Positions 1 to 64,000 of a DNA stretch of 64,000 bases are shown piece by piece. Numbering within the stretch: position 1 is the first letter of the stretch; each line of letters begins with the position of its first letter. Source of the stretch: Biscogniauxia marginata (lineage: Eukaryota > Ascomycota > Sordariomycetes > Xylariales > Xylariaceae); assembly GCA_022695795.1 (NCBI GenBank), contig MU404181.1, positions 36,382 through 100,381 on the forward strand, in the 5' to 3' direction. The position numbers and the translations under genes were made by a program. The notes beneath the pieces were generated by a model. The model saw only the letters and a list, made by a program, of their open reading frames with translations, was not told the origin of the DNA and ran no database searches.

Positions 1-29
1 ACTAGGAATACACAGGGAGGTTCGTCACA
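1..29 (+). repeat. 3' end of a Gypsy LTR, cut by the window edge
   Basis: This matches the last 29 bases of the sense LTR seen many times in the window, ending GGTTCGTCACA. The rest lies outside the window. The next five bases (TCCAT) would be its target duplication if the LTR is complete. Confidence 0.85.
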
Positions 30-885
30 TCCATGGCTACGCTCGAAAAATAGCATTAAAATGGCTAATGTCGCGTATTTAGAGGTTTCGTAACGTCGAG
101 AAATGGTTTATACGTAAAAACGCGAACAAGATACAAGATTTAAATTCATAATATCTTAAAATATTATACTTAATATAATTATAGGAAAATACTTATACGA
201 ACCGATATAATTATAACAAAAGAACCTGCCTTATTAAGAGCTTATATAGTTATTAAAAGCGTCTTTGCGAAATATGTATAAACTATATATACGTGTACTC
301 GTCTTATTATTTTGTCTATTTTTTATCTCGTTATTTAAAGAGACGTTTTAAGAATTAAGCTTCGTTATTTACATGATACGTCGAGGTCTAGAAAAATAAT
401 TACGCTGCTTTTAGTATCGTTAATAAGTTAAATAAGAAATCCTTATAACTACTTCTTATAACGCGACCTTAGCTTATTTAAATTTTTCTTTTAAGTGTTA
501 GTAATTTATACGTATAACTATATATATAGCTTTTCGTTAGCCGTTCTTTATAAACTCATATTTCCTCCCTTTTTTACTATTATCATTATTTAAGAGTTGC
601 TTCGTCTTATATCTTTATATTTAAGCATAACTATTATTCTCGGTTTAATTAAAGCCGATTAAAAAGACTTATTTATTTATTAGCCTTATTTAATAACTCT
701 CCATTTTACTACTATTATATTTAACGAGAATATTATTATTATTTAAGCTAATACATTTTTAGTTATTAATATGTATTTTCGATTTATTATTATTAACTTG
801 CTAACGTTATATAGCTAAACCACATCGCTATGGACCTGGCGGGAATGCTAAATAGACCTTCGACATTAATAAATTCTCGAAGGAC
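30..885. other. AT-rich sequence without recognisable gene
   Basis: RIP-like, TpA-dominated sequence with stops in every frame. A slightly less degraded patch lies at about 820-885. I recognise no element in it. Confidence 0.5.
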
Positions 886-1252
886 TGTGACGAACCTCCC
901 TGTGTGTTCCTAGTCAGCTGACTTCACAGGTGAGTACGTACTAGGTTTTCTTGATTTGAAGGTAATAGTGGATTAAGATTGGTTCAAGTGATTCATAATG
1001 TCTTATCCGTCAGAGAGATTTCAAGGTACTCTCACTATAGTATCAAGGAGTGACTGTAGTCTTAGATTGATAGCTAAGGAACTTAGAAATGAATGACTAG
1101 ATACAGAGGAAATTTCAGTCTACTTATACTTCTTTTTCTTTCACACTTCCTGTAGCTCCCTATACTTGATCTTGTGATCTCGCAGCGATCCCGAGATCAC
1201 CAAAAGGACACCACGTGACCTTAGGTCACGTGATCAAAACAGGGTTGTAACA
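886..1252 (-). repeat. Solo Gypsy LTR with 5-bp target duplication AGGAC
   Basis: It starts TGTGACGAACC and ends GTTGTAACA, which is the antisense form of the LTR family. AGGAC occurs directly before (881-885) and directly after (1253-1257), so both ends are exact and this is a solo LTR left by LTR-LTR recombination. It is one of the least RIP-affected copies (for example it keeps GTCAGCTGAC and the CACGTG boxes). Confidence 0.95.
1212..1232. promoter_or_regulatory. CACGTG inverted repeat in the LTR
   Basis: CACGTGACC-TTA-GGTCACGTG: 9-bp arms around 3 nt, containing two CACGTG E-boxes. TCACGTGA-type motifs recur in other LTRs of the family (about 1476, 5836, 14537, 25265, 30405). A U3 regulatory role for a bHLH factor is inferred. 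Confidence 0.45.
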
Positions 1253-1416
1253 AGGACCTAATCGTCGCGACACTAAGTAGTGGTTTTGTCGCAGCCGTAG
1301 CAAAGTACCAGAACTTGGACCAAACGAACCCGGTCGCATATTAGGGTGTGACTGGTTGTTACGTGACTTCTGCTGCTGTGGCAATTTTTAAACAGCATGG
1401 AATCATTTAAGAGAGC

Positions 1417-1804
1417 TGTTACGATCCTACAGGGATTAGGACTCTAAAAGAGGAATAGGGGAACTAATTGAATATCACGTGACCATTGACATGGTGGGAA
1501 TGGATGTGGAAGATAAACACATCCAAGATGAACACATCCAAGATACTATTCATAAGGAGCAAACTATACAAGTGGAAGTTGTATAAGTAGGTTGGAAATT
1601 CCCATGTAATTAGTCTCTCGTTCTTTAGCTATCAATTCATGACTATATTCATTCTTTGGAATATAAGTTAGAGTACCTTGAAACCTCTTTAATAAACACA
1701 TTATATTGGATCATAATCGATTTACTATTACCTTCAAATCAAGAACCCAGTACGATAACCTATTTAACCGTTAGTCAGACAGAGTGTTAAGAGGGTTTGT
1801 CACA
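1417..1804 (+). repeat. Solo Gypsy-type LTR with 5-bp target duplication AGAGC
   Basis: It starts TGTTACGATCC and ends GGTTTGTCACA. AGAGC flanks it at 1412-1416 and 1805-1809. It is a diverged sense-orientation relative of the main LTR family: the R/U5-like half aligns well, but the U3 half has its own sequence, including a short repeat of ACACATCCAAGAT near 1519-1544. It is little affected by RIP. Confidence 0.93.
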
Positions 1805-1809
1805 AGAGC

Positions 1810-3889
1810 GCGGGGAGTTTGTGCTTCTAGTTATGCCATATTCATATCCACTTTAAAGTACCCCCCGGCTAGTAACTAGCTTTATTAAAGCGGCGACCGA
1901 CATAATAATATATTTAACTTAAAAGATTAAACTATTTTTAGCTTATAAGCATATATATTATCGTACTAAGTAGCAAAACTATATATATCTACTTTAATAA
2001 AGGTAATAACATAACAAGAATATTCGAGAGAGGAAAAATATAAATAATTATTTTATCTCGTGTTAATAAAATATAGTAATAAAAAATTAGATATCTTTTT
2101 ATTCTCGATATTTTATTAATATTTTAAGGTGAATAATATATTAACGAGTTACTTATAATACAACTTGTTTTAAACACGCAATTTTGTATTAAAGACAAGT
2201 TATATACCTATTAATGCCTCATTTTAATCCTTACATACCTTAAAAAACTATAATAAGCAAAAGGTGTACACCGGGAAAGCTAAATAGGTAGAAGATAGCA
2301 AAATATCGACCTCGGAGATTATTAAATAATGAAAGAGATGGTGTCTACCCTTACCACATCCCAGAATGTACAAAAATATCACATTTTGGCTGTAATATCC
2401 TTGTCGGTATCTCAATGTAGAACGCGATCCGCAGGCTTCCCACCGTGACGTGTTAAAGCCTAAGCAACATAAGGTTATGTTATAGTTTTAAGATATGTCT
2501 TTTTTTATTATTATAATGTTTAAGCTTTAATACGTATTCCCTTTTTTTATTTAATAATTAACTTCTTTTTTTTATTTAATTCTTAGTTTATTTATTTTAT
2601 AATAAGAACTATTTTTAATAACACATATTATTTTAAACCTTTATTTATATTCGAGATCTTAATTTTAAAGAGATAATTACTTTATTTAGTATTTAAAGAA
2701 CTTATAAATATCTTTAAAAATAGCAATAAAAATTATATCGCATCGAATATTAATACTTTAAAACTTTATTCATTATAAATAATAAACTAGAGTCCTTATA
2801 AATGTTATACGAAGATTAATATAAGTTATTAAGCGGATAACATAACCACTTAGTAACTCCCCCTAAGTTTAGAATGATTAACACCGAGGCGAATATCTTA
2901 ATACGGCCGTCACTAGTTATATAGAAAATGTCGGCTATAAAAGCTCTTATTACTACCTCTCTCACGAACTAATCTGTCTAAGCCGAAACTCATAAAAGGT
3001 TTTAAGTTAATTAAACTCTTGTCTCGATATTCGTGTATATGCTAAATAAAGTAATAAACCGCAAATTATAAATATATACATAAGTATACGAAAATATCGA
3101 GCTTACTATTTACTTTTTTTATTTCTTTATATTATTTACTTAACTTTAATGCCGTTATATAATACTTCCTTTTAAGTGTTAAATTCTTAGTATTAAGTAT
3201 GATAATATTTTTATTAATTAGATTTAATATAAATACAACGACCACGAAACTTAAATCGAACTTAAATAAAGCAATATTAATAAAAACTAAATATACTTAA
3301 AAGTAAATTAAGTATTATATTAATTATTATTAAGGTATAATTAAAAAAAACCGTTTTAAACGGCGTCTTTTATAAACGTCCCGCGAAATACTTTAAAAAC
3401 TATTTTTTATATTATTACGAAAAACGTATTATAACAAGATAAATTGCTTAAACGTCTTTTTTAAGCTAGTTATAATTAATTACCTAAATAGTAAAGTAAA
3501 TTCGGTATTAAATATATAATAAATGATTTTTGCCGTGTAAAAAGAGTATTTTTTTATTAGCTACACCGACATAGCCGTTTAGTATTCTTCTAGTAAGTTT
3601 AAAACGCGACGTGAGGGAATAACGTAATCGAATATTCTAAATAGCTACGCACGTTCTTTATTTAGTAAAACCGGCTATTAACACTATTTTATTAACCTTA
3701 AATCTCTTTAGCTAAATCTTCTCGGGAGGTGAATCATAGCTTTTAAAACTGACCTTATTAACTAAATAAATAGATAATACGAAAAAGGATTTATTATTTA
3801 GAGATAAAAAGCCGTAAAAAGGGAAAACACGAAATTCTAAGTAATTTTAATCCCGGCTTTTTACTTGTTAAGCTTAATATTACATGTTC
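1810..3889. other. AT-rich unclassified sequence with a less degraded pocket
   Basis: There are no open frames of note. About 2240-2470 is close to normal composition, while the rest is TpA-rich. I could not assign it to a transposon class. Confidence 0.45.
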
Positions 3890-5533
3890 CTTTAAGCTTT
3901 AATAGATATCGCAGTTATTATCTATATAAAACCTCTAATTTAAGCTATTGTGCTAGCTTCTTCCCTAGTGGGTTTTACACTTGTCGTCGTTGCAATGGCT
4001 CTAGTGTAGCTTATCATGGTTTAACTTAATTCCTAAGTTATATCTTAATTTATAATTATTATACTTATATGGTAGTTCGTTTTCGTTATATCCTTATTTG
4101 ACTTGTTTTAATATAAAATATCTTAGGTATAAATAATTATCCTTTAAATAGTTTTTATAATTAACTTAATAATATTTATAAATTTCTTTTATAAAGGCTT
4201 CCTCGTTTTTCTTTACTTTAATAATAATAATGATAAACACTTAGTTTATTTCTTTGTTGTTTTCGAAATGTATTTTTACTTTAAAAGTTCTTTTCTCGGG
4301 TTAAGAAATCCCTTTTATTTTTGGTTCCTATTTCTTAGGACTTCGACACTCGTTTTTATAATGTCTTTTCTTTTTGTAGTTAAAATACTTAATAGTTAAC
4401 TTATTTCGTTTTTTTTGCTCTTTTTAAGCAACGTTAATTTTAATGAGGTTTGACTTGGTTTTAGTGCCTTTCCTAGTTCCGGCACCGCTTCTGTGATTTC
4501 CTTTTTTCAATTAATCGCCATTCTTTCGTTATACCGTCTTTTTCTTTTCAAGGTACCGTTTAAAATTTTCGTTATTAATAGTAATTACCATTATAACGTA
4601 ATTATTAAACTTTCCTAAGTTCCTTTCTTTATATAGGTTTATCTTATATAACTCATTTTTTATATAGTCTTTTAGTCCTTAATAAAACAAGTAATATAAG
4701 CTCTTAATAAGTAATTATAATTAGCTTGCGAGTTTTTTAAACTTAATAGCGTAGTTCGAGGCTTTCTTGTTTTGTCGTAGTTTATAAAGTCGAGCTTCGG
4801 CTTATTACTTAAGGATTAAATTGCTAAATATAGACTTAAATTGTTTTTCGAACTCCTTATAATCCTTAAAGACTTTCTTTATATCTTCTTAAGCGTTTAA
4901 TCCGTTTTCTAGATAATCCTTTAACACTAGTTAAAACCAGGTTAAAGCAGTTTTAACGAGGAGCTAGGATACCGTGAAAACCTTTTATTCCTTAGTAATA
5001 ATCGTTTTATAATAGAACCGTAAGTAAGTTCCAGCCTAGATTAAAAACCCTTTTAAATCGCTTGACCCATTATATCTACTAAATATAATTAATTTAAAAC
5101 CCTTTATATCGGGGGTTATTATATTATTTTCGTCGTTTAAGTTATTAGGGTCGCTATCGTTTAAAAATAGTTTCGGTTACTTGTCTTTAAAAGGTAGGGG
5201 TTATTTTACTTATTTATTTTCTTTTTTAGGTGTTTTTTCCTCTTTCTCTTCTTTTTTTTAAATAATTCTTCTTGTTAAGCTTCTAAGATGTCCTCCCGTG
5301 ACTCTTCTTTAGTTATAACTATAATTAACTTCTGTGTTAGTTCTTTTAAACCTTTTTATTATATCGTAAAAAAATCTAAAGTTTTCGTTTAAGAGCTTAT
5401 TAATTATTATCTTTTTACTTATTTCTTTTTTTGTTACCCTTTAGTCTTAAGGGGCATGTTTGTCTTAAGATGATTTAACCGAAAATCCCTTCTTTTAAAT
5501 TAATATCAAGCACTAATTAAGGAGCTATTAAAA
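3890..5533 (-). pseudogene. Gypsy gag region, RIP-degraded, truncated
   Basis: This is the 5' internal part of a minus-strand Gypsy element. It aligns through its whole length with 60764-62403 of the complete element and begins immediately inside an LTR (5534). Near 4336-4387 the minus strand reads a retroviral-type zinc knuckle, KYFNYKKKRHYKNEC, where the first two Cys of CX2CX4HX4C have become Tyr, the expected effect of G->A change on TGC/TGT codons. Homology stops abruptly at about 3890, so the polymerase half is missing. It is non-functional, with many stops. Confidence 0.8.
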
Positions 5534-5933
5534 TGTAACGAACCTCCTTATGTGTTCCTAGTTAATTGACTTTATAAGTGAGTATATACTAGGTTTTCTT
5601 GATTTAAAGGTAATAATAAGTTAAAATTGGTTTAATTAATTCACTATATTATGTTTGTTAAAGAGGTTTTAAGGTACTCTCATTATAATATCAAAAAGTG
5701 ACTATAATCTTAGATTAATAGCTAAAAAACGAGAGATTAATTACATAGGAAATTCCAATCTATTTATACTTATTACTTCCTCCTTGTAGTATGTTGGATA
5801 TGCCTGGATGAGACTCATCCACTCTCATTCATGTCACGTGATGTTGGATCACTTTCTCACATCAAATCGGAACATTCATGATCCGATTCTGATACCCTTA
5901 TCAACTGTTGTTGATACCGTCTGGTTCGTAACA
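5534..5933 (-). repeat. 5' LTR of the truncated minus-strand Gypsy element
   Basis: It starts TGTAACGAACC (RIP variant of TGTGACG) and ends GGTTCGTAACA. It joins the gag region at 5533/5534 exactly as the complete element does at 62403/62404. The bases after 5933 (ATAAC) continue a different, plus-strand Gypsy polymerase, so the element probably inserted there, but no matching duplication is found on the left. Confidence 0.85.
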
Positions 5934-7314
5934 ATAACACTTCGGTTAATAAGAACATAAAAATATCACTACACAAAGCAATGTACAGGCAAAAAGTGGA
6001 AATCTAAAAATAACCAATCGAACTCACAAAAACACCAAAAGTCGAAATAAAAGCCCCGAAAACAGAAGTACTATCCGAAAAAGTTTAAATAATACAATAA
6101 CGGCTATAAAAAGAATTATAATTTATTTAAGATAAAATAATAAAGTATTATAACAAAAAAAGAATTAAAAGATTAATTCTTAAAAAAGGAGATATAATTT
6201 ACTTGCTTTATTAATAACAAGACATAATAATAAAAACACCTTAAATTAAAATAAAACGGCTTAGCGAAAAATTTAAGTTTAAGAAATTAAAACTATATAA
6301 AATTAAAAAGGTTATTTCGAAAATCAATTATAAATTAACATTATTAAAAAGATTTAAAATACATTTTATATTTTATGTTTTATTTTTAAAATTAACACTA
6401 AAAAACGCTTTACTAGAAAATCAATTAAAATTTAAAGAAAACCCTGATAAGTACGAGGTTAAAAAAATATTTAATTTAAGATAAATTAATAGTTAATTAT
6501 AATATTTTATTAAATAAGAAGGTTACTCACTCGAGGAAAACACTTAAGAACCACTTAAGCACTTAAAAAACCTAACAAATGAACTTGCGAACTTTTACCG
6601 CTAAAACCCGGATCGTCCGGGAGGATTTACGGGTATAAGCCAGGATTTAAAAGGGATAAGTCGAAAGAGAGGAAAGCCGCTAAAATAAATACGTCTTGCT
6701 TAGATTTAAACTAATATAATAGTTTCTTTATACGTTATTATTTTTTAATAAGACGTTTTTATTTCTCCTTTTCACGCTTAACATGGTTTAACTCCTCGAT
6801 AAAGTTTAAATTACGCGTAATTATTTTTTTAAGCTTTTTAAACTAGAGACGACGTTAAATACGAAAACAATAAACACGATTTATTACGGCTTTTAAACGG
6901 ATTTCAGCCTTTTTTAACTTATTTTTAATTTTTTAAAACTATTTAATAATTTCGGTTATATTACTCCTCGAGATTTTAAAAACATTATATCGAGTGTGAT
7001 TTATTCGAATATACTTATTATAACGGTCGAAGTTTTTCGAGGCAATATATTCCTTTTCGTTATAATCGTAATAAGAACAAGGCTTTTTTTTTCGATTTTT
7101 AAGAATAACTAAGTTTATTAGGGCTAGTTTATTTTTAACCTATTTATTAACACGATAAAAAGCTTTAAAATTCTCTTTACAAATTTTTATAACATAATAA
7201 GACATAATAAAAAGGGGATAAAAAGGAATTTATTAATAAGAAAAAAAAACCTTAATTACGATTTTTTTTTTTTACTTATTTTTAGGGACAAAGATTTTCG
7301 GAGGGAAAAAATGA
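5934..7314 (+). pseudogene. 3' part of a Gypsy polymerase with chromodomain, RIP-degraded
   Basis: It aligns with 21187-22574 and 40700-42014 of the other plus-strand elements and begins mid-gene at the LTR junction. At about 6449-6600 the plus strand reads a chromodomain: KYEVKKIFNLR, then IK-EGYSLEENT-EPLKHLKN, with TAA/TAG at sites where the family has Trp or Gln. This marks the element as a chromovirus. The Gypsy chromodomain follows integrase and is thought to guide insertion to heterochromatin. It ends at a purine-rich stretch before the LTR. Confidence 0.8.
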
Positions 7315-7716
7315 TATTATAAACCTCCTTTTCTTTTTCTTGTTACGTGTAGGTTATATAACCAAAAAAGCGGCGTTAAGCGCTTAATTAAGAAAGAACG
7401 CCAATAAATCAATAAATCATAAATAAGAGATTTATAATTTAATGATTTACTTAATAATAAGAAGGGAAGAACAAGTATAAGTAAATCAAGGTTCCTTATA
7501 TATTTAGTTATTTATTCTAGTTTCTTAGCTATTAATTTAAAATTATAATCACTCTTTAATACTATAATGAGAGTACCTTAAAATCTCTTTAACGAACAAA
7601 ACATTATAAATCATTTAAATTAATCTTAACCCATTATTACCTTTAAATCAAGAAAACCTAGTACGTACTTACTTGTGAAGTCAGCTAACTAAGAACACAT
7701 AAAGAGGTTCGTCACA
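7315..7716 (+). repeat. 3' LTR of the plus-strand Gypsy fragment
   Basis: It starts TATTATAAACC (from TGTTACGAACC) right after the GGGAAAAAATGA purine tract and ends GAGGTTCGTCACA. It follows the polymerase remnant without a gap. It abuts an opposite-strand LTR fragment at 7717. Confidence 0.8.
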
Positions 7717-8046
7717 TAAATACGTATTAAGTTTTCTTAATTTAAAGATAATAATGAATTAAGATTAGTTTAAATAATTTATAATGTTTTATTCATTAAA
7801 GAGATTTTAAGGTATTTTTATTATAATGTTAAAAAGTGATTATAGTTTTAGATTAATAGTTAAGGAACTAAAATAAATAACTAAATACATAGGAAATTTT
7901 AATCTACTTATACTTCATTTTTTACAAGGAGTAACACCTATATTCTCTTTAATTCTCAAGAGTCCAACAGAGAATTCCTTTTATAGTTATGTAACCTTAA
8001 ATCACATGACCAACTTAATTCTCTTTACCCTTATTGGTTTGTAACA
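7717..8046 (-). repeat. Antisense LTR lacking its first ~50 bases
   Basis: It joins the LTR consensus at the TACGTATTAAG position and runs to GGTTTGTAACA. It belongs to the subfamily with an internal ~40-bp repeat (TTAATTCTCAAGAGTCCAACAGAGAATTC) and carries one unit. The missing start fits disruption by insertion of the preceding element. Confidence 0.75.
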
Positions 8047-8057
8047 CAAATCCCCCT

Positions 8058-8885
8058 CCCCTTATAATACTATTCACTCTTATACTTGATCAATCTTATT
8101 ACCTACTATGATAATAAGCACGTTTAATGATTTAACACGCCGGACCTTATTAAAAAGATTTCTAATTTAACAAAAAAAAGACTTTAAGTTAATATTATAT
8201 ATTAATAGAAATTCATAAGCCTTTTTAATATATTAATTATGTAATTATATATATACTTTAACGCCATTTAAATCCATTACTTTTAACTTATAATATTAAT
8301 TGTTAATCTTAAACGTGTTTTAATAAACGTTTATAATCGTAAGGTCGTATTATAAACATATAATAATAAGTTAACTTATTTAAATTAATAAAGTAAATAT
8401 TTATATACGCATTTTTTTAACGAAGTTTTGCCGGTAAAGCTAAACTATTAACGCCGACTTTCTAATACTATTATTTCTTAATAACATTAATTAGTAACGT
8501 TATATATAATTAATTAAACACGATATAAATTCGTATAATATTACTATTTATTTAAACAATTAAAAAGAAACTAAATAATCGAGGTCATGTAAAACATATT
8601 AGTAAAAATAGAATTATTTAAGGTAGCCAGGCGGTATAGAAATATGCTGGGTGTTGCATCGAGAAAGTGCAGATTTGTTGCGTGCTGGTTCACAACGTAC
8701 GTATACTTATATGCTAGACTACTTGCCGAATCACTCGAGTACCTAGCTAGTAATAAGGTCAAATTTCTAGCATGAGGGAACAGGAGTAAACAGATGGGGA
8801 GAAAATACAAAGGCAACATTTTGCTAGTTTCTTGAACCCGATCTCCAACCGCGAGAAAGGGGCTAATCAAGAGCAGTAAAACAAG
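8058..8885. repeat. ~830-bp duplicated segment, copy A
   Basis: It aligns end to end with 52541-53370 (copy B). From 8058 to about 8630 both copies are AT-rich. From about 8640 on, copy A is nearly free of C->T/G->A change whereas copy B keeps decaying. The function is unknown; no coding frame survives in both copies. Confidence 0.75.
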
Positions 8886-9484
8886 GTCAAAGATCCTGTA
8901 GAACTTGTAATTCCCGATCTAGACATGTCTCCAAACAAGGGGGACGAGATCTTATAGGTTGATACTTCGTTACATACATTGGTTGGTGTAGTTAGCTCAA
9001 AACCCACCTGTTGCATCCCTGTACTAAATTTGGACAGATTTGGTACAGGGGTTATAAATGTAGTCTATAAATTGTAAATATGTTAGACAAGTCATAGTTT
9101 TAATAGAATAGCAAGTAGGATACTTAACAGCTATTAAATTTCAGTTTACAAGTCATCGGTAGGGATGGCTTCTGTGACGCCGCGACGCAGTAAAAAAGCA
9201 ATTAACGATTCCAACTCTAAGGCAACGATCTATTAGTTCGAATTACCATTTGGCCAGCATATCTAGCTAGTAAACATCTCTGCGTCTCCTTTTCATCTAG
9301 ATGGGTGCGAGAAGACATTTTAGAGTTGCAAAATTCAAATGTCGCCATGTTGTCTTGCAAGTTTCACCCAAGAGGAAGTAATCAAAGAAATACGGTCTTA
9401 CTGTGATTCGGTATTCGAAGCCGGGCATTAGCTTAACATGTCGTATTTTAACACAACCCCTCCGCTCAGCTTTGCAGGAGCTAA
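8886..9484. other. GC-normal intergenic sequence
   Basis: No convincing gene. A possible hairpin lies at 9017-9050. Open frames on both strands around 9297-9602 overlap each other and look like chance. Confidence 0.4.
9017..9050. other. 13-bp hairpin
   Basis: Arms CCCTGTACTAAAT and ATTTGGTACAGGG are complementary except for one T-G pair, with an 8-nt loop. No neighbouring gene explains it. Confidence 0.4.
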
Positions 9485-10916
9485 CTAAACAATAGGCTCG
9501 AGTATTTACCGGCGACCTCTCAATGCAGGTTAAGCGAAAATCAGCCGACATGTAGCTCTCAAATTCCTCACGATGTGGCGACCTTAGTATCAGCTGGAAC
9601 AAAAAACGAGTTAAATAAACATTCTAGCAAACGGCAAAAGAAGGATGTCGTGCTACCTAGGCCAAAGCGAATACGGGTTGATACGGCACTCACAAGGGAA
9701 GGAAGCAGTCTCCATCTAGCAAGCATAGCGAGCCATGTCGATCGAAAGATTATTCAATGTGCCCAAAAGTATGTTACAAAAGTTATAGGTGGATTATCAA
9801 GACTTCAAAAGTCAAGCTCTCGGAGTCACAAGGTTGTCCTATCTTCAAATTGCTTAGGGATGAAGCTCCTTCAATATCGCCAAGAGACAACGTTAAATGA
9901 AAGAAATGAGAAATTGGAATATCTCCTTTCTAAGATCTCGGAAAACCTTGGATCAGAGCGCTGGCTAGCCGATTTTTATCATCGTTATGCGACATTTCGA
10001 CGCAGATTTCTCGATCCCGCACATTCTGAGACTGGGGATTTTGATCAAGAACGCCATACGAAAGAAAAAGAAGCCTTATGCAAGGTCACGAGCTCGGTCA
10101 TAAACAAACTTGAGCCTATCTGGGGAAGCTATGCGAATCTGATATACAACGCGCTAAGAGGTACATAAATCATGCCCATGTTAGAGGACTATTTACTAGG
10201 TTTCTAACCAAGTTCATTCTAGAAACAAGGTACAAAGGTTGTAAATTATATACACATGTTGCGAAGAACGAGCTTGACGATTTGATTAATCTTATTGTCG
10301 ATTTACTTTCGGGATCTACTATCGAATTAGAAGTCCCAGAAGATGTGCCGGTCATGAACCCGGCTTTCTTTCTTAGCATCGTTGCAAATACTTAGTAATT
10401 CCCGCCTGCTATATCAATTGACAGAACCAAACTGACAGCCTTAGGGTCTCGGCGGTTTGCCGGGAAATCGGACTTGAAAACTTCGCAAGTCTGAATCTAC
10501 AATCAGAAATCGACAAGGTGGCCGATGATCTAGCGAACCTCGGGCTAGAATGTGGATATTTGCCGCTGAAGACGCTGTTGGAGAAAGAGAACGGATTAAA
10601 AAGGGGGAGATCATTGAGCAAGAAAGATGGAACGTTTTTAATTCGTTTAGCACCCTCTGGGGCATCAGGCCATGGCAGCAACCAGTGTTTCAAGTCAACT
10701 ACACCTGTACGCAATCAACAAGACGCAATGGATATTCTCATGGAGGCTGCTCAAACGGCCGACGCTGGGGACTTTAGCACTGGTCTATCGTCACAAGAAG
10801 AGAACGGAGCTGGAGGAATCGCCGGAGAGTGGTTAGATTGGGTCCAGTTAAATGAGTTTGGTGCCGATTTCAACCACGTTCTAGATACAGATGTCTATGA
10901 TATGACTAGCCCTTAA
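9485..10916 (+). pseudogene. Hypothetical protein gene, interrupted
   Basis: Three coding segments in different frames read as one protein of roughly 440 residues. Segment 1 (open from 9485; no ATG found) has a basic stretch SKRQKKDVVLPRPKRIR and a helical region. Segment 2 (about 10112-10395) reads RYINHAHVRGLFTRFLTKFI and EVPEDVPVMNPAFFLSIVAN. Segment 3 (10439-10916) ends in an acidic, hydrophobic tail (GEWLDWVQLNEFGADFN). A 44-nt intron at 10395-10438 (GTAATT..TTGAC..CAG) joins segments 2 and 3 in frame. The step from segment 1 to 2 needs either an intron with a weak donor (for example 10085-10158) or is a frameshift. I recognise no family. A nuclear protein with an acidic tail is possible but unproven. 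Base composition is normal, unlike the flanking RIP DNA. Confidence 0.45.
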
Positions 10917-11530
10917 TGTTTTCTAGAGCAGTATCTTGAGGTTCCCCATCCATGCTACCCTCTTGAGATGGCACCTGAGTGAATGAGATAGAAATGAACA
11001 ATATGTACGGTGTCCGGACCCCAATTACAGTATCCTTGCCAAGCAGATACATCTGCAGCGGCTGATCAACTGGATAAGCTTGCCATGGGACTATATCTAA
11101 CTGAGACTTATCCTTTGTATAAAACACTATCTCTTGTGACTGCATGTCTGACTCTATTCCCGGATCATAATTGCAAAGGGGCACGAGAAGGATGGTTTGA
11201 TCCGCTGTCGCTAATCGCCCAGATCGCATTAGAACCACTCGCCAACGGTAGTAAAACTTGGCATGTAAATCACCGGCCTGCTTCTTAAGTTTAGGTGTCT
11301 TTTCGATTAGCTACGATCTTTTAAACAGTCGTAAAGCGTACCATTTCGCCGATGATTTGATTGACCAATATTTCGTGTCTTTTCGAGGGAGCTTTCTTAA
11401 GCCGAGAGGCTTCCATTCCCTCTAAATCGAGTTTTTCAAGGTTATCCTCATTGATTGATAGTCGAGCAGCAGCTTTGATGTCTCGTTCAAGTTCACGAGA
11501 CATAGGGATGGGTTTAGCGACATTCATCAT
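10906..11530 (-). CDS. Hypothetical two-exon protein, 193 aa
   Basis: Exon 1 is 11530-11342 and exon 2 is 11298-10906. The 43-nt intron (11341-11299) has GTACGC donor, GCTAATC branch and AAAG acceptor, and splicing at phase 0 gives one open frame of 194 codons. ATG at 11530 is the first of two in a row after an upstream in-frame stop. The N-terminus is charged and helical (MSRELERDIKAAARLSINED). The second exon carries CNYDPGIESDMQSQEIVFYT and QLDIVPWQAYPVDQPLQMYL. There is no signal peptide or membrane segment. The last ~30 residues may differ if a further short intron is used near 10975-11005. The 3' end overlaps the convergent gene by 11 bp. Family unknown. Confidence 0.6.
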
Positions 11531-12038
11531 GCAATTGGCGATAGATCTTGTAGATTAAGAAGAGAAAATACCGTAGAAAAAAAAGAAATTAATTTATTTT
11601 GTTGATAGTTATTTATTATAGAGCACTGAGGTTGTCGTACATTTCGTATTTCTACTAAGGTGTTAGCCGTGTTTACAGTAGTGGCGTTATTCTAGGTAAG
11701 GGGACTTTTCTTAAAAAAGTTGATGAATCATCCCCAGGAAAGTGGTGCTCGAAATGGATTAACTATTTTCCTTGGACAAATTACATTATTCCTTCCATAT
11801 TATTAGCGGGGCAGAAGCGGGAACTTAGACGCATTAGTATGACCCATACTAACCAACCCTCCTTCTTATCGGCACCTCTTTTAATGACTAAGCAATCAAT
11901 CAATTAATCACTAGTCCTACCCCGCCTATTAATGCTCAACAGACAAGTGAGAACGTCATTGGAGAGCATGTAAGGACAATATTTCACTTTTTTTCATTTT
12001 CTCTTTCCCAAGTCAATTAACTACTAGACAATTGTACT
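11531..12038. other. Intergenic region
   Basis: Normal-composition spacer between divergent genes, probably holding both promoters. I see no specific site. Confidence 0.4.
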
Positions 12039-12788
12039 ATGTCAGGCAAAATCGATCAACTGTGGCAATGTAATTTCTGCTCAGCGTATTTTGCATCAAA
12101 CGAGCTATTACAGCTCCATTTCAACGAATATCGAGTCAATCCTCCCATCCCGAACTTGCAACTTCCAATCTAACATTCTCCAGTCTCGAGCTGCTGAAGC
12201 AGCACGCTGCCTGGCCCATGCAAACGCTAATGCTGGCGAGGATTTCGAACACTGCTCAGAGAACGAGTATGAAACGCCGAAAATAAGGAAGGACACATGC
12301 TGTCCCTATACAAAATGCAACCGGCTCGACCCGTTTACGAAGGGGCAGCGGCTGCGGGTGCACTTTAGACAACGTAAACTTCCACGTTTTATCATCCTAC
12401 ACTGATCTGCTACTTACACGATGCAGATGTCGAATGTGAAGAAGTATGCGTATTTTGCTTTAAGGTTTTTAGGGTGGCGAGCGAGTATATTAGGCATGCA
12501 AGAGGGCACAGCGACGCGATTGAGGAGAAGACGACATATACAAATAAGAGGTGTCAAAAGCTAGTCATAAGGGCCGACCAGGAGTTGATGGCGCGACTAA
12601 GGGAAGCGGACGAGCCTAGGGGAAAGAAAAGAACGCAGGAGGAGATCACTATGGATTCCGATGCGACGAGTAGCGGTCTTAGTTTGGATGGCGCTATCAT
12701 AAATGCGGATAGCTCTCTAGAAGGTGCTGGATCCCTCGAGCACCTTAGCTCATCAACCAAGTTCTACCTCACAATCTCCACTCGATAG
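12039..12788 (+). CDS. C2H2 zinc-finger protein, three exons, 215 aa
   Basis: Exons are 12039-12134, 12184-12373 and 12427-12788. Intron 1 (49 nt, GTCAAT..TCTAAC..CCAG) and intron 2 (53 nt, GTAAAC..GCAG) restore one frame of 216 codons including the stop. Three zinc-binding patches follow in order: WQCNFCSAYF near residue 10; CCPYTKCNRLDPF with LRVHFRQH; and VCVFCFKVFRVASEYIRHARGH, a good C2H2 finger. The tail holds EADEPRGKKRTQEE, a nuclear-signal-like stretch, then a Ser-rich region. Similar fingers are known beside the FluG/DUF3435-type recombinase-like genes of ascomycetes (family knowledge), but no recombinase is seen here. DNA binding in the nucleus is inferred. The stop at 12786-12788 may not be the true end, because another frame stays mostly open to 13027. 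Confidence 0.65.
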
Positions 12789-13027
12789 ATCCGCCTCTGG
12801 TATCGATGCGACTTCCCAATAATGCTGGGCAAGTGAGCTTTGCCAGAATTCCAGAGTAGCCGCACCCTCAGATAGGCCCGTTGATTCCAATTCAGGACGA
12901 CAATGACTTTACACCCTCCTTATTTTTCTATACAAATTTTGTCCAATATCCTCCTTCAATAGATCCAAGCACTGAGTTGGTGCACGTGGCTGGCATCGAA
13001 GTAGGCAGTCTACAACAGCCTATGTAA
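12789..13027 (+). other. Possible 3' coding extension of the zinc-finger gene
   Basis: A second frame reads DPPLVSMRLPNNAGQVSFAR, one TAG, then PHPQIGPLIPIQDDNDFTPS and on to TAA at 13025-13027. The composition is protein-like. It could be a lost or alternatively spliced last exon; a 65-nt intron 12724-12788 would fit the frame but has a poor donor. Confidence 0.3.
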
Positions 13028-13156
13028 ATATTAATTCAATCAGTCCACTCATTATATTCTACTACTTTAACGCTCCTTTCCATGCGCTGTTAGCCATTGC
13101 TACAACTATTGACCTTCTTGCCGTCTAGCTATTGCGGAAAGATATGTTGCATAGTT

Positions 13157-13937
13157 TCAATGATGACTTGTCTTTGTAGTCGACCTCCCAAATGCAAAAT
13201 TCACCCCAACCTTTTTACTCTCCAATTCCTCATAGACCTTTCGTTGCAGGGCTGGAAGGTTTGGAAGCGTCATTGGAGGCCACTTGGCAAGCACATCCTC
13301 TGTAGCGAAAACGAATGTGATTGCAAACCCTTGCTTAATTTCGAGATTAATTCGTGCATCGAATAGCACTCTGCCCCTCGTTAGAACACGCCATTATGGA
13401 ATAGAGAGAACTCACAAGCCACCGTGTTCAAATTCTAAAACCTTGCCCTTTAAACACGCTTGATCAAGATCGGATTTAAGAGTTTCGTAAAACAGATATT
13501 CTGTTTCCTTCATAGGCAACTCAACCAGGTGTGAGCCACCATAGTATACTACTTGTGATCCTTTGGCTAGTAGATGTACCATGAAACGAGGCTGAAGGGC
13601 TTTGGGGCCACCGCCCCTAAAGCAGATGATACGGCCCGGTTTTGCAGTGTACCTTAGCCAATGCACGAGGACGCACCTTCTTTCAAATATAGATTCAAGA
13701 ATAGGTCGGACGTGCTAAAAGGAATCAGTTAGCTGACACGGAACAGACACTCCTACTTACAGCCTCATAAAGGACGTGTTTTTTGCAAAAGTCCAGGCCT
13801 TCCTCCGTCCAGAAGGGGAATCCCTTTCGTTCTAGTTCTGAGATATCATCTCCCACCTCCACAACTTTCCATTCAAGGAAGCCCTGGTCATGGAGAGATC
13901 GTGTTGCAGCATCCAGAGATAATGCGTCTAGCTCCAT
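13157..13937 (-). CDS. Hypothetical three-exon protein, 229 aa, apparently intact
   Basis: Exons are 13937-13761, 13714-13416 and 13370-13157. Intron 1 (46 nt) has GTAAGT donor, GCTAAC branch and TTTTAG acceptor. Intron 2 (45 nt) has GTGAGT, TCTAAC and GGCAG. All three signals are near-perfect, and the spliced frame is 690 nt with no internal stop. ATG at 13937 is chosen because the upstream in-frame TTG is not a fungal start. Visible regions: an acidic helical N-terminus (MELDALSLDAATRSLHDQGF), a central Gly-rich basic part (GRIICFRGGGPKALQPRF, then VVYYGGSHLVEL), and VLFDARINLEIKQGF with ITFVFATEDVLAKWPPM. There is no signal peptide or clear membrane span. The family is not recognised; a beta-rich enzyme-like fold is only a guess. 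It is convergent with the zinc-finger gene. Confidence 0.72.
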
Positions 13938-13949
13938 GGACAATTCTAG

Positions 13950-13967
13950 TTTGTTGTTGTTGTTGTA
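13950..13967. repeat. Short TTG microsatellite
   Basis: About five TTG units lie just upstream of the start of the minus-strand gene, probably in its 5' untranslated region. Confidence 0.6.
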
Positions 13968-14170
13968 TCGTCCGTGCCTAAAAGCGGGTTATGTTTGGGT
14001 TCTTGACCCAAGAAAATGAGGAATCTTACCCCTCCGGAAAAGCTATGTTCCAGGTGCCGAGAAATCCCTGTTAGCGTAACAACCATAGCTCATAGTCCTA
14101 TTACTCCTAAATAGATTAGGCCATACAAATATGACAGTCTAATATATCCATTCCTTTTTGCTAATATTAC

Positions 14171-14203
14171 AGGTAGGTCGCGTATTTAGGTTTTCTTGAT
14201 TTG
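14171..14203 (-). repeat. Short LTR fragment
   Basis: AGGTAGGTCGCGTATTTAGG followed by TTTTCTTGATTT matches positions ~45-80 of the antisense LTR. Nothing of the LTR precedes it, and it sits 5 bp from the next LTR. Confidence 0.5.
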
Positions 14204-14208
14204 CCGGG

Positions 14209-14897
14209 TGTTACGAACTGTCACACGGGATAACGTGCCAAGATATTATTAGTCAGTATAACTTATGAATAGTCGGAGATAGGAATGCATATATGCAAGC
14301 ATAACTAATAACTAACTGGTTGAATTCTTTATGGCCTGAAGGCCTGACAGCCTGGATGCCTTATGGCATATTCGTGTATAAATAGGAGACTAAACAGCAA
14401 GGAGGGATGAAGGGAAACTTAGACCTTCATGACTTCCTTGAGACCCAAGAGAATTATTAGTTGAATTATAAATATTATGTTCCAAGCACAATCTGCCCTT
14501 GTCACACGAACTCTGTTAGCCAAGTGATCAGAGGTCACGTGAACATCAGAAAGCAATCTCACGATCTTGTATAAGTTTGATAGATTAGTAGATCAAGGTG
14601 ATCGAAGGACCTCGAGAAGTCTTTCTCGATCTGTAGATCTAACACAGCTGTATGGAGGAAAGAATAAGTATAAGTAGGATAGAAACTCCTTGTGTATCTA
14701 TTTACTCGTTCTTGAGCTATCAATCTAAGACTATAATCGCTCTTTGGAAACTATAGTGAGAGTACCCTGAAATCTCTCTGACGGGCAGTTATATTGAACC
14801 AATCTTGAGCCACTGTTACCTCGAGAAAATCAAGAAACCCCAGTACGTGACCTACCTGTGAAGTCAGACTGACAAAAGTAATTGGAGGGTTCGTCAC
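14209..14897 (+). repeat. Gypsy-type LTR split by an inserted LTR
   Basis: It starts TGTTACGAAC and, after the insert, resumes with TCTGTTAGCC and ends GGGTTCGTCAC. Without the insert it is about 395 bp, the usual length. It is little affected by RIP (GGTCACGTGA retained). No target duplication is seen, so its borders may be rearranged. Confidence 0.8.
14219..14506 (+). repeat. Inserted solo LTR of another family, CGAAC duplication
   Basis: It starts TGTCACACGGG and ends CCCTTGTCACA, 288 bp, flanked by CGAAC at 14214-14218 and 14507-14511. It holds a TATAAATA box at 14377-14384, which sets the likely orientation. It is unrelated in sequence to the dominant LTR and is the only copy in the window. 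Confidence 0.88.
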
Positions 14898-16900
14898 CTG
14901 AATCTCTTACATAAGTCAAACATATACAACTATAAACTTCCGTATTACATATAAGATAATTATTGACATGTGTGTGCCATGTCATTCTTTAAATTTAGGA
15001 AGATAAATATGTTATGTTGGCTGAACTAATGGCAAGATTCTAGGGAAAGAGAACGCTGCTACCAAGTTCGAGTTGGGCACATTATAAATATAGACATACT
15101 TGGTAGACCTTTGCCGATAGAGAGTGTATAACGTTCTGGATAGATCTTAATTCAACCGGTTGTCCCGTCCCCCGCACCCTCTCCAATGACTTCTTCCATT
15201 GAGACCACGTTATTACCTTATTCCGACGAGCCAGGGTCGATACTATTAGGTTGACCATCAATGCCTTCATTCGAAGAATCGTTCTCACTTGGTGTGGAGT
15301 CAGGAGGAGGCGATGGCTCAGGCCGTTCATCGTTGGAAGATGGAGTACCTGTATCCTTGTTAGCTTGGAAATGGACGCCAATCTAGAGGTTCAACTTGCG
15401 TGACATGTTGGGTAAATGTTACTAGAGCTACCCAAGCTTTGTGTTAGTAGAAGGTCCCATGACAATATATGTTTATGCTCATACCCACAATCTCACTGCC
15501 TCTTTCTGGACGTACCTGTGGATGTTTCGACAAAAGTGCGTTCAGGGCGGAATTGTATAACCACGATATAGACAAAGCAGTTAAGAGCAGTTTATGTGTG
15601 TTCGAGGTTTGCTGGAAATGGAGTCTCTGGGCAAAGGTCTAAAGGCCGGCCTTAAAGGGGTCCTTATACTAATAGATACAGTGTAAGTAACCATACTATA
15701 ACGACTGGCTACCCCTTCAGACTCTGAGCATGGAATTTTTCGGTCTTATTCAAAATCCCAACAATTACACTGTAGACCGGCTACTATGGAGCATGGAGCA
15801 TATTGCATGAAGCGAGGTTACTAGATACAGTCAGGAGTTACCTACCATGCATTAGCTATAACACTATAGGTTAAGTGAAGAAGCTCCATTAAGGGAAGCT
15901 GAGTTACATTACATGAACCGATGTTAGGAAAACCAGTTAGAGCTACGGAGTTGGTATAGCATGTAAGCATGCTTGCAGGAGCGTTTAAATATTTCCGAAG
16001 AGCCCAGTCCGGGATGTGCAATGCCACGTATGTCTGCCCACGCTGAAGAGGCCGGGCAGCGCGACTTAGTAGTAGTTGTAGTGTTATACAAGCCGCTACC
16101 TGTAAAATCCGGCAGAACACCCTGCCCCCTTTGAGAAGCTAGTATAGTCATCGAGATTACAAGCGGTTTTACTGCACGTTAGAGACTCTGGTCTCAATTA
16201 CACCAGAATATAGCCCCAGTATGCAGATAGACAAGCGATCTTGCAGATCTCATTCATATAGTTGTCCGAGGACATTGGCTTGCCTGGAAGCTAGTTTTCT
16301 CTAGACTCGGTTTAGCTGGGTAATTTAACTTGAGGATTTCTCACGGTACCTATCCTCCACGATATGAATTTCCAATCTTCAAGCTTGTCTAGGATAATTA
16401 TGCCAGTTACTCCTTACCAAGGCCAGCGGGCTTGCTCTCACTTTCGTTGGGGCATTATCTCAGCCTCGAGGCTGAGGTACAGCCTTTGACTAATCAGTCA
16501 ATGCGCCACACTCTGATTGGCCCGGAGCGGTTCCGGAGCGATTCCCACGCAACAGCCAAGCCGGGAACTACCCCTAATGACCGTGGGCAATATCGCGAGC
16601 CCGCGATCCCTGTCAAAGGTGGGTATTACAAGCGCGCGGTCCTGTCGAGCAGGTGGGGGAGTATTGCGAGCCCGCGGTCCTACATGGTTTAGAGGGTCTG
16701 ACATCACCGTGATCGGCTTTAGCCTAGCACTGTGGCAAAATGGGGTTAGACGGTCCACTTGGCCCGCATTGCGCATAAATACCTTGCATCCCGCCAATTT
16801 TGACCGTGAGACCGTTATTGCTTTTTCTCTCCCAACTCCCCGATTTGCGAAATAAATCTTTATCAAGAGCTGTCTAAACCATTTTGCTCCAAGTCTTTGG
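14898..16900. other. Non-RIP intergenic DNA with gene relics
   Basis: Normal composition. On the minus strand 15365-15118 reads a Ser/Pro/Asp-rich, disordered-looking frame (NDERPEPSPPPDSTPSEND) broken by stops, possibly a relic exon. 16555-16690 holds two partial copies of ATCGCGAGCCCGCGATCC. No complete gene is recognised. Confidence 0.4.
16459..16476. other. Perfect 18-bp palindrome
   Basis: CTCAGCCTCGAGGCTGAG is fully self-complementary. Function unknown. Confidence 0.45.
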
Positions 16901-16903
16901 GAT

Positions 16904-16999
16904 ATGCGAAAGATGTGTGAAACTTGCCGGGACGAAGGCATTGAAGGCATGAAATGCCCGACTTGCGACCATCCACCCAAATCGTCAAATAAGGGCTGA
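16904..16999 (+). CDS. Small CxxC-pair ORF, 31 aa
   Basis: ATG to TGA, reading MRKMCETCRDEGIEGMKCPT then CDHPPKSSNKG. Two CxxC pairs 13 residues apart could bind one zinc ion. It may be a fragment of a larger zinc-ribbon protein or chance. No neighbour supports a role. Confidence 0.25.
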   Translation: MRKMCETCRDEGIEGMKCPTCDHPPKSSNKG

Positions 17000-18213
17000 T
17001 TATTATTTGGTTACATGCCAATATCACCCCGATAGTATATTGTTGCGCTAGACTGGACCATCTTTTTGACCGATCATTTCGTTGACTGTATGGAATAGGG
17101 TTGGCAACACAGACATGTTGGGAGATTTCCTTATAAGAACAGTTGTTATGAATATAGCCAGGCATTGTCAACGGGATTTTCTTCTGACGTTCGCGCATGA
17201 GTTGGGCATATAATGGTCACAACCCGCAATCCCTGTCGGGGCCTCGATGTCTAGGTCGTATCAGAAAACAAAATATGGCATTGAGAGAATACAGAACATA
17301 TCAAGCTTGGCATCGCAAATTATGATTAGCCCAGACGATACGGGTATGCGTTATATTACGTTAGCTATTTTATCAGTGTATAAGCACACGGCCTATTTCA
17401 GTATAGATTCTAGTTGTTCGGACTAAACAACGCTTATTTATTTGCTAGGTAATTTGCTTCTGACGCCACTGGCTAATCAACGTGTAGTATCTAATCAATG
17501 ACCCTAAGTAATGGACCTAGGAAAAACCTATCTCTATGAATTCCTAGGTATGGATGAATCTGGAAGGAGATCGATGTGTCAGTGGCCGTTGGTAAGACAG
17601 GGGAAAGAGCCTTAGAAGGGTTTGTGAACTACTCCTTTTTGCCTTCATCTGTAAGGTTATATGCGTAGCAAGTGGTTAGCTGTACTTCTTGCTTTCTCTG
17701 TTGATTGATACATGACGCGCGTTATGACATGCGTACCATGTCGTAGCCTGGTCCCTTGATCTGCTAAAGTATTGCCCAAAAACACTAGAGGAAATCTCGA
17801 GGAGGCCTCTATACCATCTACGTCTTCCTAAATAAACATTTCCTCGTGCAAATCTATCTATTCGTTATACATTCGGATCCTCCCGCGCTTTACAAAGGAA
17901 AGCCTTTATGTAAAGATAAAGTCCTTCGTTTTCCTTTTTCCATTTTCCACTATTTGGAAATACTGCTTTTCGCATCTTATTTATTAAGGGGACTAGTGAT
18001 TCGTAGTATTTAATAAAGAACTCGGTTATGATCTTGCGAAAAATATCTTTATTAGATATCGTACCTAGTTTTAACTTTGTTAATTTCTCCATATTTATAT
18101 AATTCCACTTATCGAACTATAGGATAACTCTGTTAAGCCTTTTTCTATCTAGTTTATTATCGTAGATATATATCCAAAATAACACCTAAAAAAAAGACTC
18201 TGTTACAAACCAA
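17000..18213. other. Intergenic DNA grading into the AT-rich block
   Basis: A 75-codon Lys-rich frame on the minus strand (18092-17865, with RKIITEFFIKYYESLVPLIN) may be a relic exon. Otherwise nothing is recognised. RIP-like composition starts near 18.1 kb. Confidence 0.35.
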
Positions 18214-18218
18214 CTATG

Positions 18219-18520
18219 TGTAACGAACCTCCCTATGTGTTCCTAGTTAGCTGACTTTATAGGTAAATACATACTAGGTTTTCTTGTTTTAAAGGTAATA
18301 ATGGATTAAGGTTAATTTAAAAGGTTTATAATGCTTTATTCGTTAAAGAGATTTCAAGGTATTCTCATTATAGTATTAAAAAGTAATTATAGTTTTAAAT
18401 TAATAGCTAAAAAACAAGAATAAATAACTAGATATAAAGGAGATTTTAATTTATTCCTTTTTTTTATTAATTTTTTTTGGTATGTTAAATATTAATTAGA
18501 TTTAAACGGATTTAGAGAGT
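18219..18520 (-). repeat. Antisense Gypsy LTR, end missing
   Basis: It starts TGTAACGAACC and follows the LTR for about 300 bp, but is cut where the next, opposite LTR begins. Confidence 0.75.
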
Positions 18521-18985
18521 TATTACAAACCCAACCTATTAAAGGGGTTTCTTATAAGGGTGTTAAAACATAGATTATAAGGATGTTAACAAGATAAAGG
18601 ATTTAAATACAACATTACATAATATAGATCTTAATAGATAAAGTAATCTAGACGTATTCATTTAACAGTATAAAATAAATCACTATAAATAAAGTGATCT
18701 AAAAGTATTTAATATATTAAAACGAAAGGAATATATAAAGAGAAAATGAGTATAAAAAAGATGGGATTTCTTATATATCAAGTTATTCATTCTTTAACTA
18801 TTAATCTAAAACTATAATCACTCTTTAATACTATAATAAAAGTACCTTAAAATCTCTTTAACAAATAAAGCATTATAAATCTTTTAAATTAACCTCGATT
18901 TATTATTACCTTTAAAACAAGAAAACCTAGTACGTATTTACTTATAAAGTCAGTTAACTAGGAACATATAAGGAGGTTCGTCATA
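18521..18985 (+). repeat. Sense Gypsy LTR of the long subfamily
   Basis: It starts TATTACAAACC (from TGTTACAAACC) and ends GGTTCGTCATA. It matches the 5' LTR at 32441 through the segment TTTCTTATAAGGGTGTTAA. It sits directly against the interior of a polymerase gene rather than gag, so it is a nested solo LTR or a recombination product. No target duplication is visible. Confidence 0.75.
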
Positions 18986-21900
18986 ATAACCAAGCCTGAA
19001 AATTTAACAAAGAAAGTACCATGTAAATACCTCCGTTTCTATAAATTATTTAAAAATAAAATAAAATAAAATTACTAAAATATAACTAATAAAATTATTA
19101 AATCCACTTTAAAAAAGGAAAACAATTAAAACTATTTTTAGTATATCTTATAAATTAAGAAAAATAAAAAGCATTATAAAAAGGAATATAAAAAAACCTT
19201 AATAAAGGATATATTCGAGAATTAAAATCCTTGTTAAGATACCTAATAATTATAATATTAAAGGTTAATAAAAACGGAAAATAACATATTAATAAAGAAA
19301 AAAATTTAGTATAATAACGAGTAATTAATTATTAACACTTTAATAAAGTAATAAAAAAACGAATATTTGTTACTACTAATAAAACTTATAAAAAGATAAA
19401 TTAATAAAGCTTAAATCTTTATAGCATTAAATCTTCGTAATAATTATTACATAATTAAAATGGCTAAAAGACACGAATAACATACTGCTTTTTAAACGGT
19501 ATATAAACATTATAAATATAAAGTTATATTATTTAAACTTATTAACGCACTCGCTATATTTTAATATATAATTATAATAGTTTTTTATAAGTTTCTAAAT
19601 AAATTTTTATTTATTTATTTAAATGATATATTAATTTACTTAAAAACAAAAAGGAGTATAAAGAACATATAAAATAAGTGTTAAAAGCCTTAAAAAAAGG
19701 AAATCTACTTATTTATTTGATTAAAAATAAATAGTATATTAGAAAACTAAATTACCTAAGTTTTATAATAAATCCAGGAAAAATCTACATTTAAAAGGGA
19801 AAAATAGCAGTAGTTAAAGATTAACTAAAACCCAAAAATGTTATAAATATATACGTATTTTTTGGCTTTATTAATTACGTTAAATAATTTATTTAAGATT
19901 TTAAGTAAATTGTTAAGTTATTAACGGAATTAATTATTTTAACGAAAATAAAAAAAGCTAAATCGGCTTTTTTATAACTAAAAAAGTTATAACTAAATTT
20001 CTAAATAAAAACAAGAAAAAACAACTAAGAATAAACGCCTTAAATTTCGCTATCGAAGCAGTTTTAAAACAACTAAAAAACAATAAAAAATGATACTTAG
20101 TCGCGTATTTATTTAAAGCACTATATAATGCTAAATTAAATTATTAAATTTATAATAAAGAATTATTAATAGTTATTAAAGTATTAAAGAAATAAAAACT
20201 ATAACTTAATAAAATTAAAGAACCTATTAATATTCATTTAAATTATAAGAACTTTATACGATTCATAATAACGTAAACGCTTAATTAAAAACATAAGCGC
20301 TAAATGATTTTCCTATTTAAGTTTAATTTTAAGATTTATTACATCAAAAAAAAAGAAAACATTTAAATAAATCTTTTTAATAAGAAAAGAAATTATAATT
20401 CGCAAGTTAATAAAAGAGATATTTAAATATTTAAACATTAAAGTAACAAATTAATATAAAAAACTAGAAATAACGTTTTAAAGAAAGTTATAATTAAAAG
20501 GAAAAACAATTATAGTTTTAATAAAAAACTAATAACGAACTTCTCTCGTATAAAGAAAAAATCTACGTATCGAAATAAGTATAAAACAAGTTTATTAAAG
20601 AATTCTATAAACACCCTTTATATAGTTACTAAAGAATCTTTAAAACGTTAAAATAGTTATAAAAAAGTTCGACTTTTTAGAAATAAAACAAATAGTTAAG
20701 AGAGTTATAAAACATTATAACGTTTATAATAAAACTAAAGCGTTACGACACAAACCATATAAATTATTATAACTAACTCAAATACTTGAAAAAGCATAAC
20801 ACATAATTACGTGAGATTTCGTAATGAAACTCCCTAAATTAAAAAACCCTACTATAAAAGTACTTTATAACAGTATATAGGTAATTATTAATAAACTTAC
20901 GAAGTATATTTACTTCTTATTATTTAACGAGTTAAGCATAGTAAAATAATTAGTTTTTAGTTTCTTAAAAAATATATTAATAAATATAAATTATTAAAAC
21001 ACATTATTTTAAATAAAAACAAGTTATTTACGTTAAAGTTTTAAACTAGCTTAATAAAACAAATAAAAGTTAAATAAAAGTTATTTATAGCATATTATTC
21101 CTAGTTAAACGAATAAATATAAAAATTAAACTAAATAATAAAATAATACCTTTAAAGCTATATTAACTAGGAAATAAACAACTAAATAAAATTATTATTA
21201 ATAACCCAAATAACTTATAATACTTTAATTAACGAAGATATAAAAATATCACTATATAAAGTAATATATAGTTAAAAAGCAGAAATCTAAAAATAACTAA
21301 TTAAACTTATAAAAGTATTAAAAGTCGAAACGAAAACCCCGAAAATAAAAGTACTATTCGAAAAAGTCTAAATAGTATAGCTACGATTATAAAAAGAGTT
21401 ATAATTTATTTAAAACAAAATAATAAAGTATTATAATAAAAAAAGAATTAAAAGACTAATTTTTAAAAGAAAAAACATAATTTACTTACTTCGCTAATAA
21501 TAAAGCGTGTTAATAAAAACACCTTAAATTAAAACGAAACGGCTTAGTAAAAAACTTAAGTTTAAAAAGTTAAAACTATATAAAATTAAAAAAATTATTT
21601 CAAAAGTTAATTATAAATTTTCTTTACTAAAAAGATTTAAAATATACTTAATATTCTATATTTTACTTTTAAAACCAACATTAAAAAATACTTCGTTAAA
21701 AGAACAATTAAAACTTAAAGAAAATCTTAATAAATACGAAGTTAAAAAGATATTAAATTTAAGAAAAGTTAATAATTAATTATAATATCTTATTAAATAA
21801 GAAAGCTACTTACTAAAAGAAAATATTTAGAAATCACTTAAGCATTTAAAAAACTTAATAAAAGAAATTAAAGACTTTTACCGTTAAAATCTAAATTAAT

Positions 21901-22574
21901 TAAAAAGGCTTAAACGTCGAGATTTAAATCGTTAAAAGAAAAAGGAAAAGTCTTAATAATAAATAAGTTTTAAGTAAATCTAGGTTAATATTGTTTTCCC
22001 TTTTTACGTTATAACTTTTCGTTAAGGCGTCGCTGTTTTTTCGTCTCTTTAAACTTAACACGCTTTAGTTCCTCGATAGAATTAAAACCCCGAGTAAATA
22101 TTCTTTATAGCTTTTTAAACTGAAAGCTTTTTTACGTTCGAAAACGACGCGTTTTATTTATAACCTTTTTAGCTACGGCGTTCACCTCTTTTAAATCCGC
22201 TTTAACTTTTTAAAATTACTTAGTAATTTTAATTATACCTTTACGCGAAATACTAAAAACGTTATAATAAGTACGTTTTAAACGAATATACTTTAAATAA
22301 TAGCTCGAGTTTTCAAAAGTTATATACTCTTTTCTAGATTATTTATAAGAAAAATAAGCTATTTCCTTTTTTTCGTTTAAAATAACTAGTTTTGAAAAAG
22401 TAGTTTTATTTTTTGCTAGTTTTTTAACGCGTCGCGAAATAACTTCTTTTCGGTTTTTAGTTATATGGTAAAACATAACAAAAGAAATAAAGTTAAAAAA
22501 ACTTAAAATAATAAGTAAGTTTTTTTTTAAACCCTTTTATCTTCGAGATAAAGATTCTCGAAAAGGAAGAATAA
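18986..22574 (+). pseudogene. Gypsy polymerase (RT, RNase H, integrase, chromodomain), RIP-degraded
   Basis: It begins just upstream of reverse transcriptase; gag and protease are absent. The RT active-site block reads FIYLNDILIY at about 19610-19639, with the first catalytic Asp changed to Asn by GAT->AAT. The integrase zinc/core region reads NVYNKTKALRHKPYKLL near 20730-20775. The chromodomain lies at about 21740-21880. Dense stops in all frames. It runs straight into its 3' LTR across a purine tract and the nonamer TAATGTTAC (22572-22580). Confidence 0.85.
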
Positions 22575-22944
22575 TGTTACGAGTCTTACGTGTAAATCAC
22601 GTAAGCAAAAATAATTCGGTAAATCGAGAGTAAATAATAAGCGATTTATCGATTTAAAGTAATTTAATAAATCGTGAGTAAATAATAAGTAATTTATTAA
22701 TTTAATTATTTTATATGAAAAAAAGAAAAAGTATAAATAAATTAGAATTTCTTATATAATTAATTTAAGATTAGAATTACTTTTTAATATTATAATAAAA
22801 ATACCTTAAAATCTCTTTAATGAATAAAACATTATAAATCATTTAAATTAATTTTAATTCATTATTACTTTTAAATTAAAAAAACCTAGTACGTATTTAC
22901 TTATGAAGTTAGTTAACTAGGAATACATAGAGAGGTTCGTTATA
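22575..22944 (+). repeat. 3' LTR of the truncated Gypsy element
   Basis: It starts TGTTACGAGTC and ends GAGGTTCGTTATA (from GTCACA). The U3 part carries a short tandem repeat around AAATCGTGAGTAAATAATAAG. Its first bases overlap the nonamer TAATGTTAC, which is important as an empty target for the Rep element. Confidence 0.85.
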
Positions 22945-24891
22945 GTTAACTTTATACCTAAAAAAAGGAGGCGTTTTATAAGGTAGATAGCAACCTTTCT
23001 TAGTGCATTTACGAGAAAGGAGGCATCTTGAAAGAGCGCATATACAGTATAATATTAACGTTATATTTAGTGGGGAAGGCCAATTCTTTGTGGTGTTTTA
23101 TAAGAAAGGCTACGAATAAATATCGTTAGGGGATTAAAATGCTGGAGAGATAAATTGACGTAGCTCATTAATGTCTACCCCCGCTTGGGCTAAGGGTGAT
23201 CCCAAGTCCAGGGTTACATGGTTAATAGCTAGAGTATTAACTAGCTTTGTAGAATCTAAACAGTAGTTACTTGTTTCGTTAAAAGGCCCGGGAGAGTTCT
23301 ACAAAGTTTCGTCAAGGCTATCTCAACATTAATATTCCCTGTCCCCGAAGCTGTATATATATTAATACAGGTGATAAGTGTCTTAACTAGTGTTGACATG
23401 ATCGACTTCACGGTGTAAAAGCAATATTAGGTAAAAGTCAAGATATATACCGGCAAGCCATTTAAAATTGAGGCGTTAAGGTAGCGTTCAAAAGCAAGAA
23501 TCGTCGAGCTCTTCCAGTGTTTATGCCCTTTCCCCTTCTCCAGGTCTAGATAGTCGCTTTCGAGGCACTTAAGCCTAGGCATTTGTTATGCTTTAAATAT
23601 TTTCTTTCTACTTGGGTTTACGGTCGGCACTGCCGAGCTAAACGCATTTTTGCGCGGTCGAAATTCTATTTCTATAAAGCTGACAAGATAGACTACCATC
23701 GTGAGCGATAATACAATGTTACGGGCTTTATTTACAAAGCTGGGATCTTTATATATTAAAATCTAGTAATTAGCTTTAATAAGCAGTTAAAAGCTTAATA
23801 AGTAGTAAAAAACCTATTTATAATTATATTTCGCCCGGGTAATTATATAACTTAAGTAATTAATAACTATAAATAGTTAATTTTTTTTACTTTTTTATTT
23901 TTCGGATAAAAGCATTTTTAATAATATAAAGTTTCGAATAGCGGTGGCTTATTTAAAAAAAACAGGTAAACTAGTTAAACGATAAAAAAAGTTTAACGAG
24001 TTAATCGATATATTACTAAAGGTAAAGATAAATATATATTCTTTTTATTTAATCTTTTTAACATATTAAAATGTAATATTACTTATTTTTTTTATGCGTG
24101 ATTTTTAAGACTTTATAAAATAGCGACTTTTTTTATTAAGTCATGAAACTAGTGGGGTTTTATGGCTTTTGCGGATCTCGTTTTAATTGTTAAGTCGTGT
24201 TTTTTGTGCTTTATTAAATCTAGAGCGGACGCGAGAACACTTATAATCCTAATTCCCTTTGCGGCCATAATAACCATTTTGTAGTGCTAAAAGCCGAGGT
24301 CCTAGCCGTACAAGTTATTAAGCAAGAGCTTTTAACTGTCTTTTAAATGAAACAAGAGAAATTATTAGTTCTAGCTAAATATAAGAAAGGTTAAGTTTAT
24401 ACTGCCATTAAAAGCTTAAGTATAATTTTGTTATAAAACTATAAGTAAACGGCTGTTTAGTATATAGTATTTAAAAAGAGCTTTAAAAGGGAAAATATAA
24501 AAGTAAATATTTAGGTAAATATTTATTACTTATTTATAACTTATATAAATAAAGGTTATTTTTTTATAGTTTCAAGACTCTTTTAATACGGCATCAGGTC
24601 GGCAATATAAAGCTATTAATAGCTTATATATAATTATAAGAATCTATAAAGCGTAAGTAATTAATGCGTAAATCTTGGCCATAATATTTCGTTAGAAAAT
24701 TACGTGTCATAAGATACTAGCCAGCAAGGCGAGAACGAGCGCGCCATGTACACTACTAAAGCTATTCCATAAGTAGTGACAAACGAATCAAAAAGAGCTT
24801 AAAAGCAGCGTTAAAAAGCATTTAAAGGTTTAACATAAGTTAAATTAATATTTACATGGTAAGAATAAAACTTATAATATAACTGGATATC
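22945..24891. other. Unclassified, partly undegraded sequence
   Basis: 22950-23760 has nearly normal composition but no clear frame. 23761-24891 is RIP-like. I recognise no gene or element. Confidence 0.4.
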
Positions 24892-24896
24892 GTAAT

Positions 24897-25321
24897 TGTG
24901 ACGAACCTCCTTGTGTGTTCCTAGTCAGCTGACTTCACAAGTAAGTACGTACTGGGTTTTTTTGATTTAAAGGTAATAGTGGGTTGAGATTGGTTCAATT
25001 GATTCACAATATTATGTTCGTTAGAGAGGTTTCAAGGTACTCTCACTATAGTATTAAGGAGTGACTATAGTCTTAGATTAATAGTTAAGAAACTAAAAAG
25101 AGTGACTAGATACATAAGGAGATCCCAACCTACTTATATAAATGTCCCTTAGGACTGTATCCCGCGCACCTCCTGGCTCTTCGTATTATTTGTCAACCCC
25201 GACAGATAATATGTGTGTCTTCTCTTAATTATCTCTTCACGGCAACAGATAATAGGGATAAAGGTCACGTGACTAACACGTGACAACGTCTAAGAATAAA
25301 ACTAATTTTTGATTCGTAATA
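24897..25321 (-). repeat. Solo LTR with target duplication GTAAT
   Basis: It starts TGTGACGAACC and ends GATTCGTAATA. GTAAT flanks at 24892-24896 and 25322-25326. It shares a U3 half with 30342-30770 and 34975-35399, including GGTCACGTGACTAACACGTG. Confidence 0.93.
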
Positions 25322-25326
25322 GTAAT

Positions 25327-28300
25327 ATTATTAATTTATAATTGTTTTAATATAAAAATCGAATGTATTAAGCTTTTTATAATAATTACTCTTTTAATTT
25401 AATAATAATATAAGTAATATGTCGAGAGTAAAACATTAAAATAGTTTATAAAAGGGCTAGTTTTGCCCCTTATAAATAATAATGTAGCGTTAATAATAAT
25501 TAACATAGTTGTTTTATACTAGATATCCTCGAGACGAAAAAAGTATAAAGAAAGGGTTATAATATTAAAAATCAAGTAATAAATAAAGATAAGAAACTTT
25601 AAATAAGTAACGCTAATTTTATTCCAGTTTTTATATTAAATGATAATAAGGTACTAGATATAACAAATAAAATTAACAACAAAACGGGGCATTATTAAGT
25701 ATATAAACAAACGATTAATCTTATATAATGAGTAAAGAGTAACTAAGCTACTAAAAAGGATTAAATAAAGTTCGAACATGTTTATATTTTAGCTGGTAGT
25801 TTTATTTTAGGTTTACTAATTGTCCTTTTTTAATGAGGTATAAAGATTACCGCTTTTTAATAGAATGGTGATATGTTTAAAGGGATTTAAAAGCTTCCTA
25901 GGTCTAGGAAGCTGTCGGCCTCTAGGTAGCCCCCGTGCTTGCTAGCCTCATTCCAGGCATAGACTTGTAATTAAAGCCACCGTAAGGGCAAAGATGTTAT
26001 GACCAGTATCGGACACGACTAATACGCGGTATAATCGGTAACTTATTAGAGAAAAAAATACGTTACCAGTAATGACTAGTTATCACGGGCTCGTTCCCTA
26101 GCTTGTTACTAGTTATTATATTTTTATTTCTTAGTTTATTATTAGTTATTATAAGCTCGTTTTTCAACTTATTATTAGTTATAATTACGTAAAAAAGATT
26201 AGTCATTTCTTAATACTAGTCTTATATATTAAATTAATACTAGTTATTTAAATATTATAAATATTATAAATGTTATAAATAATTATAGTTCCTTATAATA
26301 AGCATGATTAGTGGATTAAGCGCGAGCTGGTTTATTTCTAGTGTTATTACCCTTTTTAAGAACCGTTTAATCAATTAAAAGCGTTTTTTAACTTAGTTTT
26401 AATCCTTTAACGAGGTAGCTATGTTTAATGTCAAAGTAGTTATTAACACACCCCTTTTTTACTTAATAAATAAAATCTAGCTAATTATAACATGTTTACC
26501 TTATATATAGTTATAATCTTAAGTCTTAAAACTTAAATCCGGGATTTAAAATATAAACCGAGATCAAGCTAAACTTAAATATAAAGCTTATTAACGTCTT
26601 AAAACGTGGTTATAATGGATTTATGCCTTTTTTTTCTTTAATTAATAACTAGCTCTATTTATTATATTGCCCTTTAATAAAAATTAAATGTGATTTTTAG
26701 TTAAATTTAGCTTCTCGCTTCTCGCCGGTGTTCGTGTTTAAAGCTATTTGTTATAATATAATTAAACTGCTAATATCCACTTTCTTCTTAAATGGGGTCG
26801 CCGTTAAAAGGCAAGAGCTCATACCCTATTCGCGAGGCTAAGGCAAAGGGAACATCCGCTTACTCGATATTGATTTCTTTAAAGAGTAGTTATAACCTTA
26901 ATATTAGCAAGTAAATTAAGTATTTTACTTATCTTATTTAACTAAACATTATAATATAACCGTTTAAAACATTAATAAATAGTAATGTTTTATAAAAACA
27001 ACGAGTTTATTAATAATTTAAAACTATATTCCCGGATTTAAACGTTTAATAAATAGTTATATTAATATATTATAAATAAGAACCTTCTTTTTTTTAAGCG
27101 GGATGTTTTACGTTAAATTATTTTATTGTTATTTATTATGAAATTTTTAATGCTGTTTTAAAGGTTTTTTATTATTTTAGCTTTTCGTTTTAATGTTGTT
27201 TTCGCGTACTTTTAAATTAAGTAACTCCTTTATATTACCCCGAATAGTATAATGATCGATCTCGCGGGCTTTATTCGGGGTTATATAAGTCGGTTTAACC
27301 GTAGGTTTAGTAACTTAAAGAATATTTATTTAATTCCCCCGAATGACCGCTTTAACGACAAAGTGGTTCACGTAAACGACCTTATATATAAATCGACGTA
27401 ATAGTCGTAAAATTATAATGAGAAGTATTTAATTTTAAAGGCCGTTTTAAATGATTTTATTGCTTTATAATATTAAGAAAACGGTTACGTAACGCTCGTT
27501 TAAAAGAATTATAATTTAAAGCTAAATAAAAGCGGTAATATTTATATATATAGTATTTTTAACTTCTTAGTAAATAATACGTTATTAGGGATTTATAAAG
27601 TTTAGTTTATAAATAAATAAGGCGGAAATAAAAAAGGGCGTTTGCTCACGACCCGGAATTTTAACGATAAGCAATATTATTAGGTTAACGATAGCTTCGT
27701 ATCGCGCTCGAGGTAAGCTCGGGCCGCGAAGAAAGCCGAAGATTTTTAGGGCGCCGATTTGTGGTGCTAGTTAAACGTTAGGTTGCCGTTTAACCTATCG
27801 AATGTTACTATATATATACTTTATTAGGTTCGGGACTGGTTAATGTTAGTCTCGGGCAATATAAAAAGACTGTGTAAGACGGGTATAATATTATCGCTTG
27901 AGATTTATACTTTTTATATAAAGATTAAAATAACTAATAAGAACTCATTATAAAGTTAAGATATTGTTTTTATAAGTGATTAAAATGTAAATAATTAAGT
28001 CGTTTATAATTAACTTTTAAATAGCTTTTTTATTAACGCTTAAAAGCTAAAGTTAACTTAAAAGTCGTAAAAACTTAAGTTTATTACGTTTATATAATAT
28101 TAATTATTTTAACTAATAAACAAGTTAGCTTTTAAATAATAAGAGGAAGTACTTATTAAGTAGTAAAGAAGTGAGAAATAGAGCTTTATACTTATAAATA
28201 TTATGCCTTACGATATAATAAACTATTAATCTTTAATGTAGCTTATTACGCTTTGTATAAGCTATGATAACTAACTAAGACTTGGTATTCGTGCTATTAT

Positions 28301-30341
28301 TAAGCTATATATATTACAAGAATAACGTTATCGCGAAATGATTAAAAGGAATATCTATTATTTATAGGTCGTAATAACTAAATTAAAAAAACTCTAAATA
28401 TATTATTTATAACGCTTGAGGTTTACTTATTACTAAACCGAGTGTGGGTTTATATTAAAAGTAATATCGTGAATTTTAAATAATAAAGAAGTAGTAATAT
28501 CACGCTTTGTAATGTTAGTTATAGTTTAAGTACCTAAGTAATATTTAAAAACAATGCTTTTTAAACTACACAAAAGATAAAAAAAGTGTATTTATATACA
28601 TTATAGTTATTTTAGCTCTCTCGTGGGCTTTTTAGCTCTTATATTAAGTCTTAGATTAATTAAATTCCTTACACGTGACTTAATTATATAACTTAATGAA
28701 AAGGAGGTTAAATATATATATATATATATTAACTATTAAGCCTCGCAAGGTCTTTATTTAAATTTATTTATAAGCCTTTTATAACAAGACATCCTTTATT
28801 ACGTCTTATTAGTTAAATAAAAGAGTTACTAAAAAGGAGGTCCCCTTTATTAAGTAGTCGGATTTATTAAAAAACTCTTCATTAATACTAAAAAGTTCTA
28901 TAATAATTAACCTTGCTTTAATAAGACGTATAAAACACACGATCACTAAAAAGGGAGGAGATTTATAATATATATCCCTTTTTTAATATAGCACTATATA
29001 GCTCTTTTATAATAAGGATTTGCTTTTTTATAATATAAGCGAATAATAATCCTTAACTAGAATTTAAAACCTATATAATACCGAGATATATCTCTTTATT
29101 ACTTATTTTGTTAAGTAAGAGAAATGGACTTAAATCGAGGTCGCGCTTAATAAACGTTATAATTTATATTACTTATAAGCTTTTAAGCCGCTCTTAACAA
29201 GAAAAAACTAGTAAAAGTTACTAATTATTAGCGACACGGCATCGCTAAATAAAGAAATGTAACTAAAATTAGTAGTTAAGTTAAAAACCCCGATTTTTTA
29301 CCTTTATACTATTTTAATAATTTAGCTTCATTAAAGTAAATAGTTTTTATAAGTAATGTAATAAATAGGCTCGTGCTTAATAAGGTAAAGATCTCTTTAT
29401 TTAAGGTTAAATAAGATGATTTTATCTTAAAATGCGGTTTAGCGCGAGAGAACTAACGGGAATTATAAACCCGTGAGGATATAAACCTTACTACTGTAAC
29501 TAATTTAGCAAGGCGTTGTTTTTAAAAAGGCTTATTTTGAATTTTAACTTCGCGACATGGATAATCTAGCACGGCCCGGAAGGTAAGCCTCTTTTTCGAA
29601 TAATCATGTCTTTATAGCTTAATATTACTTAATTATTTTATTATCCCTTATTTAATATCGCATTATTATTCGACTTAAACATTATTACCCTTTAAAAACT
29701 AAACCACATATAGAAATACTCGTATAGGCTTAAAGTAAATCTTAATATATAATATAAATAAAGAAACTCGACTAGAACTTTGCTATTTAGGATTAGTTTA
29801 TGCGGGACGCCTTCCGATATTACTTTACTCTACCGGGCTCTCCTCAAGTCTCGAATAGCAATGCTAGTAGCGGCTTAGCAACAGGCACAGAAACGACTAC
29901 GTACGCAAAGGTTGGCTCGGCCGAGGAAGTTAATAATTAACTCTTTTAACCATCTATTCGTAAGCAATGGCTCAAAAAACTACGAATACGCATCGGTTGG
30001 TTACTATAGAGCCTCCGCGCCGAGAAATGGATTTTACAGGTATATTTCGACGTAAAAGCATGGCGTCTAAGGCATTAAATAATCATAATAACATTAAAGG
30101 CAGCATTATAATTAATTACGCCTTCAAATAAAACCATTTAATATTACTTAGTTTTTAAATAACTAGCTATTTATAAGTTAATCTTGTTATTTATAACTAA
30201 TAAGGTTTATATAGCTTTTAATTAAAAGTTAAGCTTTTTTTTATTTGTTTTAATTATTTATTCTTTTCACTCGAATCACATTACTCTGTTAATAACAAGC
30301 TTGCTTCGTTAATATAAGGCTTTAATGCCGTTAAAGCTATT
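25327..30341. other. ~5 kb AT-rich unclassified repeat DNA
   Basis: TpA-dominated, stops throughout. Less degraded pockets at about 25880-26060, 27600-27850 and 29790-30060 keep short protein-like frames that I cannot assign. It is bounded by two inverted LTRs of the same subfamily. Confidence 0.4.
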
Positions 30342-30770
30342 TATTACGAATCAAAAAATAGTTTTATTCTTAGGCGTTGTTACGTGTTAGTCACGTGACC
30401 TTTATCCCTATTATTTATTGCTATGAAAAAATAATTAAGAGAAAACACACACATTATCTATCGGGATTAACAGATAATACAGAGAACTAAGAGGTGCGTT
30501 AAATACAGTCCTAAGGGACATTTATATAAATAGGTTGAAATCTCTTTGTTTATCTAGTTATTTATTTTTCTTAGTTCCTTAGTTATTAATTTAAAACTAT
30601 AGTTACTCTTTAATACTATAATAAGAGTACCTTGAAACCTCTTTAACGAATATAACATTATAAATTAATTAAACCAATCTTAACCTACTATTACCTTCAA
30701 ATCAGGAAAACCTAGTACGTACTTACTTGTGAAGTCAGCTGACTAGGAATACACAGGGAGGTTCATCACA
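30342..30770 (+). repeat. Sense LTR, same subfamily as 24897-25321
   Basis: It starts TATTACGAATC and ends GAGGTTCATCACA. It is nearly colinear with the inverted copy 5 kb to the left. The flanks (CTATT and ATAGT) do not match, so the site was rearranged or mutated. Confidence 0.85.
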
Positions 30771-32440
30771 ATAGTTTCTTACTTGTAATCCTTAAATACA
30801 TCGAAAACGAACTAAAGCTACTCGAAAAACGACGAGATAAAGCTTTAAAATCTAGAATTCACATTAACCTTATCAGCTTCATTTATAGTCAGCTAGCTAA
30901 CCACATAAAGCGATTAACCGCTTTCCTGAGACAATCGGGACTTAGCCTTTTTAACGAGAATTATCAACGCAATTATATATCCCCGCAAATAAAAAGGTCA
31001 CGTAATCGTTATATACCCAGGATTAACATTACTAAATCCAAGATTCATTACGTATTATGTTACAAGGTTCTTAAAAACCTATATCCGTACGTATATATTA
31101 ATTACGAATATATAAATTATTAATAATTAATAAGACGTTATTTAAAGCTAACTACTTATAATAAGTTATTTATCCGTAATATATATTAACAAATAAAAAA
31201 TATAATATTTATTTAAAAAGCAATCATTTAAATTAATATAAAAACCAAAAAACCAAAGAAATTTATAACTTAAATAAAAATTATAAGATTTATTATAACG
31301 AGTTAATTAAGCCGGTGCTAATATTAAATTACGGTATATTTTTTAAAATATAAAAATATAAATAAAATAAAAACTAACATAATATATAAAACACGTTTTT
31401 TATAAAGCATATCTCGAAATATAGCAAAAAAAATTACGAAAATGCCTTTACTATTATTAAAACTATTGTTAATAAATAATTTATTATGATTCGATATATA
31501 TATATTTTATTTATTATATCGATTTAAGTAACTTAAAAGAAATAAAAATGTCATTTAAGTGTTAAATATAATATTTAAATATTAAGATATAATACGTAAT
31601 AATTCCTTTTTTTATTATTATTACGGGATTATTCTTTATTAGTTTCTAAAAAATATAAAAAAATGCTAATATAGCTAATAAAAAAATTAAAAAGGAAGAG
31701 ATAGTATTAAAATAGATAAAGTCTTCTATATATTTAGTTATTCCTTACTTTAATTATCACTACTAAAATGTTTGCTAAAAAGGTTTTAAGTTCTCTTATT
31801 ATAGTTTTTAAAAAGTGATTATAATCTTAAATAAACAACTAAAAAATTAAACTATTTATATAAAAAACTTTAATCATTATATATTCTTTATTTCTCATAT
31901 TAACTATCTTTTTATTTAAGTTAATTTATTTAAATCGACATAAATCACTTAAATCATTTTATATTATGTTAAAAGTGTTTTTTTATTTGAAGTAACCCCG
32001 TTATTAGCCCAACTCTGGAGTCCAATTATTTGTTCTTTTAAACCCCGAGTCATCTTAAAAAGAGGGTAAATAAACCCTTTATAGGTAAATTATAACATTA
32101 TTATTAAAAACTACCATATAAATGCATAATAAATAAAACATTGATATTATATAAATCATTAAAATAAATCTTTATATATATTATTAATTAGTTAAAAGTT
32201 AATATTTTAATAATATTTTTATTTTATTTTAAGTAGTTAATATTTATAAAAAATAATAACTAAAAGAATTAAAATAAAAGAAAACTAAAATAATAAAGAA
32301 AAAAGAAAGCGGATATAAATATTAAATAGTTATTATTGTCTTATTTATAATAATTTAGCAATTTCCGCGTATAACGAGCACGTTTCTTAATCCCACTTTT
32401 AAGAGTTATATATAACATTAAACCGCACTTTCTAAGTTTC
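30771..32440. other. AT-rich sequence with LTR scraps
   Basis: 30771-31070 is moderately degraded. About 31725-31990 contains pieces of LTR in both orientations. No gene is recognised. Confidence 0.4.
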
Positions 32441-32652
32441 TGTTACAAATCTAGCCTGTTGGAGGGGTTTCTTACAAGGGTGTTAAGACACGGACCATGG
32501 GGATGTTAATAAGATAAAGGATTTCTATACAACATCACGTGACATAGATCATTATGAATAAGGTGATTTAAGTGTATCCATTTAGTAGTATGAGATAAAT
32601 CACTTTAAATAAAGTGATTTAAAGGTATTTAACATACCAAAATGGAAATCCT

Positions 32653-32771
32653 GTATAAAAGGAAAACAAGTATAAAAAGGAAAACAAGTATAAAAAGGAA
32701 AACAAGTATAAAAAGGAAAACAAGTATAAAAAGGAAAACAAGTATAAAAAGGAAAACAAGTATAAAAAGGA
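32653..32771 (+). repeat. 18-bp minisatellite in the LTR
   Basis: At least six near-identical copies of TATAAAAAGGAAAACAAG run into the gap. Other LTRs have one unit (for example near 51406). The units are TATA-like, so copy number might affect promoter spacing. Confidence 0.9.
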
Positions 32772-32869
32772 NNNNNNNNNNNNNNNNNNNNNNNNNNNNN
32801 NNNNNNNNNNNNNNNNNNNNNNNNNNNNNNNNNNNNNNNNNNNNNNNNNNNNNNNNNNNNNNNNNNNNN
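32772..32869. other. Assembly gap (98 N)
   Basis: A run of N within the minisatellite; the true array length is unknown. Confidence 1.
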
Positions 32870-33101
32870 GAAAAAATTTCCTCTCTTTTTAGTTATTTAT
32901 TTTAGTTCTTTAGTTATTAATTTAAGATTATAATTACTTTTTAATATTATAATAAAAGTACTATAAAATCTTTTTAACAAACAAAACATTATAAATCACT
33001 TAAATTAATTTTAACCCATTATTACCTTTAAATTAAAAAAACCTAATATATACTTACTTGTGAAGTTAGTTAACTAGGAATATATAAAGAGATTCGTCAC
33101 A

Positions 33102-34974
33102 TTTTAATAGCTCCTTAATTAGTGCTTAATATTGGTTTAAAAGAAAGGACTTTTAATTAAACCGTCCTAGAATAAACATGCCCCTTAAAATTAAAAGGCA
33201 ACAAAAAAGAAACAAATAAAAGAATAATAATTAATAAGCTCTTAAACGAAAACTTTAAATTCTTTTACGGTACAATAAAAAGGTTTAAAGGAATTAATAT
33301 AAAAGTTAATTATAATTACAGTTAAAAAAACACTTAAAAGGACACCTTTAAAGCTTAATAAAAAGAATTATTTAAAGAAGAAAAAGAGAAAAAAAAACAC
33401 TTAAAAGGACACCTTTAAAGCTTAATAAAAAGAATTATTTAAAGAAGAAAAAGAGAAAAAAAAACACTTAAAAAACAAATAAATAAAACAACCCTTACTT
33501 CTTAAAAACAAACAACTAAAACTACCTTTAAATGATAATAACTTTAATAACTTAAACGATAAAAATAACATAACGACCCTTAATATAAAAGGTTTTAAAC
33601 TAATTATACTTAATAAATATAATAAGTTAAGTAATTTAAAAGGATTTTTAATTTAAACCGAAACTTATTTACGGTTCTATTACGGAACAATTACTATTAA
33701 GAAATAGAAGGTTTTCACGATATCCTAGCTCCTCATCGAAACTACCTTAACCTGGTTTTAATTAGTATTAAAAAATCATCTAGAAAATGAACTAAATGCT
33801 TAAAAAGACATAAAAAAAGTCTTTAAAGATTATAAGGAATTTAAAAAACAACTTAAGTTTATATTTAACAACTTAATCCTTAAGTAATAAGTTAAAGCTC
33901 GACTTTATAAACTACGACAAAATAAAAAGGCTTTAAATTACGCTATTAAATTCAAAAAACTCGCAAGTTAATCATAATTACCTATTAAGAACTTATATTA
34001 CTTGTTTTATTAAGAACTAAAAAACCATATAAAGAATAAGCTATATAAAACAAGTCTATATAAAGAAAAAAACCTAGAAAAGTTTAATAACTACGTTATA
34101 ATAACAATTACTATTAATAACGAAAACTTCGAACGATACCTTAAAAAAAACAATATAACGAAAAAACGGCGATTAACAAAAAAAAAGAAATCATAAAAAT
34201 GGTACCAAAACAAAAAAAAGCATTAAAACTAAGTTAAACCCTATTAAAATTAACATTACTTAAAAAAAGCAAAAAAAAATAAGATAAATCAACTATTAAA
34301 TGTTTTAATTATAAAAAAAAGACATTATAAAAACAAGTACTAAAATCCCAAAAAACAAAAACAAAAAATAAAAAGGATTTCTTAACCCGAGAAAAAAACC
34401 TTTAAAACAAGAATTCATTTCGAAAATAATAAAAAATAAACTAAGTATTTACTATTATTACTATTAAAATAAAGAAAAACAAAGAGGTCCCTATAAAAAA
34501 AGCTATAAATATTATTAAGTCGATTGTAAAGACTATTTAAAGCACGATTACTCATACTTAAAATACCTCACGCTAAAACAAGCTAAACAAGGATATAATA
34601 AAAGCGAATTATCATATAAGTACGATACTTATAAATTAAAATACGACTTAAGAATTAAGTTAAACTATAATAAGTTACATTAAAGCCATTATAATAACGA
34701 TAAATGTAAAACTTATTAAGGAAAAAACCAGCATAATAACTTAAACTAGAGGTTTTATATAAATAATAATTACGATATTTATTAAAACTTAAATAATATT
34801 AATTAACCTAATAAGCTATTAAGTAAAAAACTTAAAATAAAGCTAAAAATGAAAAAACAACCAAAAAAGGAATATATATCGTTACATTAAAGCTTTTATA
34901 TTAATAACACTTATTAAATATATAAAAGTTCTAAAAATAAAGCCGGTTATTATCACTAAAAACTAGAAAGTAAT
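33102..34974 (+). pseudogene. Gypsy gag region, RIP-degraded
   Basis: Colinear with the complete relative (reverse of 60595-62403). A zinc-knuckle remnant lies near 34300-34345. A perfect 67-bp tandem duplication (33331-33464) is private to this copy. It is interrupted at 34974 by a solo LTR. Confidence 0.8.
33331..33464. repeat. Perfect 67-bp tandem duplication
   Basis: Two identical 67-bp units (33331-33397 and 33398-33464). The related elements at 5200-5290 and 62095-62165 have one. Identity inside heavily mutated DNA means it arose after RIP, or is an assembly artefact. Confidence 0.85.
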
Positions 34975-35399
34975 TATTATAAATTAAAGATTTATTTTGT
35001 TTTTAGACGTTGTTACGTGTTAATTACGTGACTTTTATCCCTATTATTTATTGCTGTGAAGAGATAATTAAGAAAGGACACACATATTATTTGTCGGGGT
35101 TAATAAATAATACGGAGAGCTAGGAGGTGCGCGGGATACAGTCTTAAGGGATATTTATATAAGTAGGTTGGGATCTCCTTGTGTATTTAGTCACTCTTTT
35201 TAGTTCCTTAGCTATTAATCTAAGACTATAGTCACTCTTTGATACTATAATGAGAGTACCTTGAAACCTCTTTAACGAACATAACGTTATAAATTAATCG
35301 AACTAATCTCAACTCACTGTTACCTTTAAATCAAGAAAATCCAGTACGTGCTTACTTGTGATGTCAGCTAACTAGGAACACACAGGGAGGTTCGTCACA
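34975..35399 (+). repeat. Solo LTR inserted in gag-pol, GTAAT duplication
   Basis: It starts TATTATAAATT (from TGTTACGAATC) and ends GGTTCGTCACA, with GTAAT at 34970-34974 and 35400-35404. The uninterrupted site is visible in the complete relative near 60590, where the reverse strand reads AACTAAAAAGTAATAACAT with a single GTAAT. This proves the borders. Confidence 0.96.
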
Positions 35400-35404
35400 G
35401 TAAT

Positions 35405-38400
35405 AACACGAAAAAAAAAATTATATTTATAATAACGTCCCATAATAATTATAATATCTTAAAGTATATTATCTTTATTTAAGTTCCGAAAAAAGCAAAA
35501 AAGTAATTATTAAAAGTTATATATATTACACCTTAGTATTATGCGATATATATGACTTATTCGAAGCAGGTTTTAAAAAAAACGAAATCGAGGAAAAGTT
35601 GTAAGAATTATAAAAAAAATTACATTTTCCATAATAGCTCGAAAAATAAGTTAAGTATAATATTAATCTATTTAGCTCTATAAAAAAACACTTAATAAAA
35701 TAATAAATAAAAATACGTGCGACTAAATTAAGTTATAAATAAATCGTTAAAATATACTTTAAAAAAAAGAGAATTTCTAGAAATTTATATAAACTTATAA
35801 AGAAATATTAAGTTATTCTTAACAAATAAATTCGAAGATTATATCTTTTATTTAAAAATAATTTAAAACCTTAAAAGATTTCGAGTTAACAGAAAAATAG
35901 ACTTAAATTATAAAAAGGCCCTTAAAATTTTTTTTTTAATATATAAAGTTTTATATAAAAAATAAACCTCTCACCCCTTATTACATAAAAAGTAATTAAA
36001 AAGACTATTTAAACAACGATTACTAGAAATACACTCTTATAAAAACCTAAATATGAAAAAACATTCGAGTTATAACGACTTAAAAAAACCTAAAAAAGAA
36101 GAAATATAAAAAACTAAAAAATGGCAAAAGCTCTCGTTAATAAAACAACGAAAAGCCATAAATAACAAATCCTTATATAAATTTTAATTAAGACTTAATA
36201 ATATCATTATAACTAAAATTAAATATAATAAAAAGGAGTATAAAGCCTTTATAAACTTAAAAATAAATAAAAGTTATATTTCAATTAAAATAACTTAAAA
36301 AAACAAAATATTATAAGTATATAAACAAAATTTATATTAACTACGAAACTTTAAAAGATATATATCTAATTACGAAAATAACAAAATATTAAAAAAACAA
36401 TTCCTTTTTTAATAATTAACGTGCTTTATTAATACCTTGCGCATATTAGTACCCTACGCACTTTCCCCCACTTTTTTATATTAGAATTAGGATTTAATAA
36501 TTATAACGTATAGAATTAACCTAAACTACTTAGAATTTGATAAACCTAATATAATTATAGTATTTTAATAAGTACGCGCATTATGACTAGTCTCCCCGCA
36601 GGTACTATATCGTCGCCTAGAAAGCTGCCCCTCATTTTGCTTACCCCCTTTAGAGCGCTTATCGCGTCGAGCTTGCTCTTCTGCCTCCTTTTAAGCCAAA
36701 ACGTCTTGCGTATCCTTTATAGTAAGTGCCTCCCCTTAATAGACTCGAGTCTTTTTAGCCTTGCGGCGTTTATTAAATGCCTTATTTGCTGCTCGAAGTG
36801 TGCGCACCTCGGCTAATAAAAGCGTTATTTCATAAGCTAACATTTTAGTGCCCTTAGCTAACGCCGCTACCGTCTTAAAAATGGGGGTTAAAGAGCTTCT
36901 TTAATGACGTGTAATGCGACTTTTTATTAAGGTTAACTATAAAAGCGCATTAGTCGCATTATAAGGGGTTTGAGAGATTTAAGGGTTAGTATTAGTCAAG
37001 GGGGGTATATTAAGATTCGGAGTTTATAACCTTATATCAAGCTTTAAAATCACAGCTTACGGGTTAAAAGGCACTAAGCCAGCTCCGCGGAATCCAGCCT
37101 AGCTATTCTGAGCTATTATAAAGGCTAAATAAGCTGCTTTAAAGGCGAGGAAGAACTCGACCTTTGTAATATAATTAATATAAGCCTTAATAAAAGTCTT
37201 AATTTGTTAACTATATACCCATTTTAAAATATTAAAACACTTAACATTTAATAACTAGGTTAAATAAAAAGAATAAAAAGGTAAATAAAAAGTAATAATA
37301 TTATGTGCTTTATAATACTTTTAAAATTTCGTCGATTTGTGACTCTTATGCCTATTAAAGATAAGCATTTAATATAAACCTTTAATTTAAGTAAAAATAT
37401 ACTTATCGAAATATTTAAGTTATTTTAAGCTTATCTTATTATTTATTTAGTTATTACTAGTTAATTTAATTACTTAGTCGTGTGGAAAGCCGCTTTTAAT
37501 ATATTAACTTACAAAATAATTCTTCTTTTAAACCACTAAAAACGAAGAGACACTTTAACCTTTATTATTAATGCAAGTAATTGTTATCGCTTATTCTTAA
37601 TTGCTTAACTAAATTGCCTTATTTTTACTACGTTAATTTACGCGAGTTATAACCATTATCGAAGAGATTACACTTATTATAAAGCTTGTTTCGTCGAAGT
37701 TATAAAAATCGGAGTCTTAAATACCATATTTCGCCCGCATATTCTTAACTAGTCGAAACCACGCGCTAATTAGCTTTAAATCTTCGTATAAGGCTCTTTA
37801 AAAGTCATAAACGCGATTAAAACGCGTCTTTAACTCTAGTCGTCGTTATACGAATCGATATGCTTAATTCTTTTTAACGCGTAATGCCTCTCGAGATTCG
37901 AGTAAAAGATTTGTTATATCTTTAATACTAACGAGCCAAGATGTAAAACCTCGGGAATCTAAATCGAGTATATATTAAATAATCGTATTTTCTTTTCTTT
38001 TATTTAGTTTGAGGTTTAAGGGTAAACGTTTATTAAAAGAAGTGTAATTATTTATTTTAAGTCGGAACGTAAATTTAAGAACCTTATAAATTTTCGTAGC
38101 AAACCGACGACTTAGCTTTTTAAATAAACAAATAGCTTTAATAACTAAGATAATTTGTGCTTCCTAGGTTTAAATTTCCATTTATAGTTATTAAGAAAAT
38201 GCGTGTTAAAGTTCATAAGGTATAAAATAAAGGAAAGTGCGCAAGGTATTGATATGCGCAGGGTATTAGTAAAGCACGTTATTTAAAAACACCTTAAACA
38301 AGTTATTTTTAATATTATATATATATCAAGTCACGACATAATACTAAAAATAAATTAGCTTAAAAGAAATAATCCATAAATAAATTTCGAAATAAACACA

Positions 38401-41400
38401 CTTTATTAAAATTAAAATTAAAAAGAATTAATTATTACGAGTTACGAAATAAGTACCGTAAATAACTCTAGAAAAATAAATATAAAAACGAAACATATCG
38501 CTTATATAATTCGAGTAACTAAACTTAAAGATCTAACGAAGAAAGTATTACGCAAGTATTTTCGTTTCTATAAATTATTTAAAAATAAAATAAAAAAATA
38601 AAACAGCTAAAACTATTTTTAATATATCTTATAAATCAAGAAAAACAAAAAGCACTATAAAAAGGAATTTAAAAGAATCTTAATAAAAAATATATTTAAG
38701 AATTAAAGTCCTCGTTAAAATACCCGGCAATTATAATACTAAAAATTAATAAAAACGAAAAATAACATATTAATAAAAAAGGAAATCTAGTATAACGACG
38801 AGTAATTAATTATTAACACCTTAATAAAATAACAAAAAAGAATAAACACTTGTTACTACTAATAAAACTCATAAAAAACAAATTAATAAGGCCTAAATCT
38901 TTATAACACTAAACCTTCGTAATAATTATTACATAATTAAAATGGCTAAAAAACACGAATAATACACCGCCTTTTAAACGGTATATAAACATTATAAATA
39001 TAAAGTTATACTATTTAAACTTATTAACACACCCGTTATATTTTAATATATAATTATAACGGTCCTTCGTAAGTTTTTAAAGAAATTTATATTTGTTTAT
39101 TTAAACAATATATTAATTTACTTAAAAAGCGAAAAAAACATAAAAAACATAAAAAACAAATGTTAAAAGCCTTAAAGAAAGTAAACCTACTTATTTATTT
39201 AACTAAAAATAAATAACATATTAAAAAACTAAATTATTTAAAGTTTATAATAAGTTCAAAAAAATCCGTATTTAAAAAGGAAAAATAGTAATAATTAAGG
39301 ATTAACCAAAACTTAAAAGTGTTATAAACGTACGCGCATTTCTTAGCTTTATTAATTACGTTAAATAACTTATTTAAGATTTTAAACGAATCGTTAAACT
39401 ATTAATGAAACTAACTACCTTAATAAAAACAAAAAAAGCTTTTTATTTCACTAAAAAAACCAAATGGGCTTTTTAGTAACTAAAAGAAGTTATAACTAAT
39501 AAGGTTATATATAAACTTCTAAATGAAATTAAAAAGAAACAACTAAAAACAAACGCCTTAAATTTCGCCATTAAAGCAGTCTTAAAGCAACTAAAAAACA
39601 ATAAAAAATAATACTTAATCACGTACCTATTTAAAGCACTATATAATATTAAACTAAACTATTAAATTTATAACAAAAAACTATTAATAGTCATTAAAAC
39701 ATTAAAAAAATAAGAATTATAACTTAATAAAACCAAGGAACCTATTAATATCTATTTAAATTATAAGAACCTTACACGATTTATAACAATATAAACACTT
39801 AATCAAAAACATAAACGTTAAATAATTTTTTTATTTAAGTTTAATTTTAAAATTTATTACATTAAAGGAAAAAAAAACATCTAAATAAATCTTCTTAACA
39901 AAAAAAAACTATAAATCAAAAATCAACAAAAAAGATATTTAAATATTTAAATAATAAAATAATAAATTAATTATATTAACTTATATACGAATTAATATAA
40001 GAAACTAAAAATAACGTTTTAAAGAAAATTATAATTAAAAAGAAAAACAATTATAATCTTAACAAAGATTTAATAACAAACTTCTTTTATATAAAAAAAA
40101 GGTTTATATATCAAAACGAGTACAAGACAAATTCGTTAAAAAATTCCACGAATATCCTCTACACGGTTACTAAGAAATTTTCAAAACGATAAAATAACTC
40201 TAAAAAGAATTCGACTTTCTAGAAATACGATAAACAATTAAAAAAAATTATAAAGAATTATAACGTTTATAATAAAGCTAAAGCATTACGACATAAACCA
40301 TATAAATTATTATAATTAACTTAAATACCTAATAAAATATAACACATAATTATATAGGATTTTGTAATAAAACTTCTTAAATTAAAAGATTTTATTATAA
40401 AAGTACTTTATAATAACATATAAATAATTATTAATAAACTCACGAAATATACCTACTTTTTACTATTTAACGAATTAAGCATAATAAAATAACTAGTTTT
40501 TAATTTCTTAAAAAAATACGTTAATAAATATAAACTATTAAAACGTATTATTTCAAATAAAAACAAGTTATTTATAACGTATTATCCCTAAATAAACAAA
40601 TAAATAAAAAGATTAAACTAAATAATAAAACAATATTTAAAAAGCTATATTAACTAAGAAATAAATAACTAAGTAAAACTATTATTAATAACTTAAATAA
40701 CGTATAACACTTCGATTAACGAAAACATAAAAATATCACCATACGAAGTAATATACAATTAAAAAGCAGAAATCTAAAAATAACTAATTAAACTCACGAA
40801 AACACTAAAAATCAAAATAAAAGCCCCGAGAATAAAGGTATTATTTAAAAAAGTCCAGGCAGTATAACGACGACTATAAAAAGAATTACAATTTATTTAA
40901 AATAAAATAACAAAATATTATAACAAAAAAATTAAAGAATTAATTCTTAAAAAAACATAATTTACTTGCTCCGCTAACGACAAGGCATAATAACAAAAAC
41001 GCCTTAAATTAAAATAAAACAACCTAATAAAAAACTTAAATTTAAAAAGTTAAAACTATATAAAATCGAGAAAGTCATTTTAAATATTAATTATAAATTA
41101 AAACTACTAAAAAAATCTAAAATATATCTAGTTTTTTATATATCGTTATTAAAACTAATATTAAAAAACGCCTCATTAAAAACCCGGAATAAAATTAAAA
41201 AAAAATCAAATAAGTACGAAGTAAAAAAGATTTTAAACTTAAAAAAGATTAATAATTAATTATAATATTTAGTTAAATAAGAAAAATACTTATTAAAAAA
41301 TACATAAAAACTATTTAAACACTTAACAAACTTAAAAGACGCGTTTAATAAATTCTATTAACGAAACTTAAATTAGCTAAAAAGGCCTAAAATTTAAAAC

Positions 41401-42014
41401 CCTAGTTTAAAAAAGACAAGTTAAAAAAAGGGACGGCCTCGAAAGTAACCTTAGCTTATTTAGCTAAAAATTATTATTTAACTTAAAAACGTTTTTATTC
41501 CTTTTTTAAACGTTTTTACTTTTTTAACTCATTTAAGTTTTAAAAACCTCGTTATAACTTTTTTAAACCCTTTTTACAAAGAAAGTCACGTTGCCGACGT
41601 AACCTAAAAATGCGCGTAACAACTTTATTTATTTCGGATTAAAGTTTAAAAAGCGCTATCTCCGTTTAACGCTTTTAAAAAAATAAATGATCCTTTTTTA
41701 ATATTTAACCACTTAAAAAAATCCAAAAAATTTTTTATATCGTTATAAAAACGATTATGATAAACGTATTCGCTATATTTCTTTAATTTACTCTCGATAA
41801 TAATATATTTTAATTTTTAATCGAAGTAAAAAGAGTAAAACATAATATTAACATATATATTTAACTTATAAATACATTAAAAAAGTTTTTTACATTTAAA
41901 CTTCTAATTATCACGACGACGTTTAACTACTTAATTATTAAACATAATAAAAATAAAGAAAAAAAAAACTTATAAATTATCTTTAAAACAAAGATTTTAA
42001 AAAGAGAAAAATAA
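35405..42014 (+). pseudogene. Gypsy polymerase with chromodomain, RIP-degraded, split by the pogo element
   Basis: Resumes after the solo LTR and again at 38280. RT active site reads VYLNNILIY at about 39095-39121, with both catalytic Asp changed to Asn. Integrase reads NVYNKAKALRHKPYKLL near 40265-40315. The chromodomain is at about 41215-41350. A purine-rich tract (AAAGAGAAAAATAA) ends it just before the nonamer at 42012. Confidence 0.85.
36419..38279 (-). mobile_element. Fot1/pogo-like Tc1-mariner transposon, RIP-degraded
   Basis: 1,861 bp with inverted ends of about 48 bp beginning ACGTGCTTTATTAATACC, flanked by TA (36417-36418 and 38280-38281). The relative at ~59550 lacks it. On the minus strand the transposase remnant shows, from N to C, LLLESREALRVKKN with AYRFV and ELKTRFNRVYDF (the DNA-binding/helix-turn-helix part of the family), and near the C-terminus LRAANKAFNKRRKAKKTRV and the zinc knuckle STCGETSHNAR (36550-36590). 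These are hallmarks of fungal pogo/Fot1 transposases (DDE superfamily). Many stops; inactive. Confidence 0.93.
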
Positions 42015-42020
42015 TATTAC
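42012..42020 (+). other. Left border nonamer of the Rep array
   Basis: TAATATTAC at the Gypsy polypurine-tract/3'-LTR boundary; the LTR would begin at 42015. AG(T/C)CATGGTGTTGG of the inserted element follows at once. Uninterrupted relatives have TAATGTTAC here (22572-22580; reverse of 55711-55719). Confidence 0.9.
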
Positions 42021-43162
42021 AGTCATGGTGTTGGTGTTTAGCTTCTTTACACCAAAATCTGAGTGATCTCACCAATCAATCGCTTAGAATCAGGGGCCGA
42101 CCCGCTTATTTTGGAGTCCCCCCTCACCTTTTTTGGGGTGCACGTTTGTGCGTGGCGGTTAGGGCCGTTTTAGGCCGCTTGCGCGAATGCGGTGTTGATT
42201 TCTATTGATTGCGCGGAGACGGATTGTAGTCCTATTTACGGCACGGATGTGGCTTACGCGGTTTATGTTTCATCGGGGCTATTTAGTTTTATGGTGATAC
42301 GCTATATTTTCTTTGTGTAAATTGTTTACTTCCGAATGTGGTAATTTGTCTTTGTTTTTTTTACCCGGCCTGCTTACTTGTTAGTTGTTCTTTGCATATA
42401 TTATTTGTGCGGTGGGTCCGCGCAAACTCTTGCCGTTTATTTAGTTCCATATATCCGGCTTTTTAATATGTGATTATTAATTAATCGTTTTCGTATTAAT
42501 ACTTATTATATTCTCGGACATTATTAGTTCCCGAGCTTATTAATCTCACGCGTATATATATTTAGTGGTTACCCTTTTTCTTGTTTGTGGTTCAGTTATT
42601 ATCATTCTCGTTTTTGTTTATATAAATAAGTAGTATGCCTCATTTTGCATTTATTTTAACGTCCCGTTCTTCGTTTCCCACGTTGCTTACGTCATCTCTA
42701 TTTCTTCCTCTTGTTGGAGTGGCGGGGTTTAATAATTATTATTAGCGGTGCCAAGTTCCTTTTCGCGTTTATTGCACTGTCGCAGACCCCCCGTGTTTTA
42801 TTTGTGTTGCAGTCTTTATCCGGCCTAACTAGATATATATAAAGGCTTTTAACTAAGATATCGGCGTTTTAGGTATTGTCGTTATTCACGGCCTCGAGCG
42901 TTATACGGCCTAATTCGATACACGGGTTATTAACGCCGATATTACCGGCGTTATTAAGTTTGAGACTACGCGTTTTGTTAAGGGTAAGAATGACGTGTTA
43001 TATTAGGATCACCCTTTAATTACCCCTTTGAGAAACCGTTTGTATTATTCTATTGGCGTGGGTTAAATCGATATCGATCCTAATTTGTAGTTTTTAGGTA
43101 GTAATCTTTTAGGGTTTATCGATTTTTTAATAGAGGGTCTGTATTCTTGGTAGCTTACTTAA

Positions 43163-44334
43163 ATGCGTCGTCGCTATTTTTCTTAGTAGCGTCGTATTTG
43201 TCCGTCACCGCGACTGGCAACCCCGGCTTGCCTCGCTAGGTTAAGGCGTTCTCGTTTCGTACCTCAATCTCCGACTACCCCTATTATTATTAACACGGCT
43301 AAGGTTTGGAGGCGGTAATGCTTTACGAATTTGATTGGGGCCGACGGCGTCATTTCCGACTTAATAACGCTAAGCGAAACTTCGTTTGGTATGTACAATT
43401 ATTAACCTGGCGTCGGAAGAATAACAAGGTGAAGGTGGTTAAGGATATTAACGGTGCTTTTATTAATTATAATATATATATTAAGGATAACGATATAAGA
43501 TTCTTATTACTTAAAACTAATTCTTTTACGAGTATTTGTCGTGATAATAACGAGGTTTTTTTTCGAGGCTTAAATGTCTCGATAAAACTTTGTATGTCGA
43601 GGTTTTATAGTATGCGTGTTTTGGCTTGATGAAGCACTACGCCGCGGACTTATCCTGTTTTTAACGTATTTAAAGTTAATAATTGGCGTGTTATAAAGGT
43701 AGCTAGTACTAGGTTTTTAGGTGCGGGGTTTAGTCGAGTCGGGAATATGTTTATTAGAATTGGTTCGTTTGCGGTTATAGCGAGGTTTCTTCCTTTTTCG
43801 GAAGATAATACTCGGCCTTTTTATTTTCGTTTTATAAATAAGAAGTAACGGCTTAATATTATTTTAAATTAGTATTATTATTTTCGCGTTGGGTTTTAAT
43901 TATAGTTTTTTCTTTTTTCTGCTTAGTTACTTATTAATCGAGTTATAAAGGCTTATAATAGTGAAGCGAATAAGTTTTATCGAATTAAGAAGGAGAATAT
44001 TATAAAATATAATCTTCATGTTATGGTGTTAATTTACGTACCTTTTTTTATTGCTGAAAAGTCTATTCATAGTGGGGTAAATAGTGTTGCGGCTAAGATG
44101 GAAAGGATGAATATAAATAAGGAGTTTGGACCTTCGAAGCGAAAGGCGGATAAGGAGATTTCGGATAGTAAGAATAAAAGGCCTAAGCGTAAGCGCATGG
44201 CTACCTTTACTTTTCGGTTTAGAATGCGACTTTTATCTAGGATTTCGGAGATTACCGGCGGTTTAATTAGTGATGACCCTGGTGTTACTCTTCCCGCTTT
44301 AAAGGTTCGAGATTTATTTACTTCCATTTATTAG
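43163..44334 (+). pseudogene. Arg-rich plus-strand gene of the Rep element, copy 1
   Basis: A possible start at 43163 reads MRRRYFS, two stops, then RRICPSPRLATPA and LARLRRSRF, an Arg-rich basic N-terminus. A frame change near 43300 leads to RNFVWYVQLLTWRRKNNKVK and, after more stops, to a bipartite basic stretch (KRKADKEISDSKNKRPKRKR, residues about 40-59 of the segment starting at 44023) and a final segment ending at TAG 44332-44334. The position matches that of the virion-sense capsid gene in ambisense ssDNA circles, and an Arg-rich start is common in their capsids, but I cannot assign the family from sequence. It may instead encode an accessory DNA-binding protein. An additional frame upstream (about 42850-43160) is also protein-like. 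Confidence 0.55.
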
Positions 44335-45023
44335 GTTTAAAAAAATGTTATGTTTATAAATAAAACTGGCACTAGGGAATAACCGCTTTTTTATAGCATT
44401 TTTTTTAATAAAAATAATAATTAATTTTTAGAGTTTTATATTTTTAATCTATTTAATGAAATTTCTATTCTTAATCTTTTATGCTTCGAAGCTATTATTA
44501 GCTTTTACCTCCTTAATGAATTGGTTAAGGGCCTTCGTTTAATTATTTAAAGTGCGGGGTTCTTCTTATTCAATAAAAAGTAGAGATTTAATCTCCACGA
44601 ATATACAGTTTCCCTCTAACCATCTCACGTTTATTCCAGGGTAATCCCTAGGATCCTGGTTAAAGATATATATACATAATAAGGCCTAGTTTATAAAACT
44701 TGCGAGACGCATGTATTTGTTTGTTACTAAAAAAGCGACTTAACATTCCAGTATTTACTTATAAAACTGGTTAAGCCCCTTATTATTTAAGGGGATGTTA
44801 TTTACGACGATGTAGTTAACGTTCTTGTTTATTAATGCGGCGTTTTATACCCCTGCTATGTAACAGTGGGGGCCGAGAGATCGGGCTTATATCGTCTTGA
44901 AAAGGCGGGTTTCTCTATATATATATAATGTACGGAGTTATTCTAATAAATATTAGTGTTATACTTTTTATGAAACCGCGGGTGGGTCTTTACCGATTCG
45001 CCAAAACGTATCTTTCTAAATGT

Positions 45024-45330
45024 TGTATGTAACCCCCCCCCTATAAGGGGGGAGCCCCCCCGAGAAATAAGGGTAAGGGGGGGACCTAAAATAGGGGGAA
45101 AAGTTATATAAATTATTGTAGAATAGACGTTTATATAAGGCTAGAAACCCTTAGGCAAACACTTAGCAAGCAAAAAGAACTTCCTATTCCGGGCTAAAGC
45201 GCCCTCGAGGGGGGGGGTAATTGTCTACGGAAGTGCCGAGGAGACTTATAGCGTTTACTTTATATCGGGGGGTGCAGGGGGGGGGGCCCCCCCAAGGCAC
45301 GAGGGTGGGGTACCCCTGAAACCCCCTAAA
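45024..45330. other. G/C-homopolymer tracts inside Rep, copy 1
   Basis: Several runs of 7-10 C or G with hairpin-forming pairs (for example CCCCCCCCCC-TATAA-GGGGGG, and a run of G directly followed by C7 near 45282-45294). This is a sharp contrast with the AT-rich surroundings and is kept in copy 2 (49648-49945). It may be an intron or a structured insert; runs of G or C contain few CpA targets for RIP. Confidence 0.7.
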
Positions 45331-46338
45331 ACGCCTAGTAGGCTTGCGAGTCCTTATAATCTATATATAATTACCCCTCGCCGACGGGCAAGATAATTAC
45401 GAAAAGTGTAATGTCGAAAAGTGAAAAGGTACTTACTCGGTTTGTTAAAAAGATTTTCCTCTTTTTACTCCCGGAGTTTTTTCGGCAAGTCCTAAATTCC
45501 GTCGAGATTCGGTGAAATGTATTCCTGGATTGTGGGCCTCCACTTTTAATCCGCATATGAGCTTATCACGGTGAAGTGCAGGATTAAATCCCGCGGGGTA
45601 CATTTTTCGAATCTCTTGAAGAATTCCTCTTTTATCTGGAGGGTGGGGGCTTTCGACTAGAAATCTGCTTTGATTTCTTTCTAGTATTTACGTAGTTGCG
45701 TTATGTTTCTACCGATATGCACAGACCCTTTCTTATATAGATATTTCTAGGTAATAGTTTTATTTTTAGTAAAACCGATATTTAGGTAAAAACGCTTAAT
45801 GTCGAAGTGGCGGGCGTTACGAATCTGCTTTTTTTTAAACCATTTGCCGAGTACGTAGTAGTAAAGTATGTTGTTTTTGTGCTGTTCACGGCAAGCGTAG
45901 AAGTGTTAAAATTTAAAGGCTTTAATTTCCTTTAGGAATTCCTTTAGTGAGAGGGTGCATTTTGGGTATATAAGGAAAACGGATTTCGCGTTGAGTTTAA
46001 ATCGACCTAGTTTGAGAGGGTTTTGGAAGTCGATCTCTGGAGATCGATTCCGCTGGGCTTCGATGGAGGCTTCGCGGGAGGTCGTTCCCGCTATTGATAC
46101 ACGTCGGGATAGTAATAGGGTTATTGGTACGACTACGCCCTCTGCAGGATAGCTACGCATAAACAGGGATAAGGAAGGAGAGGTGTCACTACGGTGGCGA
46201 GGGCCTTCTAAGCCTAAAATTAGGCTCGAAAAACGTCTGTTGAGGAGTTCTTGTCTGTGCACCCAGTTGGATACGCTATTAAGGCTAGACGGTGTGCTAA
46301 TGTCGGGAACCACGAAGTCCACTAGTGAACCCGGTAAA

Positions 46339-46374
46339 CCGTCGCGGGAAGGGGGGCTTAAATCCCCGCGACGG
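46339..46374. other. 10-bp hairpin near the Rep start
   Basis: CCGTCGCGGG and CCCGCGACGG around a 16-nt spacer that itself contains GGGGGG. It lies in the N-terminal Rep coding part. The right arm is mutated in copy 2 (~50954-50989). Confidence 0.5.
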
Positions 46375-46605
46375 TCTTTCTCTCTGCTCTTTAGTTTAAA
46401 GAGTTGAGTTAGGCCCATTCGTACTGGGGAAGCGTGTAATTAGTAGATAGTAAAGCGCATTGTTAAATAATGTGATCACTGGGACGGTAATTGCTACCTA
46501 AACGAAGTATATAAAGGTGTGTATGGTAATTAGTAGTGTTTAATGATGCTTTGGTATTTGTGAAGTATTCGCTGTGGGATTTGTTTTTTTCTTTATACTT
46601 TTTCT

Positions 46606-46648
46606 CAACACCATGGCGAATACTTTTAATGTTACAGCCATGGTGTTG
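46606..46648. promoter_or_regulatory. Origin-like stem-loop at the unit junction
   Basis: Perfect 12-bp stem CAACACCATGGC / GCCATGGTGTTG with a 19-nt loop that contains TAATGTTAC (46627-46635). Geminivirus and genomovirus origins have the same form: a stem with TAATATTAC-like loop, nicked TAATATT/AC by Rep. The hairpin is complete only where two units meet; each outer border has one arm. GGTGTTGGTGTT overlaps the right arm (46642-46653) and may be a Rep-binding iteron. Confidence 0.85.
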
Positions 46649-47777
46649 GTGTTTAGCTTCTCTACACCAAAATCTGAGTGATCTCACCAATCAATCGCTT
46701 AGAATCAGGGGCCGACCCGCTTATTTTAGAGTCCCCCCCCACCTTTTTTAGGGTGCACGTTTATGCGTGGCGGTTAGGGCCGTCTCGGGCCGCTTACGTA
46801 AATACGGTGTTAATTTCTATTGATTACGCGGAAATAAACTATAGTCTTATTTATAACACGAATATGGCTTACGCGATTTATGTTTTATCGAGGTTATTTA
46901 GTTTTATAATAATACGTTATACTTTCTTTATATAGATTATTTACTTTTAAATATGGTAATTTGTCCTTGTTTTTTTTACTTGGTTTATTTACTTGTTAAT
47001 TATTCCTTATATATATTGTTTATGTGGTAAGTTTACGCAAACTCCTGCTGTTTATTTAGTTCTATATATCTAGCCTTTTAATATGTAATTATTAATTAAT
47101 CGTTTTCGTATTAACACTTACTATGTCTTTAGATATTATTAGTTCTCGAGCTTATTAGTTCCACGCGTATATATATTTAATGGTTACCTTTTTTCTTGTT
47201 TATAGTTTAGCCATCACTATTCTCGTTTTTATTTATATAAATAAGTAGTATGCCCCATTTTACATCTGTTTTAACGTCCCGTTTTTCGTCTCTCACGTTG
47301 CTTACGTCATCTTTATCTCCTCCTCCTATTAAAGTAGCGGGGTTTAATGATTATTATTGGCGATACTAGGTTCCTTTTCGCGTTTATCGCACTATCGCAA
47401 ACCCCCCGTGTCTTACTTATGTTATAGCCTTTATTTGGCTTAACTAAATATATATAAAGGCTTTCGACCAAGATATCGGCGTTTTGGGTATTGTCGTTAT
47501 TCACGGCCTCGAGCGTTATACGGCCCAATTCGATACACGGATTATCAGCGCCGATATTACCGGCGTTATTAAGTTTAAAACTACGCGTTTTATTAAGAGT
47601 AAAAATAATATGTTATATTGAAATTACCTCTTAATTACCCCTTTAAAAAACCGTTTATATTATTTTATTAACGTGGGTTAAACTAATATCGATTTTAATT
47701 TATAGTTTTTAAGTAGTAATTTTTTAGGGTTTATCGATTTTTTAATAGAGGGTCTATATTCTCGGCAGCTTATTTGG

Positions 47778-48949
47778 ATGCATCGTCGCTATTTTTCTTA
47801 GTAGCGTCGTATTTATTCGCTACCGCGACTAGCAACCCCGGCTCGCCCCGCTAGGTTAAGGCGTTCTTGTTTCGTACCTCAATTTCCGACCACTCTTATT
47901 ATTATTAACGCGGCTAAGGTTTAGAGACAGTAATGCCTTATGGATTTGGTTGAGGCCGACGGCGTCATTTCCGACCCAATAATACTAGGCGAAACTTTGC
48001 TTAGTATATACGATTATTAACCTGGCGTTAAAAAAATAACAAAGTAAAGGTAATTAAAAATATTAACGGTGTTTTTATTAGTTATAATGTATATATTAAG
48101 AATAACGATATAAAATTCTTATTACTTAAAACTAATTTTCTTACGAGTATTCGTCGTGATAATAACAAGGTTTTTTTTTAAGGCTTAAATATCTCGATAA
48201 AACTTTATATATTAAGGTTTTATAATATGCGTGTTTTAGCTTAGTAAAGCATTACGCCGCGGACTTATCTTATCTTTAACGTGTTTAAGGTTAATAATTA
48301 ACGTGTTACGAAGGTAGCTAATACTAGGTTTTTAGGTGCGGGGTTTGATTAAGTCGAGAATATATTTATTAAGATTAATTCGTTTATGGCTACGGCGGGG
48401 TTTCTTCCTTTTTCGAAAGATAATACTTGGCCTTTTTATTTTCGTTTTATAAATAAAAAGTAATAACTTAATATTATTTTAAATCGGTATTATTATTTTC
48501 GTGTTAGGTTTTAATTATAGTTTTTTCTTTTTTCTATTTAGTTATTTATTAATCGAGTTATAAAAGCTCGTGATAACAAAGTAGATAAATTTTATTAAAT
48601 TAGGAAGAAGAGTATTATAAAATATAATTTTTACGTTATGGTATTGATTTATGTATTTTTTTTTATTATTAAAAAGTCTATTCGTGGTGGGGTAGATAGT
48701 GTTATAGCTAAGATGGAAAGGATGGATATAGATGAGGAGTCTGGACCTTCGAAATAGAAGGCGGATAAGGAGATTTCGGATAGTGAGGATAAAAGGCTTA
48801 AGCGTAAACGCATAGCTACTTTTATTTTTCGGTTTAAAATACGACTTTTATCTAGGATTTTAAAGATTACTAGTGGTTTAATTAATAATAACCTTGGTAT
48901 TACTCTTCCTGTTTTAAAGGTTTAGGATTTATCTACTTTCGTTTATTAG
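47778..48949 (+). pseudogene. Arg-rich plus-strand gene of the Rep element, copy 2
   Basis: Copy 2 equivalent of 43163-44334 with more stops (for example TGG->TAG at many Trp sites). The basic stretch near 48745-48810 is still visible in part (GADKEI-like DNA GGCGGATAAGGAGATTTCGG is conserved). Confidence 0.5.
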
Positions 48950-49070
48950 GTTTAAAAAAATGCTATGTTTGTAAATAAGATTAATACTAAAGAATAACCG
49001 CCTTTTTATAGCATTTTTTTTAATAAAGATAATAATTAATTTTTAAAGTTTTATATTTTTGATTTATTTA

Positions 49071-51033
49071 ATGAAATTTCTATTTTTAATTCTTTATACC
49101 TCGAAGCTGTTATTAATTTCTACCTTTTTAATAAATTGGTTAAAGGCCTTTGTTTAACTATTTAAGGTGCGGGGTTTTTCTCGTTTAATGAAAAGTAGAG
49201 ATTTAATTTCCACGAATATATAGTTTTTTTTTAATTATCTCACGTTTATTTTAAGGTAGTCCCTGGGATCCTGGTTAGAGATATATATATATAGTAAGGC
49301 CTAGTTTATAAAACTTGTAAGGCGTATGTATTTATTTGTTACTAAAAAAGCGACTTAATATTCTAGTATTTATTTATAAAACTAGTTAAACCCCTTGCTA
49401 TTTAAAGGGATGTTATTTACGACGATATAATCGATATTCTTGTTCATTAATGCGGCGTTTTATATCCCTGCTATGTAATAGTGGGGGCCGAGAGATCAGG
49501 CCTATATCGTTTTAAAAAGGCGGGTCTCTCCGTATATATATAATATGCGAGGTCGTTTTAATAAATGTTAGCGTTATACTTTTTATGAAACCGCGAGTAG
49601 GTCTTTATCGATTTGTTAAAACGTATTTTTTTAAATGTTATATATAACCCCTTCTTTATAGGGGGGGGGCCCCCTCGAGGAACGAGGGTGGGGGGGGGAC
49701 CTAGAATAGGGGGAAAGGTTATATAAATTATTGTGGAATAGATATTTATGTAAAGCTAGAAATCTTTAGGCGAATACTTGGTAAGTAAAAAGAACTTCTT
49801 ATTTCGGGTTAAAGCGCCCTCGAGGGGGGGGGTGATTATTTATGGAAGTGTTAAGGAGATTTATAGCGTTTATTTTGTGTCGGGGGGTGTAAGGAGGGGG
49901 GCCCCCCCGAGGTACGAGGGTGGGGTACCCTCGAAACCCCTTAAAACGCTTAGTAGGCTTATGAGTCCCTATAATTCGTGTATAATTACCCCTTGTTAAC
50001 GAGCAAGATAGTTACGAAAAGTATAATATCGAAAAGTAAAAAAGTACTTACTTAGTTTATTAAAAAGATTTTCTTTTTTCCATTTCCGGAGTTCTTTTAG
50101 TAGGTTCTAGATTTTGTTAAGGTTTAGTGAAATATATTCCCGAATTATAGGTCTTTATTTCTAGTTCGCATATAAGCTTATCGTGGTGAAGTGTAGAATT
50201 AAATCCCGCGGGGTATATTTTTCGAATCTCTTAAAGAATTTCTCTTTCGTTTAAAGGGTGGGGGCCTTTGACCAGAAATCTATTTTAACTTCTTTTTAAT
50301 ACTTACGTAGTTATGTTATGTTTTTATCGATATATATAAACCCCTTTTTATATAAATATTTCTAGGCGGTAATCCTATTTTTAGTAAAACTAATATTTAA
50401 GTAGAAACGCTTAATGTTGAAATAATAGGCGTTATAAATCTGCTTTTTTTTAAACCATTCGCCAAGTACGTAATAATAAGGTATATTATCTTTATATTAT
50501 TTACAGCAAGCGTAAAAGTATTAAAATTCGAAGACTTTAATTTTTTTTAAGAATTCCTTTAATAAGAAAATATATTTTAGGTATATAAAAAAAACGGATT
50601 TCGCGTTAAGTTTAAATTAACCTAGTTTAAGAGGGTTTTGAAAGTCGATCTTTAAAGATTAATTTCGCTAAGCTTTAATGAAGGCTTCGTAAGAGGTCGT
50701 TCTCGTTATTAATGCACGTCAAGATAGTAATAGGGTTATTAGTACGACTACGCTCTTTATAAGACGACTACGCACAAATAGAGATGGAGAAAGGGGGGTG
50801 TTATTATGGTAGCGAGGGCCTTTTAAGCCTAAAATTAGACTCGAAAAACGTTTATTAAGGAGTTCTTATTCGTGTACCTAGTTGGATATGTTATTAAGGC
50901 TAAACAGTGTGTTAATGTCGGGAACCACGAAGTCCATTAATAAACCCGGTAAACCGTCGCGGGAAGGGGGGCTTAAATCCCCGCGATAGTCTTCCTCTTC
51001 GCTCTCTAGTTCGAAGAGTTAAGTTGGGCCCAT
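49071..51033 (-). pseudogene. Rep-like gene, copy 2
   Basis: Equivalent of 46418-44456 shifted by 4,615. Motif I reads FFIYL near 50592-50578, and the motif II block is lost to stops. G/C runs are retained at 49648-49945. More heavily mutated than copy 1. Confidence 0.75.
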
Positions 51034-51241
51034 TTATACTAAGGAAGTATGTAATTAGTAAATAGTAGAACGTATTATTAAATAATGTGGTCACTGGGAC
51101 GGTAATTGCTGCTTAAACGAAGTATATAAAGGTGTATATAGTAATTAGTAGTGTTCGATGATGCTTTAGTATTTGTGAAGTATTCGCTGTGGGATTTGTT
51201 TTTTTCTTTATACTTTTTCTCAACACCATAGCGAATACTTT

Positions 51242-51250
51242 TAATGTTAC
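51242..51250 (+). other. Right border nonamer of the Rep array
   Basis: TAATGTTAC; the last two bases (AC) already belong to the continuing Gypsy LTR, which reads on as GAATTTAGC. Confidence 0.88.
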
Positions 51251-51664
51251 GAATTTAGCTTATTAAAGGGGTTTCTTATAAAGGTGTTAAAACACGAACT
51301 ATAAAGATATTAATAAGATAAAGAATTTCTATATAATATCACGTGATATAAATCACTTTAAATAAAGTAATTTAAAGGTATTTAACATATCAAAATGGAA
51401 ATCCTATATAAAGGGAAAATGGATATAAAAAAGAAGAAATTTCCTTTGTTTCTAATTATTCATTCTAGTTTCTTAATTATTAATCTAAAATTATAATCAC
51501 TTTTTAATACTATAATAAAAATACCTTAAAATCTCTTTAACGAATAAAACATTATAAATCACTTAAACTAATCTTAACTCACTATTACCTTTAAATCAAG
51601 AAAACCTAATACGTACTTACTTATAAAGTTAACTAACTAAGAATATATAAGGAGGTTTGTCACA
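51249..51664 (+). repeat. 3' LTR of the large Gypsy element, resumed after the Rep array
   Basis: Continues ACGAATTTAGC and ends GGTTTGTCACA; its first four bases (TATT) lie at 42015-42018. It matches the 5' LTR subfamily (AAAGGGGTTTCTTATAAAGG), supporting one split LTR. Confidence 0.88.
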
Positions 51665-52540
51665 ATAATATATTCAAAAGGTTAGTTTTAAATAAAAAGA
51701 TTTTATTTATAATTAAATTTATATTAAATTATCTCGAGGCGGAAGTTTAAAGTAAAATAGATATTTTTTAACTTAAATTTCGAGGTTAATTAATTATTTT
51801 TATAGACTTATTAAAACGAAAATATTATTATTAATTACGCGTCGTAATATTAATAAGTATTTTAATTATTTTCAAAAGTAATTTTTATTTTTAAGTTAAA
51901 TTATAATGGTAATTAGCGATACTAAGGTTATTTAACATTATAATAACTCGCGATTTAAATGTCATTTTGAGATTTTTACATAGCTAATAAGCATGTTTAA
52001 TCTAGTTTAACGTTTTTAGCTCATAATTAAGGATGGTTAAAAGCGTGCCACTTATTAAATAATATTATTAAATTAATTATTTTTAGTATTTTATAAAAAG
52101 GGGGTAGCTATAATGAAAATAAGAAAAACCCTATAAAGAAGTTAGTAGTTATTCTAGGTAAGTTAAGAAATGTAAGTAATTTGATTTAAGAAAAATCCGT
52201 TGTTAAGTTGAGATTTTATTAAAAATAGATAAAATAGTAAGAAGAGAACTAAAAGCTAAAAAGGCGTTACGTTATAAATATAAATAATAGAATTATTATA
52301 TAAAGCTACGTGTAATAAATATATTAATATAAACTAAGCGGCTAAGTAAATAGTTAAACGATTAAACTAAGTTAATTAAATAATATTTATTACTAGTTAA
52401 TAAAGATGCCGTGTTATGGCTAAAATGCTCGTGTTGGCGTAACATCCGGATTATATTATAAAAAGTCCTTATTATATATTTTTGGTTTTTTGCTGAGATT
52501 TTTATGAAGGTATAACTTAGTTTTTTTATGCGTATATACC
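51665..52540. other. AT-rich unclassified sequence
   Basis: TpA-rich, no open frame. Nothing recognised. Confidence 0.4.
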
Positions 52541-53370
52541 TTTTTTTATGTGATATTATTCGTTTTTATGCTTGATTAATCTTGTTATTAATTATAATGA
52601 TAAATACGTTTAATAATTTAGCACGTCGAACCTTATTAAAGAGATTTCTAATTTAATAAAAAGAGGATTTTAAGTCGATATTATACATTAATAAGAGTTT
52701 ATATGCTTTTTTAATGTATTAATTGTATAATTATATATATGTTTTAACGCCGCTCGGATTCATTATTTTTAGTTTATAAGGTTAATCGTTAATTTTAAGC
52801 GTGTTTTAATAAGTATTTATAATTATAAAGTCATATTATAAGTACACGGTATTAAGTTAGCTTATTTAGATTAATAAAGGAAATATTTATAAACATATTT
52901 TTTCGACGAAATCTTGTTAGTATAATTAAACCACTAGTGTCAACTTTTTAACACCGTTATTTCTTAATAGTATTAATTTATAACGTTGTATATAATCGAT
53001 TAAGCACGATTTAAAAGTGTATATTATTACTATATATTTAAGCGATTAAAAAGAAATTAAATAATCGAGGTTATATAAAATATACTAATAAAAATGGGAT
53101 TATTTAAGGTAGCTAAATAGAATAGAGATATGCTAGGTGTTATATTAAGAAAATATAGATTTGTTATGTGTTAGTTTATAATGTATATATATTTTTATAT
53201 ATCGAAATTAATTGTTAAACGCTTAAGTACCTAGTTAATAACAAAGTTAAATTTTTATTGAGAAATAAAAGTAAATAAATAAGGGAATAAATATATAAAT
53301 AATATGTTGTTAGTCGCTTAAACCTAATTTTTAGCCGCGAAAAAGCGGCTAATTAAAAGTAATATAATGA
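52541..53370. repeat. ~830-bp duplicated segment, copy B
   Basis: RIP-degraded copy of 8058-8885; the whole length is affected, while copy A is spared in its right part. Confidence 0.75.
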
Positions 53371-53836
53371 GTTTTTATATAAGGCGATGTTAAATATTAA
53401 TACGTAATTAGTTTATTACTTAATTATAAAAACTAATAATAAATTATAATTAAAAGTTTTATAAGGTTAAAAGTCGGCTTAAGTTTATAAAAAGAGTTAT
53501 ACGCTTTAAAGGCTTAATTTATAAATATATATATATATATAAAGGCATAGTTATTTAAAACTTGTAATTTACGTTTAATTATATTAATAGCTCTTTATAA
53601 AGAGTTTCTTTTTTAGTAATATAAGTTATTTAAGTTTTTAACTCGTTTTTATGTTTTTTACGTTTTATTTAATTAAATAATGGCCAAAAAAGCTTAATGT
53701 TATTTTCGCTTTAATAACACTAACGTCGTAAAGTTAAGATATTTAAAAGAAAGAGTATTATCTTTAAAGCACTAAATATTATCCTTAAAATAACAACTAT
53801 TATTTATAAAGCGTCGACTATCTAGTTAATTTCTAG
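53371..53836. other. AT-rich unclassified sequence
   Basis: TpA-rich; nothing recognised. Confidence 0.4.
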
Positions 53837-53841
53837 CTTAA

Positions 53842-54257
53842 TATAACGAACCTCCCTATGTATTCCTAGTTAATTGACTTTATAAGTAAGTACGTACTAG
53901 ATTTTCTTAATTTAAAAGTAACAATAAATTAAGATTAATTCAAGTGATTTATAATGTTTTATTCGTTAAAGAGATTTTAATATACTCTCATTATAATATT
54001 AAGAAGTAATTATAATTTTAAATTAATAGCTAAAGAGCTAAAATAAATGACTAGATATATAAGAAATTCCAATTTACTTATATTTTATCCTTTTTAAGGA
54101 GTAATACTTAGTTTCTCTTTAATTCTCAAGAGTTTAACAAAGAATACTGATATTCTCTCTAGTTCTCAAGAGTCCAATAGAGTATTCTCTTTTGGAGTCA
54201 TGTGACCTCAAATTACATGACCAACTCAATTCCCTTTACCCTTGTTGGTTTGTAACA
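53842..54257 (-). repeat. Solo LTR with target duplication CYTAA
   Basis: It starts TATAACGAACC (from TGTGACG) and ends GGTTTGTAACA. Flanks CTTAA (53837-53841) and CCTAA (54258-54262) differ by one RIP-type transition. It has two units of the ~40-bp internal repeat. Confidence 0.85.
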
Positions 54258-54262
54258 CCTAA

Positions 54263-55216
54263 TAGAATTTATTATTAATAACCTTTTAACCGACTAAACC
54301 AAAATATGCTTTTTTCTTATTAATCGATTATAAAAGCTGTTTTTAACTTTAATAAATAAAAACGAGCGTTTTTTTATAAAACGGCTAAATTAAATTATTA
54401 ATAAGTTTTTAATATTAATACCGAGTAATAACGACAAATGGTTAAAAAAGAGGAAAATTAATAACGTTATTACATCTTTATAAGCTTTTAAAACATTTAT
54501 TGTTTTTATATGTTTTTTAGGTTTAAATACGTCGGTTTATATAAAGCCTGGTTTAAGTTGTTATATTAATATTATTAATATCCTTAATAATTATTACTTA
54601 TTTACTAATAATCTTTAATAAAATGTAAAATATATAACATAAGTATTAAAATTTATAATATTATTATTTTTATATATTTGTTATATAAGCCGAGAAGCGA
54701 GAGTTAATATAAATATTATTAATAACTATATTAAGACATTTTTAAGAAGTTAAATATAAGCTCGATTTATTATATATAGCTAATAATAACGTTAAAATGG
54801 GTTATTTATTTAATAAAGGAATTAAAAGTGCCGTTAAGGTATCGAGGCGTAAAACTGTTTTTATTATATAAGTCTTATATAAATAAAGGTTAAAACACTT
54901 ATTAATTAAATAAATAAAGAGGATATCGAATCGTATTAAAAACTTTTTAAACATAATAGTTATATTGGTTATATAATCGAAAAATTTATTAAAACGACTA
55001 CCTCTTTTTATTATATAGCCATTAAAGAACTAAGTGTTTTTTTATATTACCTTTTATAGTTACTTATATAGGTTTAAAATAAGTACTTATTAAGACTTTA
55101 ACTAGTTAATATAGCTTTAAGTACGTATTTATTCCCGTATAATTACGACACTAGAGCTATAATAATGAATTTTATAATGAGTTTTTAAGTAAATTACCAC
55201 GATATTAATGTCTTAA
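54263..55216. other. AT-rich unclassified sequence
   Basis: RIP-like; no frame or motif recognised. Confidence 0.4.
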
Positions 55217-55221
55217 GAAAT

Positions 55222-55716
55222 TGTGACGAACCTCCCTATACATTCCTAGTTAGCTGACTTCACAAGTAAGTACGTACTAAGTTTTCTTGATTTAAAGGTA
55301 ATAGTGGTTTAAGATTAGTTTAAGTGATTTATAATGTTTTATTCGTTAAAAAGATTTCAAGGTACTCTTACTATAATGTTAAAAAGTAATTATAGTTTTA
55401 AATTAATAGCTAAAGAATTAAAATGAATAATTAAATATATAAGAAATTCTAATTTATTTATACTTTATCTTTTTTAAGGAGTAATACCTATATTCTCTTT
55501 AATTCTTAAGAGTTTAATAAAGAATTTTAATTTTCTTTTTAATTTTTAAGAGTTTAATAGAGAATTCTAATATTTTCTTTAATTCTTAAAAGTTCGATAA
55601 AAAATTCTAATATTCTTTTTAATTCTTAAAAGTTTAATAAAGAATTCTTTTTAAAGTTATGTGACTTTAAATTATATAATTAACTTAATTCTTTTTATCT
55701 TTATTAATTCGTAACA
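55222..55716 (-). repeat. 3' LTR with four ~40-bp units
   Basis: It starts TGTGACGAACC and ends AATTCGTAACA. Longer than its partner by 79 bp because it has about four units of the TTAATTCTTAAGAGTTTAATA repeat. Confidence 0.9.
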
Positions 55717-58700
55717 TTATATTTCTCTTTTAAATAGTTTTATCTTTAAAACTTTTTTTTGATAACCTTTCATTTTAATTATGTTATCCTATTATGTTAT
55801 TAAGAATGTGTAAATAGGTTTAAAGAAAAGGAATTCTTTTAAATATTAATACGAACTAGTCGCCGCCATCGATTAATTTAGATATATAATTATGCTTTGT
55901 ACTCGCTGTTTTAAGAAGGGCTTATTATGTAAGATGTTAAAGGACCGAAAAAAATGTTAGAATTATAGCGAAGTTAATATCACCTTTTATAACGGTAATT
56001 ACATTTCCTTAAAATCCCTTTAAAACATTTAAAAAAAAAACTTAAAATTAACTAAGAAAAACGGGTAGTCGTTTAACAACTTTAAAAACTATTAAGTAAA
56101 ATTACGTAATTAAATCGTTAATTTAAATGGTTACGTAAATGTGGGATTTAATTTATTTAACGCGAGCTTTAAAACTTAAATAAATTAGAGGATTAAGAAC
56201 GTATTAAAGAGAAATAAAAACGTTTTTAAGTTAAATAATAATTTTTAACTAAATAAGTTAAAGTTACTTTTAAGGTTATCCCTTTTTTTGACTAGTTATA
56301 ATTAAATTACGACTTAGGTTTTTAGATCTTCTTAGGCGATCTAGGTTTTAGCGGTAAAAGTTCTTAAGCTTAACCGTTAAATTCCTTAAATTTTTAAGTG
56401 GTTTTTAAATGTTCTTTTTAAGTAAGTAACCTTCTTACTTAACAAAATACTATAATTAACCTTTAACTCGTTTTAAATTTAATATCTTTTTTATTTTATA
56501 CTTATTAAGGTTTTTTTTTAATTTTAATTGGTTTTTTAATAAAGCGTTTTTTAGTGTTAATTTTAAGAATAAAACATGGAATATAAGATATATTTTGGAT
56601 CTTTTTAGTAGTGTTAACTTGTAATTAATTTTCGAAATAACTTTTTTAATTCTATATAGTTTTAACTTCTTAAATTTAAGTTTTTCGTTAAGTCGTTTTG
56701 TTTTAATTTAGGGTGTTTTTAATGTTACGCCTTGTTATTAACGAAATAAATAAACTATGTCTTTTTTTTTTAAGAATTAGTCCCTTAATTCTTTTTTTAT
56801 TATAGTATTTTATTATTTTATCTTAAATGAATTATAATTCTTTTTATAACCGTTACTATATTATTTAAACCTTTTTAGATAGTACTTTTACTCTTAGGGC
56901 TTTTATTTCGACTCTTGGTGTTTTCGTAAGTTTAATTAGTTATTTTTAAACTTCCGTTTTCTATTTATACACTACTTCGTATAGTGATATCTTTATATCT
57001 TTATTAATTAAAGTATTATATATTATTTAGGCTATTAATAACAATTTTACTTAGTTATTTATTTCTTAGTTAACATAGCTTTTTAAATACTATTTTATTA
57101 TTTAGTTCAATTTTTTTGTTTATTTGTTTATTTAGGGATAATACATTATAAACAACTTTTATTTAACTCTTATTTGTTTTATTAGGTTTATTTAAAATTT
57201 TAAAGTAAATAACTTATCTTTATTTAAAACAATACGTTTTAGTAATCCATATTTATTAACGTATTTTTTTAGGAAATTAAAAATTAGTTATTTTGTTATG
57301 TTTAACTCGTTAAATGGTAAAAAGTAAGTATATTTCGTGAGTTTATTAATAATTACTTATATGTTGTTATAAGGTACTTTTATAATAGGATTTTTTAACT
57401 TAGGGAGTTTTACTACGAAATCCCATGTAATTATATATTACGCTTTATTAGGTATTTGAGTTAGTTATAATAGTTTATATAGTTTATATTATAATGCTTT
57501 AGCTTTATTATAAACGTTATAATTTTTTATAATTTTTTTAACTGTTTATCGCATCCCTAGAAAGTTGAATTTTTTTTAAAGTCGTTTTATTATCTTGAAA
57601 ACTCCTTAGTAACTATGTAGAAGATGTTTATAAAATTCTTTAACGAATTTGTTTTATATTCGTTTTAATACGTAAACCTTTTTTTTATACGAGAGAAGTT
57701 TGTTGCTAAATCCTTGTTAAAATTGTAATTATTTTTCTTTTTAATTGTAATTTTCTTTAAAACGTTATTTTTAGTTTCTTATATTAATTCGTATATAAGT
57801 TAATATAATTGATTTATCATTTTGTTGTTTAAATATCTAAATATTTCTTTTATTGATTTTTAACTTATAATCTCCTTTTTTACTAAGCAAGTCTATTTAA
57901 ACGTTTTTTTTTCTCTTAATATAATGGATTTTAAAATTAAACTTGAACAAGAAAATTATTTAATGTTTATACCTTTAATTAAACGTTTATGTTATTATAA
58001 ATTATGTAAGATTCTTGTGATTTAAATAAATATTAATAGGTTCTTTAGTTTTATTAAGCCATAATTCCCATTTTTTTAATGCTTTAATAACTATTAATAG
58101 TTTCTTATTATAGATTTAATAGTTTAATTTAACATTATATAGTGCTTTAAATAGGTATATAATTAAGTACTATTTTCTATTGTTTTCTAGTTACTTTAAA
58201 ACTGCTTTAATAGCGAAATTTAAAGTGTTTATCTTTAATCATTTCTTCTTATTTTCGTTTAAAAATTTATATATAACCTTACTAATTATAACTTTTTTTA
58301 GCTACTAAAAAGCTTATATAGCTTTTTTAATGAAATAAAAAGTTTTTCTTGTTTTCGCTAAGATAATTAATTCCGTTAATAATTTAGTAATTCGCTTAAA
58401 ATCTTAAATGAGTTATTTAATGTAGTTAATAAAGCTAAGAAATGTATATACGTTTATAATATTCCTAGGTTCTAGTTAATTCTTAATTGTTATTATCTTT
58501 CCTTTTTAAATATGGATTTTTTTTAGGTTTATTATAAACCCTAAATAATCTAGTTTTTTAATATGTTATTTACTTTTAGTTAAATAAATAAATAGGTTTA
58601 CCTTTTCTAGGGCTTTTAACACTTACTTTACATATTCCTTATATTCCTTCTCGCTTTTTAAGTAAATTAATATATCGTCTAAATAAATAAATACAAATTT

Positions 58701-61700
58701 ATCTAGAAATTTACGAAGGATTATTATGATTATATATTGAAATATAGCAAGTGTATTAATAAGTCTAAATAATATAACTTTGTACTTATAATATTTATAT
58801 ATCGTTTAAAAGGCGATATATTATTCATGTTTTTTAGTTATTTTAATTATATAATAGTTATTACGAAGGTTTAATGCTATAAAGATTTAAGCTTTATTAA
58901 TTTATCTTTTTATAAGTTTTATTAGTAATAACGAATATTTATTTTTTTTAGTTATTTTATTAAAGTATTAATAATTAATTACTCGTTTCCATATTAAATT
59001 TCCTTTTTTATTAACATGTTATTTCTTATTTTTATCGATTTTTGGTATTATAATTACCGGGTATCTTAATAAGGACTTTAATTTTTAAATATATTCTTTA
59101 TTAAAATCCTTTTAAATTCCTTTTTATAATACTTTTTGTTTTTCTTGATTTATAAGATATATTAAGAATAATTTTAATTATTTTCTTTCTTTAAAGTAAA
59201 TCTAGTGATCTTATTAGTTATATTTTAGTAATTCTTTTTTTGTTTTATTTTTAAACAATTTATAGAAACGGAGGTATTTGTGTGGTACTCTTTTCGTTAG
59301 ATTTTTAAACTTAGTCGCTCGAATTATATAAGTAATATATTTTATCTTTATATTCGTTTTTCTAGAGTTATTTACGGTATTTATTTTGTAACTTATAATA
59401 GTTAACTCTTTTTATTTTTAATCTTAATAAAGCGTGTTTATCTTAAAATTTATTTGTAGATTGTTTTTTTTAAGTTAATTTATTTTTAATATTATGTCGT
59501 GACTTAATATATATATAATATTAAAAATGACTTACTCGAGATATTCTTAAATGGTTACCGAGAAAGGGATTATTTTTCTTAGTATTTTACTATTCTCGTA
59601 ATTAAATATATATTTTTCGAAGTTTTATAATTAGTATAAACTTTATTTATATATTTATAATATTTTGTTTTTTAAGTTATCTTAGTTGAAATATAACTTT
59701 TATTTGTTTTTAAGTTTATAAAGGCTTTATACTCCTTTTTATTATATTTAACTTTAGTTATAATGGTATTATTAAGTCTTAACTAGACTTTATATAAGGA
59801 CTTGCTATTTATGGCTTCTCGCTGCTTTACTAGCAAGAGCCTTTGTCGTTTTTTAGTTTTTTACGTTTTTTCTTTTTTGGGTTTCTTTAAGTTGCTACGG
59901 CTTAGATATCTTTCCACTCTTAAGTTTTCATGGGAGCGTATTTTTAGTAATTATTATTTAAATAGTTTTTTTAATTACCTTTTACGTAGTAAGGGGTAAA
60001 AGGTTTATCCTTTATATAAAACCTCGCACATTAAAATTTCAATTCTTTTTCGAGGGCCTTTTTATAACCTAAATCTATTTTCTTGTTAACTCGAAATTTC
60101 TTAAGGTTTTAAATTATTTTCGAATAAAGGGTATAATCCTCGAATTTACTTGCTAAAAGTAACTTAATATTTCTTTATAAGTTTATATAGATTTCTAAAA
60201 ACTTTCCCTTTTTCTTAAAATATATCTTAACGATTTATTTATAACTTAGTTTAATCGTATGTATTTTTATTTATTATTTTATTAAGTATTTTCTTATGGA
60301 GCTAAATAGATTAATGTTATATTTATTTTATTTTTCGAGCTATTATAAAAAATGTAGTTCTTTTTATAATTCCTATAATTCTTCCTCGATTTCGTTTTTT
60401 TCGAAACTTGTTTTAAATAAATCGTGTATATCGCATAATACTAAAGTATAACATATATAACCCTTAATAATTACTTCGTGGCTTTTTTTAGAGCTTAAGT
60501 AAAAATAATATGCTTTAAAATAATATAGCTATCGTGAGACGTTATTATAAATATATATATATATATATATATTTTTTATGTTATTACTTTTTAGTTTTTA
60601 AGAATAATAACCGGTTTTATCTTTAAAACTTCTATATACTTAATAAGCGTCGTTAATATAAAAGCTTTAATATAACGATATATGTTCCTTTTCCGGTTGT
60701 TTTTTTATTTTTAGTTTTGTTTTAAGTTTTTTACTTAATAGCTTATTAGGCTAGTTAGTATTATTTAAGCTTTAATAAATATCGTAATTATTATTTATAT
60801 AAAACCTCCGGTTTAAGCTATTATATTAACTTTTTCCTTAATAAGTTTCGTATTTATTGTTATTATAATGGCTTTAATATAGTTTATTATGGTTTAACTT
60901 AATTTTTAAGTCGTATTCTAGTTTATAGGTATTATATTTATATGGTAGTTCGCTTTTATTATATCCTTATTTGACTTATTTTAGCGTGAAGTACTTTAAA
61001 TATAAGTAGTTATACTTTAAATAGTTTTTACGGTTAACTTAATAATATTTATATTTTTTATAAGGACCTTTTTATCTTTTTTTATTTTAATAGTAATAAT
61101 AATAAATATTTAGTTTATCTCTTTATTATTTTTAAAATGAACCTTTATTTTAGAGGTTTTTTTTTCGGGTTAAGAAATCCTTCTTGTTTTTAGTTTTTAT
61201 TTCTTGAGATTTCGGCATTTATTTTTATAATGTTTTTTCTTTTTATAGTTAAAATACTTAATAATTATTTTATTTTTTATTTTTTTTTGCTTTTTTTGAG
61301 CAGCGTTGATTTTAATAAAGTTTGATTTAGTTTTAATGCTTTTTTTTGTTTTAATACCACTTTTATGATTTCCTCCTTTTTATTATTCGCCGCTCTTTCG
61401 TTATACCGTTTTTTTCTTTTTAAGGTATTATTTAAAGTTTTCGTTATTAATAGTAATTGTTATTATAACGTAGTTATTAAACTTTTTTAGGTTTTTTTCT
61501 TTATATAAGCTTGTTTTATATAGTTTATTCTTTATATAGTTTTTTAGTTTTTAATAAAATAAATAATATAAGCTCTTAATAAGTAATTATAACTAACTTG
61601 CGAGTTTCTTAAACTTAATAGCGTAATTTAAAGCCTTTTTATTTTATCGTAGTTTATGAAGTTTAGCTTCGGCTTGTTATTTGAGGATTAAGTTGCTAAA

Positions 61701-62403
61701 TATAAACCTAAGTTGTTTTTTAAACTCCTTATAATTTTTAAAGACCTTTTTTGTGTTTCTTTAGGCGTTTAATCCGTTTTTTAAATGATTTTTTAATACT
61801 AATTAAAACCAGGTTAAAACAGTTTTAACGAGGAGCTAAGATATCGTAAAAACCTTTTATTTTTTAATAGTAATTATTTCGTAATAAAACCGTAAATAAG
61901 TTCCGGCTTAAATTAGAAATCCTTTTAAATTACTTAACTTATTATATTTATTAAGTGTAATTAGTTTGAAACTTTTTATATCGGGGGTCGTTATGTTATT
62001 TTCGTCGTTTAAGTTATTAGGGTCGCTATTATTTAAAGGTAGTTTTAGTTATTTATTTTTAAGAAGTAAAGGTTATTTTACTTATTTATTTTCTTTTTTA
62101 AGTGTTTTTTCCTCCTTTTTTTCTTTTTCTTTAAATGATTTTTTATTAAGCTTTCAAGGTGTCTTTTTAGGACTCTTTTTTAACTATAATTATAATTAAT
62201 TTTTGTGTTATTTTTTTAAACCTTTTTATTATACCGTAAAAAAAATCTAAAGCTTTCGTTTAAGAGCTCGTTAATTATTATTCTTTTATTTATTTCTTTT
62301 TTTGTTGCCTTTTAATTTTAAGGGGCATGTTTATTTTAAAACGGTTTAATTAAAAGTCCTTTTTCTTGAATTAATATTAAGCATTAATTAAGGAGCTATT
62401 AAA
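55717..62403 (-). pseudogene. Gypsy gag-pol, RIP-degraded
   Basis: On the minus strand in order: a gag region from 62403 with a zinc knuckle remnant KYFNYKKKKHYKNKC (~61255-61208; two Cys now Tyr); reverse transcriptase with an intact active site FIYLDDILIY (58692-58663); integrase NVYNKAKAL near 57515-57480; and a chromodomain (KILNLKRVKG, EGYLLKKNI, KPLKNL; ~56510-56375). Stops are frequent, so no protein is expected. Synthesis would be from the LTR promoter. Confidence 0.88.
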
Positions 62404-62819
62404 ATGTGACGAACCTCCTTATATATTCTTAATTAGTTAACTTTATAGGTAAGTACGTATTAGGTTTTCTTGATTTAAAAGTAATAATGGTTTAAGATTA
62501 ATTTAAGTGATTTATAATGTTTTATTCGTTAAAGAGATTTTAAGGTATTTTTATTATAATGTTAAAAAGTGATTATAGTTTTAAATTAATAGTTAAGGAA
62601 CTAAAATGAATGACTAGATACATAGGAAATTTTAATCTATTTATATTTTATTCTTTTTAAGGAGTAACACTTATATTCTCTTTAATTCTTAAGAGTTTAA
62701 TAGAGAATTCTGATATTCTTTTTAATTCTCAAGAGTCTAACAGATAATTCCTTCTGGAGTCATGTGACTTCAAATTACATGACTAACTCAATTCCCTTTA
62801 CCTTTATTGGTTCGTAACA
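62404..62819 (-). repeat. 5' LTR with two ~40-bp units
   Basis: It starts TGTGACGAACC and ends GGTTCGTAACA. Less RIP-affected near its outer end, where CATGTGACTTCAAATTACATG is kept. Confidence 0.9.
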
Positions 62820-62824
62820 GAAAT

Positions 62825-64000
62825 CATTAGAAACTAGACGCGGGGTATAGTAATTAAATAAGCTTAATAAATCTTGACGTTAATAGGCTCGACAAGGTTA
62901 TACTCATTGTAAACTCCGATACTAAAGGTTCTTTTAAAGGTAATATAGGTTATAATAATTAAATTTACCTTTTATTATAACCGCTTAAGTGCTATTATTT
63001 ATAATATACTAATATATAAAATAATATATTTCTTTTTATCGCTTAAATACACATATTAAATTCAAGTATATATAATAATAGCTTTTACTTTTTAACCTTA
63101 CTTAGCTTAAATTACGTATAGTAAAAATTAATTTTCGTTAATAAGCTAAACACTTATATAATAAGTATTATAAGGCTTGCTTTACCTTTTTCCGGCTTTA
63201 AACTACCTTGTTAAAGTAAAAAAGTATTAATAAACCATTCTTGGCTTTTAAGAATTAATTATTTAATCTAGAGTTTTTTTTATTAATTAGTAATATAATA
63301 TAATAAAAAAGGTAGAAATTTATTAATTCTTTAATAACTTTGTTGGTAACTTGTTTAATAATCGCCGCGTTTTCGGGAGATTAAGTTATTCGAAATACCT
63401 AAATATTTCTTAATAATTTACTTTTTATTTACTTAAATTTAACCTTGGTCGCCGAATTAATTTTTAGTTGCGAAATCTTTATTAAGAGTCTTATAAGCTT
63501 GGCCGATAGCTTTATAAAATGCATTATTAAAAACGGATTATAAGATTTATAAAATAGGTATATCGAAGAATTTTAAAGTTAAAAGCGGTTTTAAATTTTA
63601 ATATTTTATAATCGTTATACGTGCCTTTATATAAATGTATTAAGATATTATGTTAAGTAGCTATAAATAATGCCGTTAAAATATTTTTAATTCGTAGAAA
63701 TAGATTTACTATAGAAATAATAAAGAATTGCTACGTGACGGTCTCCATATGGTCACGTGGTTTAGAAAAACCCTTATTAACTTGTAATAAAAACCATTTT
63801 GTCTGCGAGCTTGTTTCGTCCACTCGCTTATATGGTACGTTAATTTTAAATAAAATATTATAATTAAACTTTTATAATTTTTTATTAAATATTTTATAGC
63901 GCAAAAGCGACGCCGTTTAATTACTAGGTTATAATTAAGCTTATATAGTCTGCGATATATTTAAATACTTATTTATATAGTAATATAAATAAATAAATAA
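62825..64000. other. AT-rich unclassified sequence
   Basis: No gene. A CACGTG inverted repeat lies at 63734-63759 (ACGTGAC...GTCACGT), and an AAAT microsatellite runs at 63986-64000. Confidence 0.4.

What the first reader, a model, noticed from the sequence alone, without database searches (positions are those of the whole stretch)
42019..51248. Tandem pair of 4,615-bp Rep-encoding elements related to circular ssDNA replicons
Two head-to-tail units of exactly equal length carry a Rep-like gene with rolling-circle endonuclease and SF3-helicase signatures, a convergent second gene and an origin-like hairpin at the junction. Seen directly: lengths, junctions and motif residues. Family knowledge: such Reps belong to geminivirus/genomovirus-type replicons, and geminivirus-like transposable elements have been noted in fungi. 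Inference: an integrated ambisense replicon, or a transposon class using Rep, larger than known viral relatives and left as a dimer, as expected from a rolling-circle intermediate.
Basis: partly seen in the sequence, partly recalled or inferred. Interest (0 to 1): 0.96.

Follow-up and report, generated by a model that had tools for sequence, protein, structure and literature searches.

The report
Virus-like Rep transposon with target site
A 4.6-kb mobile element carrying the replication enzyme of geminivirus-like circular DNA viruses has spread through a fungal-type genome, and most copies whose ends could be read sit in a host copy of the short sequence that such viruses cut to start replication, which suggests that the viral enzyme also works as a site-specific inserter.

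Summary
Window 42019-46633 and 46634-51248 are head-to-tail units of 4,615 bp that differ by 721 transitions, 0 transversions and 0 indels: most likely identical when formed, then mutated by RIP. Unit 1's minus strand encodes a geminivirus-type Rep (PF00799, E 3.9e-8; 6 of 6 genome hits lie in copies of this element). SF3-like helicase motifs follow a 494-bp intron-like gap. At least 29 insertions have a readable end. Left host flanks read TAATATT or TAATGTT in 22 of 27; right flanks begin AC or AT in 22 of 23. Eleven of 11 uninterrupted paralogues read at the window's target carry TAATATT^AC or a transition variant: the site pre-existed and nothing was duplicated. The unit ends are two halves of an origin hairpin around the same sequence. 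Best explanation: a rolling-circle transposon or provirus whose Rep opens its circle at the origin nick and joins it to host TAATRTT^AC. No unbroken Rep frame was seen. Fungal geminivirus-like transposons are known (PMC3198968); these ends and this target are new relative to the papers I could search. Capsid and circle are unproven.

The parts
42012..42018 (+). left half of the host target site, TAATATT
   Evidence: 11 of 11 uninterrupted paralogues read carry it or a transition variant
42019..46633 (+). unit 1, 4,615 bp, starts ACAGTCATGG, ends TTTAATGTT
46634..51248 (+). unit 2, 4,615 bp, 0 transversions and 0 indels against unit 1
51249..51250 (+). right half of the host target site, AC
46606..46648 (+). 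origin-like hairpin at the unit junction: 12-bp arms 46606-46617 and 46637-46648, 19-nt loop holding TTTAATGTT^ACA
   Evidence: 10-12 of 12 pairs (Watson-Crick or G-T) in 18 of 18 units with both ends, the two window units counted apart
42022..42033 (+). hairpin half at the outer left end (partner lies at the other end of the unit)
51221..51232 (+). hairpin half at the outer right end
45437..46439 (-). Rep, first coding block: HUH motif I (FLIYPKC), motif II region, stretch FDIKRFYLNI, motif III YLYKKG, interrupted by stops
   Evidence: PF00799 E 3.9e-8 at 45723-46001; pieces E 0.016 and 0.0044; 6 of 6 PDB profile hits are Rep proteins, E 0.023-0.3; read; motif names recalled
44943..45436 (-). 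probable intron of Rep, 494 bp, GTAAGT...TTAG in unit 1; GC-rich inverted repeats inside
   Evidence: no codon-position bias of transversions in 44960-45425 (24/28/27, p 0.84); its length brings the two Rep frames into register
44480..44942 (-). Rep, second coding block: SF3-helicase-like order RETRLFKTI, NYIVVNNIPL, CIYIFNQDPRD, interrupted by stops
   Evidence: reading; transversions by codon position 23/22/103; no Pfam confirmation
42626..43315 (+). virion-sense coding frame C, interrupted by stops, no known family
   Evidence: transversions by codon position 18/11/59 over 42660-43150; no Pfam hit in three pieces, one of them from unit 2
43303..43845 (+). virion-sense coding frame A (108-aa and 71-aa open pieces), no known family; one weak relative elsewhere
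   Evidence: codon bias 60/15/97; P0001, 49 aa, E 3.4e-4; no Pfam, NCBIfam or PDB hit
43927..44331 (+). virion-sense coding frame B, 135-aa open piece, basic (KRKADKEISDSKNKRPKRKR)
   Evidence: codon bias 33/23/107; no homologue

Best explanation
It is a rolling-circle mobile element, or a resident provirus, built on a geminivirus/genomovirus-type Rep. SHOWN: a 4,615-bp ambisense unit; Rep on one strand, unknown genes on the other; unit ends that are the two halves of an origin hairpin; insertion at TAATRTT^AC-like host sites, pre-existing and not duplicated where paralogues could be read; near-identical copies that later diverged almost only by transitions. INFERRED: Rep nicks TAATRTT^AC in the origin of the circular or tandem form and a single-stranded unit is released by rolling-circle replication. 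Rep cuts the same sequence in host DNA and joins the unit's ends there, so the insertion is open exactly at the nick. Both new junctions restore the site, which allows tandem arrays; the window pair arose either by insertion of a two-unit product or by a second insertion at the restored site. The host then inactivated the copies by RIP.
For: Rep endonuclease domain above the curated cut-off at 6 places, all 6 inside copies of this element, 0 of 14 control genomes ring. Left host flanks TAATATT 17, TAATGTT 5, TAATAAT 2, three single variants (n 27); right host flanks AC 16, AT 6, TT 1 (n 23); background of TAATRTT 0.196%. The element's own right end reads TAATGTT 11, TAATATT 11, others 2 (n 24). 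Window target: 11 of 11 uninterrupted paralogues read show TAATATT^AC 6, TAATATT^AT 2, TAGTATT^AC 2, TAGTGTT^AC 1. C87 copy: 3 of 3 paralogues align gap-free at the junction and differ from TAATATT^AC by transitions. The C9 copy sits at the same point of the same host repeat as the window insertion, and C34 and C2 share a point in another repeat, whose uninterrupted copy in the window reads TAATGTT^AC. The left variants TAATTTT, TAATAAT twice and TAAAATT are not mirrored at the right end. Hairpin pairing kept in 18 of 18 units. Unit 1, unit 2 and C80 are mutually free of transversions. CA is the most mutated context, 217 of 550, against 116 of 879 for CC.
Against: No circular form or transposition was seen, and no unbroken Rep frame was found. 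The helicase has no profile support (the PF08283 search rang nowhere, so it is no test). No homologue of the 177-aa Rep piece or the 135-aa piece among about 5.8 billion proteins, nor of two pieces in IMG/VR. Five of 27 left and 1 of 23 right flanks depart from the motif; at C155 both ends depart, and that end was extrapolated. At C34 all 38 other matches to the left flank stop at the insertion point and the right flank does not continue that repeat, so loss or rearrangement there is not excluded. Three weak alignments (70-77%) at the C89 copy do not keep the whole site. Fourteen of 35 loci lack one or both ends.
Confidence: 0.8

Rival explanations
1. Passive endogenous virus: episomal circles of a CRESS-DNA virus were captured by host repair at short homologies around the nick site.
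For: Circle and target share 7-9 bp; Rep nicking would leave free ends exactly there; endogenization of viruses without an integrase is described as passive in a passage of PMC7758297. Fourteen of 35 loci lack one or both ends.
Against: 21 of 35 loci keep both outer ends at the same base: 16 in one piece, the window array, and 4 pairs of pieces that I take as one interrupted insertion. Capture of broken circles should open them at many points. Of the 14 others, 8 keep one end at that base; nested insertions and contig ends explain some of the missing ends, the rest were not examined. The 6 without an end match in pieces at about 66-86% identity, so they are diverged.
Confidence: 0.12
2. Cut-and-paste type DNA transposon with a 7-bp target site duplication TAATATT; the Rep gene is cargo.
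For: TAAT[A/G]TT stands at both outer ends of the window insertion.
Against: The left variants TAATTTT (C37), TAATAAT (C105, C184) and TAAAATT (C26) are not mirrored on the right, which reads TAATGTT or TAATATT. No transposase family hit in the pieces scanned. The only end symmetry is a 12-bp hairpin arm, 3 bases inside one end and 16 inside the other.
Confidence: 0.04
3. Segmental duplication or assembly artefact: the two units are a recent tandem duplication of host sequence or a misassembly.
For: Equal length and head-to-tail order.
Against: Unit 1 and unit 2 differ by 721 substitutions, so one sequence was not counted twice; the unit occurs singly at other loci with the same ends.
Confidence: 0.02

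Closest known systems
Geminivirus-like transposon of the truffle Tuber melanosporum (Liu et al. 2011, PMC3198968; passages seen)
   Same: Geminivirus-type Rep in a repeat family (42 Rep genes or remnants) of a fungal genome; no obvious target site duplication; [quoted passage not shown]
   Different: That element is reported with 37-bp terminal inverted repeats and two transposase ORFs; here no such repeats, no transposase in the pieces scanned, and ends that are origin halves at a defined target.
Geminiviridae / Genomoviridae (Rep, nonanucleotide TAATATTAC, ambisense circle)
   Same: Rep catalytic domain, hairpin with a TAATRTT^AC loop, ambisense gene order; a spliced Rep is known in some members (recalled).
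   Different: 4,615 bp; no geminivirus coat hit (no positive control); integrated as a repeat family. A 4.6-kb geminivirus-like assembly is reported from Camellia (PMC7758297 passage), so size alone does not exclude a virus.
Replitrons (Craig 2023, not held; described from a passage of PMC10741241)
   Same: Eukaryotic transposons with an HUH endonuclease.
   Different: Reported with short direct terminal repeats of 5-11 bp, duplications of 2-8 bp and an endonuclease distantly related to Helitrons, in green algae and non-seed plants; here no duplication and a geminivirus-type Rep.
Helitrons (passage of PMC10741241, and recall)
   Same: HUH-based rolling-circle transposition, no duplication.
   Different: Insert between A and T; a nonanucleotide target and a CRESS-type Rep are not Helitron features (recalled).
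Integrated bacterial pCRESS elements (PMC6668415, passages)
   Same: Viral-like Reps carried by site-specifically integrated elements.
   Different: Bacterial; the present element is in a fungal-type genome and its target resembles the origin sequence itself.

Membership tests
Geminivirus/genomovirus-type replicon | Rep with HUH catalytic domain of the Gemini_AL1 family | tested here: met
   PF00799 above cut-off at 6 places, unit 1 E 3.9e-8
Geminivirus/genomovirus-type replicon | SF3 helicase in the same Rep | tested here: inconclusive
   motif order and codon bias, no profile hit
Geminivirus/genomovirus-type replicon | hairpin origin with TAATATTAC-like loop | tested here: met
   TTTAATGTT^AC at the junction
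Geminivirus/genomovirus-type replicon | capsid gene on the virion-sense strand | tested here: inconclusive
   virion-sense coding frames exist but no family hit; Gemini_coat search had no positive control; structure prediction switched off
Geminivirus/genomovirus-type replicon | circular ssDNA form | not testable with these tools
   needs reads or bench work
Tuber geminivirus-like transposon | 37-bp terminal inverted repeats | tested here: not met
   only a 12-bp hairpin arm, offset at the two ends
Tuber geminivirus-like transposon | transposase ORFs | tested here: inconclusive
   no transposase in the pieces scanned; pieces are short
Replitron | target site duplication of 2-8 bp | tested here: not met
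   single site in 11 of 11 paralogues read, variants not mirrored
Helitron | insertion between A and T without a longer specific target | tested here: not met
   insertion at TAATRTT^AC

The most novel reading that the evidence does not exclude
This is a clear footprint of a eukaryotic element in which a geminivirus-type Rep serves as both replicase and site-specific integrase, inserting a rolling-circle product into host copies of its own origin nick sequence, some of them at the ends of LTR-type repeats. If its virion-sense frames encode a capsid, it is an integrating CRESS-DNA virus rather than a transposon.
Probability: 0.5. Interest if true: 0.92.

Novelty: new variant of a known kind. 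Interest (0 to 1): 0.82.

Why it matters
Circular ssDNA viruses leave Rep genes in many eukaryotic genomes, yet a 2011 survey states that no integrase activity had been identified for them (PMC3198968, passage). Here one family in one genome gives the base-level footprint expected if Rep itself integrates: ends at the nick, target equal to the nick sequence, empty sites preserved. That would join CRESS-DNA viruses, plasmids and rolling-circle transposons by one reaction, and it makes the idea testable by comparing alleles. Divergence almost only by transitions also lets each copy be ordered against RIP.

Tried and rejected
Target site duplication: rejected because left-site variants are not mirrored on the right and 11 of 11 paralogues read hold a single site. 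Misassembly of one sequence twice: rejected, 721 differences between the units. Helicase confirmation: Pfam on pieces, PF08283, PF00910 (34 matches at E up to 1, none inside a copy of this element, and 14 of 14 controls ring, so the profile is unspecific) and PDB; none. Relatives outside the genome: the 177-aa and 135-aa pieces found none (79 and 13 candidates); two IMG/VR scans none; the frame A profile found one 49-aa protein on a 744-bp contig, E 3.4e-4, 8,000 candidates scored. Coat protein: Gemini_coat no hit, no positive control. Further empty-site tests: the C33 flanks gave matches of 67-77%, one of them spanning the junction well (71%, C176), none read; the C34 flanks gave none across the junction; weak spanning alignments at C184 and C172 (66-70%, and one of a locus to itself) were not used, and those at C89 (70-77%) do not keep the whole site. 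Virion-sense intron 43845-43926 (GT..AG): considered and dropped, it does not bring frames A and B into register (arithmetic on coordinates).
Full report
WHAT IS THERE. Much of it is about 20-30% GC. The two units are 42019-46633 and 46634-51248, 4,615 bp each, in direct order. They differ at 721 positions, every one a transition, with no indel. Unit 1, unit 2 and the copy on C80 are mutually free of transversions; the other eight of the 11 copies compared, chosen as near full length, differ from unit 1 by 1, 1, 2, 8, 8, 13, 39 and 56 transversions. Over 40 sources compared with unit 1 there are 21,627 transitions and 1,460 transversions. C in the context CA is changed most often, 217 of 550 (39.5%), against CT 219 of 968, CG 169 of 892 and CC 116 of 879. 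It also means that several copies were identical or nearly so when they spread.

THE REP GENE. Profile PF00799 (geminivirus Rep catalytic domain) hits six places of the genome, each above its cut-off and each with 2 to 5 stops inside; 6 of 6 lie inside copies of this element, and the best is unit 1 at window 45723-46001, E 3.9e-8. Stop-free pieces scored on their own give weak matches to the expected parts of the profile; 3 of 18 motif-I pieces and 1 of 14 of the next block match at E up to 1. A profile of the 18 motif-I pieces picks six PDB sequences at E up to 1, all six named Rep protein or replication-associated protein (E 0.023 to 0.3); profiles of the next block and of the helicase-like block pick no Rep. 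Downstream, the minus strand shows in order RETRLFKTI, NYIVVNNIPL and CIYIFNQDPRD, which I read as Walker A, Walker B and motif C of an SF3 helicase (motif names recalled); the usual glycine before the lysine of Walker A is not seen in the pieces I read. No profile confirmed it. Between the two blocks lies a stretch that starts GTAAGT and ends TTAG in unit 1. It is 494 bp long, and leaving it out of the count puts the two blocks in one frame (arithmetic on coordinates). In the other ten copies aligned, these two ends are kept or differ mostly by transitions.

CODING SIGNAL. Transversions in the probable intron show no codon-position bias (24/28/27, p 0.84), in contrast to the two Rep blocks (31/26/79 and 23/22/103), the Rep N-terminal part (14/23/48) and the virion-sense frames A (60/15/97), B (33/23/107) and C (18/11/59). 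The cells of that count are not independent: a stretch with no long frame, 42100-42650, also gave 99/71/159. By variable sites alone the numbers are 53/40/49 there, 17/10/18 in the intron, 23/22/49 for the helicase block, 27/20/38 and 6/8/12 for the first Rep block and its N-terminal part, and 20/12/34, 16/10/30 and 13/10/24 for A, B and C. So coding is well supported for the helicase block and frames A and B, and less for the rest.

THE ENDS ARE AN ORIGIN CUT OPEN. At the junction of the two units a perfect 12-bp inverted repeat encloses a 19-nt loop with TTTAATGTT^ACA. In single copies the two arms lie at opposite ends of the unit. Against the window's arms, the 5' arm is free of transversions in 27 of 28 ends (exact in 9) and the 3' arm in 24 of 24 (exact in 3); in 18 units with both ends, 10 to 12 of 12 pairs remain, G-T pairs counted. 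The element's own last seven bases read TAATGTT in 11, TAATATT in 11, TAATAAT and TAAAACT in one each of 24. A unit opened at the base where geminivirus Reps nick (TAATATT^AC; nick position recalled, the sequence itself is given as the virion-strand origin in a passage of PMC7758297) would look just like this.

THE TARGET. Of 27 left host flanks, 17 end in TAATATT, 5 in TAATGTT, 2 in TAATAAT and one each in TAATTTT, TAACTTT and TAAAATT; of 23 right flanks, 16 begin AC, 6 AT and 1 TT. An end was read when the alignment came within 20 bases of it, so a few ends are extrapolated. In the same loci TAATRTT stands at 760 of 387,686 positions, 0.196%. The window's two outer flanks, joined without the element (300 and 143 bases), match 25 uninterrupted places across the junction. 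Eleven of these, the best-scoring, were cut out as loci, and 11 of 11 carry the site: TAATATT^AC 6, TAATATT^AT 2, TAGTATT^AC 2, TAGTGTT^AC 1. At the C87 copy (16164-20777) three of three paralogues inside the window align gap-free at the insertion point and read TAACATT^AC, CAACGCT^GC and TAACGTT^GC. At one C24 copy the paralogues read TAACTTT^AC (two matches in L045), TAACTTA^AC (L021) and TAATATT^AC (L027, its own flank region turned round). At these sites the target existed before insertion and no base was added or lost. Where the left site deviates at C37, C105, C184 and C26, the right end still reads TAATGTT or TAATATT, which speaks against a duplication and puts the break at or next to the T^A step; at C155 both ends deviate.

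TARGETS IN LTR-TYPE REPEATS. The C9 copy sits at the same point of the same host repeat as the window insertion, and C34 and C2 share a point in a second repeat, whose uninterrupted copy in the window reads TAATGTT^ACGAATT. In these four of 27 left flanks, 11 or 12 of the 12 bases before the site are purines, and the window's right flank resembles the start of an LTR-like element nested in the C4 copy (92% over 37 bases and 78% over 210). So some targets look like the junction of polypurine tract and LTR (inference). At C34 the right flank does not continue the repeat: all 38 other matches to its left flank stop at the insertion point, so loss or rearrangement there is not excluded.

COUNTS. 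The 74 matching rows reduce by my grouping to 35 insertions or fragments: 29 with at least one readable outer end (27 with a left host flank, plus C29:408788 and C69 with a right end only) and 6 without. Both outer ends are present in 21: 16 in one piece, the window array, and 4 taken as interrupted by later insertions. Only the window insertion is a tandem. One search scored only the best candidates, so these are lower bounds.

HOW IT PROBABLY WORKS. Rep nicks the origin in a circular or tandem form, a single-stranded unit is displaced by rolling-circle replication, and Rep joins its ends into a cut host TAATRTT^AC. The cut, the joining and the circle are inferred; the ends, the target and the lack of duplication where paralogues were read are shown. 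Each insertion leaves TAATRTT^AC on both sides, so a second insertion next to the first is as good a source of the tandem as a two-unit product.

COMPARISON. Liu et al. 2011 (PMC3198968; passages read) described geminivirus-like transposons in Tuber with 37-bp inverted repeats and transposase ORFs, and suggested that integrated Rep-like proteins may catalyse excision and invasion. Replitrons, as summarised in PMC10741241 (passage), have duplications of 2-8 bp and short direct terminal repeats. Neither matches here. A search for TAATATTAC together with transposon, integration and fungi found no held paper; in the titles and abstract beginnings listed by the other paper searches I saw no description of this element. 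Subscription literature and preprints are not held, so prior description cannot be excluded.

LIMITS. No capsid, circle, transcript or transposition was shown. The virion-sense pieces match no known family; one 49-aa protein from a short contig resembles frame A, a sign that relatives may exist elsewhere. The element could be a transposon or an integrating virus.

Noticed in passing
G000 C87, C24, C4, C69 (L024-L027, L033, L034, L038, L039): Several copies of the element are interrupted by nested repeats whose ends read TGTGACGAACCTCC or GTTACGAACC at one side and GGAGGTTCGT at the other, with a few bases repeated at the break in some cases; they look like LTR-type insertions.
   Followed up: partly
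window 886-1128 and at least 15 further places: A repeat of about 250 bp occurs in both orientations through the window at roughly 70-92% identity (list cut).
   Followed up: no
window 18999-21896, 38281-41544, 56168-59552: A second repeat family of about 3 kb at about 80% identity, close to the left flank of the Rep element.
   Followed up: no
window 9001-18000: An island of about 39-50% GC within a window of about 20-30% GC, presumably genes; not identified.
   Followed up: no
window 45032-45310: Runs of G and C forming inverted repeats inside the probable Rep intron; similar runs show in the pieces of other copies; role unknown.
   Followed up: partly
window 32772-32869: A run of N (98 in the window).
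   Followed up: no
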